Positions 1 through 64,000 of a stretch of DNA of 64,000 bases are shown here, one piece after another; the stretch's first letter is position 1, and each line of letters starts with the position of its first letter. The position numbers and the translations under genes are program-made. Source of the stretch: Hysterangium stoloniferum (taxonomy: Eukaryota > Basidiomycota > Agaricomycetes > Hysterangiales > Hysterangiaceae); assembly GCA_015178975.1 (NCBI GenBank), contig WHVD01000098.1:62001-126000 (forward strand). The letters are read 5' to 3'. A model generated the notes under the pieces. That model was not told where the DNA came from. It made no database searches and saw only the letters and a program-made list of their open reading frames with translations.

Positions 1-71
1 CCGGCCAAGCCGGCTGCCGAGTCGAAAAAAGATTAAGCAACTCTCTGGATTCCATGCGGTTGGAGAGTTGC
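1..71 (+). mobile_element. Family-5 Ty3 fragment at the gag/pol junction, cut by element A
   Basis: This short stretch matches the gag/pol boundary of element D at 46410-46470. It has the gag-frame residues ESKK, an A6 run, a TAA stop and a following inverted repeat (GCAACTCTC with GAGAGTTGC). The LTR of element A begins directly after it, so A inserted into an older family-5 element whose remainder lies outside the window. The frame shifted by -1 stays open up to the LTR, as it does in D. Confidence 0.75.
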
Positions 72-714
72 TGTGAAGGGTATGCATATATGCATAATTG
101 GACTAAGGAATAATAGTTGGATTATAGTACTTTATTATTTTCTTTTTATTTTCTTTATTTACATTCTTTCAATATTTCGAGCATACCCTTATTTTGTAGT
201 TCGAAGCTTTGTGTATACATGTGGGCACTCTTGGCGCCAAACAGAGACACTTTTTTACCCAGCAGACACCACCTCGTAAATGACCCAGACGTCGAATAGC
301 GAGAGGTGTCAAGGGTAAAGTCTCAACTACCTATAAAGGTAGTGTTCTCTCGCATACTAACGTACTTTGAACTCGAACCGCGAAGGTCGAGTTCCCCTCT
401 AAGGTCTTTGCGCTCGTCGACACTATAGTCGACTCGCGCTACTATATCTTTACTTTAGATATTCAGCTTCTCGTTGATTATCTATCTTACGTCTAGCTAC
501 GAGTTGTACCGTGAAGGTCAACTCTTTCCTTCTCTCATTCTAGCCATCAAGAGCAACTGTACAGTTGCTCTTGTGATGCATAGCGTGTCTCCTTACTAGT
601 ACTGCCGGTCTAGTAATCTACGGTATTGCACTGTACGGTCAATACCTACTAATAGTAGTTGAATAAACACTATTCTTTGTATATTGAACGGTCAGAATCT
701 AGCGACTCTTCACA
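72..714 (+). repeat. 5' LTR of element A (family 1)
   Basis: A 643-bp LTR opening TGTGAAG and closing CTTCACA, a perfect 7-bp terminal inverted repeat. It is followed after one base by a TGG-type primer-binding site. The same LTR family recurs at 39694-40339 (minus), 41756-42383, 45322-45966 and 15476-15949. The 3' LTR of element A is not in the window, because the element is chimeric downstream of about 8510. Confidence 0.9.
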
Positions 715-715
715 G

Positions 716-733
716 TGGTGATCCGAGCTGGAC
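716..733 (+). other. Primer-binding site of element A
   Basis: TGGTGATCCGAGCTGGAC starts one base after the LTR end. TGG complements the CCA end of a tRNA, so this lineage appears tRNA-primed. The mirrored position in element B (about 39675-39692, minus strand) has a closely similar sequence. I cannot assign the primer tRNA. Confidence 0.6.
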
Positions 734-785
734 CGTTCCTTTCCTACGAAGAAAGATCTTATCATTGGGCTACTAAAACTCGAAC

Positions 786-3700
786 ATGCGAATGACTACG
801 GGCAAGAACCAAACACCTAGGTCTTCATCAGCTCCAAGTAGCTCCATGCCTCGTCAAAAATCCGCTAATTTGGAACCACCCCGTAATGTCACTTTGAGGA
901 AGTCTTCGTCGACTCTCCAAGGATCAACTCCTCTGGAGGATCCTTCCGGAGTAGTAGCAGATTCATCAACAAACATTCCACCCGACCCACCTGAAGAACG
1001 CTCATCACTCGGGCAGTCGAACGCCCCTGGAGCCAACGTTGAGGCTGGTCGAGCACCCTCGCCTATTCTCAGGTTCCCTCCGAGACAAGTTATTCTCAAG
1101 CAGTTCCTTGGAGGTCATATGATTTATGCTCAGCCCATTAACTTACAATGGGATATGTACTACACCGATCGAATCTCCGAGGATCTGGTTACCCCCTTTG
1201 TAGAGGAGTACAATACGGATTATCCCATTTTACCAGTGACTGTAGCAGTGTGGTTAGGTCGTTACCAGGCGATCTTATCGGCGCGAGATTTATTCACGCG
1301 ACCAGGGAACCTTGAGGACTTGACCCGATCGATTCCTGAATGGTCGAACGAGGTGACTACCGCTATAGAAGGTGGAAGAAGGATTCTCAAGCAGGAGGTG
1401 TTTTCTCTATTCCTTGAAGCACTTCGTACGCATGATGATGCGTTGCAGATCCTGCACGTCCTGCTCGGTGGAGATCATGTCGTGCCTAAGGTCGACTACC
1501 AGTACATGTACATCTGCATGTTGGAGGAGTCTCTCAATGGAGTCACGCCAAATATGCTGTTTGCATACTTCACTCTAAGGGGTCGGCTGAAATCAAATCA
1601 AAGAAGACTCGATAAGATGGTTTTAGAGGTACTCCTCCCCTATAACAACTCGATTCAGGTCCCCAATTCACCTATCTCCACGACTGATTCGTTCGTTCGC
1701 AACCTAAATGGGTCTCCAGATACTCATTTCCTATCTTCTCTCAACCGTCCTGTGATAATGGAGGACTTTCCGCTGGACTTGAGGATGCAGGTGATAGAAT
1801 GCCTTCAAGAAAAGAGGATTGAGGTCTGTGCTCCCTTTCATCAACCTCAGCCACATCGACTCCTGAACACGATGGAGATGGAGAGACGAATCGTGATGGA
1901 ATCTGGTCCCACGCCTTTTCAGGGAGATCCTCGCTCTCGCGTCGCTTTTGAGGGAGTTCCCAACAGCCCTAACGTCGGGAATGAAGTGACCACTGTCAGA
2001 AATCGATCAGTCGCCAGCAAGGGTCGACCGTCCTTCTCTACAGCATTCACTGAGGGTATAGCTGGCCCAGTTGCTGGTCGAGGATCGCTGAATCCAGATG
2101 GTCCCCGCCATTCTCTACCGATCACTTCAAACCCTTTCTTGCCACCAGGAGGACCTTCTAGTGATTCATCCGGGAGTTCGAACACTTCAGACTGAGGAGG
2201 GAACTCGGGATGTGGGGAGCACCACAATAGAGTGCCTAACACCCCTTTTCGAACTCCGATGCAGTCTCAAGCTAGCGCGCTTATTGATGACTTACCTAAG
2301 GACAAGAAGATCACTCTTAACACCAGTGACCTCAAGATCAAATGGTCTGACCTCCCCGAATATGATGGAGCCCAATCCAAGGCCTTGGACTATATCATGG
2401 ACATCATGAGTCTTGCGGAGATATCAGACTCTTTGAGTGTGATGTTAGGACTCGCTCTGCCAAGATGACTTACGGGAAACGCTAAGGTCTGGTGGAGCAC
2501 CCTAGACCGTGAGCATCGTACTGAATTCAGTCAATCTCATGGGTCATTTCTCTGGGGCATTGTGGAAGGATTGCTTGGAACTCGCTGGCGTGAATCCTTG
2601 GCCTTAGAATGGGAAGCCATGAAATTTCGACAAGTTGGTCACGATCGCGAGACACCTGTCTATATCCAATGGAGAGTTAAACTCTATCATTTTTTGTACG
2701 GGTTCCACCAGGACAGAGGAGATGAGACACGCAGACTCATTCTCACGCTGCCTACGGAATGGCTCTACCTTCTTCAAGGACAACCCATCGATGATATCAT
2801 GAGTTTGCAGACTTATGCTAATAACCTGCAAGAAGCTCTGATTAACGCTTGGGTCCAAACACACCGGGAACGCTACAGGTTCCAGAAACTGTGCGTAATG
2901 TTAGCAGAGGGTCAGGAAATGGAATTTAGAGTCACCGACGACTTCTCTTCACCTAACCAGGATCTCGTTAGTGAGACTAACGAGAGAGGCTCGATGAGAA
3001 GGACTGTCCCTGACGTCGCTAATCCAACGCAGGGAAAGCATCACGGAAAAATGTTCTTCAAGAGGAGTAACAAGAAGAGCGCGGTCAAACCCACCAAGGA
3101 ATGTTGGATATGCGGAAGTCCGGAGCATTTCAAGATAGACTGCCCTCAAGCTGGCAAAATGTCTCATTATGTCTCTATCAACAAATGCTCTGCACAGGAT
3201 ATGTCGGAGGAAGCTGAGGAGCAAAGGCTATATGAAGCGGTTCATGGACTATCTATACAAGGACAAGTAAATAGCTCTGATGACAAATTGACTTTTGTTT
3301 CCATTTATGCGCCTGAAGTCGGAGACAAATTAGTAAGGGAGGAAAATCGAATGACTGGTGAAGCTCTTCCATGTGAAGTTTATGTATCCATACTCGCTGC
3401 AGATTTCTTCGAAAAGGGAGACTGGCTGAGTGCTCATCGGCAGGACCTTGAAGGCCTGACCGAGAACTACTGTCAGACTGGAGATTGTCACAAACAAATC
3501 AGCTCGAATTCGCTCTGTTCGCCTGGAGCTGATGTTGACACTTTCCCGTTTGATCCCGGGAACCCCCCGACTTACTACCGTACGAGGACTCAGATTCGGA
3601 GGACAGCGACAATGACCCAGTATTGGATTCCCCTTCAAACCGTGTTCCTTGCCGAAGTGAGCGCAGGAATGTAAGCTTGTCCCTGCGCAAGGAAAGTAAG

Positions 3701-4180
3701 AGGCCTAGAATCCAATACCCTCGTCCCAGTCGTCTGATGAAGGAGGATACTACGATCCTTTATCGAAAGCGGGATCCTCCTAGCGGTTACTCTAGCATAG
3801 GAGTTGCAGCGCTCCATGTTTTCGGTCATGTAGGAACTCCCGATTCACCCGAAAGCGTTAAAATTCGAATGGACACGGGAGCGGATCTTTCCCTTATATT
3901 GGAGGAATTCTACAAGGAGCTGCAGGGCATATATAAGTTGAAACAAGGACTCAAGTTGCATCTAATCCAGCTCACGGGTAACGCTAAGGTTATCAGATAC
4001 GTTAATATCCCTATTTACCTGGAGGACGACAGTGGAACGTTACTGAAGTTCGCGGCAGAAACTTATGTCGTTAGAGGAATGACGGTGCCAATTCTTTTAG
4101 GAGAGGATTTCCATATTAATTACGAAATCGGTACTCTAAGAGATCAGCCATTGGGATCTAGACTTATTCTCCCGGGATGA
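786..4180 (+). pseudogene. gag and protease part of element A polyprotein, broken
   Basis: Gag starts at ATG 786 and carries a CX2CX4HX4C zinc knuckle (CWICGSPEHFKIDC) near 3104-3145, so it would bind the element RNA. The protease part follows with the active-site motif MDTGADLSL near 3870. Comparison with element B shows four lesions: TGG to TGA at 2193-2195, CGA to TGA at 2466-2468, loss of one C in a C-run near 3562 (frame change), and CGA to TGA at 4178-4180. Two of the three stops are CpG-type transitions. The product cannot be made as one polypeptide. Confidence 0.85.
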
Positions 4181-4222
4181 CAGGGTTTTATTCCAGCCAG
4201 TTCTTCTAAGGAATCTCAACCT

Positions 4223-7200
4223 TTGACTTTCACCGTCAATAAGGCCCCTTTCGGGAAGCATGAGAAGGAGCAACCCAAGCTCACCTCTTTCCCCAATAAA
4301 GGTGTGCGTACTGAAAGAGTCGCGCGAGCCTTGGAGGATTGCACTATCGATCCAGAGTCAGCCAGACTAGTGCCTATTTTTGTTGAAGATCTAAAGGGCG
4401 AGGAATGGATTGTTGAAGGAATTGTATTGCAAAACGAGGATGGTTCAATATTAGCCACACCAATCACGGCAATTTCAAGGAATAGTTCGGCAGTACCTTT
4501 AGCCAATCCATCACTAACCCCTAAGACTATCCGACGAGGGGAGACAATAGGGATAATTCATGACCCCGCTTGTTGGGCTCACAAGCCCAGGTCACTCGAG
4601 GAGAAAGGTTTAATGGTAGCAGGCGCGACCAAGATCGCACACTTTATCGAAAGTCTCTCTCAACTTGAGGAGGACTGTCAAGTCGCCTCAGAGAGGCCTA
4701 AGCCACCTGTTGAATCAGAGATTGTGGATGATTTCGAACTGCCTGGTCCTAAGACGGCTGCAGTGGCTGATAATGAGAAATTTGCCTCAGAGGATCTTCA
4801 CAAGTTAGTCAATTTGGGACCAGATATACCAATGGAAGTCCTGCCACATCTCAGATCAGTTTTGACTGAGAACATTAAGGCTTTCGGAGTCAATGGACGG
4901 TTAGGGCAAGTGGAATGTAGAGTCCCTGTCCCCTTGAAAGAGGGAGCCCAGCCCATATCCATGCCTATGTTCCCTTCGTCCCCCACCAATAGGAGAGTTA
5001 TAGACGAGCAAATGGATACCTGGTTCGAACAGGGTGTCATTGAGCCATCTAAAAGCCCATGGGGAGCGCCAGCCCTTGTAGTATATCGCAATGGTAAACC
5101 GCGGGTGGTCATCGACTATCGGAAACTTAATCATCTCACTGTTCCAGACGAATTCCCTTTACCACGTCAATCGGAGATCATGCAGGCGCTGTTGGGATCG
5201 AATGTTCTTTCTTCTTTCGATGCGCTAGCTGGGTTTACTCAATTAGAAATGTTGGAGGACGATAAGCCCAAAACAGCCTTCAGATCCCATAGAGGGCTGT
5301 GGCAATTTAAAAGGATGCCGTTCGGGCTCAGAAACGGCCCCTCCACATTTCAGCGCATCATGCAAACAGTTTTAGCACCCTACTTGTGGATTTTTTGTTT
5401 AGTCTACATCGATGACATAGTCATATTCTCTAAGAACTGGGATGATCATTTGCTTCACCTGAATCAGGTGCTTGGTGCTATCGCTTCGGCCGGTATCACT
5501 CTCTCTCCCAAGAAATGTTTTATCGGATATAATTCTATCTTGTTGTTGGGTCATAAAGTATCCAGGTTGGGTTTTTCAACCCACCAAGAAAAATTTCGCG
5601 CTATATTGGAACTGGCCCCACCCACTAAGGTTTCTGAACTGCAACGGTTCCTTGGAATGGTCCTTTACTTTTCAGCGTATATACCATTCTATTCATGGAT
5701 GGTGTCCCCTTTATTCTCGCTCCTAAAAAAGGGAACACCCTGGACGTGGACCGCTGAACATGTCCAAGCTTATGAGGATGTTAAAACCGCATTAGGATCA
5801 GCTCCAGTGCTGGGACATCCAGTTAGTGGGATGCCCTATCGATTGTATACGGACGCTTCGGATTTTGCCTTGGGTTGTTGTCTCCAACAAGTCCAGAAGA
5901 TGGCTTTAGGAGACTTAGTGGACACTAAAATCTATGCCCAAGCCAAGTTAGCTTTTGACCGTGCGCAGGATGTGCCATCCTTTGTTCATCGGTACAAAAC
6001 CAAACAGCCCGAGATTGAGTGGTCGGATTCGTGGGGACCCACTTTTGAGGCGACCGAAGTTACTGTTGAACGAGTTATTGCATATTGGAGTCGCACACTG
6101 AAAAGTGCTGAACGCAACTATTCTGCTACTGAACAGGAAGCGTTAGCAGCAAAGGAGCGACTAGTCCACTTTCAACCTTTCATTGAAGGTGAATATGTTC
6201 TGCTCATTACGGACCATGCAGCTCTGCAATGGGCTAGATCTTACGAGAACACTAATCATCGACTAGCCGCATGGGGGGCGATATACGCTGCATTTCCAGG
6301 TCTCGAGATTTTGCATCGAGCAGGGAGAGTTCACAGCAATGTGGACCCACTATCCAGACTCCCTCGGGTACCAGCCTTCGTGAGCCCTATTAGAGATGAC
6401 TTGCAAGCTATCACCTCGACCTCTCTGGACAAGAGTACTGAGGAAAAACTATGGAAGGATGAACCCGCTAAGAAGGCAGTCTTCTCTACCATACTCGATT
6501 CTATGGAACCTTTCGGAGTAACTCAAAAAGTCCGACGGTCAGAATGGGATTCTCATAATGCAGTAAGGAATGACCAGGAAGACGAGTCTGACTTCACATT
6601 GCGTCATCCTCAGCTACTAATCAGCATCGAGGAGGGATATATAAAGAAATTTCTAGAGGGTTATTCAAAGGACTCCATTTTCAGGAATCTCTACGCTCTA
6701 GATACCCCTTCACCCAATGCGGTTGTTAATCCTTCTCACTACTTCGTGGGAGCAAACCGACTCCTGTACTTTTGCGACTCGGACTGGAAAAGTCGAGTCT
6801 GTGTACCCAGAACCATGATTAACTCGATTTTAAGGTTGGTACATGATAACCCTTTTGAGGGAGCACACGCCGGAGGCCAGCGGTTGTTCAACCTGATGAA
6901 AGACCGGTTCTTTTGGCCAAAAATGCTACAAGATTGCATGTCATACATGCATACCTGCGACATCTGCCAAAAAACCAAAGTCGATCGCACCGCTCGTCAA
7001 GGAGCCCTCAGACCAGCTGATGTACCTTTTAGGCCATTTGAGGTAGTTTCTATGGACTTAATCACTGGACTACCCGACTCAGGAAAGGATTCGTATTCCG
7101 CAGTCTTTGTCGCCATTGATAAATTGACGTGTTACGCTATTACAATACCTACCTTTTCGAACCTTACGGCTGAAGGATTCGCACGAATATTTGTCAAACA

Positions 7201-8125
7201 GGTGGCGAGCCCCTTCGGACTGCCCTCTCAAATAATCTGTGATCGGGATAAGAGATGGACCTGCAGGTTTTGGCGGGAAGTCTGTAAGATCTATGGTACC
7301 ACCCTTGTGGTATCTTCGGCTCATCATCCTCAAACGGAGAATATGAATGCGACCATAGAACAGATGCTTCGAGCCTATTGTGCTTCTGCTAAGGAAAGCT
7401 GGTCCCAATGGATTGAGGTAGTTGTTCACGCATACAACTCAACCGTTCACAGTTCCACAAACTACGCCCCGGCCTTCTTATTAATGGGATACCTCCCAAG
7501 AGGAATGTCTCGAGTTCTAGGAGGTGATGAACCCCTAGTTCCTAGAGAACTATCAGACAGCCCTATGGCCGACCAATGGATCCTCGAGCTAGAAAATCAT
7601 CGGCAGATGGCGTGGGATTCAATCGCTCGAGCCCAAGAGATTCAAGCACGAGCGTATAACAAGAAGCAAAGACCTGTAGAAGATATCTCCGAGGGAGACT
7701 TTGTATTGGTGAACCCCCACTCCCTCAAACTGGTGGAAGTCAAGGGAATGGGGAAGAAACTAATACAAAGACGGATTGGACCATTCAAGGTCCTTGAGAA
7801 ATTGAACTCTCAAGTATTTAGGCTTAAGATTCCCCCGGAGTATCCTATGCATCCAGTCATTAATCGGGATCATCTGCGGAAATATCAACCCTCTCCTTCC
7901 AAGCTAGGTCCGAGACCCCAACTTGAGAACCTAAGAGAGTTGAAATCAGATCATGAAGAATATGAAGTCGAAGCTATTGTTGGACATAGGAAACAGCGAA
8001 ATCGTCTGCTATTTAGGGTGCGCTGGAAAGGTTATGGACCCGAGGAGGATTCGTGGTTAAGCAGCACTGACCTTAGAAACGCTCCGGCACTTCTGAGGGC
8101 GTACAAGGCGCTGTTCAATATTTAA
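4223..8125 (+). CDS. Pol of element A: RT, RNase H, integrase, chromodomain
   Basis: An open frame of 1300 residues, in frame with the protease part upstream and separated from it only by the TGA at 4178. Visible in order: RT with YIDD (near 5407), RNase H with TDASDFALG (near 5850) and ITDHAAL, the integrase HHCC finger (C-D-I-C near 6960), the DDE core (MDLITGLPDSG near 7050, CDRDKRW near 7245, HHPQTENMNATIEQ near 7325), and a chromodomain (YEVEAIVGHRKQ, WKGYGPEEDSW) at about 7965-8110. All catalytic residues I can check are present. The RNase H region carries an unusually long insert (about 60 residues) between TDASDF and the SATEQEAL motif. The first Met is only where the open frame resumes; the true product would be gag-pol. 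Confidence 0.9.
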   Translation: MTFTVNKAPFGKHEKEQPKLTSFPNKGVRTERVARALEDCTIDPESARLVPIFVEDLKGEEWIVEGIVLQNEDGSILATPITAISRNSSAVPLANPSLTPKTIRRGETIGIIHDPACWAHKPRSLEEKGLMVAGATKIAHFIESLSQLEEDCQVASERPKPPVESEIVDDFELPGPKTAAVADNEKFASEDLHKLVNLGPDIPMEVLPHLRSVLTENIKAFGVNGRLGQVECRVPVPLKEGAQPISMPMFPSSPTNRRVIDEQMDTWFEQGVIEPSKSPWGAPALVVYRNGKPRVVIDYRKLNHLTVPDEFPLPRQSEIMQALLGSNVLSSFDALAGFTQLEMLEDDKPKTAFRSHRGLWQFKRMPFGLRNGPSTFQRIMQTVLAPYLWIFCLVYIDDIVIFSKNWDDHLLHLNQVLGAIASAGITLSPKKCFIGYNSILLLGHKVSRLGFSTHQEKFRAILELAPPTKVSELQRFLGMVLYFSAYIPFYSWMVSPLFSLLKKGTPWTWTAEHVQAYEDVKTALGSAPVLGHPVSGMPYRLYTDASDFALGCCLQQVQKMALGDLVDTKIYAQAKLAFDRAQDVPSFVHRYKTKQPEIEWSDSWGPTFEATEVTVERVIAYWSRTLKSAERNYSATEQEALAAKERLVHFQPFIEGEYVLLITDHAALQWARSYENTNHRLAAWGAIYAAFPGLEILHRAGRVHSNVDPLSRLPRVPAFVSPIRDDLQAITSTSLDKSTEEKLWKDEPAKKAVFSTILDSMEPFGVTQKVRRSEWDSHNAVRNDQEDESDFTLRHPQLLISIEEGYIKKFLEGYSKDSIFRNLYALDTPSPNAVVNPSHYFVGANRLLYFCDSDWKSRVCVPRTMINSILRLVHDNPFEGAHAGGQRLFNLMKDRFFWPKMLQDCMSYMHTCDICQKTKVDRTARQGALRPADVPFRPFEVVSMDLITGLPDSGKDSYSAVFVAIDKLTCYAITIPTFSNLTAEGFARIFVKQVASPFGLPSQIICDRDKRWTCRFWREVCKIYGTTLVVSSAHHPQTENMNATIEQMLRAYCASAKESWSQWIEVVVHAYNSTVHSSTNYAPAFLLMGYLPRGMSRVLGGDEPLVPRELSDSPMADQWILELENHRQMAWDSIARAQEIQARAYNKKQRPVEDISEGDFVLVNPHSLKLVEVKGMGKKLIQRRIGPFKVLEKLNSQVFRLKIPPEYPMHPVINRDHLRKYQPSPSKLGPRPQLENLRELKSDHEEYEVEAIVGHRKQRNRLLFRVRWKGYGPEEDSWLSSTDLRNAPALLRAYKALFNI

Positions 8126-8330
8126 CGGGATTGGCGGCGGACACATTTACCCAAAACCCAGCCACAATTAATGAATTTTATTTAACGACCAACCGAGCGG
8201 AGTTTCAATTCAATATATATAAAAAAGTACACATAAATTCACATAAATTTTCTTTATCTTTCATACCACGTCCTTCACCTATCTACAGCCCTTCCCTCTA
8301 TCTTCAACTTCATCATTTTATCGTACTATA
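8126..8330 (+). other. 3' untranslated tail of element A
   Basis: An AT-rich tail shared almost base for base with element B (33340-33530, minus strand). It links the chromodomain stop to the next conserved ORF start. It contains ATATATAT and AAATTCACATAAATT stretches. No other feature seen. Confidence 0.6.
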
Positions 8331-8508
8331 ATGCTCCCTTTCCAACAACACAAGCAAGTCCTCCCTAAGTTCAAAAAGGTCCCGTGAGCCCCGACAGCCA
8401 GTACATCCACAACCGGCAGGGGATTCATCACCCGTATGCCTCGTACAGACAATGTCGAGAGCAATCGGGGTGCCCAAGAATCAACCCCCCGATATATTTC
8501 TACTATCT
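8331..8508 (+). pseudogene. Start of the conserved sense ORF behind pol, truncated in A
   Basis: The first 55 or so codons match the gene at 32384-33328 in element B (start MLPFQQ, then KQVLPKFKKVP, GFIT, PRTDNVESN, QESTP). In A there is a TGA where B has CGA (near 8386), and the match stops near 8510, where sequence from a different element begins. Function unknown. Confidence 0.7.
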
Positions 8509-8518
8509 AAGTTTCTTC

Positions 8519-9486
8519 CTATACAACTTCTCCCTCCTCTCTGGCCTCTGAACCCTCTCCCGAACCGACAGCCACCGATACCACACCACCGACCTTTTCC
8601 GACACCCCAATCTCGTGCCCAATTCCATCGCAACTCAAGACTTCCAAGTATTGCTCAAGCTGACCTCCAAGAGACTCGATCACGCTGGTCTGCTTCTCCA
8701 GCCCAATGCCCAAAAGTCGCAACTGCTCGGTCATGAGCCCTTGTTGTCACAGAGTCTCGTATCGGAACCTCGTCGTCTCCGAGAAGTATGTCCACATAAG
8801 GTGGTTTTGCTCTTCTAGAGCATCGACCTGTCGCTCCTGGAACGATCCATCGGCCCCTGGGAAGACACACCCAAGCTTCTGATCAGCGCACTCTTGACAA
8901 GTGCGGCCCCGACCATTGGCCCGGGGATGACAGGTTCGACCCCATTTCGTGCACCGATTGCACTTAGGGTCGTTTTCAGGCCCCGCCTTGAGGGCCTGCT
9001 TTTGTTTCTATAGGAAAATTATTTAGGAAAGCTTTTTATTTAGGGAAACCAAACCCACCTTGGGGCTCGACGGCCCCAGTGCATCCTCCTCCTCTCCCTC
9101 TTTGTCATTGGACTCTGAAGGTGTCACAGCCTTGCGCTAACAAATATTGTCAGCAAGGTTCGCAAAAGATACCGGAGCCGACTTACCTTTCCCTCCCGCT
9201 TCTTTTTCGTCGCCTCCTCCCATGCCCGATCGGCCTCCTGCTGCTTGTTCTTTGCAAGCACTGCTTCCCAGTGCTTGCGCGCGGCCTCTTCCACCACCTG
9301 TTTCTTCTCCTCAGCCTCGATGGCCGCCAACTCCTCTTTCTCCTTCCGCTCCTCCTCTTCACGCACCTTTCTCTTCTGCTCGAGTATACACCGATGCTCC
9401 TGCACATTCGCCGTACCACTCGGGACCGAGATGGGTGCGACTGTTAACCTAACCGGGAAGGGTTTTGACCCTGAGCCTATGGTCAT
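8519..9486 (-). pseudogene. Spliced antisense gene with coiled coil and Zn2Cys6-like cluster (family-2 element)
   Basis: Three exons: 9187-9486, 9059-9136 and 8519-9007, with introns 9137-9186 (GTAAGT...TTAG, branch CTGAC) and 9008-9058 (GTGGGT...ATAG). Exon 1 codes a charged Glu/Lys-rich helix, probably a coiled coil. Exon 2 ends GPSSPK. Exon 3 holds six cysteines spaced C-x2-C-x6-C-x10-C-x2-C-x6-C, within the fungal Zn2Cys6 spacing, then a helical, acidic tail. One in-frame TGA (8747-8749) interrupts exon 3, so it is probably dead; otherwise it would give about 288 residues. It lies antisense, about 170 bp upstream of a polypurine tract and LTR, in the same position as its relative at 50202-51756. 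DNA binding is inferred from cysteine spacing only. Confidence 0.7.
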
Positions 9487-9659
9487 GGTGGTTGAGGGAA
9501 GAGAAGTAGAATTTCAAGCGTTAGGACCCCTCAAATTTTGATATGTAAAATTTTGCCGAGTCACATGAAGGTTTGACACACCCAGCCATACCCGACAAGT
9601 TTTACGTACGGGATCTAGATTTTCGGCCTCCCTGGGATTTCGGCCAAAAGGGGAGATAC
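9487..9659 (+). other. 3' internal end and polypurine tract of a family-2 Ty3 element
   Basis: The stretch ends AAAAGGGGAGATAC directly before the LTR start at 9660, a typical polypurine tract for plus-strand priming. This shows that the LTR at 9660 is a true 3' LTR and that the antisense gene at 8519-9486 is internal to that element. Confidence 0.7.
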
Positions 9660-10384
9660 TGTTACGACCGTGTCACAACCCTACCGGTCCCGAGGTTTAT
9701 CGCCATTTATCAATGTTTCAAGTCACCATCTCGGAAACCATCGGCCCCAAAGCTGATGTATGTTTTCACGAAGATCAAACTCCGTTTACGCCCACATCAA
9801 AATAACCCGTATTGTCTGGTCAAACTTTTGATACGTCCCTTTTATTATGTTGATCCATTTCAATCTTATGTTTCACATATGTCTATCTATATTTGTAGTC
9901 CTTGAACTATTTCCTTTTATCGTAATCCCACTCTCGGTTATCATCGGCCTCCGAACTAATCATAAACTTCCCGTTCCTAGTCAAGCTTATTGTTAATGCC
10001 ATTTTCCGCCCTTCTCCCCATTAGTATTTTCTAGACGCCTGTTACTTGTATATGAACCCGCTGTAGTTGTAGTTACTAGGCAATCAGAATATCGACTCAG
10101 AATACCCTCATACGTCCGTAACAGTCTCATACTAAGAATCCCCCCATCCGCCTTCGCATGCGCTCGCCCACTCCCGGCCCCGACCCCTTGGCCCGACGCT
10201 CGACTTGTCCTTCGGTTCTGATTGGTATCTCACCGAAAGGGGCTCTTTAGGATTAGTCTTCGCCCACCCGAAATCTAAGGACACCCTACGGATATTTGCG
10301 AGGGTGCAGCACATAAGCTGAAGCCAAGTCCTTCCAATCGGTCCCTGTCGGCCACCAACATTAGTCAGTTTTCAGTTCTTAACA
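9660..10384 (+). repeat. Family-2 LTR (3' LTR)
   Basis: A 725-bp LTR opening TGTTACGACC and closing TTCTTAACA (TGTTA/TAACA inverted ends). It carries the shared block AAGCTGAAGCCAAGTCC at about 10315-10331, 53 bp before its end. Relatives are at 21472-22191 (plus) and 26405-27149 (minus). Confidence 0.85.
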
Positions 10385-10744
10385 GTTTTGAGAGCTGCTT
10401 TTGCAAGCTGTTCTTTTTCTATGAAAACAATACTAAAATATGAATAACAATTCACTGATTCCAAAACTAGATTCAACTTCGATTCTAGCTAGTTTATATA
10501 TAATTTATACTATTTATCAAACAGTAAAACTATTTATAAACAGGTCAAAAGGTTAGATATAGAATAAAACACTATAAGCTAATATATGCTCTATTTCTAC
10601 TAACCTACAATTCTACTGTGATATTAACTTATCAGGATCTTAGTGTAGTGCTTACAGATCTTGTGTGAATATTCTCAGTATTTATTTATGCTTAAAACCA
10701 GGTAGAAATTAGAAATGTATTCCTAATCTCAACAATGATAACCA

Positions 10745-11015
10745 ACAACTCAACTAGAGGTGGATAAGTAATAAAGGAAAGCCAGCTACTCAACTAAGAG
10801 GTGGCAAAGGGGAACAAGATTGCTTGTCAGAAGAGCAACTAGAGGTGACAAGGTTATGGGATTAATACAAAAAGCTCAACTAGAGGTGGTAGGGAATCCT
10901 GATTGGTCAGAGGCTCAACTAGAGGTGACCAGGGGGTAGCACTATTGTCAGAAGCTCAACTAGAGGTGACAGGGAATCCTGATTAGTGCCAGAAGCTCAA
11001 CTAGAGGTGGCAATA
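10745..11015 (-). repeat. Minisatellite within family-3 LTR (CTCAACTAGAGGTG units)
   Basis: At least seven irregular units of about 35-50 bp share the core AGCTCAACTAGAGGTG. The same region of the other family-3 copies has related but different units (CACCTCTTGTTGAGCTTCTG near 27500-27660; CACCTCTATCAGAGTTGTTGG near 40590-40830), so the array varies between copies. Confidence 0.75.
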
Positions 11016-11389
11016 AACTGCTTGCTGTGGTGACACACAGATATGGTGTTAATAGGTTGATAAGATGATAAGATGTTCTATTCAAGGCTGGAGCTGAGCT
11101 CCTTATATACATTTTGGTCTGAGACATTTTAGAAGATTCTAGAAGATCTCAGAATGACATTATTTAGAATTTTCTAGAATTTTCTAAAGCATTATATGTA
11201 GAAGATTCTAACTATTTCTAAGACACTAGAATATTCTACAATATTCTATCTACTGTTGTACCTATTTCTAACTGTTCCTTTGGAAGCCACTGGAATATTC
11301 CAGGAGTTTCTGGTTTTTTCTGCAGTAGCATACATGATGATGTAATGTTTCTGCATCTGTGTATGTATGACATCTGTCGCACTGTGTGA

Positions 11390-11475
11390 TTGTCGCACAC
11401 CTTGTGACTGTCACATGCCTTGTGACTGTTGCACACCTTGTGACTGTTGCACGCCTTGTGACTGTTGCGCCTTGT
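11390..11475 (+). repeat. 18-bp tandem repeat in family-3 LTR
   Basis: About four and a half copies of a unit of the form TTGTGACTGTTGCACACC. The copy at 26225-26290 has only three degenerate units. Confidence 0.8.
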
Positions 11476-11899
11476 TGTAACAAATATCACTTGCTGTGAC
11501 AAATGTTCCCGCATGTCATGTAATAAGTACCAGGTGATATTATTATATAGTTATTATATTTACTTTTAGTTAATTATAATACTATTTTATTATAATAATA
11601 TATTATGTGTGATTATTTCACATTGCGTTTTGTCCTTGTCGGAGTTTGAAATGTCATGTGAATATCATGTGATCTTTTATGGCTGACGATTTTATTTTAT
11701 TAAAACAAAAAAGAATTAAATTCATATCTAGCTTAGATTTGACTCTAAAAATATGAAATAAATTGTAAAAATTCAATTTATTTCTGAAGAATATGTATAC
11801 AAAGTTTTGTAAGTGATATAAATACATTTTAATTCAATTTCTCAATTCTCTTTGTTTTTGGAGGGGAAATTAAAGGAAAAATCACTAAAATACATAACA

Positions 11900-12168
11900 G
11901 ATCAACTGAGACCACTTCAAAAAGTACCATTTCTCTCCTGAGGAATTCAGATCAAGGGAACTACTAGAAAATCCTAGCGAACTAAATTGTAAGGACAAGG
12001 AGTATGAAGTAGAGGCCATTGTGGGACACAAGAAGTATTGAAATTAACTACTTTTCCAAGTCCAATGGAAAGGATATGGACTGGAAGAGGATACTTGGCT
12101 AAATGGCAATAACCTTCATAATGCCCCCACTCTTCTCAGGGCTTACAAAACTATCTATTGGATTTAAT
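11900..12168 (+). pseudogene. Chromodomain end of pol from relic element C
   Basis: A degenerate but recognisable copy of the element A pol end: YEVEAIVGHKK near 12005-12040, then WKGYGLEEDTW near 12065-12100 and APTLLRAYK before a TAA near 12166. Two in-frame stops lie within it. The family-3 LTR at 10385-11899 sits directly upstream, so the rest of pol has been separated or lost. Confidence 0.75.
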
Positions 12169-12346
12169 GACTATTCCATCTCTTTGTGGTGAGAACACTG
12201 CTTATTATTTCAACTCTACCATCCCTTTACCTGTTCCCCCTCAGCCTTTTCACCTCAACAACTGAGCAGAGTTCAAATTAATATAAAAGAAATGTAAATT
12301 CACTAAAGAAATTTTCATCCCTCTTTCTCTTAACCCCACGACAAGC

Positions 12347-14080
12347 ATGCAAGCCAGTACACTATGTCACAGGAACAACAAACCAAACCCAGACTCCCAA
12401 AACTTCAAAAGAATACTACGACCCCAAGCCACTACTCCTTCTACCACCTCATCTCATACTGAAAATGTCAAGCACAGTGCAGGTAATTCTGGGATGCCAT
12501 CATCGACACATTCCATGGCGAAGGACAATACTGCAGGAATTTCCATCAGCTCAGGGAATGAAACTGCTGTTATATTGTATACCCCCCCCCCAGGCTCCGG
12601 CTCCCAACTTCAAAAGGTTACCTCAGCCCCAGACAATGATTCCTCCTCCCTCACCACCTCGAATAGAGAATGTCAAGCACTTTGAGACCCACCCAGAAGC
12701 CTCTTCATCAACATGTTCAATGTGGATGGGTTCCATCCAGAGGATTGTGTCTTCACCCCCCAAAGTTTGGGGAGCTCCCATGGGAACCTGGAGCAAAACC
12801 CCCCCACCCACTCATAGTATTTTCCCTTCAACCGAAGAGGAGATCAGGAAGAAGCAGCAGTCCAAAGCATTCTCTGTGCAAGTTCAGGAAGAACTACAGA
12901 CGCTCAAGAGGAAAAGGAGAGAGGAGTACTTAGAAGGACAACAGAAGGTGGGTGTTAGGGTTAATGTCACCTCTAAGCAGACATGAAAGGAATGGAGGGG
13001 AATGGAGGGAAGCAGTAATCCTTCAGCCATTGATCCTCCCCCAGGCCATAGATGGACAGACTTCGCTGAAACGGATTGCAGTGATGGCAGCACACCTTGT
13101 GTTCAGAGTGTAGGAAATTGTTATGACCAGAAAACCTGCCAGACTCTGGACACTACCCTATAGGCAGGCACCCACACCCTTTATGCACTAGTTATCAGTT
13201 AACCAGAATACCCGCCGGGACCCAGACGATGAACCTGCCCATGTCCAACCTTCATTGTCTCATAAATCAGTCACCAGAATACCTGCTGGGACCCATGCAC
13301 GTCATACCTGTCTATCTCTGACCCTGTCCCACACATCAGTCACCAGACCCCACTCGGAAAACCCATCAGCTCTCTAACTGAGCCCCATTCCCGTTATTGT
13401 CAAATGACCTGTCACATTTCAGACTCCACTCCCACCCCATTCCTGTTATGGTCTAATGACCTGTCTCATGTTTTGGACTCCGCCCCTGTTCCGTTCCGCT
13501 CCTAACACCTAATTTGGTGTTTACTTATGTCATTTCATGATTACTAGTTTGGATTTTATTATTACTGGATTTGGTATAACATACATTCCACAGTCTATAT
13601 ACATAGTCTGGCAGATGTTGTACATACAATCCAGTCAGAAAATCAGCTAAGATTCCCCCCAGTAATCTCAGTACATTTTCCACTCTATTCCTCTCTTTGA
13701 AACACACCACTAATTACCTCATCGGAGCCCACAGGCTCCGACCTATCTATCACTCAACCTCCAACCCATCACTGCCCGATCCCTCAACCTCTGTGGAATT
13801 CCCACAGTTGACCCTCCAACTTCTCAATCCACCAACTACTCCTGGACTCCCTGGGATTCCCATCCACCTGTCTGAAATTGGACAACATGATCTCACAAGG
13901 GCACAGCCTATAAGCTGAAGCCAAGTCCTACCAGTTTCCGGAAAACACTCTGATAAGCTCTGTGTGCACTCCTTAACAGAAATAAGAGCAAGAAGGGAAA
14001 GGACGGCATCACTTCTATGATTGGGACAAAGTAAGGAGGATCAAGCTGCAAAGCATTGCATTATGATATGGAGATTTAGT
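12347..14080 (+). pseudogene. Relic of the sense ORF behind pol in element C, split by an LTR
   Basis: Downstream of the chromodomain relic, in the same order as element B, there is weak but clear similarity to the B gene at 32384-33328. HRWTDFAETD followed by GSTPC (near 13045-13100) matches EKWADFAETD...GGTPC, and after the LTR at 13119-13978 the text resumes with FYDWDKVRRIKLQSIAL (near 14015-14065), matching FYDWELLRRIKLQRIVL. The N-terminal part is rich in Ser/Pro and out of frame in places. It confirms that this gene belongs to the element lineage rather than being a chance insertion in B. Confidence 0.6.
13119..13978 (+). repeat. Solo LTR, family 6
   Basis: An 860-bp LTR, TGTTATGACCAG to CTCCTTAACA, flanked by the 5-bp duplication GAAAT (13114-13118 and 13979-13983). 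It splits the sense ORF relic of element C. The shared block AAGCTGAAGCCAAGTCC lies at 13912-13928, 50 bp from its end. Confidence 0.9.
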
Positions 14081-15239
14081 TGAGCTACCTCCCAGACCCC
14101 TCCCACAATGTGGACCCCAGGAAAGAACCTATCGGATGGGGCCCATTGACTTGTCATCCAATTTGGAGGAAGATCGACTGTGCTACCCAGCCTACAATGA
14201 TAAGTACCTAGGCATGGACTGCCAACAAGGATTTTTACTTCCTGACAAAATTCACTTCTTTACGAGTGACCCTAACCAGCAAAGGAAGTTACCAACTTCC
14301 ATCAGGGTTTGGAGGGGGTATTGTCTGACCAACCCAGTGATATTGTCTGACCCCACCTACCTCTCCCTGTGTCCATCTGTCTCTTCTGTGCCCTCACTGC
14401 ATTGCTTCACACCCTTTTCCGAGCAGTCAGAAAGCCTTGAGAGACATCCCACTGGCCTGCCTCCTTTTCCTTCCATACCATTACCTCTTCCCTCAGCAGA
14501 TTCTCCCTCTGCACCCACACTCTCTTCTGTGCAAAAGCCACCTCCCACACCGAGTTCTTCCTCCATGCCACTGCCCTTGTCCACATTAGAGCCCCCTCCC
14601 ACACCAAGGATCACCCCACCCTTCTGCATATTACCTGGCCCTCTCGTAACCACCCCCCCACCCAGCCATGGAAGCCTTTGAGGAGCTTCCCCCAGCCATG
14701 GAAGTCTTCGAGGAGCCTCCCCCATTGAGTGAGAAAGTGAAAGGGAAACAGAGAGCTGATGTCCAGGATGACGAGCCCCTTGTCATCGACCCCACTCCTG
14801 CTGACCCTGTTTGCAGTCCTCCACCACAACAGCAGCCTTCTCCCCTGCTCTCTCAGGATGTCGCCGATTTGGCTCACTTTTCCCCAACAGGTTGGATATG
14901 TATTTCCATAAACTACCCCTCTGACCATTTCACTGTGGGACATACACTAGAGTGACTAGGACAAACCTTGCAACAACCCCTCCTTAAAGGACAAATCCAA
15001 GGGTATAGTAGGTCACTCATGCCGTCAGACTGCATGAATCAGCTTTATTTATGCATTAATGACCCTAAGGAACAGTTGCACTTAGCATAGAACTACTATT
15101 GATTTCCACTTGCATCTCACATCACTCAAATCATCTTTTCTCCCCTCAACTCATTACTTTGTAGACTCATTCTAAGGAATCACACCACAAGGTCGATTCC
15201 ATTTCTTTTTAGTTGTCTTAGTTGTCTTACCATCACTAA
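14081..15239 (+). other. Degenerate 3' internal region of element C, no clear gene
   Basis: Open frames at 14136-14681 (181 codons) and 14668-14955 (95 codons) are rich in Pro, Ser and Leu with short repeats of EELPPAMEVFEEPPP type. I see no known domain. They lie between the end of the sense ORF relic and an LTR tail, so they are probably the decayed 3' internal part of element C. I would not call them genes. Confidence 0.4.
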
Positions 15240-15360
15240 AGTCGACTAAGGTTATTTACCTTTTATATTGTACTTCAATAGTCAATATACAGTCATGTCA
15301 TACCTAAATGGTCAATATTCTTCATATATAGAATAGTTAGAACTTCCACAACTCTTCACA
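15240..15360 (+). repeat. Degenerate 3' end of a family-1 LTR
   Basis: The last 100 bp or so resemble the end of family-1 LTRs (a GTCAATATTCTTC block, then an AGAACTT stretch and the closing ACTCTTCACA at 15351-15360). This is consistent with being the remains of the 3' LTR of element C. The left boundary cannot be set. Confidence 0.5.
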
Positions 15361-15475
15361 CTCCCCTATCTCCATCTCCATGTATATGCTTTACTTGCCA
15401 CCTGACACAAGTTGGATTTTACTCAATAAAGTTGAATGATGATTGAAGATTATTCAACAATATCAAGTACAGATG

Positions 15476-15949
15476 TGTGAAGGGTATGCTTTTACCACAG
15501 TTTCATTGTGGTAAAACACTCCTTTTATTTTATTTATATTTTACATATTCTATTCATATTTTTCTATCTTTCATATTCTTCGAATATTGCATATTTCATT
15601 AGTTCGAAGCATTGTGTATACTTGTGGGTGCACTCAGCACCAATTAGAACTCAGACACACTTTAACCCAAGAACCACCACTCGTAAGACACAAACTAGGT
15701 CTACTACGAGCGGTGATCAGGGTAACGTGTCAGCTACTGCATAAGTAGCAATATCTGAACTACTAAACACTTCTGGCCTCGAACTATAACAGTCGAGGCC
15801 TCCACTCGAACCATCGCACTCGTTGACTCCTTCGTCATCTTGTGCTCTTTCTCTCATTTTCTCTTATATTGCACCGAATAGGTCAATATCCTCCTTTTCT
15901 ACTCATTTCTTCGTATATAGAACGGTCTGAACTTCTACCACTCTTCACA
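15476..15949 (+). repeat. Solo LTR, family 1 short variant
   Basis: A 474-bp LTR, TGTGAAGG to CTCTTCACA, flanked by AGATG (15471-15475, 15950-15954). Its first 100 bp contain a perfect 10-bp hairpin (TTTTACCACA and TGTGGTAAAA around a 7-nt loop) that other family-1 LTRs such as 72-714 lack. Confidence 0.9.
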
Positions 15950-16293
15950 AGATGCCTTTTTTGACAAAGTATTAATTTGTCCTGTCAATAAAGCTTGAGG
16001 CAAATATAGGACACAGAGGCTCACAAATAATCAAGTCAAATATGGTCTTGGAAAATTTTGATGATTATATAATACAGTTAACAAAATAATTATGGTACAG
16101 GTTTTCTGACTGACTTTCCTTGCTCCTATCATAGCCCTTTTATGCTATTTATCATTTACCTACAGTATGATGATAATACAATATTAGAATGAAATCATTA
16201 ATGATGTCAAACTGAGACAAAGTTGAAGGTTAGTTGAATATTGAGTCAAAGAATCTCAAAAAATAGTTGAGTTGGAAGTCAAGTCAGAAATTG

Positions 16294-16545
16294 TGTAATC
16301 CCATCGTCAATTGGGATCACTGGTGGTCACATGAGTTGACAGGACCACGGTGTATTGTCCAGAACAAGAACAGGATACAGGCAGATGCAGCATACTGTAA
16401 GGTAAGAGAAGGAAAACTACCTAGGCTTTATATGCTGTGATCACATGGTAGAACAAAAGAAGTGGAACAAAGGAGTGGAACAAAGGAGTGGAACAAAGGA
16501 GTGGAACAAAAGGACAATGAGTAAGACTGGGGCACCAGGCTTACA
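16294..16545 (+). repeat. Solo mini-LTR, family 8
   Basis: A 252-bp insertion with TGTAA/TTACA ends, flanked by AATTG (16289-16293, 16546-16550). It holds four copies of a 14-bp unit (GGAGTGGAACAAAG type) at 16455-16510 and a TATA-like TTTATATGC. No coding capacity; it could be a solo LTR or the remnant of a TRIM-like element. Confidence 0.7.
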
Positions 16546-16797
16546 AATTGAGTCAGAAAATCAAAGGAATGTTGAAGAAAGTTGAAGGAAAGTTGAAGGA
16601 ATATTGAATTGAATTTGAAATTTGAGCTTGTAGGTTCAAGACACCACCTCAGACCCTTTTTAGTATTGTTTTTAGTACCTTACATTAATTCCCATTGTTC
16701 CCCACCTTGTCATCTACTTCCCTTGATCTATTTAATACTTCACTTCTGACACAAATTGGATTTCACTCAATAAAGTTGAATAAACAATCAAAGAATA

Positions 16798-17055
16798 TGT
16801 TAGATTTGGAAATACAATATCTATTAGAATGTTCAAGCTGTTATAAGTCCCAAGTAGGCATCAGTCCAGATGTGACTGTATGAGTCCCAGTGTTGCATCA
16901 GAAGGACCTTATAGAATATGTATATATAATCCATTATATCACACTAGACCAATAGGTCCAGTAGCTCAGTGGTTTAGAGCACTGCTTATATAATGCTAGA
17001 GGTCCTTGGTTCAATCCCAGGCTGGGTCAATTCTTTTCTACATATACCTTTAACA
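16798..17055 (+). mobile_element. 258-bp LTR-like insertion carrying a tRNA-like unit
   Basis: Ends TGTTA and TAACA, flanked by GAATA (16793-16797, 17056-17060); the duplication can also be read as 7 bp (AGAATAT). Comparison with the uninterrupted family-4 LTR confirms a clean insertion. Inside is a tRNA-like sequence at 16955-17028 in the same orientation. Its position near the 3' end argues against an ordinary tRNA-headed SINE. Confidence 0.65.
16955..17028 (+). tRNA. tRNA-like sequence, probably a tRNA-Ile(UAU)-derived pseudogene
   Basis: Acceptor strands GGTCCAG and CTGGGTC pair with two wobbles. The D arm (GCTC/GAGC) and T arm (CTTGG/CCAGG) are sound. Both Pol III internal promoter boxes are intact: A box TAGCTCAGTGG at 16962-16972 and B box GGTTCAATCC at 17008-17017. 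The anticodon arm is poor: the loop reads CTTATATAA, two bases too long, and its stem is mismatched. The isotype is a guess from TAT in the loop. Confidence 0.5.
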
Positions 17056-17277
17056 GAATATTCAACAATATTGAATGCAGATGCCTCATTTGACAAAGTA
17101 TTAATTCACCCTGTTAATAAAGCATGAGGCAAAGATAGGACACAGAAGCACACCAGTAATTATGTTGAAGAAATTTCAGATAGAAGTTGAATTAATAATA
17201 TAAGAGTAATAATACAGATTAAGGTATAGGTTTTCTGACTGACTTCCCTTGCTCCTATCATTGTCCTTTTAGGACAA

Positions 17278-17466
17278 GGTAATGAACACATCAAATAACA
17301 AAACATACAATTATTGATTTTAATGTTGACAGTCATCAGACAAACAGGCATCTGATCAACACCAAGCCCATCTCTACCTGATTCTGACCTATCACTGCTA
17401 CATACCAAAAGCGGCACGACCCTTACAGGGTGGTGGTCCCCGGTGTTTTACATTCCATACATCTAC
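17278..17466 (-). other. 3' flank of the first NTPase gene
   Basis: Nearly identical to 54925-55104 behind the second NTPase copy, so it belongs to the duplicated unit, probably as 3' untranslated sequence. Stop codons prevent a coding extension. Confidence 0.6.
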
Positions 17467-20347
17467 TCAGCCACATCCACCAAACCATTTTGTAGCAGCT
17501 TGATGCCCTGTCAGCACAGGCAACATCTGCCGCAGTGCAGGGACACCATAATCGCGAGAGTGATTGATAAACAGGGCATCTTTTGAGCGATTAATCATCG
17601 CTTGAATTGCTGCGCTGACTTCATTAGTGATGTTGCGGTATGCGCTAAGGCCACGGAAATCAATTTGGTAGCGGGGAGCTTCCATATCATACATTGGGAG
17701 TCGGAAGTTGTATTGGGTCGGGCGTGTGACAGTAATACCTTGGTTCTCTGTTAAGGCATAACAATGGACGGCAGCGATATAAGGCAATTTTTCGGCATGC
17801 GAAAAGATAAAGAGGTCTTCGGCAGATTGGATTCCGACCCCACAAGGATTCACCGACTGACCCGTTTTGTCTTGGTCGAGATTTACTGAAACTGTTTCTG
17901 GAGAGACATTTCCTCGACTAGAAAAGTAGACAGGGGCCATACGGTCGGTAAGATCCTGATTCAGCTGACATACAACTGCTGTCCCGCGTAACCAAATTGC
18001 CCAGGCGTATTTATCACGCATCGGAGTAGAGTCATTTGCCTTCGCATAGTGGGAGAAATGGAAGTAGGCATCTTCAAATGCATCTTCAAAAGTTTTGCTT
18101 GCAGAGGTCAGGCTCAGCCGCGTACGGTTAGCAGGTATGGATTGACGAAGATCCTTCCATGCGTCATCGGTAAGAAGGGCCTTGTAGTAATCTGCGACTC
18201 TCACGGGTGTCTGGTATTTGAGGTCACAGACCTTTCTTAATCCATTAATCGCGTGGTCCATCGCAGAAATACTGAGAGCGCGACCAATCAGCTCTCCAAT
18301 GGCGCCTTGCCATGCCAAGCCATGATCAACAAATTCCATCAACAGATGCCATAAGTCCATGTATCGGCTCCCATTCATATTGTAATTCATGATCTGCGCG
18401 GATGCTTCCGCAATAAGAGGCTCAGGGGATGATCCGGTCACGATTGTTTGCCTGTTTTCATGCACCGAATAAAGCATTCGCAGGTGGTTACGCACTAGTT
18501 CTTCTTCGAATCGTTTTGCATAGACGGCAGCAGGAGAGAGGTCAAGAAGAAGTCGAGCAGAGAGAATGGCAATTGATGACACATCAAGTTTGGCTGGCGC
18601 CTCTGGGGGCCAAGTGCGGCCAGAAAGCTTTTCACGGATAATGTGCATGATTACATCGTCCGTCATACTTGCTTCCGAGCCTTTACGAGACAAATAGCTC
18701 GAATAGAATCTGTAGTGATGAAGAGGAATGTGAGGTTACAAAACAATCAAGTTAGGTCAACCTACAGAGGTCGTCCAAATTTTGCCGCAAATTCCAAAGT
18801 ACCAACAGAAGTCAAGGTCGCTTTGTTGGGGACAAGGGGGTTGGCAATTATATGAACATCAAATGGAAGTTCCGTAAACGGGGCAGGAAGAAGACGTTCA
18901 TCATCTCTTTCGCGAACAGATGGTGCGTTCTCTTTCGATGGTGCGAGGCGAGGAATTTGGCTTGCCGTCGAGAGACTGACGACTCCAAAAGCGCACATGA
19001 CCACCTCGTTTAACACCGACTTCATGCGCGAGTACAAAGTATAATCCGATCCTATGTCTATTTTACGATGTGTGTAGAGCACATGGACCTCGTCGAAAGA
19101 AATGAGGATGGGGCAGACAGAGTTCGACGGCCAGTTAGAACAGCGCTGCTTCAAACCCTCCTGAAGCTCTTGAAAAGATTGCTGGACATTTTGAAAACGG
19201 CGTGTTTCAGCATTTTTGACCACAACTTCATAGAACCTCATTCTCCGCAGCGGATTCGCAAAGAGATCATAGAAGAGCTTCGCCATTTGCACATATGTTT
19301 TTGTACCCATAGGAATAAGCTGCTGGACTTCAAGATGTGCTGATGCGAAGAGAGAGGATAGGAATGATCTGATGTACGCTTTGCATCTAACTTCGTCTGC
19401 TGTACCTGGTGCAAGATAAAAGTAATTGCGCACTGCTGTGTCGGAAAGAGGGTATGCTGGAGTAAATGTGATCAACTCTCCATCAAATATTCAGAATCCA
19501 TGCCACGGACCAAAATAATTTTTCCCAAGCTCCTCGCGTAAACACATGGGGAAGAGAATCCGCTCCATGGCAACTACGTCCACAGTCTTGGATTTTCCCG
19601 TTCCAGACGATTGGGCGATGGGGATAATTTTGGCGTAACTTTGCTCTACCGGTAGCACGTGAAGATCATCGATGGCTTGGAGCAAGGTTGCGTGCGCGTT
19701 GCCGTGGTATTGCATACCCCATGCACTTACTACGGCTAGATCACAAATCTGGTCATTGTGGTAGTGACTAAGGTTATGGACAGACGTACCATCCTCTACG
19801 CCAGGATAAATGTGAGTATAATATCAGAATGAAATGGGGGGAGATCAAGCGTACTTAGTTCCATTGGAACGCCCAAGGCCACCTTCGGCCACATTGGATT
19901 TCGGAGCTTTGCTGTGATTGTGGTTAAACCCGAACGAATCATCCAACAGTCCGAAATATACGCACGATGCATAATTAGACTACTCCAATCATTCTTTTCC
20001 ACACCGTTCCGCATTCCAATATTCCATTGTTCCAACTCTTCTGTTTCCAACCTTCTCAGAATGTTACAACTTTCTTCCAAGCCTGGAGGCGCGATAACAC
20101 TGCTTTTCAATTCTGTCTTCGCTACTTCCGAAAGGAGGCATTCCAAAACTTGCGCACACAGCAGAATCCACTGTGCATGATTGGCCTCTGCAAACCTTGA
20201 CCACACGAAAGACTCCGAATACAGTTTCATCTTGATGTTTAGCGCATCTAGGTCAACTCCCGCTAGGTCCAGCATCGAGGAGGAAGATGAGGCAGAAAGG
20301 CCTCCTGAACTAGGTGTGTCAACATCCATTCCATGATGATCCATCAT
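17467..20347 (-). CDS. P-loop NTPase, first copy (903 residues, 4 exons)
   Basis: Exons 19855-20347, 19511-19795, 18766-19456 and 17467-18709, with introns of 59, 54 and 56 nt (GT...AG), keep one frame of 903 residues. The first residues are Asp/Ser-rich. A Walker A motif (QSSGTGKSKTV) sits near residue 230 and a Walker B-like PILISFDEVH near 375, so the protein should bind and hydrolyse ATP or GTP. The 408-residue C-terminal part has no motif I recognise. The layout resembles expanded P-loop proteins of Agaricomycetes, some of them related to Crinkler-type NTPases; that link is from memory of the family and is not proven here. Intron 2 removes an in-frame TGA that both copies share, which supports the splice model. 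Intact; a second copy is at 55105-57994. Confidence 0.8.
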
Positions 20348-20944
20348 TGTGGCTAGGATTAAGCTTGTGGGTTTGACGTTATAATGCTCGTCACGTCTTG
20401 CGCTCTGGTGTGATGTGATGTCACAGCGGTCACCCGTTTATGCCTAGTACATCCATATTTATAAGCAAATTCACCTATTGATCCCAACTTTGGACATAGA
20501 TTTATGTCTGAATGTGGGAGTCCGTTGCCACATAAATCTATGATGAGATCTCTGATCTCCCTCGCTCGTGAATAATTCCTACCTAAATCTCAGTAATTCC
20601 AGTACCTCCCGGCAACTCGCTCGGTCCGGTCGCTGCTCTATGCCCTGCAGCGCCCGCCGCTGATGCCGCGCGGCCGAGTTGCCTCGGCTACCGACCTCTG
20701 GCGCTGTGGCCCGCCCGATGCCCGCCCCCTCTCACTCGTCGCCACCGCCGCCGCTACCGCATTTCTCAACCGGTTTGCTTCGCTTTTTTTTTTCGCTTTT
20801 TTTTCGCTTTTTTTTTTTCTTTTTCCTGTTATTATAACTATTCTTGTGCCTAATTTTAGTGTATTGTAATACACATTATCTTTCGAAGAAACAAATTCTT
20901 AATTATTCTTATCTATTATATTCATCCCACCCTCCTTTCTATGC
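20348..20944. other. Upstream region of NTPase gene plus a GC-rich patch
   Basis: The first 100 bp or so are shared with the upstream region of the second NTPase copy (CTCTGGTGTGATGTGA; CAGCGGTCA), which could be promoter sequence. At 20610-20820 lies an unusually GC-rich patch ending in T-runs split by CGC (20786-20820). I see no gene in it. Confidence 0.4.
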
Positions 20945-21438
20945 TATTCATTCCCAGAGATCCTTGGCCGCTTGTTTCCTTTATCACCATTCCTAGTCTC
21001 TTCACCTGACACACCAGCACCTACTTCTGCCACTCCTCTCTTCTTTCTGGGACCTCTTGGCTAGCCAGCATCAGCATGCTTCTTTCGAGGCTTCAGAGGA
21101 GGTGCAACAACAGCTCCTTCAGTTGACGACTGTTTGCCATGTAAACATCTCACTCTACATTCAGCGGTCGTCAACCAAACAAACTTGCATGTTCCTGCCT
21201 CTAATGTGTCTGCTAATTCTTGAAGAGGAGCAAGAGCATTGCTAAGCTGGCTTGGGTTGATGAACTCAGCAGTCCAGCCAACTAGCTCTACTCCAAAGTG
21301 CTGGACAATGTCCCGCTCGTAGTTCGAATATTGCATTTGAACATTATCAAGTCCAGTAATTTCACCTAAAGTAATATCAGATTTTAGCTGGCTTAAAATA
21401 GTGAATACACTTACTGAGTTTTGCATTAACTCGCTCAC
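20945..21438 (-). pseudogene. C-terminal fragment of an uncharacterised Agaricomycete gene family
   Basis: The reading frame shows NYERDIVQHFGVELVGW (near 21300), a leucine-rich stretch, then GTCKFVWLTTAE and a basic tail KPRKKHADAG. The same layout (YHVIFNGWP, L-rich, GTCDWKKLTEE, basic SDAGQK tail) occurs in the relic at 29300-29670, so this is a recurring module. I know it only as an unnamed protein family in Agaricomycetes. A TAG at 21061-21063 interrupts a further basic tail. Its 5' part is missing where the LTR at 21472 begins. Confidence 0.55.
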
Positions 21439-21471
21439 ATATCATGGTCTTGAGGTGCACTGCCTTGGCAG

Positions 21472-22191
21472 TGTTACGACCGTGTCGCAACCCTATCGGC
21501 CCCGAGGTTATCGCCACTTGTCAACGTTTCAAGTCATCCTCTCGGAAACCATCGGCCCCGAAGCTGACGAATGTTTCGCGAAGATCAAACTCCATTTACG
21601 CCCACGTCAAATAACTTGTATTGTCTGGTCAAACTTTGATACGTCCCCTTTATTATGTTGATCCGTTCAATCTTATGTTTCGCATATGTCTATCTATATT
21701 TGTAGTCTTCGAACCATTTCCTTTTATCGTAATCCCGCTCTCGGTTATCATCGGCCTCCGAACTAATCATAAACTTCCCGTTCCTAGTCAAGCTTATTGT
21801 TAATACCGTGTTCCGCCCTTCTCCCCATTAGTATTTTCCAGACGCCTGTTACTTGTATATGAACCCGCTGTAATTGTAGTTACTAGGCAATCAGAATATC
21901 GACTCAGAATACCCTCATACACCTGTATCAGTCTCATACTAAGAATCCCCCCATCCGCCTTCGCGTGCGCTCGCCCACTTCCGGCCCCGACCCCTTGGCC
22001 CGACGCTCGACTTGTCCTTCGATTCCGATCGGTATCACGCTGAAAGGTACTCACTAGGATTAGTCTTCGCCCGCCCGAAATTTAAGGACACCCTATGGAT
22101 ATTTGCGAGGGCGCAGCACATAAGCTGAAGCCAAGTCCTTCCGATCGGTCCCTGTCGGCCACCGATATTAGTCAGTTTCCAGTTCTTAACA
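21472..22191 (+). repeat. Solo LTR, family 2
   Basis: A 720-bp LTR, TGTTACGACC to TTCTTAACA, flanked by GGCAG (21467-21471, 22192-22196). The shared block AAGCTGAAGCCAAGTCC lies 53 bp from its end. Confidence 0.9.
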
Positions 22192-23885
22192 GGCAGCGGA
22201 AGAGCACAACATAGGGAGATGGTGGACACTGGAATCTGCAGAATGGAAACTCACTGAAGAAAAGCTGGCAATGAGGGAGTATCAGCTTACACTAAATAAG
22301 CTTGAAGGATTGGTTGTTTCACGACTAATTGAGCTTACTAAGTTGAATCAGTCTGGGATTGGTGAGTATTTGTATTTCTTTGCATCTCATGATTCATTAT
22401 TATTCTTCAACAGGTGTAAAATTATGCACTCAGATTGCAAAAGGATTGAAGGCTCATTCACAAGAAATTCAAACAGCAGTCAATAATTATAATACTGCTG
22501 CTGCCTGTATCTCACCCCCTTGTGATCCATTGGACATAACACAGGTACTCAACTATGTTTTTATTGCTCAGTTTGACCTTCTATGAGATGGATCTCAAGA
22601 TATCTTCCACAAGCCCTGGATCAAAGCAGCTGAATGTGAAGCAAGCATAGCATATTTTAAAATCCAGCAGCCCTTGAGGAAATCCAAAGGCTCAATATTG
22701 AAATCTCATGTAGACATTTATATGTGATGAGGAACATGAATTAGGTGTGCATGTTCCAAACCTGAATATGGAAAACCCAGCACTAGCCTATCAGCTCCAC
22801 AAAATACTTTTACATCAGAAGGCAATCAATATCATTCACTACTGATGTCTTCAGGATCTGCAGTCATTACAAGGATATTCAGGTGGGAAGGGTATTGGCA
22901 TCAGGAAAGGGAAGATTCTAGAAGATGGAATAGAGGAAGAAAAGCAGTGGTCTTCATATTCTGAAAATGACATTGGAGATTCATGTTAGGGTACATACAT
23001 GGTGGGTTTCCGGAGAAACCCACGGAATATCTGGTAGGACTTGGCTTCAGCTTATAGGCTGCACCCTCACAAGATCATGTTGTCCAATTTCAGACAGGTG
23101 GACAGGAATCCCAGGGAGTCCAGGCGGGGTTCGTGGGTCAAGGAGTTGTAGGTCGGAGGTCATGTGTCGAGAGGTTGTGAGTTGAGATAGAGAGATAGAT
23201 GTGCTGGAGCCTGTGGGCTCCGACTAGCATGAGCGGTGTAATTCAAGTAGGAGTTTAGAGAGCAGAAAATGTATTAGATTACTGGGGGGAATCTAAGCCA
23301 ATTTTCTGACTGGATTGTATGTACAACATCTGCCAGACTAAATAGACTGTGGAATGGATGACATACCAAATCCAGTAATAATGAAATGAAACTAGCAAAA
23401 CATAAAACAAGAATAGTAAACACCAAATTTGGTGTTAGGAATGGGATGGAACAGGATGGAATGGAGCGGAGTCTGAATTGTGACAAATCATAAACCATAA
23501 TGGGAAATGGAGCGGGAGCAGAGTCCAAATTGTGACAGGTCATTTGACTAAAACAGGAACAGGGCTCTGTTAGAGGGATGACAGGTTTTCCGAGTGGGGT
23601 CCGGTGACTGATGCGTGGGATGAGGTTGGACATAGACAGGGACGGAGTCCAGTGGGTATTCCGGTGACTGAAACACAATGTAATGAAGTTGAACATAGAC
23701 AGGTCTGACATACGGAGTCTGGCAGGAATTCCGGTAAACTGACAATTGGTGTGTATAGGGCACGGGTGCGTATAAGTTAGTGCCCAGAGTCTGGTAGGAA
23801 TTCTGGTCGTAACAATTCAAGTGATAATGAACCATCATGTAATGCTGTGGATGCTATGATTCACGTCATCTCATTAGATGATTAA
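22192..23885 (+). pseudogene. C-terminal relic of a KDZ-type transposase, split by an LTR
   Basis: Text such as REYQLTLNKLEGLVVSRL, then (after an intron at about 22361-22412) TQIAKGLKAHSQEIQ, NNYNTAAA, SPPCDPLD, and FIAQFDLL...DGSQDI follows the C-terminal region I know from KDZ (Kyakuja-Dileera-Zisupton) transposases of basidiomycetes. The end DLQSLQGYSGG...NAVDAMIHVISLDD continues across the LTR at 22984-23814. Several stops and frame breaks make it a relic. The catalytic region is absent from the window. Confidence 0.65.
22984..23814 (-). repeat. Solo LTR, family 6, minus orientation
   Basis: An 831-bp LTR with exact target duplication ATTCA (22979-22983, 23815-23819). It carries the shared LTR block in reverse at 23037-23053, and interrupts the KDZ relic. 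Confidence 0.9.
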
Positions 23886-24671
23886 ATAATACATATCTCA
23901 GAGATTTCAAAATACAAAAAAATTAAAGTTAATAGCATGTTATAGTTATATGGGATACAAGTTATCTCTTGTTAAATCTTTGAATGATCCTAGTGGGGAC
24001 ACTGTCATGAATAACCACCACTTGCAACCTCACAATCCTTTAAATTTGTGACCAGCCTTTCTGTCTCCTTTTTCACAACCTAAAACAAATGATATCTACA
24101 TATCTCACCCATAGTCTTCATTCAATGGATATTTATGGGTCCCCAGTATATTTTACATGTTGTACATTACAGTATTACAGTTGCTTAGTAATCTCAACAC
24201 TTCATTCACATCTATCATACACTAGGATATACCCCTACTCCTCCCCTCTTTGCATCAACAACCACACCATGTCTGCCCTGAGTAAAAACACCTCTCACCA
24301 TGTAAACACTGTTTTGGACATATCTCAGCCCTCCCATTCTCACATAGACAATCTTGCCAAGCACCAGTGAAATACAGTAGCCCAGTGCAATGCCAACAAA
24401 TGAAGGCCATGTGGCACAATATTAAAGCTGAATGGGAGAGGCAAGAGTATGCTGCTGTGACCCTGGCTCAGAAGCATGGACAAAAAGTGGAGTGGATGCG
24501 CATTTATTTGACTTCAGAGAGTGCCTGAGTATGGAAAAACATGTAAGATCAATGCATGTTAGATCAATGGATCTCAATCAAGGTATGGAATGTATTCACT
24601 TTATTTCAACTTATATCTGATCAGAGGGGTCAGATCTGCCAGTGGTGAACAACTGCAACTTACAGAGCTAG

Positions 24672-25484
24672 TGTTAGGGGTGTGTACATGGAGGGTTTCT
24701 GGAGAAACCTGCAGGAAAGCCGGTAGGACTTGGCTTCAGCTTATAGGCTGCGCCCTCGTGAGATCGTGTTGTCCAATTTCAAACGGGTGGATGGAAATCC
24801 TGGGAGTCCAGGTGGGGTTTGTGCATCGAGAGGTCGGGGAGTTGAGATAGATAAGTTGGAGGTTGAGTGATAGATGGGTCGGAGCCTGTGGGCTCCGACA
24901 AGTAAGAGCAGTGTGTTTCAAAGAGGAATTTAGAGCAGAAAATATACTTGAGATTACTGGGAGAATCTAAGCTGATTTTCTGACTGGATTATACATATAT
25001 ACAACATCTGCCAGACTATATAGACTGTGGAATGAATAACATACCAAATCCAGTAATAACGAAAATGAAACTAACAAACATAAAATGAGATAAGTAAACA
25101 CCAAACTTGGTGTTAGGGATGGGACAGAATGGAGTGGAGTCCGAATTATGACAGGTCATAAAACCATAACGGGAATGGAGCAGGAGCGGAGTTGGAATCG
25201 CAACAGGTCATTTGACTATAACGGGAACGGGGCTCAGTTAGAGGGATGATGGGTAATCTGAGTGGGGTCCGGTGACTGATGTGTGGGACAGGGTTGGGGA
25301 TAGAAAGGGATGGAGTCTGGCAGGTATTCCGGTGGCTGATACATGAAGTAACAAAGGTCAAATGTGGACAAGTCTGATGTATGGAGTCCAGCAGGTATTC
25401 CAGTAAACTGATAATTGGTGCGTACAGGGTGCAGGTGCATATAAGTTAGTACCCAGAGTCCAGCAGGAATTCCAGGTTGTAACA
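24672..25484 (-). repeat. Solo LTR, family 6, minus orientation
   Basis: An 813-bp LTR with exact duplication GCTAG (24667-24671, 25485-25489). The shared LTR block is in reverse at 24726-24742. Confidence 0.9.
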
Positions 25485-26404
25485 GCTAGTGAAGCTGGCA
25501 AATAGCACAAATGAGTATGAAAGCTACCAAAAGACAAAATCAATGCCATGATGGCATGTTTTCAGGAGGCATGTCAATGAGATGCAACTGGGAGCTGCTC
25601 ACAGCCAAAGGCCATATGGCAGGATGTACATCAAACATCAAAGCATGTCCACAAAGAGGTGAGTTGGAGTTACAGTATGCATGGTTAATTATTGATTTAC
25701 CTTTAGCTCATGACATTAGAAAGCCATTGCAGGACATCATCTATGGCAATCATGGTGCAAACATCTGGGGAAGGAAGCTCACCACTCTACTATATGGATC
25801 CTGTTATGTATTTCTAGGTTTTTCCTGATTTTTAACCAATCTCCCCTAACAAATTGCGAAAAAGAAGATTTAAATGTATTTATATCATGACAATAAAATT
25901 GTTCAATATTGTCTTGATTTATCTTGAAATTATGCAATTTATTTTGTATTTGTATCTTATAAATTGAGCAAGCTATGAAATTTCTATCTTTTATTCTTTT
26001 TTAATTAATATGTCATTCACTGGTGACTCAGCGCTTATGCACAATGCGCGAGACATCATGTGATATTCACATGACATTTCAAACTCCGACAAGGACAAAA
26101 ATGCAATGTGAAATAATCATGCATATTTAAGGCAATATATATTTATATATCATTATAATAAAATATTATATTTATAATTAACTAAAAGTAAATATAATAA
26201 CTATATAATAATATCAAACTGGCCACTTAGGATGGTCACAAAGGCATGCGACAGTCACAAAGGTGCATGACAGTCACACAGCATAATGGATGACATATGC
26301 ACACAGGCGCGAGAACATTATGTCATCAAGTATGCTACTGCAGAAAAAACCAGAAACTCCTGGAATATTCCAGTGGCTAAACGAACAGAAGGAAATAGGT
26401 ATAT

Positions 26405-27149
26405 TGTTAAGAACTAGAAACTGACTAATGTCGGTGGACTGACAGGGACCGATCGGAAGGACTTGGCTTCAGCTTATGTGCTGCGCCCTCACAGTTGTCC
26501 ATCAGGTGTCCTTAAATTTCGGGCGGGCGAAGACTAGTCCCAACGAACACCTCTCAGTGAAAACTACTGATTGGAATCAAGGGATGAGTCGAGTGTCAGG
26601 CCGAGGGGTTGGGAACCGAAGGGGGGCGAGCGCACATGAAGGCGGAAGACGGAATTCTTAGTATGAGACTTCTGGAGGTGTAAGAGGGTATTCTGAGTCG
26701 ATATTCTGATTGCCTAGTAACTACAACTACAGCGGGTTCATATACAAGTAACAGGTGTCTAGGAAATACTAACTAGGAGAAGAGTGGAACACGGTATTGA
26801 CAAATAAACTTGACTAGGAACGGGAAGTTTATGATTAGTTCGGAGGCCGATGATAACCGAGAGTGGAATTACGGTAAAAGGAAATAGTTCAAGGGTTACA
26901 AATATATATAGACATATGTGAAACAACATAGGATAGAGTGGATAATCATAATGCAAGGGATGTATCAGAGTTCAACCAGATAGTTCAAGTATATTTTGAG
27001 TGGGCGTAAATGGGGTTTGATCACCGCAAAAGCATACATCAGCTTCGGGAGGCTGATGGTTTCTGATGTGGTAACTTGAACAGTAACTTGAATTGTCGAT
27101 AGGTGGCAATAACCTCGGGGACTGATAGGGTTGTGACATGGTCGTAACA
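26405..27149 (-). repeat. LTR, family 2, minus orientation
   Basis: A 745-bp LTR with TGTTA/TAACA ends inside the family-3 LTR. Flanks TATAT and TATGT are a duplication with one mismatch. The shared LTR block is in reverse at 26459-26475. Confidence 0.85.
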
Positions 27150-27748
27150 TATGTATATACAATAGATAGAATATTGTAGAATATTCTATAAAATTCTAGA
27201 ATGTTCTATCATGCCAAGAATATTCTATAATGTCTTAAAAATAGTTAGAACCTTCTATAATACTCTAGAAAATTCTAGAAAATTCTAAATGACATCATTA
27301 AATCTTCTAGAATCTTCTAAAATGTCTCAGACTAAAATGTATATAAGGAGCTCAGCTCCAGCCTTGAATATCATATCATCTTTACTACATTTTATCAGCC
27401 ACATCAGTGTGCCACTGCAGCAAGCAGTTTATTCCACCCCTAGTTGGCTGTTGGACAAATAAATACAAATGCTTAGTCACCTCTAGTTAAGCTGCTGACC
27501 TAAGCTAACTTAGGATTTCCTGTCACCTCTTGTTGAGCTTCTGACAATAGTCCTACCTCCTGGTCACCTCTTATTGAGCTTCTGACCAATCAGGATTCCC
27601 TGCCACCTCTTGTTGAGCTTCTGGTATTAATCCTTTATACTACAGTCACCTCTTAATTGAGTACTGATTATTACTTTTCTTTACATTGTTATTTGTAGTC
27701 TAAAACTTCAGTCACTCTAGTTGAGTAATTTGACTGTTTATTACATTG

Positions 27749-28446
27749 TGTCAGGGTATTGATTTTATTTTATTTTATTTTATATATGCACCTACAAGCA
27801 AAGGCACATGTGCAATTATGTAATTGTGATGCCACCCACATGAAAAGCAGCGTGGTGCAGGAACACCGTGACATGATGTAGCAGTGGCACGGCGTAAATG
27901 ATGGCACCGACATAAGGCCGATGCTGCCACCCACACCCCGATGGTCATGGAGTGGCGGCCATGCAGCAATACAGTGATGTGGTGCAACAGCACCACGATG
28001 CGACATAGTGGTGGCATGACGCAAATGACGGTGCCGACATAAGGGCCAATGGCACCACCTACATCCCGATAAACACACAGTGCTTCGCATTGTGTGCCCT
28101 TGGGGGCCTCCTTGTGTGCCAGCACTGCACCTGCAGTCGGCACCTATGCAAGAACTGGCACACTGCGTGGACCTACACAGCACTGGGTGGGCTTACATAA
28201 GTGCCGAAAGTGCGGCTATGCACTGTAGGGTGCATACAAGTGTTTTTCTCAAATTTCTAATAAATAAAAAGATATTAAATAAATAGTATAAATAGTAGAC
28301 CTGTACATAGCTGGTCTTTAGTTTCAATCTCTTAGGAATCCCACTAAAACAAGTGTGATCTCCCCTGTCATCGAGCTATCCTCTCTTCACTTCATATTTC
28401 TGTGTTTTATCTTGTGTTTGGTAGCCTTGTTACTGTTGCCCTAACA
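27749..28446 (+). repeat. Solo LTR, family 7, with a GC-rich internal duplication
   Basis: A 698-bp insertion, TGTCAGGG to CCCTAACA, flanked by CATTG (27744-27748, 28447-28451). Inside, 27850-28070 holds two copies of a unit of about 120 bp (core GGTGCCGACATAAGG, with CACCACCTACATCCCGAT-like ends). The unit is GC-richer than its surroundings. Confidence 0.8.
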
Positions 28447-29670
28447 CATTGCAAATAATCCCTGTTCCATTGCTCATTTATTGTGAATCAGTAAAGCATA
28501 TTCACATAAATAAAGACTGAGAATATCCTTGCCGGATCCTTAAGACTACATTAAGATCCTGATAAGTTAGTATCACAGTAGACCTTGTAGGTTAGTGTAA
28601 ATAAAGCATATATTAGCCAAATAGTGTTTTATTCTATATCTAATCTTTTGACCTGTTTATAAATATTTTTACTGTTTGATAAATAGTATAAAATATATAT
28701 AAACTAGCTAGAATTGAAGTTAGATCTAGCTTCAGAATCAGTAAATTGTTATTCTTATTTTAATAGTTGTTTTCACAGAAAAAGAACAAGCTTGCACAAG
28801 CAGCTCTCAAAACCTTATTTGTGAAGTAGGGTGCATATATTCAAGTAAACTCTTGACTTCAGGGGTTCTAAGTCTACTAAGGCTGCCACTGATTAATATC
28901 AAATACTTAAATTATTTTACCTTGCAGTGAATTGAGAATTTGCACATTTTGATAGAGCATTGGACTTCTTTTTTGGAAAATAGTATTAAAATAAGGCTAA
29001 TACATTACAGATCCTGCAGCTCGCCAATTTGTGGAGATTGTACTGGGGATGGATGTTGACACCTTTTGTCTGAAGTTTGAGTCATTTGCAATCCTAGGAC
29101 TTCAAAGTAAGTGTAATACATGCAAACCAAAATTAAAAAACTCACTTTCCAACAGAGTTTGTAAAGAATGACAATGATTGTAGATCTCTGCAAATTTGAA
29201 GTACAGTGTGAGACAGGCTATGTACACTTTGATTTCACTATTCTTGGCTATGGACTGATCTTTATACAGGTGAGATTACCCGTGAAGATGGGCTGAATAT
29301 GGAATGGACTGCATATGAAGATCTAATCATTGACAAGTATCATGTGATTTTCAATGGTTGGCCAAAGGACATTGTATTCAACCCAGCTGATCTGGGAACA
29401 AAGTCTTTGGCCATGGTTATAGCTGCACTTGAAGATGGAACATGTGATTGGAAGAAATTGACTGAGGAGAGCTACATCAAGTCTGTTCAGGAATGTGAAA
29501 GGAAGATACAGGCAGGAGAGGTCCACATACCAAAACATAAGAGGTGCAGTGATGCTGGACAAAAACATGGACCATACAAATGTCAAAGGGGAGAGGCCAG
29601 GTGTGTCTCAGATGTGAGACCTGAGGAAGAGTCAGATGACGATGGGAAGTTGGTGGTGTCAGGTCAGTAA

Positions 29671-30241
29671 ACCAGCTGAAGCAAGATACAGTAAAATCCA
29701 AAGCTAAATAAGAACACAGAGGTGCAGGAGGAGTAAAATTGACATAGATGAACACAGGTTGCAAGTGGCACTGGTCACTGGGCCCTTACATGGCTTTATT
29801 TGCACAAACACTAAAGTAGATTAAAATTCTACATATATTCTTTAACCGATATACAAATATTCATAATATGGTATTTTGAAAGAATGGTGTCAAATGGAAT
29901 AGAATTGGCAAAATGCTTTTGACGATGTTACCAATGATGAGCTCAAACAGAACATGAGTGCCAAGTGCTGAAGTGTTGCCAAATGTACAGGTGTTTGTGG
30001 ATGTGTTGTGGGGGCAGCTGTCATGTCTGAAAATAGCTTTTAGTGATTACATAGGAGTAGGCAGAAAACCTAGAGAAAATATCTATTAGCATTCATGTTT
30101 CTTGATTGGCTTAGGTACGTATACCAACTGAAGGTCACAAAGACTGCATGCAAACTTGATTATACTCAATTGAGGAGTACAGTTGGCTAATGTGTGATAT
30201 AGTTGAAGGAGCTGGATGGAAAATGTGTGGAATGGATGAAG
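29671..30241. other. No recognisable feature
   Basis: AT-rich sequence between the gene-family relic and a Ty3 pol end. I see no ORF of note, repeat or RNA gene; probably decayed element sequence. Confidence 0.4.
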
Positions 30242-30361
30242 AGGTGCATTGCCTATGTAGCCATGTCACAGATTTTGGCCACAGAACTCGGTAATGCCAT
30301 GGAAATCGTCACTGACTTTCATACAGCTTACCCACTCAAACCCAGACCACTATCATCTCTC
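30242..30361 (+). pseudogene. Chromodomain end of a third family-5-like pol
   Basis: The text ILATELGNAMEIVTDFHTAY and PLKPRPLSSL followed by TGA matches the last residues of the element D pol (50015-50102) closely. It places a Ty3 element of that lineage here in plus orientation, its upstream part lost. Confidence 0.75.
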
Positions 30362-30539
30362 TGACCGCACTCTGTGGACCCCGTGTTACATTTGGACTCA
30401 TTTTCATTATTCCCTGTTGCCCTATGTCTCTCTTTGCTTTTACAGGTTCTGACATGTTCAAGTCCTTAAGTGGTTTTCCCATGGACTTTGACTTTTATGT
30501 TTTTCACGCTTTACTTTTATATTCAAAAATTTATTAAAC

Positions 30540-31060
30540 TTTTATTCTATACTACTTTTCTCAGTCTACATTTATGGGACTGTGTTTTTCCCCGCCTTCT
30601 CAGCCACCTCCTCGACCTCTGCGGCAACCCCATCCTCATCCGACCCAGCCTCCTTGGAACTTCCGGCTTGTGGCTCCTCATATATATCCACCAAATTCTG
30701 CTAGGAACTTCCAAAATTCCAAGTGGAGCCCACAGAGCTCATTCGCCACTACAATTTGAACCTTGTTGCTCTTTCTGAGCAACACATTCTGGGCCTCTAT
30801 GCCCTCAGTGATCCGCCCCAGAACTTCATCCAAACTGGAAAATCCATCTGACCCACTGATGTCCCATGCCCCGGACCCCACAGCCTGCTTGTGAACAAGT
30901 GAACACCTCGCCTTGAGGTGTGCACATTGGTAGCAGCCTGGACCCTGGCCAGACTTTCAATTGCATTCAGTGTTCCAGTCATTACAACCGGAACACCACG
31001 GTGTAAGTTCGTTACTAGGAAAAGACCTAATAACCTTTGCGCAACAGTCAAGTCTTTATG
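30540..31060 (-). pseudogene. Relic of the antisense Zn2Cys6-like gene
   Basis: On the minus strand, behind a possible acceptor (TTTTCCTAG near 31022), six cysteines read C-x2-C-x6-C-x9-C-x2-C-x6-C (about 30900-31000), with one stop in the x9 linker. A helical segment follows (SSLDEVLGRITEGIEAQN), then an acidic tail with stops. It lies 180 bp downstream of, and antisense to, the pol end at 30242-30361, the same arrangement as in element D. The coiled-coil exons are not found. Confidence 0.6.
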
Positions 31061-31760
31061 ACGGTCCCTAACACAGTCATTCTTGAAACCAGTCTATAAC
31101 CAAACACACTCGGAGCGAGAGGCTAGAGATCGGACCTTGGATGAAGTAATAGAAGATGAATACAAAAGGCTGACATAAGCCCAATGTCGTAGAATGTAGA
31201 ACTTCAACAATAAGAGACACTATAGTATCCCTTACTGGCCGTAGGAGTGAGACTGAGAGTAAGACTTAAGAGATTGTCCTTAAGAATGAGCTTCGAAATG
31301 AGATACAACGAAATTGCTTGTTCAATAATGGGCAAAAGAGAGGCCCTTATATACATGAGGAAGCACAGGTCAAATCAAACATCTACAAACATCGACACAA
31401 TAACGATGCAATATGGTGTGAGTCATTTCTGAGTCATCACAATAGGAGTGTCAGTAAAGCTGTGAACAATAATAGGGGGAGGCTGTGCTGAACAAGAGAT
31501 CAGACATGTGATACGGATAAATGGGGAACCACAATAGAACAATAGGGGAAGTGAGTCAGACAATAGGGATGATGGAGTAATAGAAGTGATGGCTGATGAA
31601 ACATCGATGATATGAGTCAGAAACACTCAAGAATCCCATGATAATGTGTCACCCTCAAATGCTATGCTTGATTTCAAAACCTTGACAATACTACCAATCA
31701 ATGAACCGAGATTAGACGTGTTCTGTTCCTAATTTTGCAGTATAAGGAGGGATGCAATCA
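31061..31760 (-). repeat. LTR-like sequence of unknown family
   Basis: On the minus strand there is a TATA-like CATGTATATAAGGGCC (about 31347-31362) and a G-rich stretch TTTGAGGGTGACAC near 31650 that could be a polypurine tract. I cannot fix clean TG...CA ends or a target duplication, so this is tentative. Confidence 0.35.
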
Positions 31761-31964
31761 ATCACCATTTTAGAACCAGGTGGTGAGTTGGCTCCACAAC
31801 CACGCAAGGAACACGAATCGATGACGACCTCGACGAGGCTCTACTTGGCTTCCCTCTGGAACCAGGGTCCTGAATAACTTGGGTCCTCTGTGATCTCCTA
31901 TTGGAGTGAACATTGCCATGTAACAGATTCCCGATGACGGTGGGGAACAGTTTTGCTGGAACAC

Positions 31965-32243
31965 TCAATCAAATTGATAGTGGAGGATTTCGGAGGAGCC
32001 ATCATAGTGTTCTATACGAATGAAGGCAGGATCGTCTGGAGCATATGGGAGTCGAATACCTTGTCGATGGAGGAAACAATGGTATTCCTTGGAGGAGCAT
32101 GAGTGGGCTGGTAGGGGCTTGGAAATGATGTCTGAGGATGAGGAGAAGTGAGATGTTATTGGCTGGGGTTCAATTTGGGAGTGAAGAGTCGGTTTTGAGT
32201 AGGAACTGAGGGTTACTTTGGAGGACGATGCAGTGTTGAACAT
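31965..32243 (-). other. Unassigned open frame downstream of the element B sense gene
   Basis: A frame of 92 codons from ATG 32241-32243, Ser-rich at first and then EYHCFLHRQGIRLPYAPDDP and IRIEHYDGSSEI. A TATA-like stretch (CTTATATATAC, about 32316-32326, minus strand) lies about 80 bp upstream. No domain recognised. It may be the first exon of a gene or the leader of a second element oriented as B. Confidence 0.3.
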
Positions 32244-32383
32244 GATGGAGTTTTGGTCATCTGTTTGATGAAACTGATTTGGCTGTGTAGAAGTCGTCTT
32301 GAGTGCCAAAGTATATATAAGAATTTGTGCTTGTGACGTGACTTGAAACTATTGCCATATAGGTTACTTTCCTATTGAACTCT

Positions 32384-33328
32384 CTACAGCGGGTTGTTCT
32401 GTGTGGGTAGGCGGACTGGCGCCGCCTTCCTTGCCTTCTATTGATATGGTTAGTTCCACGGTATCTCCCATGGACCCGTTGCTTACCTTTTGGGGGCTCT
32501 CTGGCTCCCCCTCGGACTCTGATTCGATTTCTGTTACTTTGCACTGAAAATGACAAGTCAGTGAAAAAAAAAAAAATGACAAGTCAATTTGGGACTTACC
32601 TTTCCCACAACAATCGCGGCTCTGTCCGCAGCTGCCCACACAGCCTCCTCCTCATCTCTCTTCCTACAGTATCCCTTTTCTTGTTGGGACAGCGTTTGAC
32701 CGTCCCCTCGGGTAAGAACTATGCGTTGCAACTTAATGCGTCGAAGTAGCTCCCAGTCGTAAAAGATGGTACCCTCCTTCTCCTTCCAGCTCTTGGTTCC
32801 CGTCGTCCTAATACAAGGCGTCCCACCCTCGCTATCATCGGTCTCCGCGAAGTCGGCCCATTTCTCTCCCGCGGGGGGAAGGATCGGCACGGAAGCTCTG
32901 TTTCCGCATTGCGCTCTGTACTCACGCCGCTGCCGCTTGGAGGGGACTCCTTCTCTTGCTCCCCTCGCCTCCTGTTGACTTCTATACTCAGCACGCCTTT
33001 CTCTTTTGCGGGTGAGTCTCCTTGCGTTGTGTTCTTCCATAAACATTTCCTGCTTCCGCATGCTAGCAGCGACTTCCTCAGATGACGGTCTGACGGAGGG
33101 GCCTAACGGCTTGCTCCAATCCGTACCGGTACTTTTCCCCGGCTCATCACCAAAGGAGAAGGTCGACAGGGGGGTTGATTCTTGGGTACCCCAATTGCTC
33201 TCGACATTGTCTGTACGAGGCACGCAGGTGATGAATCCCCCGCCGGTCATGGATGTACTGGCTGTCGGGGCTCGTGGGACCTTTTTGAACTTAGGGAGGA
33301 CTTGCTTGTTTTGTTGGAAAGGGAGCAT
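32384..33328 (-). CDS. Spliced sense gene behind pol in element B (about 279 residues)
   Basis: Exons 32600-33328, 32487-32543 and 32384-32437, with introns 32544-32599 (GTAAGT...TTTTCAG) and 32438-32486 (GTAAGC...CAATAG); all junctions are phase 0. The protein starts MLPFQQNKQVLPKFKKVP, is Ser/Thr-rich, then has a strongly basic helix (LTRKRERRAEYRSQQEAR, then SKRQRREYRAQ) that could act as a nuclear signal or coiled coil. It goes on with EKWADFAETDDSEGGTPC and FYDWELLRRIKLQRIVL, and ends Glu-rich. No known domain recognised. Relatives sit in the same place in elements C (12347-14080) and A (start only). The env position suggests an accessory element protein; function unknown. The last exon is short and may be truncated. 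Confidence 0.6.
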
Positions 33329-33492
33329 TATAGCACGATAAAAGTGGTGAAGTTGAAGATAGAGGGAAGGGCTGTAGATAGGTGAAGGACGTGGTGTGAA
33401 AGATAAAGAAAATTTATGCGAATTTACGTGTACTTTTTTTTATATATATATTGAATTGAAACTCCGCTCGGTTGGTCGTTAAATAAAATTCA

Positions 33493-36400
33493 TTAATTGT
33501 GGCCGGGTTTTGGGGAAATGTGTCCGCTGCCAATTAATGGTTGTCCCAATCGACCGAAGGGATAGAAAAATGAAAAAGAATAAAAGCCAAAGTAGTGAGA
33601 AGGAGTAACAACCGTGTTGGGTGAAGGGGTATCTAAAGCGTAGAGATTCCTGAAAACCGGATCTTTTGAATAACCCTCTAGAAAGTTCTTTATATATCCC
33701 TCCTCGATGCCGATTAGTAGCTGAGGATGACGCAATGCGAAGTCAGACTCGTCTTCCTGGTCGTTCCTTATTGCGTTATGAGTATCCCATTCTGACCGTC
33801 GGACCTTTTGAGTTACTCCGAAAGGCTCCATAGAATCGAGTATGGTAGAGAAGACTGCTTTCTTAGCGGGTTCGTCTTTCCATAGTTTTTCCTCAGTACT
33901 CTTGTCCAGAGAGGTCGAGGTGATAGCCTGCAAATCATCTCTAATAGGGCTCATGAAGGCTGGTACCCGAGGGAGTCTGGACAGTGGATCCACGTTGCTG
34001 TGAACTCTCCCTGCTCGATGCAAAATCTCGAGACCTGGAAATGCAGCGTATATCGCCCCCCATGCGGCTAGTCGATGATTAGTGTTCTCGTAAGATCTAG
34101 CCCATTGCAGAGCTGCATGGTCCGTAATGAGCAGGACATGTTCACCTTCAATGAAAGGTTGAAAGTGGACCAGTCCCTCCTTTGCTGCTAATGCTTCCCG
34201 TTCAGTAGCAGAATAGTTACGCTCAGCGCTTTTCAGCGTGCGACTCCAATATGCAATGACTCGTTCAACAGTAACTTCGGTCGCCTCAAAAGTGGGTCCC
34301 CACGAATCCGACCACTCAATCTCGGGCTGTTTGGTTTTGTACCGATGAACAAAGGATGGCACGTCCTGCGCACGGTCAAAAGCCAATTTGGCTTGGGCAT
34401 AGATTTTAGTGTCCACTAAATCTCCTAAAGCCATCTTCTGGACTTGTTGGAGGCAACAACCCAAGGCAAAATCCGAAGCATCCGTATACAATCGGTAGGG
34501 CATCCCACTAACTGGATGTCCCAGCACTGGAGCTGATCCTAATGCGGTTTTAACATCCTCATAAGCTCGGACATGTTCAGCAGTCCACGTCCAAGGTGTT
34601 CCCTTTTTTAGGAGCGAGAATAAAGGGGACACCATCCATGAATAAAATGGTATATATGCTGAAAAGTAAAGGACCATTCCAAGGAACCGTTGTAGATCAG
34701 AAACCTTAGTGGGTGGGGCCAATTCCAATATAGCGCGAACGTTTTCTTGGTGGGTTGAAAAACCCAGCCTAGATACTTTATGACCCAATAACAATATCGA
34801 ATTATATCCAATAAAACATTTCTTGGGAGAGAGAGTGATACCAGCCAAAGCGATAGCACCAAGCACCTGATTCAGGTGAAGCAAATGATCATCCCAGTTC
34901 TTAGAGAATATGACTATGTCATCGATGTAGACTAAACAAAAAATCCACAAGTAGGGTGCTAAAACTGTTTGCATGACGCGCTGAAATGTAGAGGGGCCAT
35001 TTCTGAGCCCAAATGGCATCCTTTTAAATTGCCACAGCCCTCTATGGGATCTAAAGGCTGTTTTGGGCTTATCGTCCTCCAACATTTCTAATTGAGTAAA
35101 CCCGGCTAGCGCATCGAAAGAAGAAAGAACATTTGACCCCGACAGTGCTTGCATAATCTCCGATTGACGTGGTAAAGGGAATTCGTCTGGAACAGTGAGA
35201 TGGTTAAGTTTCCGATAGTCGATGACCACCCGCGGTTTACCATTGCGATATACTACAAAGGCTGGCGCTCCCCAGGGGCTTTTAGATGGCTCAATGACAC
35301 CCTGTTCGAACCAGGTATCCATTTGCTCGTCTATAACTCTCCTATTGGCAGGGGACGAAGGGAACATAGGCATGGATATGGGCTGGGCGCCCTCTTTCAA
35401 GGGGACAGGGACTCTACATTCCACTTGCCCTAACCGTCCGTCGACTCCAAAAGCCTTAACGTTCTCAGTCAAAACTGATCTGAGACGTGGCAGGACCTCC
35501 GTTGGTATATCCGGTCCCAAATTGACTAACTTGTGAAGATCCTCTGAGGCAAATTTCTCATTATCAGCCACTGCAGCCGTCTTAGGACCAGGCGGTTCGA
35601 AATCGTCTGCAATCTCTGGTTCAACAGGTGGCTTAGGCCTTTCTGAGGCGACTTGACGGTCCTCTTCAAGTTGAGAGAGACTTTCGATAAGGTGTGCGAT
35701 CTTGGTCGCGCCTGCTACCATTAAACCTTTCTCCTCGAGTGACCTGGGCTTGTGAGCCCAACGAGCAGGGTCATGAATTATCCCTATTGTCTCCCCTCGT
35801 CGGATAGTCTTAGGGGTTAGCGATGGATTGGCTAAAGGTACTGCCGCACTATTCCTTGAAATTGCCGTGATTGGTGTGGCTAATATAGAACCATCCTCGT
35901 TTTGCAGTACAATTCCTTCAACAATCCATTCCTCGCCCTTTAGATCTTCAACAAAAATAGGCACTAGTCTGGCTGACTCTGGATCGATAGTGCAATCCTC
36001 CAAGGCTCGGGCGACTCTTTCAGTACGCACACCTTTATCGGGGAGAGAGGTGAGTTTGGATGACTCCTTCTCATGCTTCCTGAAAGGGGCCTTATTGACG
36101 GTGAAGGTCAAAGGTTGAGGTTCCTTAGAAGAACTGGCTGGAATAAAACCCTGTCGTCCCAGGAGAATAAGTCTAGATCCCAATGGCTGATCTCTTAGAG
36201 TACCAATTTCATAATTAATATGGAAGTCTTCTCCCAAAAGAATTGGCACCATCATTCCTCTAACGACATAAGTTTCTGCCGCGAACTTCAGTAACGTTCC
36301 ACTGTCGTCCTCCAGGTAAATGGGAATATTAACATATCCGATAACCTTAGCGTTACCTGTGAGCTGGATTAGACGTAACTTGAGTCCTTGTTTCAACTTA

Positions 36401-39400
36401 TACATGCCCTGCAGTTCCTTGTAGAATTCCTCCGATATAAGGGAAAGATCCGCTCCTGTGTCCATTCGAATTTTAATGCGTTCGGGTGAATCGGGAGTTC
36501 CTACATGACCGAAAACATGGAGCGCTGCAACTCCTATGCTAGAGTAACCACTGGGAGGATCCCGTTTTCGATAAAGGATCGTAGTATCCTCCTTCATCAG
36601 ATGACTGGGACGAGGGTATTGGATTCGAGGCCTCTTACTTTCCTTGCGCAGGGACAAGATTACGTTCCTGCGTTCACTTCGGCAAGGAACATGCTTCGAA
36701 GGGGAATCCAATACTGGATCATCGCCGCTGTCCTCCGAATCCGAATTCTCGTACGGTAGTAAATCGGGGGGGTTCCCGGGATCAAACGGGAAAGTGTCAA
36801 CATCAGTTCCAGGCGAACAGAGCGAATTCGAACTGATTTGTTCATGAGAATCTCCAGTCTGACAGTAGTCCTCGGTCAGGCCTTCAAGGTCCTGCCGATG
36901 AGCACTCAGCCGGTCTCCTTTTTCGAAGAAATCTGCGGCGAGTATAGATACATAAGCTTCAGACAGAAGAGCTTCACCAGTCGTTCGATTTTCCTCCCTC
37001 ACTAATTTGTCTTCGACATGGGGCGAATAAATGGAAACAAAAGTCAATTCGTCATCAAAGTTATTTACTTGTCCTTGTATAGATAGTCCATGAACCGCTT
37101 CATATAACCTTTGCTCCTCAGCTTCCTCCGACATATCCTGTGCGGAGCATTTGTTGATAGAAACATAATGAGACATTTTGCCAGCTTGAGGGCAGTCTAT
37201 CTTAAAATGCTCCGGACTTCCGCATATCCAACATTCCTTGGTGGGTTTGACCGAACTCCTCTTGTTACTCCTCTCGAAGAACATTTTTCCGTGATGCTTT
37301 CCCTGTTTTGGATCAGCGACGTCTGGAACGGTCCTTCTCGTCGAGCCTCTCTCGTTAGTCTCACTAACGAGAATATGGTTAGGTGAAGAGGAGTCGCCGG
37401 TGACTCTAAAATCCAATTCTTGACCCTCCGATAACATTACGCACGGTTTCTGGAACCTGTAACGTTCCCGGTGTGTTTGGACCCAAGCGTTAATCAGAGC
37501 TTCTTGCAGGTTATTAGCATAAGTCTGTAAACTCATGATATCATCGATGGGTTGTCCTTGAAGAAGGTAGAGCCATTCCGTAGGCAGTGTGAGAATGAGT
37601 CTGCATGTCTCATCCCCTCTCTCCTGGTGGAACCCGTACAGGAAACGATAAAGTTTAACTCTCCGTTGGATATAGTGGACGGGTGTCTCATGATCGTGAC
37701 CAGCCTGTCGAAATTTCATAGCTTCCCAATCTAAGGCTAAGGATTCACGCCAACGAGTTCCGAGCAATCCTTCGACGATACCCCAAAGAAACGACCCATG
37801 AGATTGACTGAATTCAGTACGGTGCTCACGGTCTAAGGTGCTCCACCAGACCTTAGCGTGCCCCTTGAGTCGTCTTGGCAGAGCAACTCCTAAGATCGCA
37901 CTCATAGAGTCTGATATCTCCGCGAGACTCATGATATCCATGATATAGTCCAGGGCTTCGGATTGAGCTCCATCGTATTCAGGGAGATCAGACCATTTGA
38001 TCTTGAGGTCGTTGGTGTTAAGAGTGACCTTCTTGTCCTTAGGTAAGTCATCAATAAGCGCGCTAGCTCGAGACCGCATCGGAGTTCGAAAAGGGGTATT
38101 AGGCACTCCATTGTGACGTTCCCCACGTCCTGAGTTCCCTCCCCAGTCTGAAGTATTCGAACTCCCAGATGAATCGCTAGGGGGTCCTCCTGATGGCAAG
38201 AAAGGGTTTGAAGTGATCGGTAGAGAATGGCGGGGACCGTCTGGATTAAGCGATCCTCGACCAGCAACTGGGCCAGCTATGCCCTCAGTGAATGCCGTGG
38301 AGAAGGACGGTCGACCCTTGTTGGCGACTGATCGGTTTCTGAGAGTGGTCACTTCATCCCTGAAGTTAGGGCTGTTGGAGACTCCCTCAAATGCGACGCG
38401 AGAGCGGTGATCTCCCTGGAAAGACGTTAGGCCCGGTTCCATCGCGATTTGTCTCTCGATCTCCATCGCGTTCAGAAGTCGACACGGCTGGGGTTGATGG
38501 AAGGGAGTGCAGACCTCAATCCTCTTCTCCTGAAGGCGTTCTATCACTTGCGTCCTCAAGTCCCGTGGAAAATCCTCCAATATTACGGGACGGTTGAGAG
38601 AATGCAGAAAACGAGTATCAGGGGACCCGTTTAAGTTGCGAACGAACAAATTGGTCGTGGAGATAGGCGAATCAGGGACCTGGATCGAGTCGTTATAGGG
38701 GAGGAGTACCTCTAAAACCATCTTATCAAGTCTTCTTTGGTTTCGCTTCAACCGACCTCTTAAAGTGAGGTATGCCAGCGATAGATTTGGCGTGACTCCA
38801 TTGAGAGACTCCTCCAACATACGGATGTACATGTACTGGTAGTCAACCTTAGGCACAACATGATCTCCGCCAAGCAGGACATGCAGGATCTGCAACACAT
38901 CATCATGCGTACGAAGTGCTTCAAGGAACATAGAAAACACCTCCCGCTTGAGAATTCTTCTTCCTCCTTCCATAGTAGTCGTCACCTCGTTCAACCATTC
39001 AGGAATCGATTGGGTCAAATCCTCAAGGTTCCCTGGTCGCGTGAATAAATCCCGCGCCGATAAAATCGCTTGATAACGCCCTAACCAGACTGCTACAGTC
39101 TCCAGTAGAATAGGGTAATCTGTACTGTACTCCTCCATGAAGGGGGTAACCTGATCCTCGGGGATTCGATCGGTGTAGTACATATCCCATTTGTAATCGA
39201 TGGGCTGGGCGTAAACCATATGACCTCCGAGGAACTGCTTAAGGATGACCTGTCTCGGAGGGAATCTGAGAACGGGCGTGGGTGCTTGATTAGACTCAAC
39301 GTTAACTCCAGGGGTGTCCAACTGCTCGAGTAATGAGCGTTCCTCCGGTGGATCGGGGGGAATGTTCATTGACGATCCAGCTACTACTCCGGGGGAATCC

Positions 39401-39617
39401 TCTGGAGGAGGTGATCCTGGAGGAAGCTGGGGAATGTTCGTAGATGATCCAGCTACTACTCCGGGGGAATCCTCCGGAGGAGCTGATCCTTGAAAAGTCA
39501 ACGAAGACTTCTCAGGGTGACGTTACGGGGTGGTTCTAGGTTAAAAGATTTTTGACGAGGCATGGAGCTACCCGGCGTTGATGAAGGCCTAGATGTTTGA
39601 TTCTTGCCCGTAGTCAT
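33493..39617 (-). pseudogene. gag-protease-RT-RNase H polyprotein of element B, no integrase
   Basis: An open frame of 2002 codons (33493-39501). By comparison with A the original start is ATG at 39617, with one base missing near 39513. In order: gag with the zinc knuckle CWICGSPEHFKIDC, protease MDTGADLSLI, RT with YIDD, and RNase H TDASDFALG. The frame then runs past SHYF into the 3' tail and stops at 33493, so the last 25 or so residues are not element protein. The integrase HHCC finger, DDE core and chromodomain are gone. The N-terminus has a tandem duplication of about 20 codons (EDSPGVVAGSS units) not seen in A. It would need integrase from another element. Confidence 0.85.
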
Positions 39618-39693
39618 TTGCGTGTTCAGGTCTTAGTAGTCAAATAATAAGTTTTTCCTCGTAGGAAAAGAACGGTCCGGCCTGGATCACCAC

Positions 39694-40339
39694 TGTGAAG
39701 AGTCGATAGATTCTGACCGTTCGATATACGAAGAATAGTGTCTATTCAACTACTATTAGCAGGTATTGACCATACAGTACAATACCGTAGATTACTAGAC
39801 AAGCTGTACTAGTAAGAAGACACGCTATGCGTCACAAGAGCAGCTGTACAGTTGCTCTTGACAGCTAGAATGAAAGAATGAAAGAGTTGACCTTCACGGT
39901 ACAACTTGCAGCTAGATGTAAAGTAGATAATCAATGCGAAGTTGAATATCTAGAGTAAAGAAATAATAGCGCAAGTCGACTATAATGTCGACTAGCGCGA
40001 AGACCTTAGATTGGAACTCGACCTTTGTGGTTCGAGTCCGAAGTACGTTAGTATGCAAGAGAATACTACCTTTTAAAGGTAGTTGAAACGTTACCCTTGA
40101 CACCTCTCGCTATTCGACGTCTGGGTCGTTTACGAGGTGGTGTCTGCTGGGTAAAGGTTGTCTGTCTCTTTTGGCGCTGAGAGCGCCCATACGTATACAC
40201 AAAGCTTCGAACTACAAAATCAAGGTGTGCTCGAAAGATAGAAAGAATATAAAGAAAGAAAATAAAAGGTAAATAATAAAGTACTATAATCCAGTTATTA
40301 TTCCTTAGTCCAGGTATGCATATATGCATACCCTTTACA
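39694..40339 (-). repeat. 5' LTR of element B (family 1)
   Basis: A 646-bp LTR; on the minus strand it starts TGTAAAGGG and ends CTTCACA. It is nearly identical to the LTR of element A. It interrupts the family-3 LTR that continues at 40340. Confidence 0.85.
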
Positions 40340-41521
40340 GTTCTATTATGCGAAGAATATTCTATAGTGTCTTAGAAGTAGTTAGAACCTTCCACAATGC
40401 TCTAGAAAATTCTAGAAAATTATAAATGACATCATTCAATCTTCTAGAATCTTCTAAATGTCTCAGACTAAAATGTATATAAGGAGCTCAGCTCCAGCCT
40501 TGAATAATATCATCATATCAATCTTATCATCACATCAACCCACCACATCTGTGTGTCACTGCAGCAAGCAGCCTACTCCACCCCTATCTGGGCAGTTGGA
40601 CATCTAATTCCACCTCTATCAGAGCTGTTGGAAACCCTTGCCACCTCTATCAGAGTTGTTGGCCCAATCAGATCCCTTGTCACCTCAATCTGAGCTGTTG
40701 ACTGATCTGTTGTTCCCCCTGTCACCTCAATCTGAGTTGTTGACTTTTGTTCCCCCTTGCCACTTCTTAATTGAATAGTTGGCTTTTATATATTATTTCC
40801 ACCTCAGTTAGAGTTGTTGGTTATCAACCAATAATATATAAATAATCTTATACTATAGTCATCTCTTAATTGAGTACTGATTATTAGTTTTCTTTACATT
40901 TTTATTTGTACTCTAAGACTTCAGTCACCTCTAGTTGAGTAATTTGACTGTTTATTGCATTACAAATAATCCCTGTTCCATTGCTCATTTATTGTGAATC
41001 AGTAAAGCATATTCACATAAACAAATACTGAGAATATTCTTGCAGAATCCTTAAGACTACATTAAGATCCTGATAAGTTAGTATCACAGTAGACCTGTAG
41101 GTTAGTGTAAATAAAGCATATATTAGCCAAATAAGTGTTTTATTCTATATCTAATCTTTTGACCTGTTTATAAACATTTTTACTGTTTGATAAATAGTAT
41201 AAAATATATATAAACTAGCTAGAATCGAAGTTGAATCTATATTCTGAATCAGTGAATTGTTATTCATATTTTGAGTACATATTTTCACAGAAAAAGAACA
41301 AGCTTGCACAAGCAGCTCTCAAAACCTTCTTTGCGAAGTAGGGTGCATATATTCAAGTAAACTCTTGACTTCAGGGGTTCTAAGTCTATTTAGGCTGCCA
41401 CTGATTAATATCAAATACTTAAATTATTTTACCTTGCAGTGAATTGAGTATTTGCACATTTTGATAGAGCATTGGACTCCTTTTTCGGAAAATAGTATTA
41501 AAATAAGGCTAATACATCACA
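40340..41521 (+). repeat. Family-3 LTR, 3' part
   Basis: Matches 27190-29009 without the family-7 insertion, ending GGCTAATACATCACA. The 5' part is cut off by element B. A TATA box (TGTATATAAGGAGC) lies near 40472-40485, and a minisatellite of CACCTCTATCAGAGTTGTTGG type at 40590-40830. Confidence 0.8.
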
Positions 41522-42383
41522 GTGTCCATTCTGTCATTCACTGCAGAGAGAAGGCCTACAGATGCTGGGCCGACTCCTTGTGCAGGGACTCTAGTAGTTT
41601 GACTCAGGCGAGAATAGCCGAATCCTTCAGGGTGAAGAGGGAACGGTGGGGAAATGTCATTTTGGACCTTGGGGGATCTGCACAGGAAGCATGGAGTGGC
41701 GTCCCAAATGCTCTTCGGCACCTTGTATAGCACATCCCTTCGAACTGGGGGGCACTGTGAAGGGTATGCATATATCATGATCGGACTGTTGAATACTAGA
41801 CATATTATAGTACATTATTATCTACTTTTTATTTTCTTTCCTTAATTCCTTATACCTTTCGAGCATACCTTTATTTCTTAGTTCGAAGCATTGTGTATAC
41901 CTATGGGTGCACTCAGCACCAAATGAACAGACACTTTTTACCCAACAGACACCACCTCGTAATGACTCAGAACATTGAATAGCGAGAGGTGTTGAGGGTA
42001 ACATCTCAGCTACCAATACAGGTAGCGTTTCTAATTTACTGCAAGCTTCTGGACTCGAACCGTGAAGGTCGAGTCCCTCACTCAAATTGCTGTGCTCATC
42101 GACACTACTGTCAATTCACATTCTTATCACTCTACTTTAGATATTCATCTTCTTGTGGGCTGTTTTCCTTTTACCCTTACTGTGAGTTGTACCGCAATGG
42201 TCAACTCTTATTTCTCTTACTTGGTCATCACGAGCAACTGTACAGACATTCTTCATGTCTCACTACTAGTACTGCCTGTCTAGTAAACTACCATATTGTA
42301 CAGATCAGTCAATACTCTCTAGTTGTGCTCGTATAGTCAATATTCTTCGTATATTGAACGTCAGAATCTAGTGACTCTTCACA
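41522..42383 (+). mobile_element. 3' end of another family-1 element: internal tail, polypurine tract, LTR
   Basis: 41522-41755 ends with CGAACTGGGGGGCAC, a polypurine tract, directly before a 628-bp family-1 LTR (41756-42383, TGTGAAGGG to CTCTTCACA). The G-run before the LTR and the lack of a target duplication show it is a 3' LTR rather than a solo LTR. The rest of the element is missing, replaced by the family-3 LTR. Confidence 0.75.
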
Positions 42384-42676
42384 CTCAATCTTTGGAACTC
42401 TCTGGACTCTGGATATCTGGAACTCCCAGAACTTCCCAAGTATCCATAAACTCTCCAGTATATATCCATCCGCTGAAATATGGACATCTGAGTGAGTGTA
42501 TGAGGGCACAGCACATAAGCTGAAGCCAAGTCCATCTGTACTCTGGTAATATTCCGATACTCCCAAACTAATCCTTGGAAACTCCTGGACTAATTATCCA
42601 AAACTCTGTGGACATATTTCTGGGAAGTGTCCAGAATATCCACTGGAATATCTGCCTGAGATCTGGAACTTAACAA
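42384..42676 (+). repeat. Degenerate 3' half of a family-5-like LTR
   Basis: Resembles the second half of the element D LTRs (a GGAACTCTCTGGACTCTGG stretch, then the shared block AAGCTGAAGCCAAGTCC at 42517-42533) and closes CTGGAACTTAACA at 42676. Its 5' half is absent. Confidence 0.55.
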
Positions 42677-43100
42677 TTTGCCCTTCCCACAGCTTAAATC
42701 TTACCAGTACAGGTACAGTAGGCAACAAAACCATTCAGATGTTTCTTTGTTTTGAAAAGATCCTTTAGCATTACCCCAAAATAAATTTTAAAGATTCTGA
42801 ATAAATTATGATAGATGCTCTAATATCACTAAATATTGATTACATAACCATGATGTCATATGTCCATTAATGGTGATGCAATAATACTATGAATGCAGCT
42901 TGTACATCCGAACAGTTTTGTTGCCAAAATTCACAGAGCAAAGAAGTGGTCTAAAAATATTCATGATCACATGACTTTACTTCCAAAACCTAAAACCTAA
43001 ACCTTAAAACCCAAAGTCACATGATTTGTTCATATTCAAATATAAATACAAGGCCATTTAGCATGCTTGTCCCTACAATTCACTATGCACACTATTCTCC

Positions 43101-43595
43101 TGTCACAAATCAAATTTTACTCAATAAAGTCAAATAAACAATCGAAGAATATTCAACAATATCGAATAAAGATGCCTCATTCGACGAAGTACTAATTTGT
43201 CCTGTTGATAAAGCATGAGGCAAAGATTGGACACAGAGGCTCATGAATAAATAAGTCGAAGAAAGGCTCGGAAAAAGTTCAACGATTATATAATACAGTA
43301 ATAATATAATATAGTACAGGTTTTCTGACTGACTTCCTTCGTTCCTATCATTGCCCTTATATGTATACTATATATCATTTACCTATGATGATAATATGAT
43401 ATCAAAGTGAAATCATCAATGACATCAACCTGAGACAAGTTGAAGATATTCAAGATTGTCGAAGATATTGTCGAAGAATAGTCAAGTCAGAAGTTGAGTC
43501 GGAAATTGAGTCGAAAAGTTGAAGGAATGTCGAAGAAATGTCGAAGAAATATTAAATTGAATATTATCGAAATTTGAGTTTGTACGTTTGTGACA
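43101..43595 (+). repeat. Solo LTR, family 4
   Basis: A 495-bp LTR with 9-bp terminal inverted repeats TGTCACAAA/TTTGTGACA. Flanks TCTCC and TCTTC are a duplication with one mismatch. It lies within the Tc1 element. Confidence 0.85.
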
Positions 43596-43976
43596 TCTTC
43601 CTGCTATTCATGAACACATCATTACTCTACCCCTCTCTAATGTCTTTGGGCACTTTATTCATCAGACCACTGGTGTTAGTATTGGGACCATCTCAAAAAT
43701 GCACTCTAAAATACTGTCCTGAGACTTTCAAGTCCTCTGGTGGCTATCCAACTAAGCTTACATCTACTAATATCAGCTATGCTAAGCATCTCATTTGCAG
43801 GCAGAAATCTGTAATGCAGTGCAAGTTACCAAGTCTCCTCAGGACGTCACAAATAAGTCCCTCTCCTCCCAAACTGTTTGTCATGTCTTACACAAGGCTG
43901 GCCTGAAACCTATGGTGAAGAAGAAGTGTCCTCTTCTGAGATGATCTCACAGGAGGGAGAGGCTACAGGGGCAAAG

Positions 43977-44521
43977 TGTTATGACCCGTTCCCAGATGTT
44001 TCAATATCCAACTCCCGATCTCCAACTACGGAACATCATAGTTACCATATCTTCCGCATTCTTCCCTTGTTCCGCATTTGGTAATTTGTCCGTTGACAAG
44101 TATTCACTTGTTTGTTTATTATATTCCCATTTCGGAATATTGTCTCCCTGATATGTCTTATTGTATTCCTGTTTTAAGAATACTTCCATTTCCGTCTTAT
44201 TATGGTCTCAGTTTGTAGTACAATAACAAGAAGATTTATATTAGTTTCCGTGAATTTGTACTTTACCTTAGATCTGATATCGACTTAGTTTCTTATTCCT
44301 TCTTCCGTCTTTCTGTATGCTCGATATTCGGAACTCTTTGGAACTCTGAATATCCGTATCTTCCATCGTAAGTCTCACCTCTGAAATTAAGGACTTTGAG
44401 CGTTTGCGTAGAGGCGCAGCACATAAGCTGAAGCCAACGTCCTGACCCTATCCGATAAGTTCCTGACTTCCTGGTGACTTTCCGATAGTTCCGGAATAAG
44501 TTCCCAACACGGCACTTAACA
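43977..44521 (+). repeat. 5' LTR of element D
   Basis: 545 bp, TGTTATGACC to GGCACTTAACA. The shared LTR block (AAGCTGAAGCCAACGTCC variant) is at 44425-44442. The sequence TTTATATTAG at 44235-44244 lies about 30 bp upstream of AGATCTGATAT, the likely transcript start. Confidence 0.9.
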
Positions 44522-44534
44522 GTATATCAGATCT
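44270..44534 (+). promoter_or_regulatory. Self-priming pair: transcript start and primer-binding region of element D
   Basis: AGATCTGATAT (44270-44280, in the LTR about 30 bp after a TATA-like TTTATATT) is the exact reverse complement of ATATCAGATCT (44524-44534), which begins three bases after the LTR. Tf1 of fission yeast is known to prime reverse transcription with the first 11 nt of its own RNA in this way. No TGG-type tRNA primer site is seen at this place. The transcript start itself is inferred. Confidence 0.65.
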
Positions 44535-44555
44535 CAACTCTGCAACTCGCTCATC

Positions 44556-46435
44556 ATGGGTCCCAAACGCAAAGCTGCCGAAGGACCATCCCAACTTCAA
44601 TCCCCATTGCAACTTTATACAACCCAACCCGAAACCCCAATTCAGCTGACAACATCAGCTTCAGTCGAAGAAGTTACCAAGGAGGTTACCGAGGTGACGA
44701 AGGATCCCAATATTCCCCACACTTCCGACAACAAAGCAGAAGATCAGCCGGAATCATCGAAAAAGAAATCTTCTGACAAACCGACTGAAATGTTGTTTAT
44801 CAACTCCATTGTGAAATTCGCTGACTATTTGAAATCCGCTGAGGATAGTAAAGAATCATCCCGCACTGGAGTCAAAGAACCCGAACCATTTACTGGCAAG
44901 GATCTGAAAAAATTGAAGAATTTCCTTCTCCAATGCCGCTTCAGTTTCCATGATCAACCCACTGCATTTAAATCCGACAGTCGAAAAGTCAATTTCGCGC
45001 TCTCTTATCTCAAGGATACCACTCAGGATTGGTTCAAACCCGGACTATCCGGAATATCCGACGAGACACCCATATGGCTCAATGACTGGGATGCTTTTGT
45101 GGAAGAACTGGAAACTAATTTCGGACCTTACGATCAATCCGGTGAAGTGGAAAATGAATTAATGATGCTTAAGATGAAGGACAATCAACGAGTTTCCGAT
45201 TATCTCGTCAAGTTCAATACCCTCGCCGCACGATGTGGATGGGACGATTCCACCCTCAGGCACCATTTCTATATGGGACTTCCGTCACGCCTTAAAGACG
45301 AAATCTGCAAAGATGGGAAGCTGTGAGGAGTATGCTTTTACCACAGTATCATTGTGGTAAAACACTCCTTTTATTTCATTTATATTTTACATATTCTATT
45401 CATATTTTTCTATCTTTCATATTCTTTGAATATTGCATATTTCATTAGTTCGAAGCATTGTGTATACTTGTGGGTGCACTCAGCACCAATTAGAACTCAG
45501 ACACTTTTTACCCAGCAGACACCACCTCGTAAACGACCCAGACGTCGAATAGCGAGAGGTGTCAAGGGTAACGTCTCAACTACCTATAAAGGTAGTGTTC
45601 TCTCGCATACTAACGTACTTTGAACTCGAACCGCGAAGGTTGAGTTCCCCTCTAAGGTCTTTGTGCTCGTCGACACTATAGTCGACTCGCGCTATTATCT
45701 CTTTACTTTAGATATTCAGCTTCTCTTGATTATCTATCTTACGTCTAGCTACGAGTTGTACCGTGAAGGTCAACTCTTTCCTTCTTTCATTCTAGCCGTC
45801 TAGAGCAACTGTACAGTTGCTCTTGTGACACATAGCGTGTCTCCTTACTAGTACTGCCAGTCTAGTAATCTACGGTATTGTACTGTACGGTCAATACCTG
45901 CTAATAGTAGTTGAATAAACACTATTCTTCGTATATTGAACAGTCAGAATCTATCGACTCTTCACAGAAGCTTAAAACTCTCCAACTCATGCAGATTAAA
46001 GCTCAAACATCCGACGCCCATTATTGGGAACGAAAAGCCAAGGTCTCTCGAGAGAACCCAATGGAATGTTCTCAGAACAACAAAGCATCGACTAGCAAGT
46101 CTTCTGGCAACAACTCAGGCAATAACACTGGCAACTCTGGCACTAATACTGGCAAATCAAATTCTGACCGGAAAAAAGACAAGAAATCCAACAAGGATAA
46201 ACAGTCAACTTCCGATAAACCCGACATTTCCCATTTGTTGGGCACTGACAGTAAACTTACCCCAAAGGAGAAACAATGATGTATGGACAATGACCTCTGC
46301 CTTTTCTGCAGGAAAGGCGGACACAAGGTTTCCGACTGTACTGTTAAATCTAACTCTTCCAAGGCCCATGTGGCAACTTCCACTACGACTACAACGTCTA
46401 AGGAAAAACCCACCATGGAGTCGAAAAAAGAGTAA
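44556..46435 (+). pseudogene. Gag of element D, split by a solo LTR
   Basis: Starts ATGGGTCCCAAACGC. The capsid-like part reads EPFTGKDLKKLKNFL, DTTQDWFKP, NFGPYDQSGEVENELMML and NQRVSDYLVKFNTLAARCGW. The solo LTR 45322-45966 (target GAAGC) interrupts it; without the LTR the frame is continuous to a zinc knuckle CLFCRKGGHKVSDC (about 46298-46340). A TGA at 46277-46279 is the only other stop before TAA 46433-46435. The region just after the LTR is Ser/Asn/Lys-rich. Confidence 0.8.
45322..45966 (+). repeat. Solo LTR, family 1, mosaic
   Basis: A 645-bp LTR, TGTGAGG to CTCTTCACA, with exact GAAGC flanks (45317-45321, 45967-45971). Its first 170 bp or so follow the short variant at 15476 (including the 10-bp hairpin), the rest follows the LTR of element A nearly base for base. 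Confidence 0.9.
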
Positions 46436-46468
46436 GCAACCCTCTGGAATCTGCATGGACAGAGGGTT
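46423..46468 (+). promoter_or_regulatory. Candidate -1 frameshift signal at the gag/pol junction of element D
   Basis: Gag frame: TCG AAA AAA GAG TAA. Six bases after the A6 run begins an 11-bp perfect hairpin (GCAACCCTCTG and CAGAGGGTTGC around 13 nt). The -1 frame is open through the hairpin and leads directly into protease. The copy at 1-71 has the same stop, spacing and open -1 frame, and its hairpin has a C-G pair replaced by T-A. The slip sequence G-AAA-AAA is not the ideal X-XXY-YYZ type. Confidence 0.6.
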
Positions 46469-49400
46469 GCATTGACTCTCTCCGTGTTTCCGAGGTTATC
46501 CGTCTCAATGCATCCGCTCTCTCTAATCCCGATTCATTATTTGTAAAACTCGTCTCTGACTTTCTTGGAAATTTAGTGTTCTGAGCTCTGATAGATTCCG
46601 GCTCCACACACTGTTTTGTAGATACCACCTTTGCCACAAAACATAATCTGAAACTCCATTCTGTTCCTGCAAGTTCCTTGCGTTTGTTTGATGGCACTAG
46701 CAATACGGCAATTACCCAAGCCTGCGACATGTCTATCTGGTTCCCTTGTGGAACATCCCAGACGGTTACCTTTTTCGTAACACAGTTGGACTCTAGCTGT
46801 TCGGTAGTTCTTGGATACAACTGGCTCACCCGATATAATCCATTGATTGACTGGGTATTGGGCAGTATTAATTTCCGAATTCCCGACACTTCAGTTCCTC
46901 CTGCAGCATCTTTTCCGGCCAATGCCTTTTCGGCATCAATGGCATCTCTGGCTTCTACCGAAACCTCCGAGCCTCCAAAAATCTCTCTCATCAATGCTTC
47001 GGCATTTGTTAGGGCGAGTAAACTGGATGGTTCGCAATGTTTTTCAATCAGCTTAAAAGTTGATGAAGCATCTGGATGTTTTGCGACTCCAGAATTATCT
47101 GAGCTAAAAGCCGACCTGGAAGGAGTTCCCAAAAAATACCATGATTTCGTGGACATTTTCAGTAAGCAAAAAGCTGACAGGCTTGCACCACATAGGCCCT
47201 ACGACTTAAAAAATTGATATTGAGCCCGGTTCAAACCCTCTGTTAGGACCTATTTACCCATTATCCCAATCGGAACTTTCATCCATTCGGGAGTTCCTGG
47301 ATGAACATCTGTCGATAGGTTTTATCCGTCCCTCAAAGTCTCCGTACAGAGCACCCATCCTTTTCGTCAGAAAGAAGGATGGCTCCCTTCGACTCTGTGT
47401 TGATTTCAGAGGATTAAATTCCATCACATGGAAAGATAAGTATCCACTTCCACTCGTTACCAATTTACTCGATGCCCCACGGAAAGCTCGAATTTATACC
47501 AAAATAGACCTCAAACACACTTATCATTTGGTTCGAATTGCCGAGGGCAATGAATGGAAAACTGCTTTTCAGACTCGCTATGGATCCTTTGAATGGTTGG
47601 TTATGCTGTTCGGCCTTACCAACGCACCTTCCGCTTTTCAACGTTTTGTTAATGATATATTTTCTGACATGCTTGACATATGTGTTATAGTCTATTTGGA
47701 CAACATTTTGGTATTTTCCGAGGATCCTGCTCTTCATGATGAACAGGTCCGTGAAGTCTTCCAAAGACTCCGTAAAAATGGTCTTTTCGCCAATGGTAAA
47801 AAATGCTACTTTGACATGGATTCTATTGAATACTTAGGTTTCATTATCGGACCTGAGGGTCTTCGTATGGACGAAACCAAGGTTCAAGTTGTCCATGATT
47901 GGCCCAAACCACAGAAAGTCAAGGACATTCAGTCATTTTTAGGTTTCGCCAACTTTTACCGTCGTTTTATTCAGAATTACTTGGATATTACAGTACCGCT
48001 CACTCGTCTTACCCGTAAAACTCAACCATGGATCTTTGACGACAAATGCCGCTCTGCTTTCCAGACTTTGAAAAATGCTTTCACTTCTGCCCCGATTCTT
48101 TCCCATTGGAAACCTGATGTTCCGATTATTGTGGAAACCAATGCTTCCGATTATGCAATTGCCACGATTCTTTCCATTCAAGATTCTGATGGTGAAATTC
48201 ATCCAGTCGCATTCCTTTCTCGGACACACTACGATGTTCATGATAAGGAACTTTTGGCAATTTTTGAGGCTTTCAAACATTGGCGCCATTATCTCGAAGG
48301 TTCCGCAACTCCCGTTGACGTTGTTACTGATCACAAAAATCTCGAATATTTTTCTACCACTAAACTTTTAACCCGGCAAGCCCGCTGGTCTGAATTCCTT
48401 TCCACTTTCAACATGATTATCCGTTTCTGACCTGGACGTCTTGGTGGAAAACCAGATGCCATGACTCAACGATGGGATGTCTATCCTAAAGAGGGGGAAA
48501 GTAACTATGCCATTGTTAATCCGCATAACTTGAAACCGGTTTTTACAATGCAACAACTTTCCGCATCTATTCGAGCAACTTCCCTCTACTATCCAATTAT
48601 GCGTAGTGTCATGATTATGGACATTGAGCAATTACATCAAGATATCCTTTCCGCACTCACTTCCAATCCGGCTCTCAAGCCACACCTAGAAGTTCCTGAC
48701 AATCCTGACCAACCCTGATGGTCACAAGACTCTCAAGGTTTTATCCGTCTCGATGGACGTATCTACGTTCCAGATTCCAACAATCTCCGACTCCACATAC
48801 TTCAGTATAAACACAATAATCCAATCTCCGGACATTACAGCATTAACAATACTCTTGGTTTAATCCGTAGAGAATACACTTGGCCCAACCTCCGAGATTT
48901 TGTAACCCAGTTCTGTAAGTCATGCACCACCTGCTTACACTCCAAAACCCAGAGGCATAAGCTGTACGGCCTTCTCAAGCAACTTCTGATACCGGAAAAA
49001 CCCTGGAACTCAATTTCCATGGATTTTATCAAACAACTTCCGACGTCTGAAGGCTTTACATCCATTCTAGTTGTTGTGGATTGATTCTCGAAACAAGGCA
49101 TTTTCATACCCACCCATGATACAATCACATCCTTACAATTAGTGGAACTTTTCATTATTCATGTATTTTCCAAACATGGAGTTCCGTCTCATGTAACTTC
49201 CGATCGAGGTTCCAAGTTCGTCTCCCATTTCTTCCAGGCCCTCAGAAAAGCCCTCGACATGAAACTACACTTCACCTTGGGATATCACCCAGAAGGTGAT
49301 GGACAAACAGAACGTGTAAATCAAACATTGGAACAATATCTCCGCATCTATTGCAATTATCAACAGGACAACTGGAAATCCCTTCTTCCGATCACGGAAT

Positions 49401-50102
49401 TCGCCTACAATAACTCTCTGAATGCAACTACCGGTGTATCTCCTTTTTTCGCCAACAAAGGCTATAATCTGAATCTCACTGTACATTCTGAACGAGATTT
49501 GGCTTCTGTCCGTGCTCAAGAATTTATTACCGACCTCGACGAATTACATGAAGAACTTCGGAAAGCTATTTCTTCCAGACAGGAATATTACCAATGTTCC
49601 GTGGACAAAAACAGGATCCCGCCTCCTAATTTTAAAATTGGTGATCAGGTTTTTGTAAAAGCTCAATTCTTCCATACCACCCGACCTTCTAAAAAACTCG
49701 CTGAGAAATTCTTAGGCCCTTTTGAAATTATAGCACAAGCTGGTTCACTTTCATGGACTCTCCGACTTCCTGACAGTATGCGAGCAGTCCACCCCATTTT
49801 CCATGTTTCCATGTTAGAACCCTGTGTTCCTAACAAAATCCCAGAATGTATTCAACCTCCGTCCCCTCCAGTCATCAATTGATGGAGAACCCGAATTTGA
49901 AGTTTCCAAAATTTTGGATTCTAAAATTGACAATCGCCGACGTACTTGTAAATTGCTCTATTTAGTCAAATGGGCAGGTTATGAAGGTACCAACGAGGAA
50001 ACTTCATGGATATTGGCCATGGAACTTGGACATGCTATGGAAATTGTTACTGACTTCCACACAGCTTATCCAAGCAAACCCAGACCTTTATCATCACTCT
50101 AA
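46436..50102 (+). pseudogene. Pol of element D: protease to chromodomain, with many stops
   Basis: In order: protease ALIDSGSTHCFVD (near 46590), RT from about 47220 with YLDN at about 47694 where YxDD is expected, RNase H with VETNASDYA (the first Asp also changed to Asn) and VVTDHKNLEYF, the integrase HHCC finger (C-K-S-C-T-T-C near 48920), the DDE core (SMDFIKQLP, TSDRGSKFVSHFF, HPEGDGQTERVNQTLEQ), and a chromodomain (FEVSKILDSKIDNRRR, LVKWAGYEGTNEETSWI) at about 49890-50060. Damage: TGA near 46583, 48428, 48716 and 49081, one extra A near 47212, and a frame change near 49880. At least three TGAs stand where Arg CGA is usual for the family. Confidence 0.85.
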
Positions 50103-50201
50103 CCCTTTTCTGTTTTCTTTCTGTTCAGTCTCCAACACTTCCAACATTTCTGATATCACACTCATTTTTAGGTTTTGCAAGTCAAAAAAATATTATTAGA
50201 A

Positions 50202-51756
50202 CTATTTTAGAGTCTCTGATACCCCAAATCCACTTTCCATCCTGACTCCCATCTTATCAGCAACCTCCGCACTTTCCACCATATCCTGCACCTCTTCATC
50301 CTCACTCTCTGATACTTCCAGCCCATTTCCTGACTCCCACCTTTTCTCGACACATTCCACCAATGGATCATTAGGCTGTTCCCGTGCCTTATCAGAAAAT
50401 CTCTCGGATACTGCGATAACACCGATGCTAACCATTATCTTCTCCAGAAATTCGTTTTGCCTCTGGAAATTCCGGATCAACAAATGGAAACCCTTTTCCT
50501 GGATCTCATTATGGCGATCTAGTGTATCCCACATTTTCATGACTTCCGTCCCAATAAAGACCAACGCGTCAACGGTGTCCTTGAGGAGCTCAATGCCCGT
50601 ACCATCCATTTTCAGCACCTCAGTTTCCACAGCTTTGGCTGCTCCCGAACTTTCCACATCATTAGTTTTCTGAGCCTTCTCACCTTTTGGAACCCTTTTC
50701 GAGGCGAGAGTGCACAGAAGTTTAAGAACCGCACAGGGATAGCAAGTTCCACCCCATTTTACCTTCTGTTTCCAACACGTCATATTCCATATGGAACATT
50801 GATAACATGGGTTGTCATGGACGACTTCCATCCGTTCCGGAGCCTTGACCTTTGGCTTCTGTTTCAGAAGTTAATCAAATACCGACCTTTTGCAGATGCA
50901 CTTACTTTAGGACTCGAAGGTCCAGCCTCTCCCTCTACCTCCACCTCCACGGCTTTTCGCTGTACCCAATAGTTATCGGTTGGAACCATGGAAAATTTAT
51001 GGATTGAACTTACCTTTCCTTCCCTTATCTCCTTAAGTTTTTCCGCCACCTCTGACTCCCACTGTAATCTTTCCGCCTCTTCCGCCTCTTTCAACTCCTG
51101 CATCAACGCCTTTTCCTCCTCCTCCTGTCTGTCATGAACGTACAAACTCAAATTTCGATAATATTCAATTTAACATTTCTTCGACATTTCTTCGACATTC
51201 CTTCGACTTTCCGACTCAACTTCCGACTCAACTTCCGACTCAACTATTCTTTGACAATATCTTTGACAATCTCGAATATATTTGACTTGTCTCAGGTTGA
51301 TGTCATTCATGATTTCACTTTGATATCATATTATCATCATAGGTAAATGATATATAGTATATAAGGGCAATGATAGGAACGCAGGAAGTCAGTCAGAAAA
51401 CCTGTACTATATTATATTATTTACTGTATTATATAATCGTCGAACTTTTTCCGAGCCTTTCTTCGACTTATTTATTCGTGAGCCTCTGTGTCCTATCTTT
51501 GCCTCACACTTTATCAACAGGACAAATTAATACTTTGTCGAATGAGGCATCTTTATTTGATATTGTTGAATATTCTTCGATTGTTTATTCGACTTTATTG
51601 AGTAAAATCTGATTCGTGACACTATCATGACTTCAACTCCTCCATCCTTTGTCGTTTTTGTTGAAGTTCTGCGACCTTCAACATTTTTTGAAGTACGGCA
51701 ATTTCGGTATCTGAATCTTCCAGGGTAGTGATGAATAATGGCCGACGAATTGACAT
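50202..51756 (-). pseudogene. Spliced antisense gene of element D: coiled coil and Zn2Cys6-like cluster
   Basis: Exon 1 (51014-51756, start ATG at 51756) is a charged helix (TEIAVLQKMLKVAELQQKR; then EEEEKALMQELKEAEEAERL), split by the family-4 LTR at 51130-51621. Intron 50960-51013; exon 2 50906-50959 (RKAVEVEVEGEAGPSSPK); intron 50859-50905; exon 3 50202-50858. Exon 3 has six cysteines spaced C-x2-C-x6-C-x10-C-x2-C-x6-C, then a long helical part and an acidic C-terminus. Exon boundaries and the GPSSPK end of exon 2 match the copy at 8519-9486. Its stop is 100 bp from the pol stop, tail to tail. Apart from the LTR the frame is open. Function is inferred from spacing; it resembles fungal Zn2Cys6 factors but lacks their usual long middle domain. 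Confidence 0.75.
51130..51621 (-). repeat. Solo LTR, family 4, inside the antisense gene
   Basis: A 492-bp LTR in minus orientation (TGTCATGAACG on the plus strand at its left end), flanked by CTGTC and CTATC, a duplication with one transition. It provides a false Met upstream of the second half of exon 1. Confidence 0.85.
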
Positions 51757-51941
51757 GCAAGTTGTGGATAAAGAAACAAAAACATTAATTCGAATATTTG
51801 GAGATTTTTATACTCAGAACAACAGCCAAAACTCTCACCTCCAGAATTGCATAAATTTCACGACACATAATAAATCAGCTGTCGCTTCAATCACTCAGTA
51901 CCTAATTGCCTCTATGGGACTTTGGCCTAACAGGGGGGTAC

Positions 51942-53785
51942 TGTTACAACCCATTCCCAGATGTTTCAATATCTGACTCCCAATCTCCGACTACGGAACA
52001 TCATAGTTACTGTAATGTATTCAGGGGATTCTCTTAGATAGCTCAATATATGCTATAGTGTCACAGAGCTTCAACAATAAAACAAGCAAAGGTCCAGTAA
52101 TTTAAATACTGATAGATTAATGAGCTGCACTATGAAGCTTAAACAACTCAAATCAATGCTTATTTTGATTATTGAAAGGTTCAATAGAACTGTGTATGAC
52201 TCTTTTAGCAAATACAAGAACTATTCCTTGAGAATAGGGGCTGGAAGCTGAATATATGCACAGTAACTTGGCAGAGACTTGATATAAGAGCTTCGGATTC
52301 TTGTATGCTTATTTGTAACTATTAATAGTTATTTAACAAGGTGTTAAATAATTTATTAATAGAGAAAATAATATGTATTGGATTATCTGAGTGCTTGTAC
52401 TTGATTAATTCAATAAACTTAGGGCTGGGCCTTGAATAATCTAGTATTGGCAGGGATTCCAGTAAGGATACTTAGATACCTATTAGGTTTATTATCTAAT
52501 TAATAAGCCTAAAGGTAACTGTGAGGCAGGGGAACTTAGATGATTAGCTAAGTCCAAGAGTTGCTGACAAAGATTCAAGATGCTGCAAGTGTAGGTGCTT
52601 GCAGTGAGTGTATCAGACTAAGGCTATTATTGTCCTTAGGATGATTAGATAAGCTGGTGCTGTGCTGCAAAATGTGAGAGAGATAGATTATTTTATTGGA
52701 AACTTAGCCCTCCTTATATACATTTTGATAACTCAATGATTAGCTAACTATTTAGTTTATGAGGTCATTAGTTAGATCATAATGACCTCATATTCTACTC
52801 ATTATTTACCCTTTGTCTATCATGTGATTCCCTTCTCTGAGACAAGAGTTGTAACCTCTTGCTTGAACATGAAGGTTCAAGGCCGTGGTCCCGGGATGGA
52901 AGCAAACGATGAGTCGGCGGGATCTAATAATGACTCGGGTAGTCACGTTCGTGACTTGTGTGACTCGGGTAGTCACATTCATGACCTTTGTGACATCCCG
53001 ACACCGGAGGCTTATCTAATAAGTCACATGACTTCAAAAATGCGCAAACTGGGCTGCAAGCAAGGTGCCAAAAGGTAATAACTAAGTAAATAAAATATAA
53101 ATAATTAGTTAAAAATTATAATAAATTAACTAAGATATAATAGCATAATATGAGTTCATATATGCTATTATTATGTGAAGTTAAAAGGAATAGAGCCTTA
53201 TATTTCACAATAAAAATATAATAAAAATACAATAAATTTGAAAGAATATTAAATAATCCACAGAAAATTAAGAGGATATTATAAGATGATGCTGATACAT
53301 CACAGTTACCATATCTTCCGCATTCTTCCCTTGTTCCACATTTGGTAATTTGTCCATTGACAAGTATTCACTCGTTTGTTTATTATATTCCCATTTCAGA
53401 ATATTGTCTCCCCGATATGTCTTATTGTATTCCCATTTTAAGAATACTTCCGTTTCCGTCTTATTATGGTCTCAGTTTGTAGTACAATAACGAGAAGACT
53501 TATATTAGTTTCCGCGAATTTGTACTTTACCTTAGATCTGATATTGACTTAGTTTCTTATTCCTTCTTCCATCTTTCTGTACGCTCGATATTCGGAACTC
53601 TTTGGAACTCTGAATATCCATATCTTCCATCGTAAGTCTCACCTCTGAAATTAAGGACTTTGAGCATTTGCATAGAGGTGCAGCACATAAGCTGAAGCCG
53701 ACATCCTGACCCTATCTGATAAGTTCCCGACTTCCCAGTGACTTTCCAATAGTTCCAGAATAAGTTCCTGACACAGCACTTAACA
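51942..53785 (+). repeat. 3' LTR of element D, split by a 1.3 kb LTR
   Basis: 51942-52010 joined to 53310-53785 gives 545 bp, exactly the length of the 5' LTR. It has the same 11-nt AGATCTGATAT and the shared LTR block (53690-53706 region, here AAGCCGACATCC). The element ends at TTAACA 53785. Confidence 0.9.
52011..53304 (-). repeat. Solo LTR related to family 3 inside the D 3' LTR
   Basis: A 1294-bp insertion with TGTAATGTAT/ATACATCACA ends and exact GTTAC flanks (52006-52010, 53305-53309). The ends match family 3 but most of the inside differs. A TATA-like TTATATACATTTTG near 52714 points to minus orientation. A 32-bp tandem duplication (GACTCGGGTAGTCAC units) lies at 52934-52995. Confidence 0.8.
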
Positions 53786-54617
53786 AAAAGAGACATCAAA
53801 GTACACTCTGGAGGACTGGAAGAGAGTTGTATTCTCTTATGAGATCAAAATCAATCATCTTGGGTCAGATGGAAGGAAGTGGGTGAAGAAAAGGGTGGTG
53901 GGAGGGGTTGACTGATAGACAGGTAGAGGGAACATTGAAGTTTGGTAGTGGTAGTGTGATGATGTGGGGTTGCATACTTTGGGAAGTCATTGGATATGCC
54001 ACTAGAATTGAAGGGAAGATGGATTCACAGCTTTACTACTCCATCTTGGAGGATGAACTTCAGCAATCCCTTGAGTTTTATAAAAAAACTCCATCTGATA
54101 TCTCTTCTAGCAGGATAATGATCCAAAGCAAACTAGTTCAAAAGTGGTTTAATGACCATGGCTACACTGTTATGAAGTGGCCAGCACAGTCTCCAGATCT
54201 AAATCCTTGAAAAGGAGGCTAGCTGACTATGAAACACGATCTAGTGGAGTGGAGCTTTGGGAGTGCTGTCAAGTGGAATGGGAAAAGATACCAAAGGAGG
54301 TGTGTCAGAACTTGATAGAGAGTATGCCTAGAAGAGTAGAAGCTGTAATTAAGGCCAAGGGAGGGTATACCAAGTACTAGTTTGGTATATAGGGTTTATA
54401 AAATACAGGCAACAAAACTGTTTGGATGCACAAGCTTCATTAATCCTATTATTACATCACCATAAATGGACATATGACATCATGGTTATGTAATCATCAT
54501 TTAGTGGTTTTAGAGCATCTATCATAATTTATTCAGAATTTCTAGAATTTATTTTGGGCTAATGCTAAAGGATCTTTTCAAAACAAAGAAACATCCAAAT
54601 GGTTTTGTTGCCTACTG

Positions 54618-55104
54618 TAGATCCCTAAGCCTATGTCACCACTACTCTTCCATGTTAATTTCAAAGTTTATCATTGGATTTTAAAGGATTTTTGGATTAT
54701 TTTTAACAGAGGAGGATTTGTGATAAATAGTTTTAGTTAGAGTTTCTTTTAAAAAAGAGAATTTATGATAAATAGTTTTAGAGATCCTCAGTTGTTCTTA
54801 TATATTCAACTAATTTTTCTGCCACCTTATTATCTATATTTACCTTAGAAAACAATTCATGCTGTAGATACCTCCAGCACAAAGAAGATAGAACATTATA
54901 TCACTACCACTAGATTTCTCACTGAACACGTCAAATAACAGAACACAGCTATTAATTTTAATGTTGACAGTCATCAGACAAACGGGCATCTGATCAACAC
55001 CAAGCCCATCTCTACCTGATTCTGACCTATCACTGCTACATACCAAAAGCGGCACGACCCTTACCGGGTGGTGGTCCCCGGTGTTTTACATTCCATGCAT
55101 CTGC
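54618..55104. other. Flank between Tc1 element and second NTPase gene
   Basis: 54618-54920 is AT-rich with a short repeat (ATTTATGATAAATAGTTTTAG-like) and no gene. 54925-55104 matches the 3' flank of the first NTPase gene. Confidence 0.5.
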
Positions 55105-57994
55105 TCAGCCACATCCACCAAACCATTTTGTAGCAGCTTGATGCCCTGTCAGCACAGGCAACATCTGCCGCAGTGCAGGGACACCATAATCGCGAGAGTG
55201 ATTGACAAACATGGCATCTCTTGAGCGATTAATCATCGCTTGAATTGCTGTTCTGACTTCATTAGTGATGTTGCGGTATGCGCTAATGCCACGGAAATCA
55301 ATTTGGTAGCGGGGTGCTTCCATATCATACATTGGGAGTCGGAAGTTGTATTGGGTCGGGCTTGTGACAGTAATACCTTGGTTCTCTGTTAAGGCATAAC
55401 AATGGACGGTAGCAATATAAGGCAGTTTGTTGGCATGCGAAAAGATAAAGAGGTCTTCGGCAGATTGGATCCCGACCTTACAAGGATTCACCGACTGACC
55501 CGTTTTGTCTTGGTCAAGATTTACTGAAACTGTTTTTGGAGAGACATTTCCTCGACTAGAAAAGTAGATAGGGGCCATACGGTTGGTAAGATCCTGATTT
55601 AGCTGACATACAACTGCTGTCCCGCGTAACCAAATTGCCCAGGCGTATTTATCACGCATCGGAGTAGAGTCATTTGCCTTCGCATAGTGGGAGAAATGGA
55701 AGTAGGCATCTTCAAATGCATCTTCAAAAGTTTTGCTTGCAGAGGTCAGGCTCAGCCGCGTACGGTTAGCAGGTATGGATTGACGAAGATCCTTCCATGC
55801 GTCATCGGTAAGAAGGGCCTTGTAGTAATCTGCGACTCTCACGGGTGTCTGGTATTTGAGGTCACAGACCTTTCTTAATCCATTAATCGCGTGGTCCATC
55901 GCAGAAATACTGAGAGCGCGACCAATCAGCTCTCCAATGGCGCCTTGCCATGCCAAGCCATGATCAACAAATTCCATCAACAGATGCCATAAGTCCATGT
56001 ATCGGCTCCCATTCATATTGTAATTCATGATCTGCGCGGATGCTTCCGCAATAAGAGGCTCAGGGGATGATCCGGTCACGATTGTTTGCCTGTTTTCATG
56101 CACCGAATAAAGCATTCGCAGGTGGTTACGCACTAGTTCTTCTTCGAATCGTTTTGCATAGACGGCAGCAGGAGAGAGGTCAAGAAGAAGTCGAGCAGAG
56201 AGAATGGCAATTGATGACACATCAAGTTTGGCTGGCGCCTCTGGGGGCCAAGTGCGGCCAGAAAGCTTCTCACGGATAATGTGCATGATTACATCGTCCG
56301 TCATACTTGCTTCCGAGCCTTTACGAGACAAATAGCTCGAATAGAATCTGTAGTGATGAAGAGGAATGTGAGGTTACAAAACAATCAAGTTAGGTCAACC
56401 TACAGAGGTCGTCCAAATTTTGCCGCAAATTCCAAAGTACCAACAGAAGTCAAGGTCGCTTTGTTGGGGACAAGGGGGTCGGCAATTATATGAACATCAA
56501 ATGGAAGTTCCGTAAACAGGGCAGGAAGAAGACGTTCATCATCTCTTTCGCGAACAGATGGTGCATTCTCTTTCGATGATGCGAGGCGAGGAATTTGGCT
56601 TGCCGTCGAGAGACTGACGACTCCAAAAGCGCACATGACCACCTCGTTTAACACCGACTTCATGCGCGAGTACAAGGTATAGTCCGATCCTATGTCTATT
56701 TTACGATGTGTGTAGAGCACATGGACCTCGTCCAAAGAAATGAGGATGGGGCAGACAGAGGTCGATGGCCAGTCAGAACAGCGCCGCTTCAAACCCTCCT
56801 GAAGCTCTTGAAAAGATTGCTGGACATTTTGAGAAGAGGTTTTTACAGCATTTTTGACCACAACTTCATAGAACTTCATTCTCTGCGGCATATCCGCAAA
56901 GAGATCATAGAAGAGCTTCGCCATTTGCACATATGTTATTGTACCCATAGGAATAAGCCGCTGGACTTCAAGATGCGCTGATGCGAAGAGAGAGGATAGG
57001 AATGATCTGATGTGCGCCTTGCAACTAACTTCGTCTGCTGTACCTGGTGCAAGATAAAAGTAATTGCGCACTGCTGTGTCGGAAAGAGGGTATGCTGGAG
57101 TAAATGTAATCAACTCTCCATCAAATATTCAGAATCCATGCCACGGACCAAAATAATTTTTCCCAAGCTCCTCGCGTAAACACATGGGGAAGAGAATCCG
57201 CTCCCTGGCAACTACGTCCACAGTCTTGGATTTTCCCGTTCCAGACGATTGGGCGATGGGGATAATTTTGGCGTAATTTCGCTCTACTGGTAGTACGTGA
57301 AGATCATCGATGGCTCGGAGCAGGATTGTGTGCGCGTTGCCGTGGTATTGCATACCCCATGCACTTACTACGGCTAGATCACAAATCTGGTCATTGTGGT
57401 AATGACTAAGGTTATGGACAGACGTACCATCCTCTAAGCCAGGATAAATGTGAGTATAATATCAGAATGAAATGGGGGGAGATCAAGCGTACTTAGTTCC
57501 ATTGGAACACCCAAGGCTACCTTCGGCCACATTGGATTTCGGAGCTTTGCTGTGATTGTGGTTAAACCCGAACGAACCATCCGACAGTCCAAAATATACG
57601 TACGATGCGTAATTAGACTACTCCAATCATTCTTTTCCAGACCTTTCCTCATGCCAACATCCCATTGTTCCACCTCCATATCATTAAACCTTCTCAGAAT
57701 GTTACATCCTTCTTGCAAACCTGGAGGCGCGATAACATCGCTTTTCAATTCTGTCTTCGCTACTTCCAAAAGGAGGTACTCCAAAACTTGCGAACACAGC
57801 TCAACCCAGTCTTCATAGTCACTAGCCTCCTCAAGCGACTTTGACCAGTTCGAAAGCTTCGAATGTCGCTTCATCTTGACGTTTAGCGCATCTAGATCAA
57901 CTCCAGCCTGGTCCAGGATCGAGGAGGAAGATGAAGAGCCAGAAAGGCCTCCTGAACTAGGTATGTCAACATCCATTCCATGATCATCCGTCAT
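55105..57994 (-). CDS. P-loop NTPase, second copy (906 residues, 4 exons)
   Basis: Exons 57493-57994, 57149-57433, 56404-57094 and 55105-56347, with introns of 59, 54 and 56 nt at the same places as in the first copy. The Walker A (QSSGTGKSKTV) and Walker B-like (PILISLDEVH) motifs are kept, with Phe changed to Leu in the latter. The N-terminal exon differs from the first copy at roughly a third of its residues (residues 30-75 are quite different), while the start of exon 4 is identical over more than 200 residues. Both copies are open throughout, so both may be expressed. Role unknown; see the first copy for family notes. Confidence 0.8.
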
Positions 57995-58548
57995 TGTAGC
58001 TACGATTAAGTTGCACTCTGGTGTGATGTGAGGTCGCAGCGGTCAACCGTTTTCTTCCCCTATTTGTAAGCAAATTAGCCCGAGTGGACATATGTGGGAC
58101 ATAAGCACCACTCCGGAACCACTTCTGGAGTGCTGGAAGCGCCCGGACTCTCTTGGTAGACTAGTAAACGCTCCGATCATTTTGGAACCCATTTGCAGTA
58201 TTCACCCTTCTGGCAACCCGCCTTTCAGTATTCCTTGTATCATTCTATTGTGTTATTCACTTTGTCTAAACCTCATATTGTTTCTGTCTACTTACTAAAA
58301 TTGAATGGGGCATAAGTTGAGTCCCTTTACGGGACTCTTTGGGGGAGACTTGTGCCTAAAACCCACAATCCACGAGAAGTAATCATTCCGTTTACACTTC
58401 TATGCTTATGTAGCGATGTGCTACTATATCTCTCAGGTATGTCACCCCCCTACTTGGATGTGTCAGGATTATTATTATTATATACGATAACAATAATATA
58501 CATCAATTGCTCCTTTTATCAAAACAATCAAAGAACACAACCATCGTA
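57995..58548. other. Intergenic region
   Basis: The first 90 bp or so resemble the upstream region of the first NTPase copy (CTCTGGTGTGATGTGA), so promoter sequence of the NTPase gene probably lies here. The rest holds no ORF or repeat that I can support. Confidence 0.5.
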
Positions 58549-60281
58549 TTATTGCGCAATTTCATTCTCAATGGCCTCCATATCTTCAGCTTCAGCCTCA
58601 GCCTCAATAAAATTATAACCGCTGTCTATGGGAATGTTGGCATCCTCAACAACTTTCTCATCTTTAGCTTTAGCTTCAACCTCAACGAAACTATACTCGC
58701 TGCCATCGCCCCCGCTTCCCATAGCAGTATCAGTAACAGCTTCATCCACGGCGACGTATTCTAATGCGGCAGTGCTGACGACTGCATCTGGCATATTAGC
58801 ATCTTCCGGCGAAGGCGACAACTCGGGAGCTTCATCCACGGCGACGTCTTCTAATACGGCAGTACTGACGACTGCATCTGGCATATTAGCATCTTCCGGC
58901 GAAGGCAACAACTCAGGAGCTTCATCCACTGCAACGTCTTCCAATACGGTAGTGCTGACGACTGCGTCCGGCATATTAGCATCTTCTGGTGAAGGCGACA
59001 ACTCAGGAGTTTCATTCACAGCGACATCTTCTAATGCGGCAGTGCTGACGAGTGCGTCTGGGATATTAGCATCTTCCGGCGAAGGCAACAACTTGGGAGC
59101 TTCATCCACGGCGACGCCTTCTAATGCGGCAGTGCTGACGACTGCATCTGGCATATTAGCATCTTCTGGCGAAGGCGACAACTCGGGAGAAGTGGTGGGC
59201 ATCGGAATGGCGGCCTGCAGCGCCCCCCACGCCTCCATCTTCCTCTCATCCAACATGGCTAATTCACGCTCGATCCTATTCACCAGCTGTTTCCGCACTT
59301 TCCTTACAACATCATCTCCATGACTCTCAACCGCATCCAGCTTCGACAAGAGCTTCACAAGACCATTGTCATGCCCATGTAACGGTGCATTGTGTGGGGT
59401 GTAAAGAAGTGTTGGCCCGCTTTCTGATTCAGAGAAATCGAGGATCGAGGGGAATATGAACTGTGAAGTAAGATTTTCAAACTGTCGAGCTATTGCGCCG
59501 ATGGCATTGAGAGCTTTGAGGCGTGGAAGTCGTGTACGGAAGAAGGACTGGATGTTCTGAGCAGCTTGAACGTGGGGATCTGGTTTTGGAGAAGCGGTTG
59601 GTCGGACCTGCTGTGTGGGTGCGGATGGGACCTGTTGTTGAACTGTAGGCCCCGGGGATGGAATGTGCTGCTCAAACGGCGAAGAAGTCATCTAAATAAA
59701 GATAAATCGATCAATAAAATGGATGAACATCTCAAAGAATTGATACTTACCTGCTTGGGGGAATCTCTCGATTTTGGCACAGGTGATTCTTTGCGTTTCG
59801 GTGAACAAGATGCTTCCTATGATACCCATATAAAGGTGAGAAATTTTATACAGATAACAAAGTTTCTCAAATTACTTACCATTGAACGACATCTTGGATG
59901 GACGGCATTCTGCTGTTGGACAACATGGTCCAGATAATCATCGAGGTCACTCTGGCCATCATATATAACCCAAAAACTTGAGGATGGCTCATAACCATCT
60001 TGAATATCATATCCTCGCATGAAAGGGCTGTACAAATCCCGACGACGACGCTCTGCTTCTTGAGCTCTGGCAAGCTGCTCCTGGTATGCTCGGCGGCGAA
60101 GTGCATCTTCGACCTGTGCTCTGTAAAGTTTTTCTTGAAGCTGAGCCTTGTATTGAGCTTCCCGATATCTACGGGCTCCCTCAGCAGCTACAGCGTGACA
60201 GTAATCATCGAGGTAGGAGTCTTCGTCGTGGTAATAATAAGGCGAGCTAAGGTGATGACGCTGAGGGTAGAGTGTGTACAT
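58549..60281 (-). CDS. BAG-domain co-chaperone with IQ motif (536 residues, 3 exons)
   Basis: Exons 59880-60281, 59751-59816 and 58549-59691; introns 59817-59879 and 59692-59750, both GTAAGT...AG, all phase 0. Residues 1-134 form an Arg/Glu/Gln-rich helix (YREAQYKAQLQEKLYRAQ). An IQ-like NIQSFFRTRLPRLKAL lies at about 203-216, then the BAG region (VKLLSKLDAVESHGDDVVRK, VNRIERELAMLDER) at about 261-306, which in the family binds the Hsp70 ATPase domain. The C-terminal half is acidic, with five copies of a 30-residue repeat (SPEDANMPDAVVSTA core). Similar fungal BAG proteins have this IQ-BAG order. Host gene, cytosolic by inference. Confidence 0.85.
58741..59190 (-). repeat. 90-bp tandem repeat, five copies, inside the BAG gene
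   Basis: Five in-frame copies code for the acidic 30-residue repeat. Copies differ by a few substitutions each. The array is prone to length change by slippage or unequal exchange. Confidence 0.85.
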
Positions 60282-60342
60282 GATGGTTCAAGTTAAGTAG
60301 CGTTGAGAAGTTAAGTAATGTTGTGAAGATGAAGGAAGTGTC

Positions 60343-60450
60343 ATTGTCTCATATATAAGCCCCAGAGGACGTTCCGTTGGTTTCTCGAAGGTGCTTATCC
60401 TGTCCCGATTTGGACATACTGGCATTCTCTGGAAATAGCAGGAACCTTCG
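60343..60450 (-). promoter_or_regulatory. Putative promoter of the BAG gene: TATA box and heat-shock-like elements
   Basis: A TATATATG-type box (60350-60357 on the minus strand) lies about 70 bp upstream of the ATG at 60281. Further upstream are TTCTCGAA (60382-60389) and GAACCTTCGAGA (60442-60453), inverted GAA/TTC units as in heat-shock elements. This fits an Hsp70 co-chaperone but is short and could be chance. Confidence 0.4.
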
Positions 60451-60453
60451 AGA

Positions 60454-61191
60454 TGACATCATTGCTGAGCAATCACACGCAACTTGTATGTAAGCATTTA
60501 TTGTTGAGCGATGCAACGATCTTTATTAGCCAATTAACTTCATTCCTTACCAATACTGAGCCTCGAAAATGGCATACAACGCGTATCGGCGCCGGTGGAG
60601 GATGGGATGGCAGAAATTGGCGATAAAAGCTGACAGATATGACAACGCTGACCGGATTATGTGCGCAGCGGACTCAATTTTTGTGTACGTAATACGTGTA
60701 GCCTACCGGAACCTTCCACACCTCGAGCCGTACCCAAAAGCTGACATGGCACACCCAACACACCCATTCGTAAGTTATTTCTCCTGGAGGGAGTCATTAA
60801 GTCCTTTTTGTTCGCTTTCGGTGCAGTCTGTAATTTAATTTTGATGATATTATACTTCGATAGCTACCGCATACGATGGCACAGGAAGCTTAGTATGAAC
60901 TGATCCTATCATCGCTACATGTCCAACCTATATCTCTGTATGCTTATAAATCCAAAGTATTATAATTCAATTATGGTAATTATTTCAGCAATGAGGCGTC
61001 GGATCCTTGAGAGAATGGCTGCTAGGCTACTGACCACGTTAATCCTGATAGTCGGCTTTAAGACAGCATTATTACAATACCCGGACTGCATAGCCTCTTT
61101 AAGTAAATTCGATGAGGAGGTTACCCACCCCATCTTTAATGCTTGTCCATTGTTGATTCCGCATATTCTACTACTAGCGTACCGTTTGTAA
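60454..61191 (+). other. Region with two small open frames of uncertain status
   Basis: 60569-60838 (89 codons) has a GTAAGT donor-like site after PTHPF and could be a first exon. 60919-61191 (90 codons) has a hydrophobic stretch (LLTTLILIVGFKTALLQ) that could span a membrane. I recognise neither and see no clear link between them. Confidence 0.25.
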
Positions 61192-62040
61192 ACAAGTCAC
61201 CCACAGTAAAAAACGGTCATCCCAGGGGTTCCACTTAATTGGGTAGTCAGGGCTTAAAATACAATAACCCTTAGTTCAGCGTTCCGAGTGCAAGGAGAAG
61301 TATCTCTTGTTTCGTTTGTTAGTACAATCTCCCATCAGTACAACCGACACTTTGGCCAGGTTAGCGCCTGATGTAAGCGAGGCGCACGGACCACTCTCCT
61401 CTGGTATAAAATTTTCAGCGGCCGCTTTAGTCTCCCATGTCAGACCAACTGTAAGGTGAGCCCCATTCCGCACTTTCATCGGCTGCTTCGTCGGTGTTTG
61501 TCGATGTTCAGCTTGATATGATGTCTCTATTCTCTTCCCCGTCCTACACGACCATGACGAGGAATAAGAGAGCTCGTTCGCAGCGAGCTAGTATCCTTCG
61601 GGGTATATAGTACACTTGCCAGTGTCATTTCGTCTGATCTTCTATCGTATCGACCGTATTTAACAAGTTACTGACGGAACCTCCTCTAGACTGGAATGTC
61701 TCCCTTTCCCTCTAGTGTCTCGTTGTACTTTTATGTGGTTTTGTCCTTTGATTGACATGTGAGTGTCCGTTACTCCTTCGTCTATTCGCTTTATGCCACA
61801 CCCGCCATTCGCAAGATGAAATATTCCTAACATTCGCAGTTTCCACCTAAGCGTCACTCTTAGGAGGAACTCCTCCACGTCTCCTGTGTATATTCTCCCT
61901 TCCAATGCGCACCACGAACCCATCCTGGTGCGTGGAAGCTGTGGGCCGGTCCTTTGGGATGCTGCGCTGCACTTGAGGTGGAGGTGGACGCTATGAAGGC
62001 TATATCCTTCCTTGGATGTCTGATCCTTTACTGTGGGGGG
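61192..62040 (+). mobile_element. Probable 3' internal end of a retroelement
   Basis: Ends TTTACTGTGGGGGG directly before the LTR-like start at 62041, as a polypurine tract would. The minus-strand frames at 61276-61479 and 61660-61923 show no domain. Element class unknown. Confidence 0.4.
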
Positions 62041-62726
62041 TGTTGGCTTTTTCCCCCTTTTACCTGTGGACGCTGTCAGATTTGTTACTAAAGTCTATGT
62101 TTGATAGATCCTTTCCCAGCTGTGGCAATTTGTATAAACTAGGGGGGTAAATTTTTTTACTGTTTTGTGTATGCTCCTTTGTATGACTTGGTGTAACTTG
62201 AAAAGACAACATTGAATGTTTCACCGGGAAAAGCCTTAGCTTTAAAATTTTTTAGGATCCTCAGTAGAGGCTTATTTTATGCCAATCACTACTTGGATCC
62301 TTAATCCAGTTGAAAGTTGGTTAAGGATCTAACATGTGACTGGCGGGTTTAGAATCCAACGAACTTTTGTGATCTTTAAAGATTCATAACCGAGTTAAAA
62401 TCGGTCAAGGATCTAACATGTGCTTGCAGGGTTTAGAATTCAACTATTGGATCCTCAAAAGATCCCTCACCAATTTTGACTCTTATAATGATTCAATGGA
62501 TGAGTGTCGGAGTATATAAAGTAAGGCTCTAAAAACTCTGAATTTTTTTGGAGAGGGGGGTTATCCTGGTGTTATCTGAGTTGGGTAGTCAAATATTTTT
62601 TTCTTTCGTGGAGCTTGAGCAGTTAACTAACTGCATCCATTATTGTCAGATCTTTTTGGAGTTATAAGATACATTAATCCGCTCTTCGTAGGTACAAGAT
62701 CTCTATGCTCTTGTCATTTTTCAACA
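62041..62726 (+). repeat. LTR, family 10
   Basis: 686 bp with TGTTG/CAACA ends after a G-run. It contains a TATA box (AGTATATAAAGTAAGG, about 62511-62526) and an imperfect 84-bp direct duplication (AAGGATCTAACATGTG at 62323 and 62407). It ends about 105 bp from the stop codon of UBP6, in or near its 3' untranslated region. Confidence 0.55.
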
Positions 62727-62831
62727 CACGTATTCCCTGTAGACTTCCACGCCACCAACCATTGAGATTAATGTATCAATGTCAATACATCTCTCTAAAA
62801 GTATTGAGTAGGATTGACTAGCTTCTTACAC

Positions 62832-63954
62832 TTACAGCCGCTTCTCCCTGTAGAGCAAAATGTACGCGCTCGCGGACTCGCCTCCACCATCTAATGTAGA
62901 TACTTTTTCTTGTGTGACCACGGAGACTTTTTCATCATCAAATTGATACCCTGCTGTATTGTGAGCAGCCATAGAAAGGCATGCATGACGAGACTTACAA
63001 TCCTCATCACCCTCTTCCAAGTACGACCTGGGAGGGTGGAATGCATCTTTCTTCACAAACCCAATGTAGTGTCCGGATTCCGCTGACGCACCCTTGTGCG
63101 TTACGATGGCTACAACGCAACATCAAGATTGCATTCTAAACATACTGGCAGACTGCTCACCACAAAGTTCGAACAATGCGGTAATGCTCGCTCCAGTGTC
63201 TGCTTTCAGTTCAGGATCAATCGAGGCAATAAACGCCTGCTTCTCCCGCTCCCGAACAGCCTCTTCATCTTCCAACTCGCCAGCAGCGAGGGCTTTCCCT
63301 TTCCCTTTATCCTGCTCGGTGTTAGCATCGCTCATAGGTACATCCTCAGTAGTTGCGGTATCAGAGACTGCGACGACCGACGCCGATGCCGTGGCCGAGG
63401 ATCTAGAAGGCTCGGAAGCCCCACCTGATTTCATCTTCTTACGGACCTTTCGGCGTTCAGCTCGTTCTCTTTCAATTTCCTTGATCTTCCCATTACAATT
63501 GGCAAGCTTTCGCTTTAAATCATCTGTTACCATGTCCATGGCGTCCAATTCGAAGGGGAACTTGACCTTCCTCTGAGAAATACATGTGTATTAGTTCTAG
63601 GAAGGACGACATGATTTGAATGAATACAGACCATGATTTTCGCTTTTTTGTTAATATCTCTCCGCCAGTGAAAACGAACCATGTGGATCATCAAGTTTGA
63701 TGGTAAACGTGAGATCCGGGAGTGTTGTGTATATTGTGCTTCACGACCAAGTGTTGTACTAAACTTTTCAATAGTTTGATCCAAACTCTGTAACGCTTTG
63801 TTAGATATAAATAATTAACCCTAAAATAAGTAGACTGACACTCATGATCCCCGTGGTCATATAATTTGTTTCTTTGGAGATATTGCACGAAACCTTCATG
63901 ATTTTCTCAGTCATCGTTGTCGAAGGCTCTTCGGGTGCTTCGATACACTTCAGC
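62832..63954 (-). CDS. UBP6: Ubiquitin C-terminal hydrolase UBP6/USP14, 3' part (5' end outside window)
   Basis: Five exons: 63840-63954, 63632-63787, 63161-63572, 62999-63109 and 62832-62950, with introns of 52, 59, 51 and 48 nt; they give the last 303 residues or so. KVSCNIS, GREAQYTQ, HMVRFHWRRDINKKAKIM and KVKFPFELDAMDMVTDDLK are typical of UBP6/USP14, the proteasome-bound deubiquitinase that removes ubiquitin from substrates. The catalytic His is in SGHYIGFVKK. A Lys/Ser/Glu-rich linker sits between FELDAMDM and the His box, as in other fungi. The catalytic Cys box and the N-terminal ubiquitin-like domain would lie beyond 64000. The intron upstream of 63954 begins at 63955 and runs off the window. 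Confidence 0.9.
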
Positions 63955-64000
63955 CTTGTAAAGACATGAGAAGGTAGAATATGAAGTTAGGAAGTGTAGA

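Follow-up and report, generated by a model that had tools for sequence, protein, structure and literature searches.

Does a spliced gene for a Zn2Cys6-like protein, lying in the genome of the basidiomycete Hysterangium stoloniferum on the strand opposite to the pol gene of a Ty3/gypsy retrotransposon, belong to that retroelement, and, if so, what could it do for it? We addressed this question starting from a window of 64,000 nucleotides (assembly GCA_015178975.1, contig WHVD01000098.1, positions 62,001 to 126,000; all coordinates below are those of the window), which contains one copy of the gene in an element referred to here as D and a second copy in an element of another type, A. At the level of the family, the answer to the first part of the question is strongly supported: the locus represents an antisense gene of the element itself, interrupted by introns that are spliced out.

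An antisense gene between pol and the 3' LTR

The hallmarks of Ty3 elements, namely LTRs, a polypurine tract and a 5-bp target duplication, are present in element D. Its 5' LTR (43977–44521, plus strand, 545 bp, TGTTA...TTAACA) and its 3' LTR (51942–53785, plus strand) share 93.9% identity over 489 bp, and the flanking bases, CAAAG before the 5' LTR and AAAAG after the 3' LTR, agree at four of five positions. The 3' LTR, which follows the polypurine tract ACAGGGGGGTAC (51930–51941, plus strand), is enlarged to 1844 bp by a nested insert of about 1.3 kb (approximately 52000–53296); this insert contains a 30-bp tandem repeat at 52931–52994. The pol region, on the plus strand, comprises a reverse transcriptase and RNase H part (47210–48430), an integrase core with a Tf2-1-like SH3 part (49085–49882) and, in another frame, a chromodomain-like tail (49872–50102) that ends with a stop at 50100–50102. 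The Pfam models RVT_1, RT_RNaseH and SH3_Tf2-1 were matched above their cut-offs and rve below it (20.0 vs. 32.6 bits), and the chromodomain-like tail was placed only by aligning D copies with a foreign pol across the Pfam Chromo domain of the latter. The order of reverse transcriptase, RNase H and integrase, with the SH3 and chromodomain-like parts at the end of pol, is that of a Ty3/gypsy chromovirus, in this case a decayed one, the pol of which is broken as a whole.

As the first-pass annotation had proposed, the antisense gene of element D lies tail to tail with pol and ahead of the polypurine tract and the 3' LTR; its stop is about 100 bp away from the pol stop, and its start about 185 bp away from the LTR. 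Its parts, all on the minus strand, are exon 1 (51014–51756, with the start codon from 51756), which is E/K-rich and coiled-coil-like by eye, intron 1 (50960–51013, 54 nt), exon 2 (50906–50959, 54 nt, RKAV...GPSSPK), intron 2 (50859–50905, 47 nt) and exon 3 (50202–50858). Both introns begin with GTAAGT and end with ACAG, so the three-exon structure with GT..AG introns and with GPSSPK at the end of exon 2 was found as described earlier. The open frame of exon 3 codes for the cysteine cluster, a long helical region and an acidic tail, followed by the stop, and the six cysteines of the cluster (50712–50807) have exactly the spacing claimed for them, C-x2-C-x6-C-x10-C-x2-C-x6-C. A TATA box, TATAAAAA (51805–51812, minus strand), is located 56 bp upstream of the start codon. 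Although the structure of the gene is present, this copy is broken, its exon 1 being split by a 492-bp insert (51130–51621, minus strand; first bases TGTCAC, last bases TGACA, flanks GATAG/GACAG), which by its looks is a solo LTR. A repeat copy 93% identical to the insert is located at 43101–43595, ahead of the 5' LTR of D. The aligned relatives are continuous at the insertion site and lack the insert.

The second copy (8519–9486), which had been presented as a match to the first, consists of exon 1 (9187–9486, 300 nt), intron 1 (9137–9186, 50 nt), exon 2 (9059–9136, 78 nt, RKAV...GPSSPK), intron 2 (9008–9058, 51 nt) and exon 3 (8519–9007), again on the minus strand; to its right lies the 725-bp 3' LTR of an A-type element (9660–10384, plus strand). 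It does share with the D copy the cysteine spacing (cluster at 8867–8962), the phase-0 introns and the GPSSPK end, but a premature in-frame TGA at 8747–8749 interrupts its exon 3. The earlier reading had to be corrected as to the left side of this copy, which is not its own element: at a breakpoint at 8489 the tail of the A-type element is joined to an element of another Ty3 lineage, with pol at 4181–8125. All 29 A-type relatives (L040–L068) are homologous to the window interval 7000–10500 only rightwards from 8489/8491. The A-type pol and the D pol are 80.5% identical over 338 aa, and the pol at 4181–8125 is 25–29% identical to either of them.

The other Ty3 lineage, which at 8489 replaces the left-hand portion of the A-type copy, is represented in the window by a pair of copies (915–8490 and 33169–39422) that are 92.5–93.4% identical. 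The pol of one of them (4181–8125) includes a Pfam Chromo domain, and the other one has a gag-pol frame of 2009 aa. Two further features were noticed among the A-type copies. L063 is a rearranged element, in which a gag-like frame (329–1366, plus strand), recognized by reading, runs in the direction of the antisense gene, with the junction between them lying within antisense exon 1. In L067, an A-type LTR adjoins a D-type antisense gene-like fragment, about 710–844 bases into the LTR stretch.

Placement and selection across the copies

In searches of the H. stoloniferum genome, the D protein (P0001) yielded 1007 first-look candidates, of which the best 150 were scored (all with E ≤ 5e-100), and the A-type query yielded 395, of which the best 150 were also scored. 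The homologues did not turn out to be mainly free host genes. A chromoviral pol is the tail-to-tail neighbour of the gene at 69 of the 78 distinct places. Before removal of three doublets, and with L039 (the second copy of the window, beside its foreign pol) still scored as a match, the count is 72 of 81 entries. The remaining entries comprise seven without pol in the stretch examined (six of the 78 distinct places), one with an overlapping pol and one without the gene. The gap between the gene and pol, as measured from alignment ends, is mostly 100–200 bp, with a range of 46 to 942. The view from the pol side was similar: at least 111 of 150 chromodomain matches have the gene tail to tail within 1.5 kb. 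This number is a lower bound, as the gene places compared with the pol ends were the 150 scored D matches and 66 more, the best of longer lists. Among the 150 listed matches none has the gene in another orientation, and 39 have no gene among the places compared. In these terms, the gene qualifies as an antisense open reading frame: it is encoded on the other strand, in the interval that separates pol from the 3' LTR, and this holds for many copies per family. Moreover, 14 of the 150 pol matches listed have frames of at least 1200 aa, and 13 of these 14 are adjoined by a match to the gene, an indication that it is present in recently active elements. P0005 of H. stoloniferum (BU17DRAFT_62310) and matches in the same genome make up a third subfamily of antisense proteins, related to that of D; P0005 is 56% identical to P0001 over 136 aa, and the pol context of this subfamily comes from coordinates only.

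These numbers bear on the possibility that the gene was captured from the host and is carried as a passive, decaying passenger. Capture of host genes by retroelements is mentioned in the available text of PMC7264820, and many single copies of the gene are broken, including both copies in the window: among the 150 scored D matches, 42 have a stop in exon 3 and 108 do not, and there are more in exon 1. However, nearly all of the long pol frames among the matches listed adjoin the gene, and protein searches revealed no clear free host homologue, with the surroundings of P0003 and P0004 left aside and six of the 78 places lacking pol in the stretch examined. Two families whose proteins have only 24–27% identity also keep the position, introns, TATA spacing and cluster of the gene. 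We consider a passive passenger highly improbable.

Selection was assessed by comparing the substitutions with the same kinds of change placed randomly on the same sequence. The odds of nonsynonymous change in the antisense frame were 0.47 for exon 3 of D (30 copies), 0.44 for exon 3 of A (45 of 50 loci) and 0.56 for exon 1 of D (17 copies), and those in pol were 0.54 (9 copies). For the frame of the opposite strand that shares wobble positions, the odds were 0.47 in D, equal to those of the antisense frame, and 0.60 vs. 0.44 in A. Since the two strands score equally in D, it is the odds in A, together with the introns and the cysteines, that decide the strand. The lengths of the introns deviate from the commonest one by non-multiples of three in 11 of 23 (intron 1) and 8 of 23 (intron 2) D copies, and in 4 of 30 and 14 of 30 A copies, respectively; for exon 2 such a deviation was seen in one of 23 D and one of 30 A copies. 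Additionally, two public and possibly purely predicted gene models of H. stoloniferum, P0002 and P0003, span an identical junction of exons 2 and 3. As the introns are on the antisense strand, they would stay in the sense genomic RNA, which may explain their survival through transposition.

A TATAAAR motif precedes the start codon at an almost fixed distance, −56 in D (22 of 25 copies) and −57 in A (28 of 32). Conservation of this distance between families whose proteins are so different points to an antisense promoter. Cysteine codons are kept in 160 of 162 cases in D and 261 of 264 in A, as compared with 85% and 87% of other codons, and the complete set of six cysteines is found in 23 of 29 copies of D and in 41 of 44 of A, with gaps counted as losses. 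This excess may be partly mutational, since cysteine codons contain no CpG. Taken together, the sequence comparisons establish the gene, its position, introns and TATA position, the selection on it, its cysteines and its rapid divergence.

One could ask whether it is the antisense transcript, rather than a protein, that acts, either by pairing with genomic RNA, which would lead to small RNAs, or by transcription interference. The antisense orientation and the TATA box of its own would suit a functional transcript, and such roles are discussed for plant antisense open reading frames (aORFs) in the available text of PMC7264820, but selection at the codon level and the retention of cysteines speak for a protein, and we regard an action of the transcript itself as quite improbable.

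The cysteine cluster and its likeness to Zn2Cys6 domains

The A-type protein has about 292 residues, arranged as an E/K-rich region (coiled-coil-like by eye), the RKA...GPSSPK segment, the cluster, a helix and an acidic tail, and the D-type protein has about 350. The proteins encoded by antisense exon 3 of A and D are 24–27% identical, with 80% identity in pol, and their clusters match each other by profile comparison (probability 91.5%). All six cysteines are also present in an outside homologue, the ENA/Logan protein P0006, which shares 39% identity with P0001 over 160 aa. Zn2Cys6 domains follow the spacing rule C-x2-C-x6-C-x5-12-C-x2-C-x6-8-C, and the clusters of A, D and P0006 all conform to it.

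The profile match expected for such a domain did not materialize: neither P0001 nor any of five A-type proteins matched Pfam Zn_clus (PF00172), even at E ≤ 10. The genome contains 42 Zn_clus matches, none of them on the contig of the window. Comparison by hhalign with eight Zn_clus stretches taken from this genome gave weak results (probability 47% for A and 7.7% for D), and LEU3 was matched only at E = 5. In the AlphaFold2 model of the A type, a helix-strand-helix-strand succession runs across the cluster with low confidence and is followed by one confident helix (55–124). The D-type model is poor (pLDDT 47), and a Foldseek fold search, with the cluster modelled at low confidence, retrieved no match. 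Gal4-type clusters are composed of helix-strand halves with a helix behind, the arrangement of the A-type model. In Zn2Cys6 domains, the stretch from the second to the third cysteine usually contains basic residues, and a proline usually precedes the fourth; the D cluster lacks these basic residues, and both A and D lack the proline. Basic stretches accompany the A cluster. The antisense protein is thus alike to fungal Zn2Cys6 transcription factors (PF00172) in its cysteine spacing, its low-confidence helix-strand halves and the helix behind them, and differs from them in the lack of a profile match and in having the cluster in the middle of the protein. Of the Zn2Cys6 identity proposed at first, the spacing and the conservation of cysteines stood, but the profile searches failed and the profile–profile comparison was weak. 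The term Zn2Cys6-like, as used here, refers to cysteine spacing and conservation only, which support it.

A cysteine cluster accompanied by basic stretches, as in A, would also suit a nucleic-acid-binding accessory of the replication cycle, serving in RNA export, packaging or nuclear import of the pre-integration complex; accessory roles are proposed for plant aORFs in the text available of PMC7264820. We think this unlikely, as the rapid divergence of the protein and the CGG-rich motifs in U3 (see below) suit DNA targets better.

Candidate sites in the LTRs and a possible role

Zn2Cys6 factors bind CCG/CGG triplets; Leu3, for instance, binds CCG-N4-CGG. The start of the D LTR contains units of the TCCGAYY type, which form an array of 23, 37, 44 or 58 bp between fixed anchors (28/28 copies); its length, therefore, changes only by whole 7-bp units. 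In the D copy of the window, the array site with which the U3 of the 5' LTR opens (44007–44031, plus strand) is decayed, and so is that in the 3' LTR (51972–51996, plus strand), where one intact CCG is left between the anchors. In three of the four D copies tested, CCG/CGG triplets recur every 7 bp in a run of four, which was reached in 1–3 of 2000 shuffles; the fourth one, L036, has a run of two only, which was reached in 1926 of 2000. Not even a run of two at this spacing is present in 12 of the 28 D copies, which we ascribe to CpG decay. Elsewhere in the window, runs at 7 bp never attain three triplets, and two runs of four occur at other spacings, 6 and 11 bp.

The LTRs of A have a module of their own, CGG-N7-CGG-N2/3-CCG, which is present three times in 12 of 35 copies and once or twice in 18, and is absent from five. 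In 2000 shuffles of one LTR it appeared once in five and never more often, it is present once in 1 of 28 D LTRs, and all five modules found in the window are in A-type LTR sequence. These LTR motifs were picked after looking, and a test of all pair spacings was not significant for four A copies (264, 355, 291 and 634 of 1000 shuffles reached the observed maximum) and was significant for D only in L028 (9 of 1000), L010 and L038 not reaching significance (132 and 166). By eye, the differences between the copies L009–L038 look dominated by C/T and G/A, many of them at CpG; this suggests methylation, and it is the pattern expected of methylation-driven decay.

In the reading that we prefer, and to which we would give an even chance, the antisense gene is an accessory gene of a chromoviral Ty3 lineage, and its product is a self-regulator of its own family that binds the LTRs at the candidate CGG sites. 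We infer that the gene is expressed, being transcribed against gag-pol from its own TATA promoter beside the 3' LTR and spliced twice. The product would consist of an N-terminal coiled-coil-like region, the Zn2Cys6-like, putatively zinc-binding cluster and the long helix behind it, and most likely it would dimerize and bind CGG-type sites in the U3 of its own LTRs. Once bound, it might set the transcription of its own family or relieve silencing. With the arrays in U3, one of them precedes gag-pol and the other one the antisense promoter, and the 5' LTR sites would affect gag-pol, the 3' LTR sites the promoter of the antisense gene itself. The mode of this putative regulation could be activation, repression or prevention of silencing.

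More tentatively, as a possibility that we hold to be somewhat doubtful, the family-specific zinc-cluster protein and the CGG arrays of the LTRs may co-evolve, providing fungal elements with a means of self-recognition that serves control or anti-silencing and has its parallels in plant VANC and retroviral HBZ. HBZ of HTLV-1 is a coiled-coil, DNA-binding-type bZIP protein of a retrovirus, made near the 3' LTR from a spliced antisense transcript. The antisense promoter of HTLV is inside the 3' LTR (PMC7264820, in the text available). The parallel with HBZ is in layout only, and no common descent is claimed. VANC is encoded by VANDALs, which are not LTR elements, and it is the closest working parallel with evidence. 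This Arabidopsis protein binds tandem-repeat motifs and causes loss of methylation, and it resembles the Hysterangium protein in being element-encoded, in having variable regions and in its association with tandem motifs in noncoding element DNA (PMC5735166, in the text available). The DNA binding of the Hysterangium protein is, in comparison, putative.

A stricter version of this parallel would make the antisense protein an anti-silencing factor like VANC, which binds tandem motifs in the noncoding DNA of its own family and removes or blocks DNA methylation, in place of classical activation or repression. The combination of a fast-evolving protein with a conserved pol, the variation of the D array by whole units, the family specificity of the motifs and the C/T and G/A differences suggestive of methylation all fit this, as does the fact that VANC targets are often tandem repeats that vary between related elements (PMC5735166, in the text available). 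On the other hand, the cysteine cluster suggests the type of binding used by fungal transcription factors, and we consider a VANC-like factor rather unlikely. The preferred reading, LTR-binding self-regulation, if true, would mean that fungal retroelements can encode transcription-factor-like regulators of their own.

It had also been suggested that a gene of this kind was not described in fungal chromoviruses. Boty-like elements of Botrytis cinerea are said to carry an antisense gene, brtn, reportedly described by Zhao et al. in 2011. Both plant elements and Boty are known to have antisense genes behind pol (PMC7264820, PMC8365987, PMC4227169 and PMC5987419, in the text available), and the review PMC7264820 gives the function of such genes in LTR elements as undetermined. 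Fungi, therefore, already offer a precedent for an antisense gene located behind pol and ahead of the 3' LTR. Its zinc-cluster version appears to be new, as none of the titles and abstract beginnings surveyed on retrotransposons, antisense genes and zinc clusters in fungi showed such a gene. Compared by description only, Boty is alike in being a fungal LTR element with gag-pol, a chromodomain and an extra antisense gene, and differs in its ascomycete host; the parts of the descriptions at hand state no cysteine cluster, introns or function for brtn. Plant elements with aORFs, likewise compared by description, are alike in the place and orientation of the gene, and gene23 of Grande has its own promoter upstream, as proposed here for the Hysterangium gene; no zinc cluster is mentioned for the plant genes in the text available (PMC7264820). 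The Hysterangium lineage offers hundreds of copies, comparative evidence of splicing, a fixed TATA, a cluster of DNA-binding type and candidate LTR sites, which makes the role of antisense genes directly testable.

Two other repeats were noticed in the window. Elements at 17283–20363 and 54923–58010 form a pair 95% identical over 3.1 kb and have minus-strand open reading frames: two of 422 and 242 aa, neither of which matches Pfam at E ≤ 0.001, and one of about 210 aa. A tandem array with a 90-bp period, in about five copies, occupies 58648–59189.
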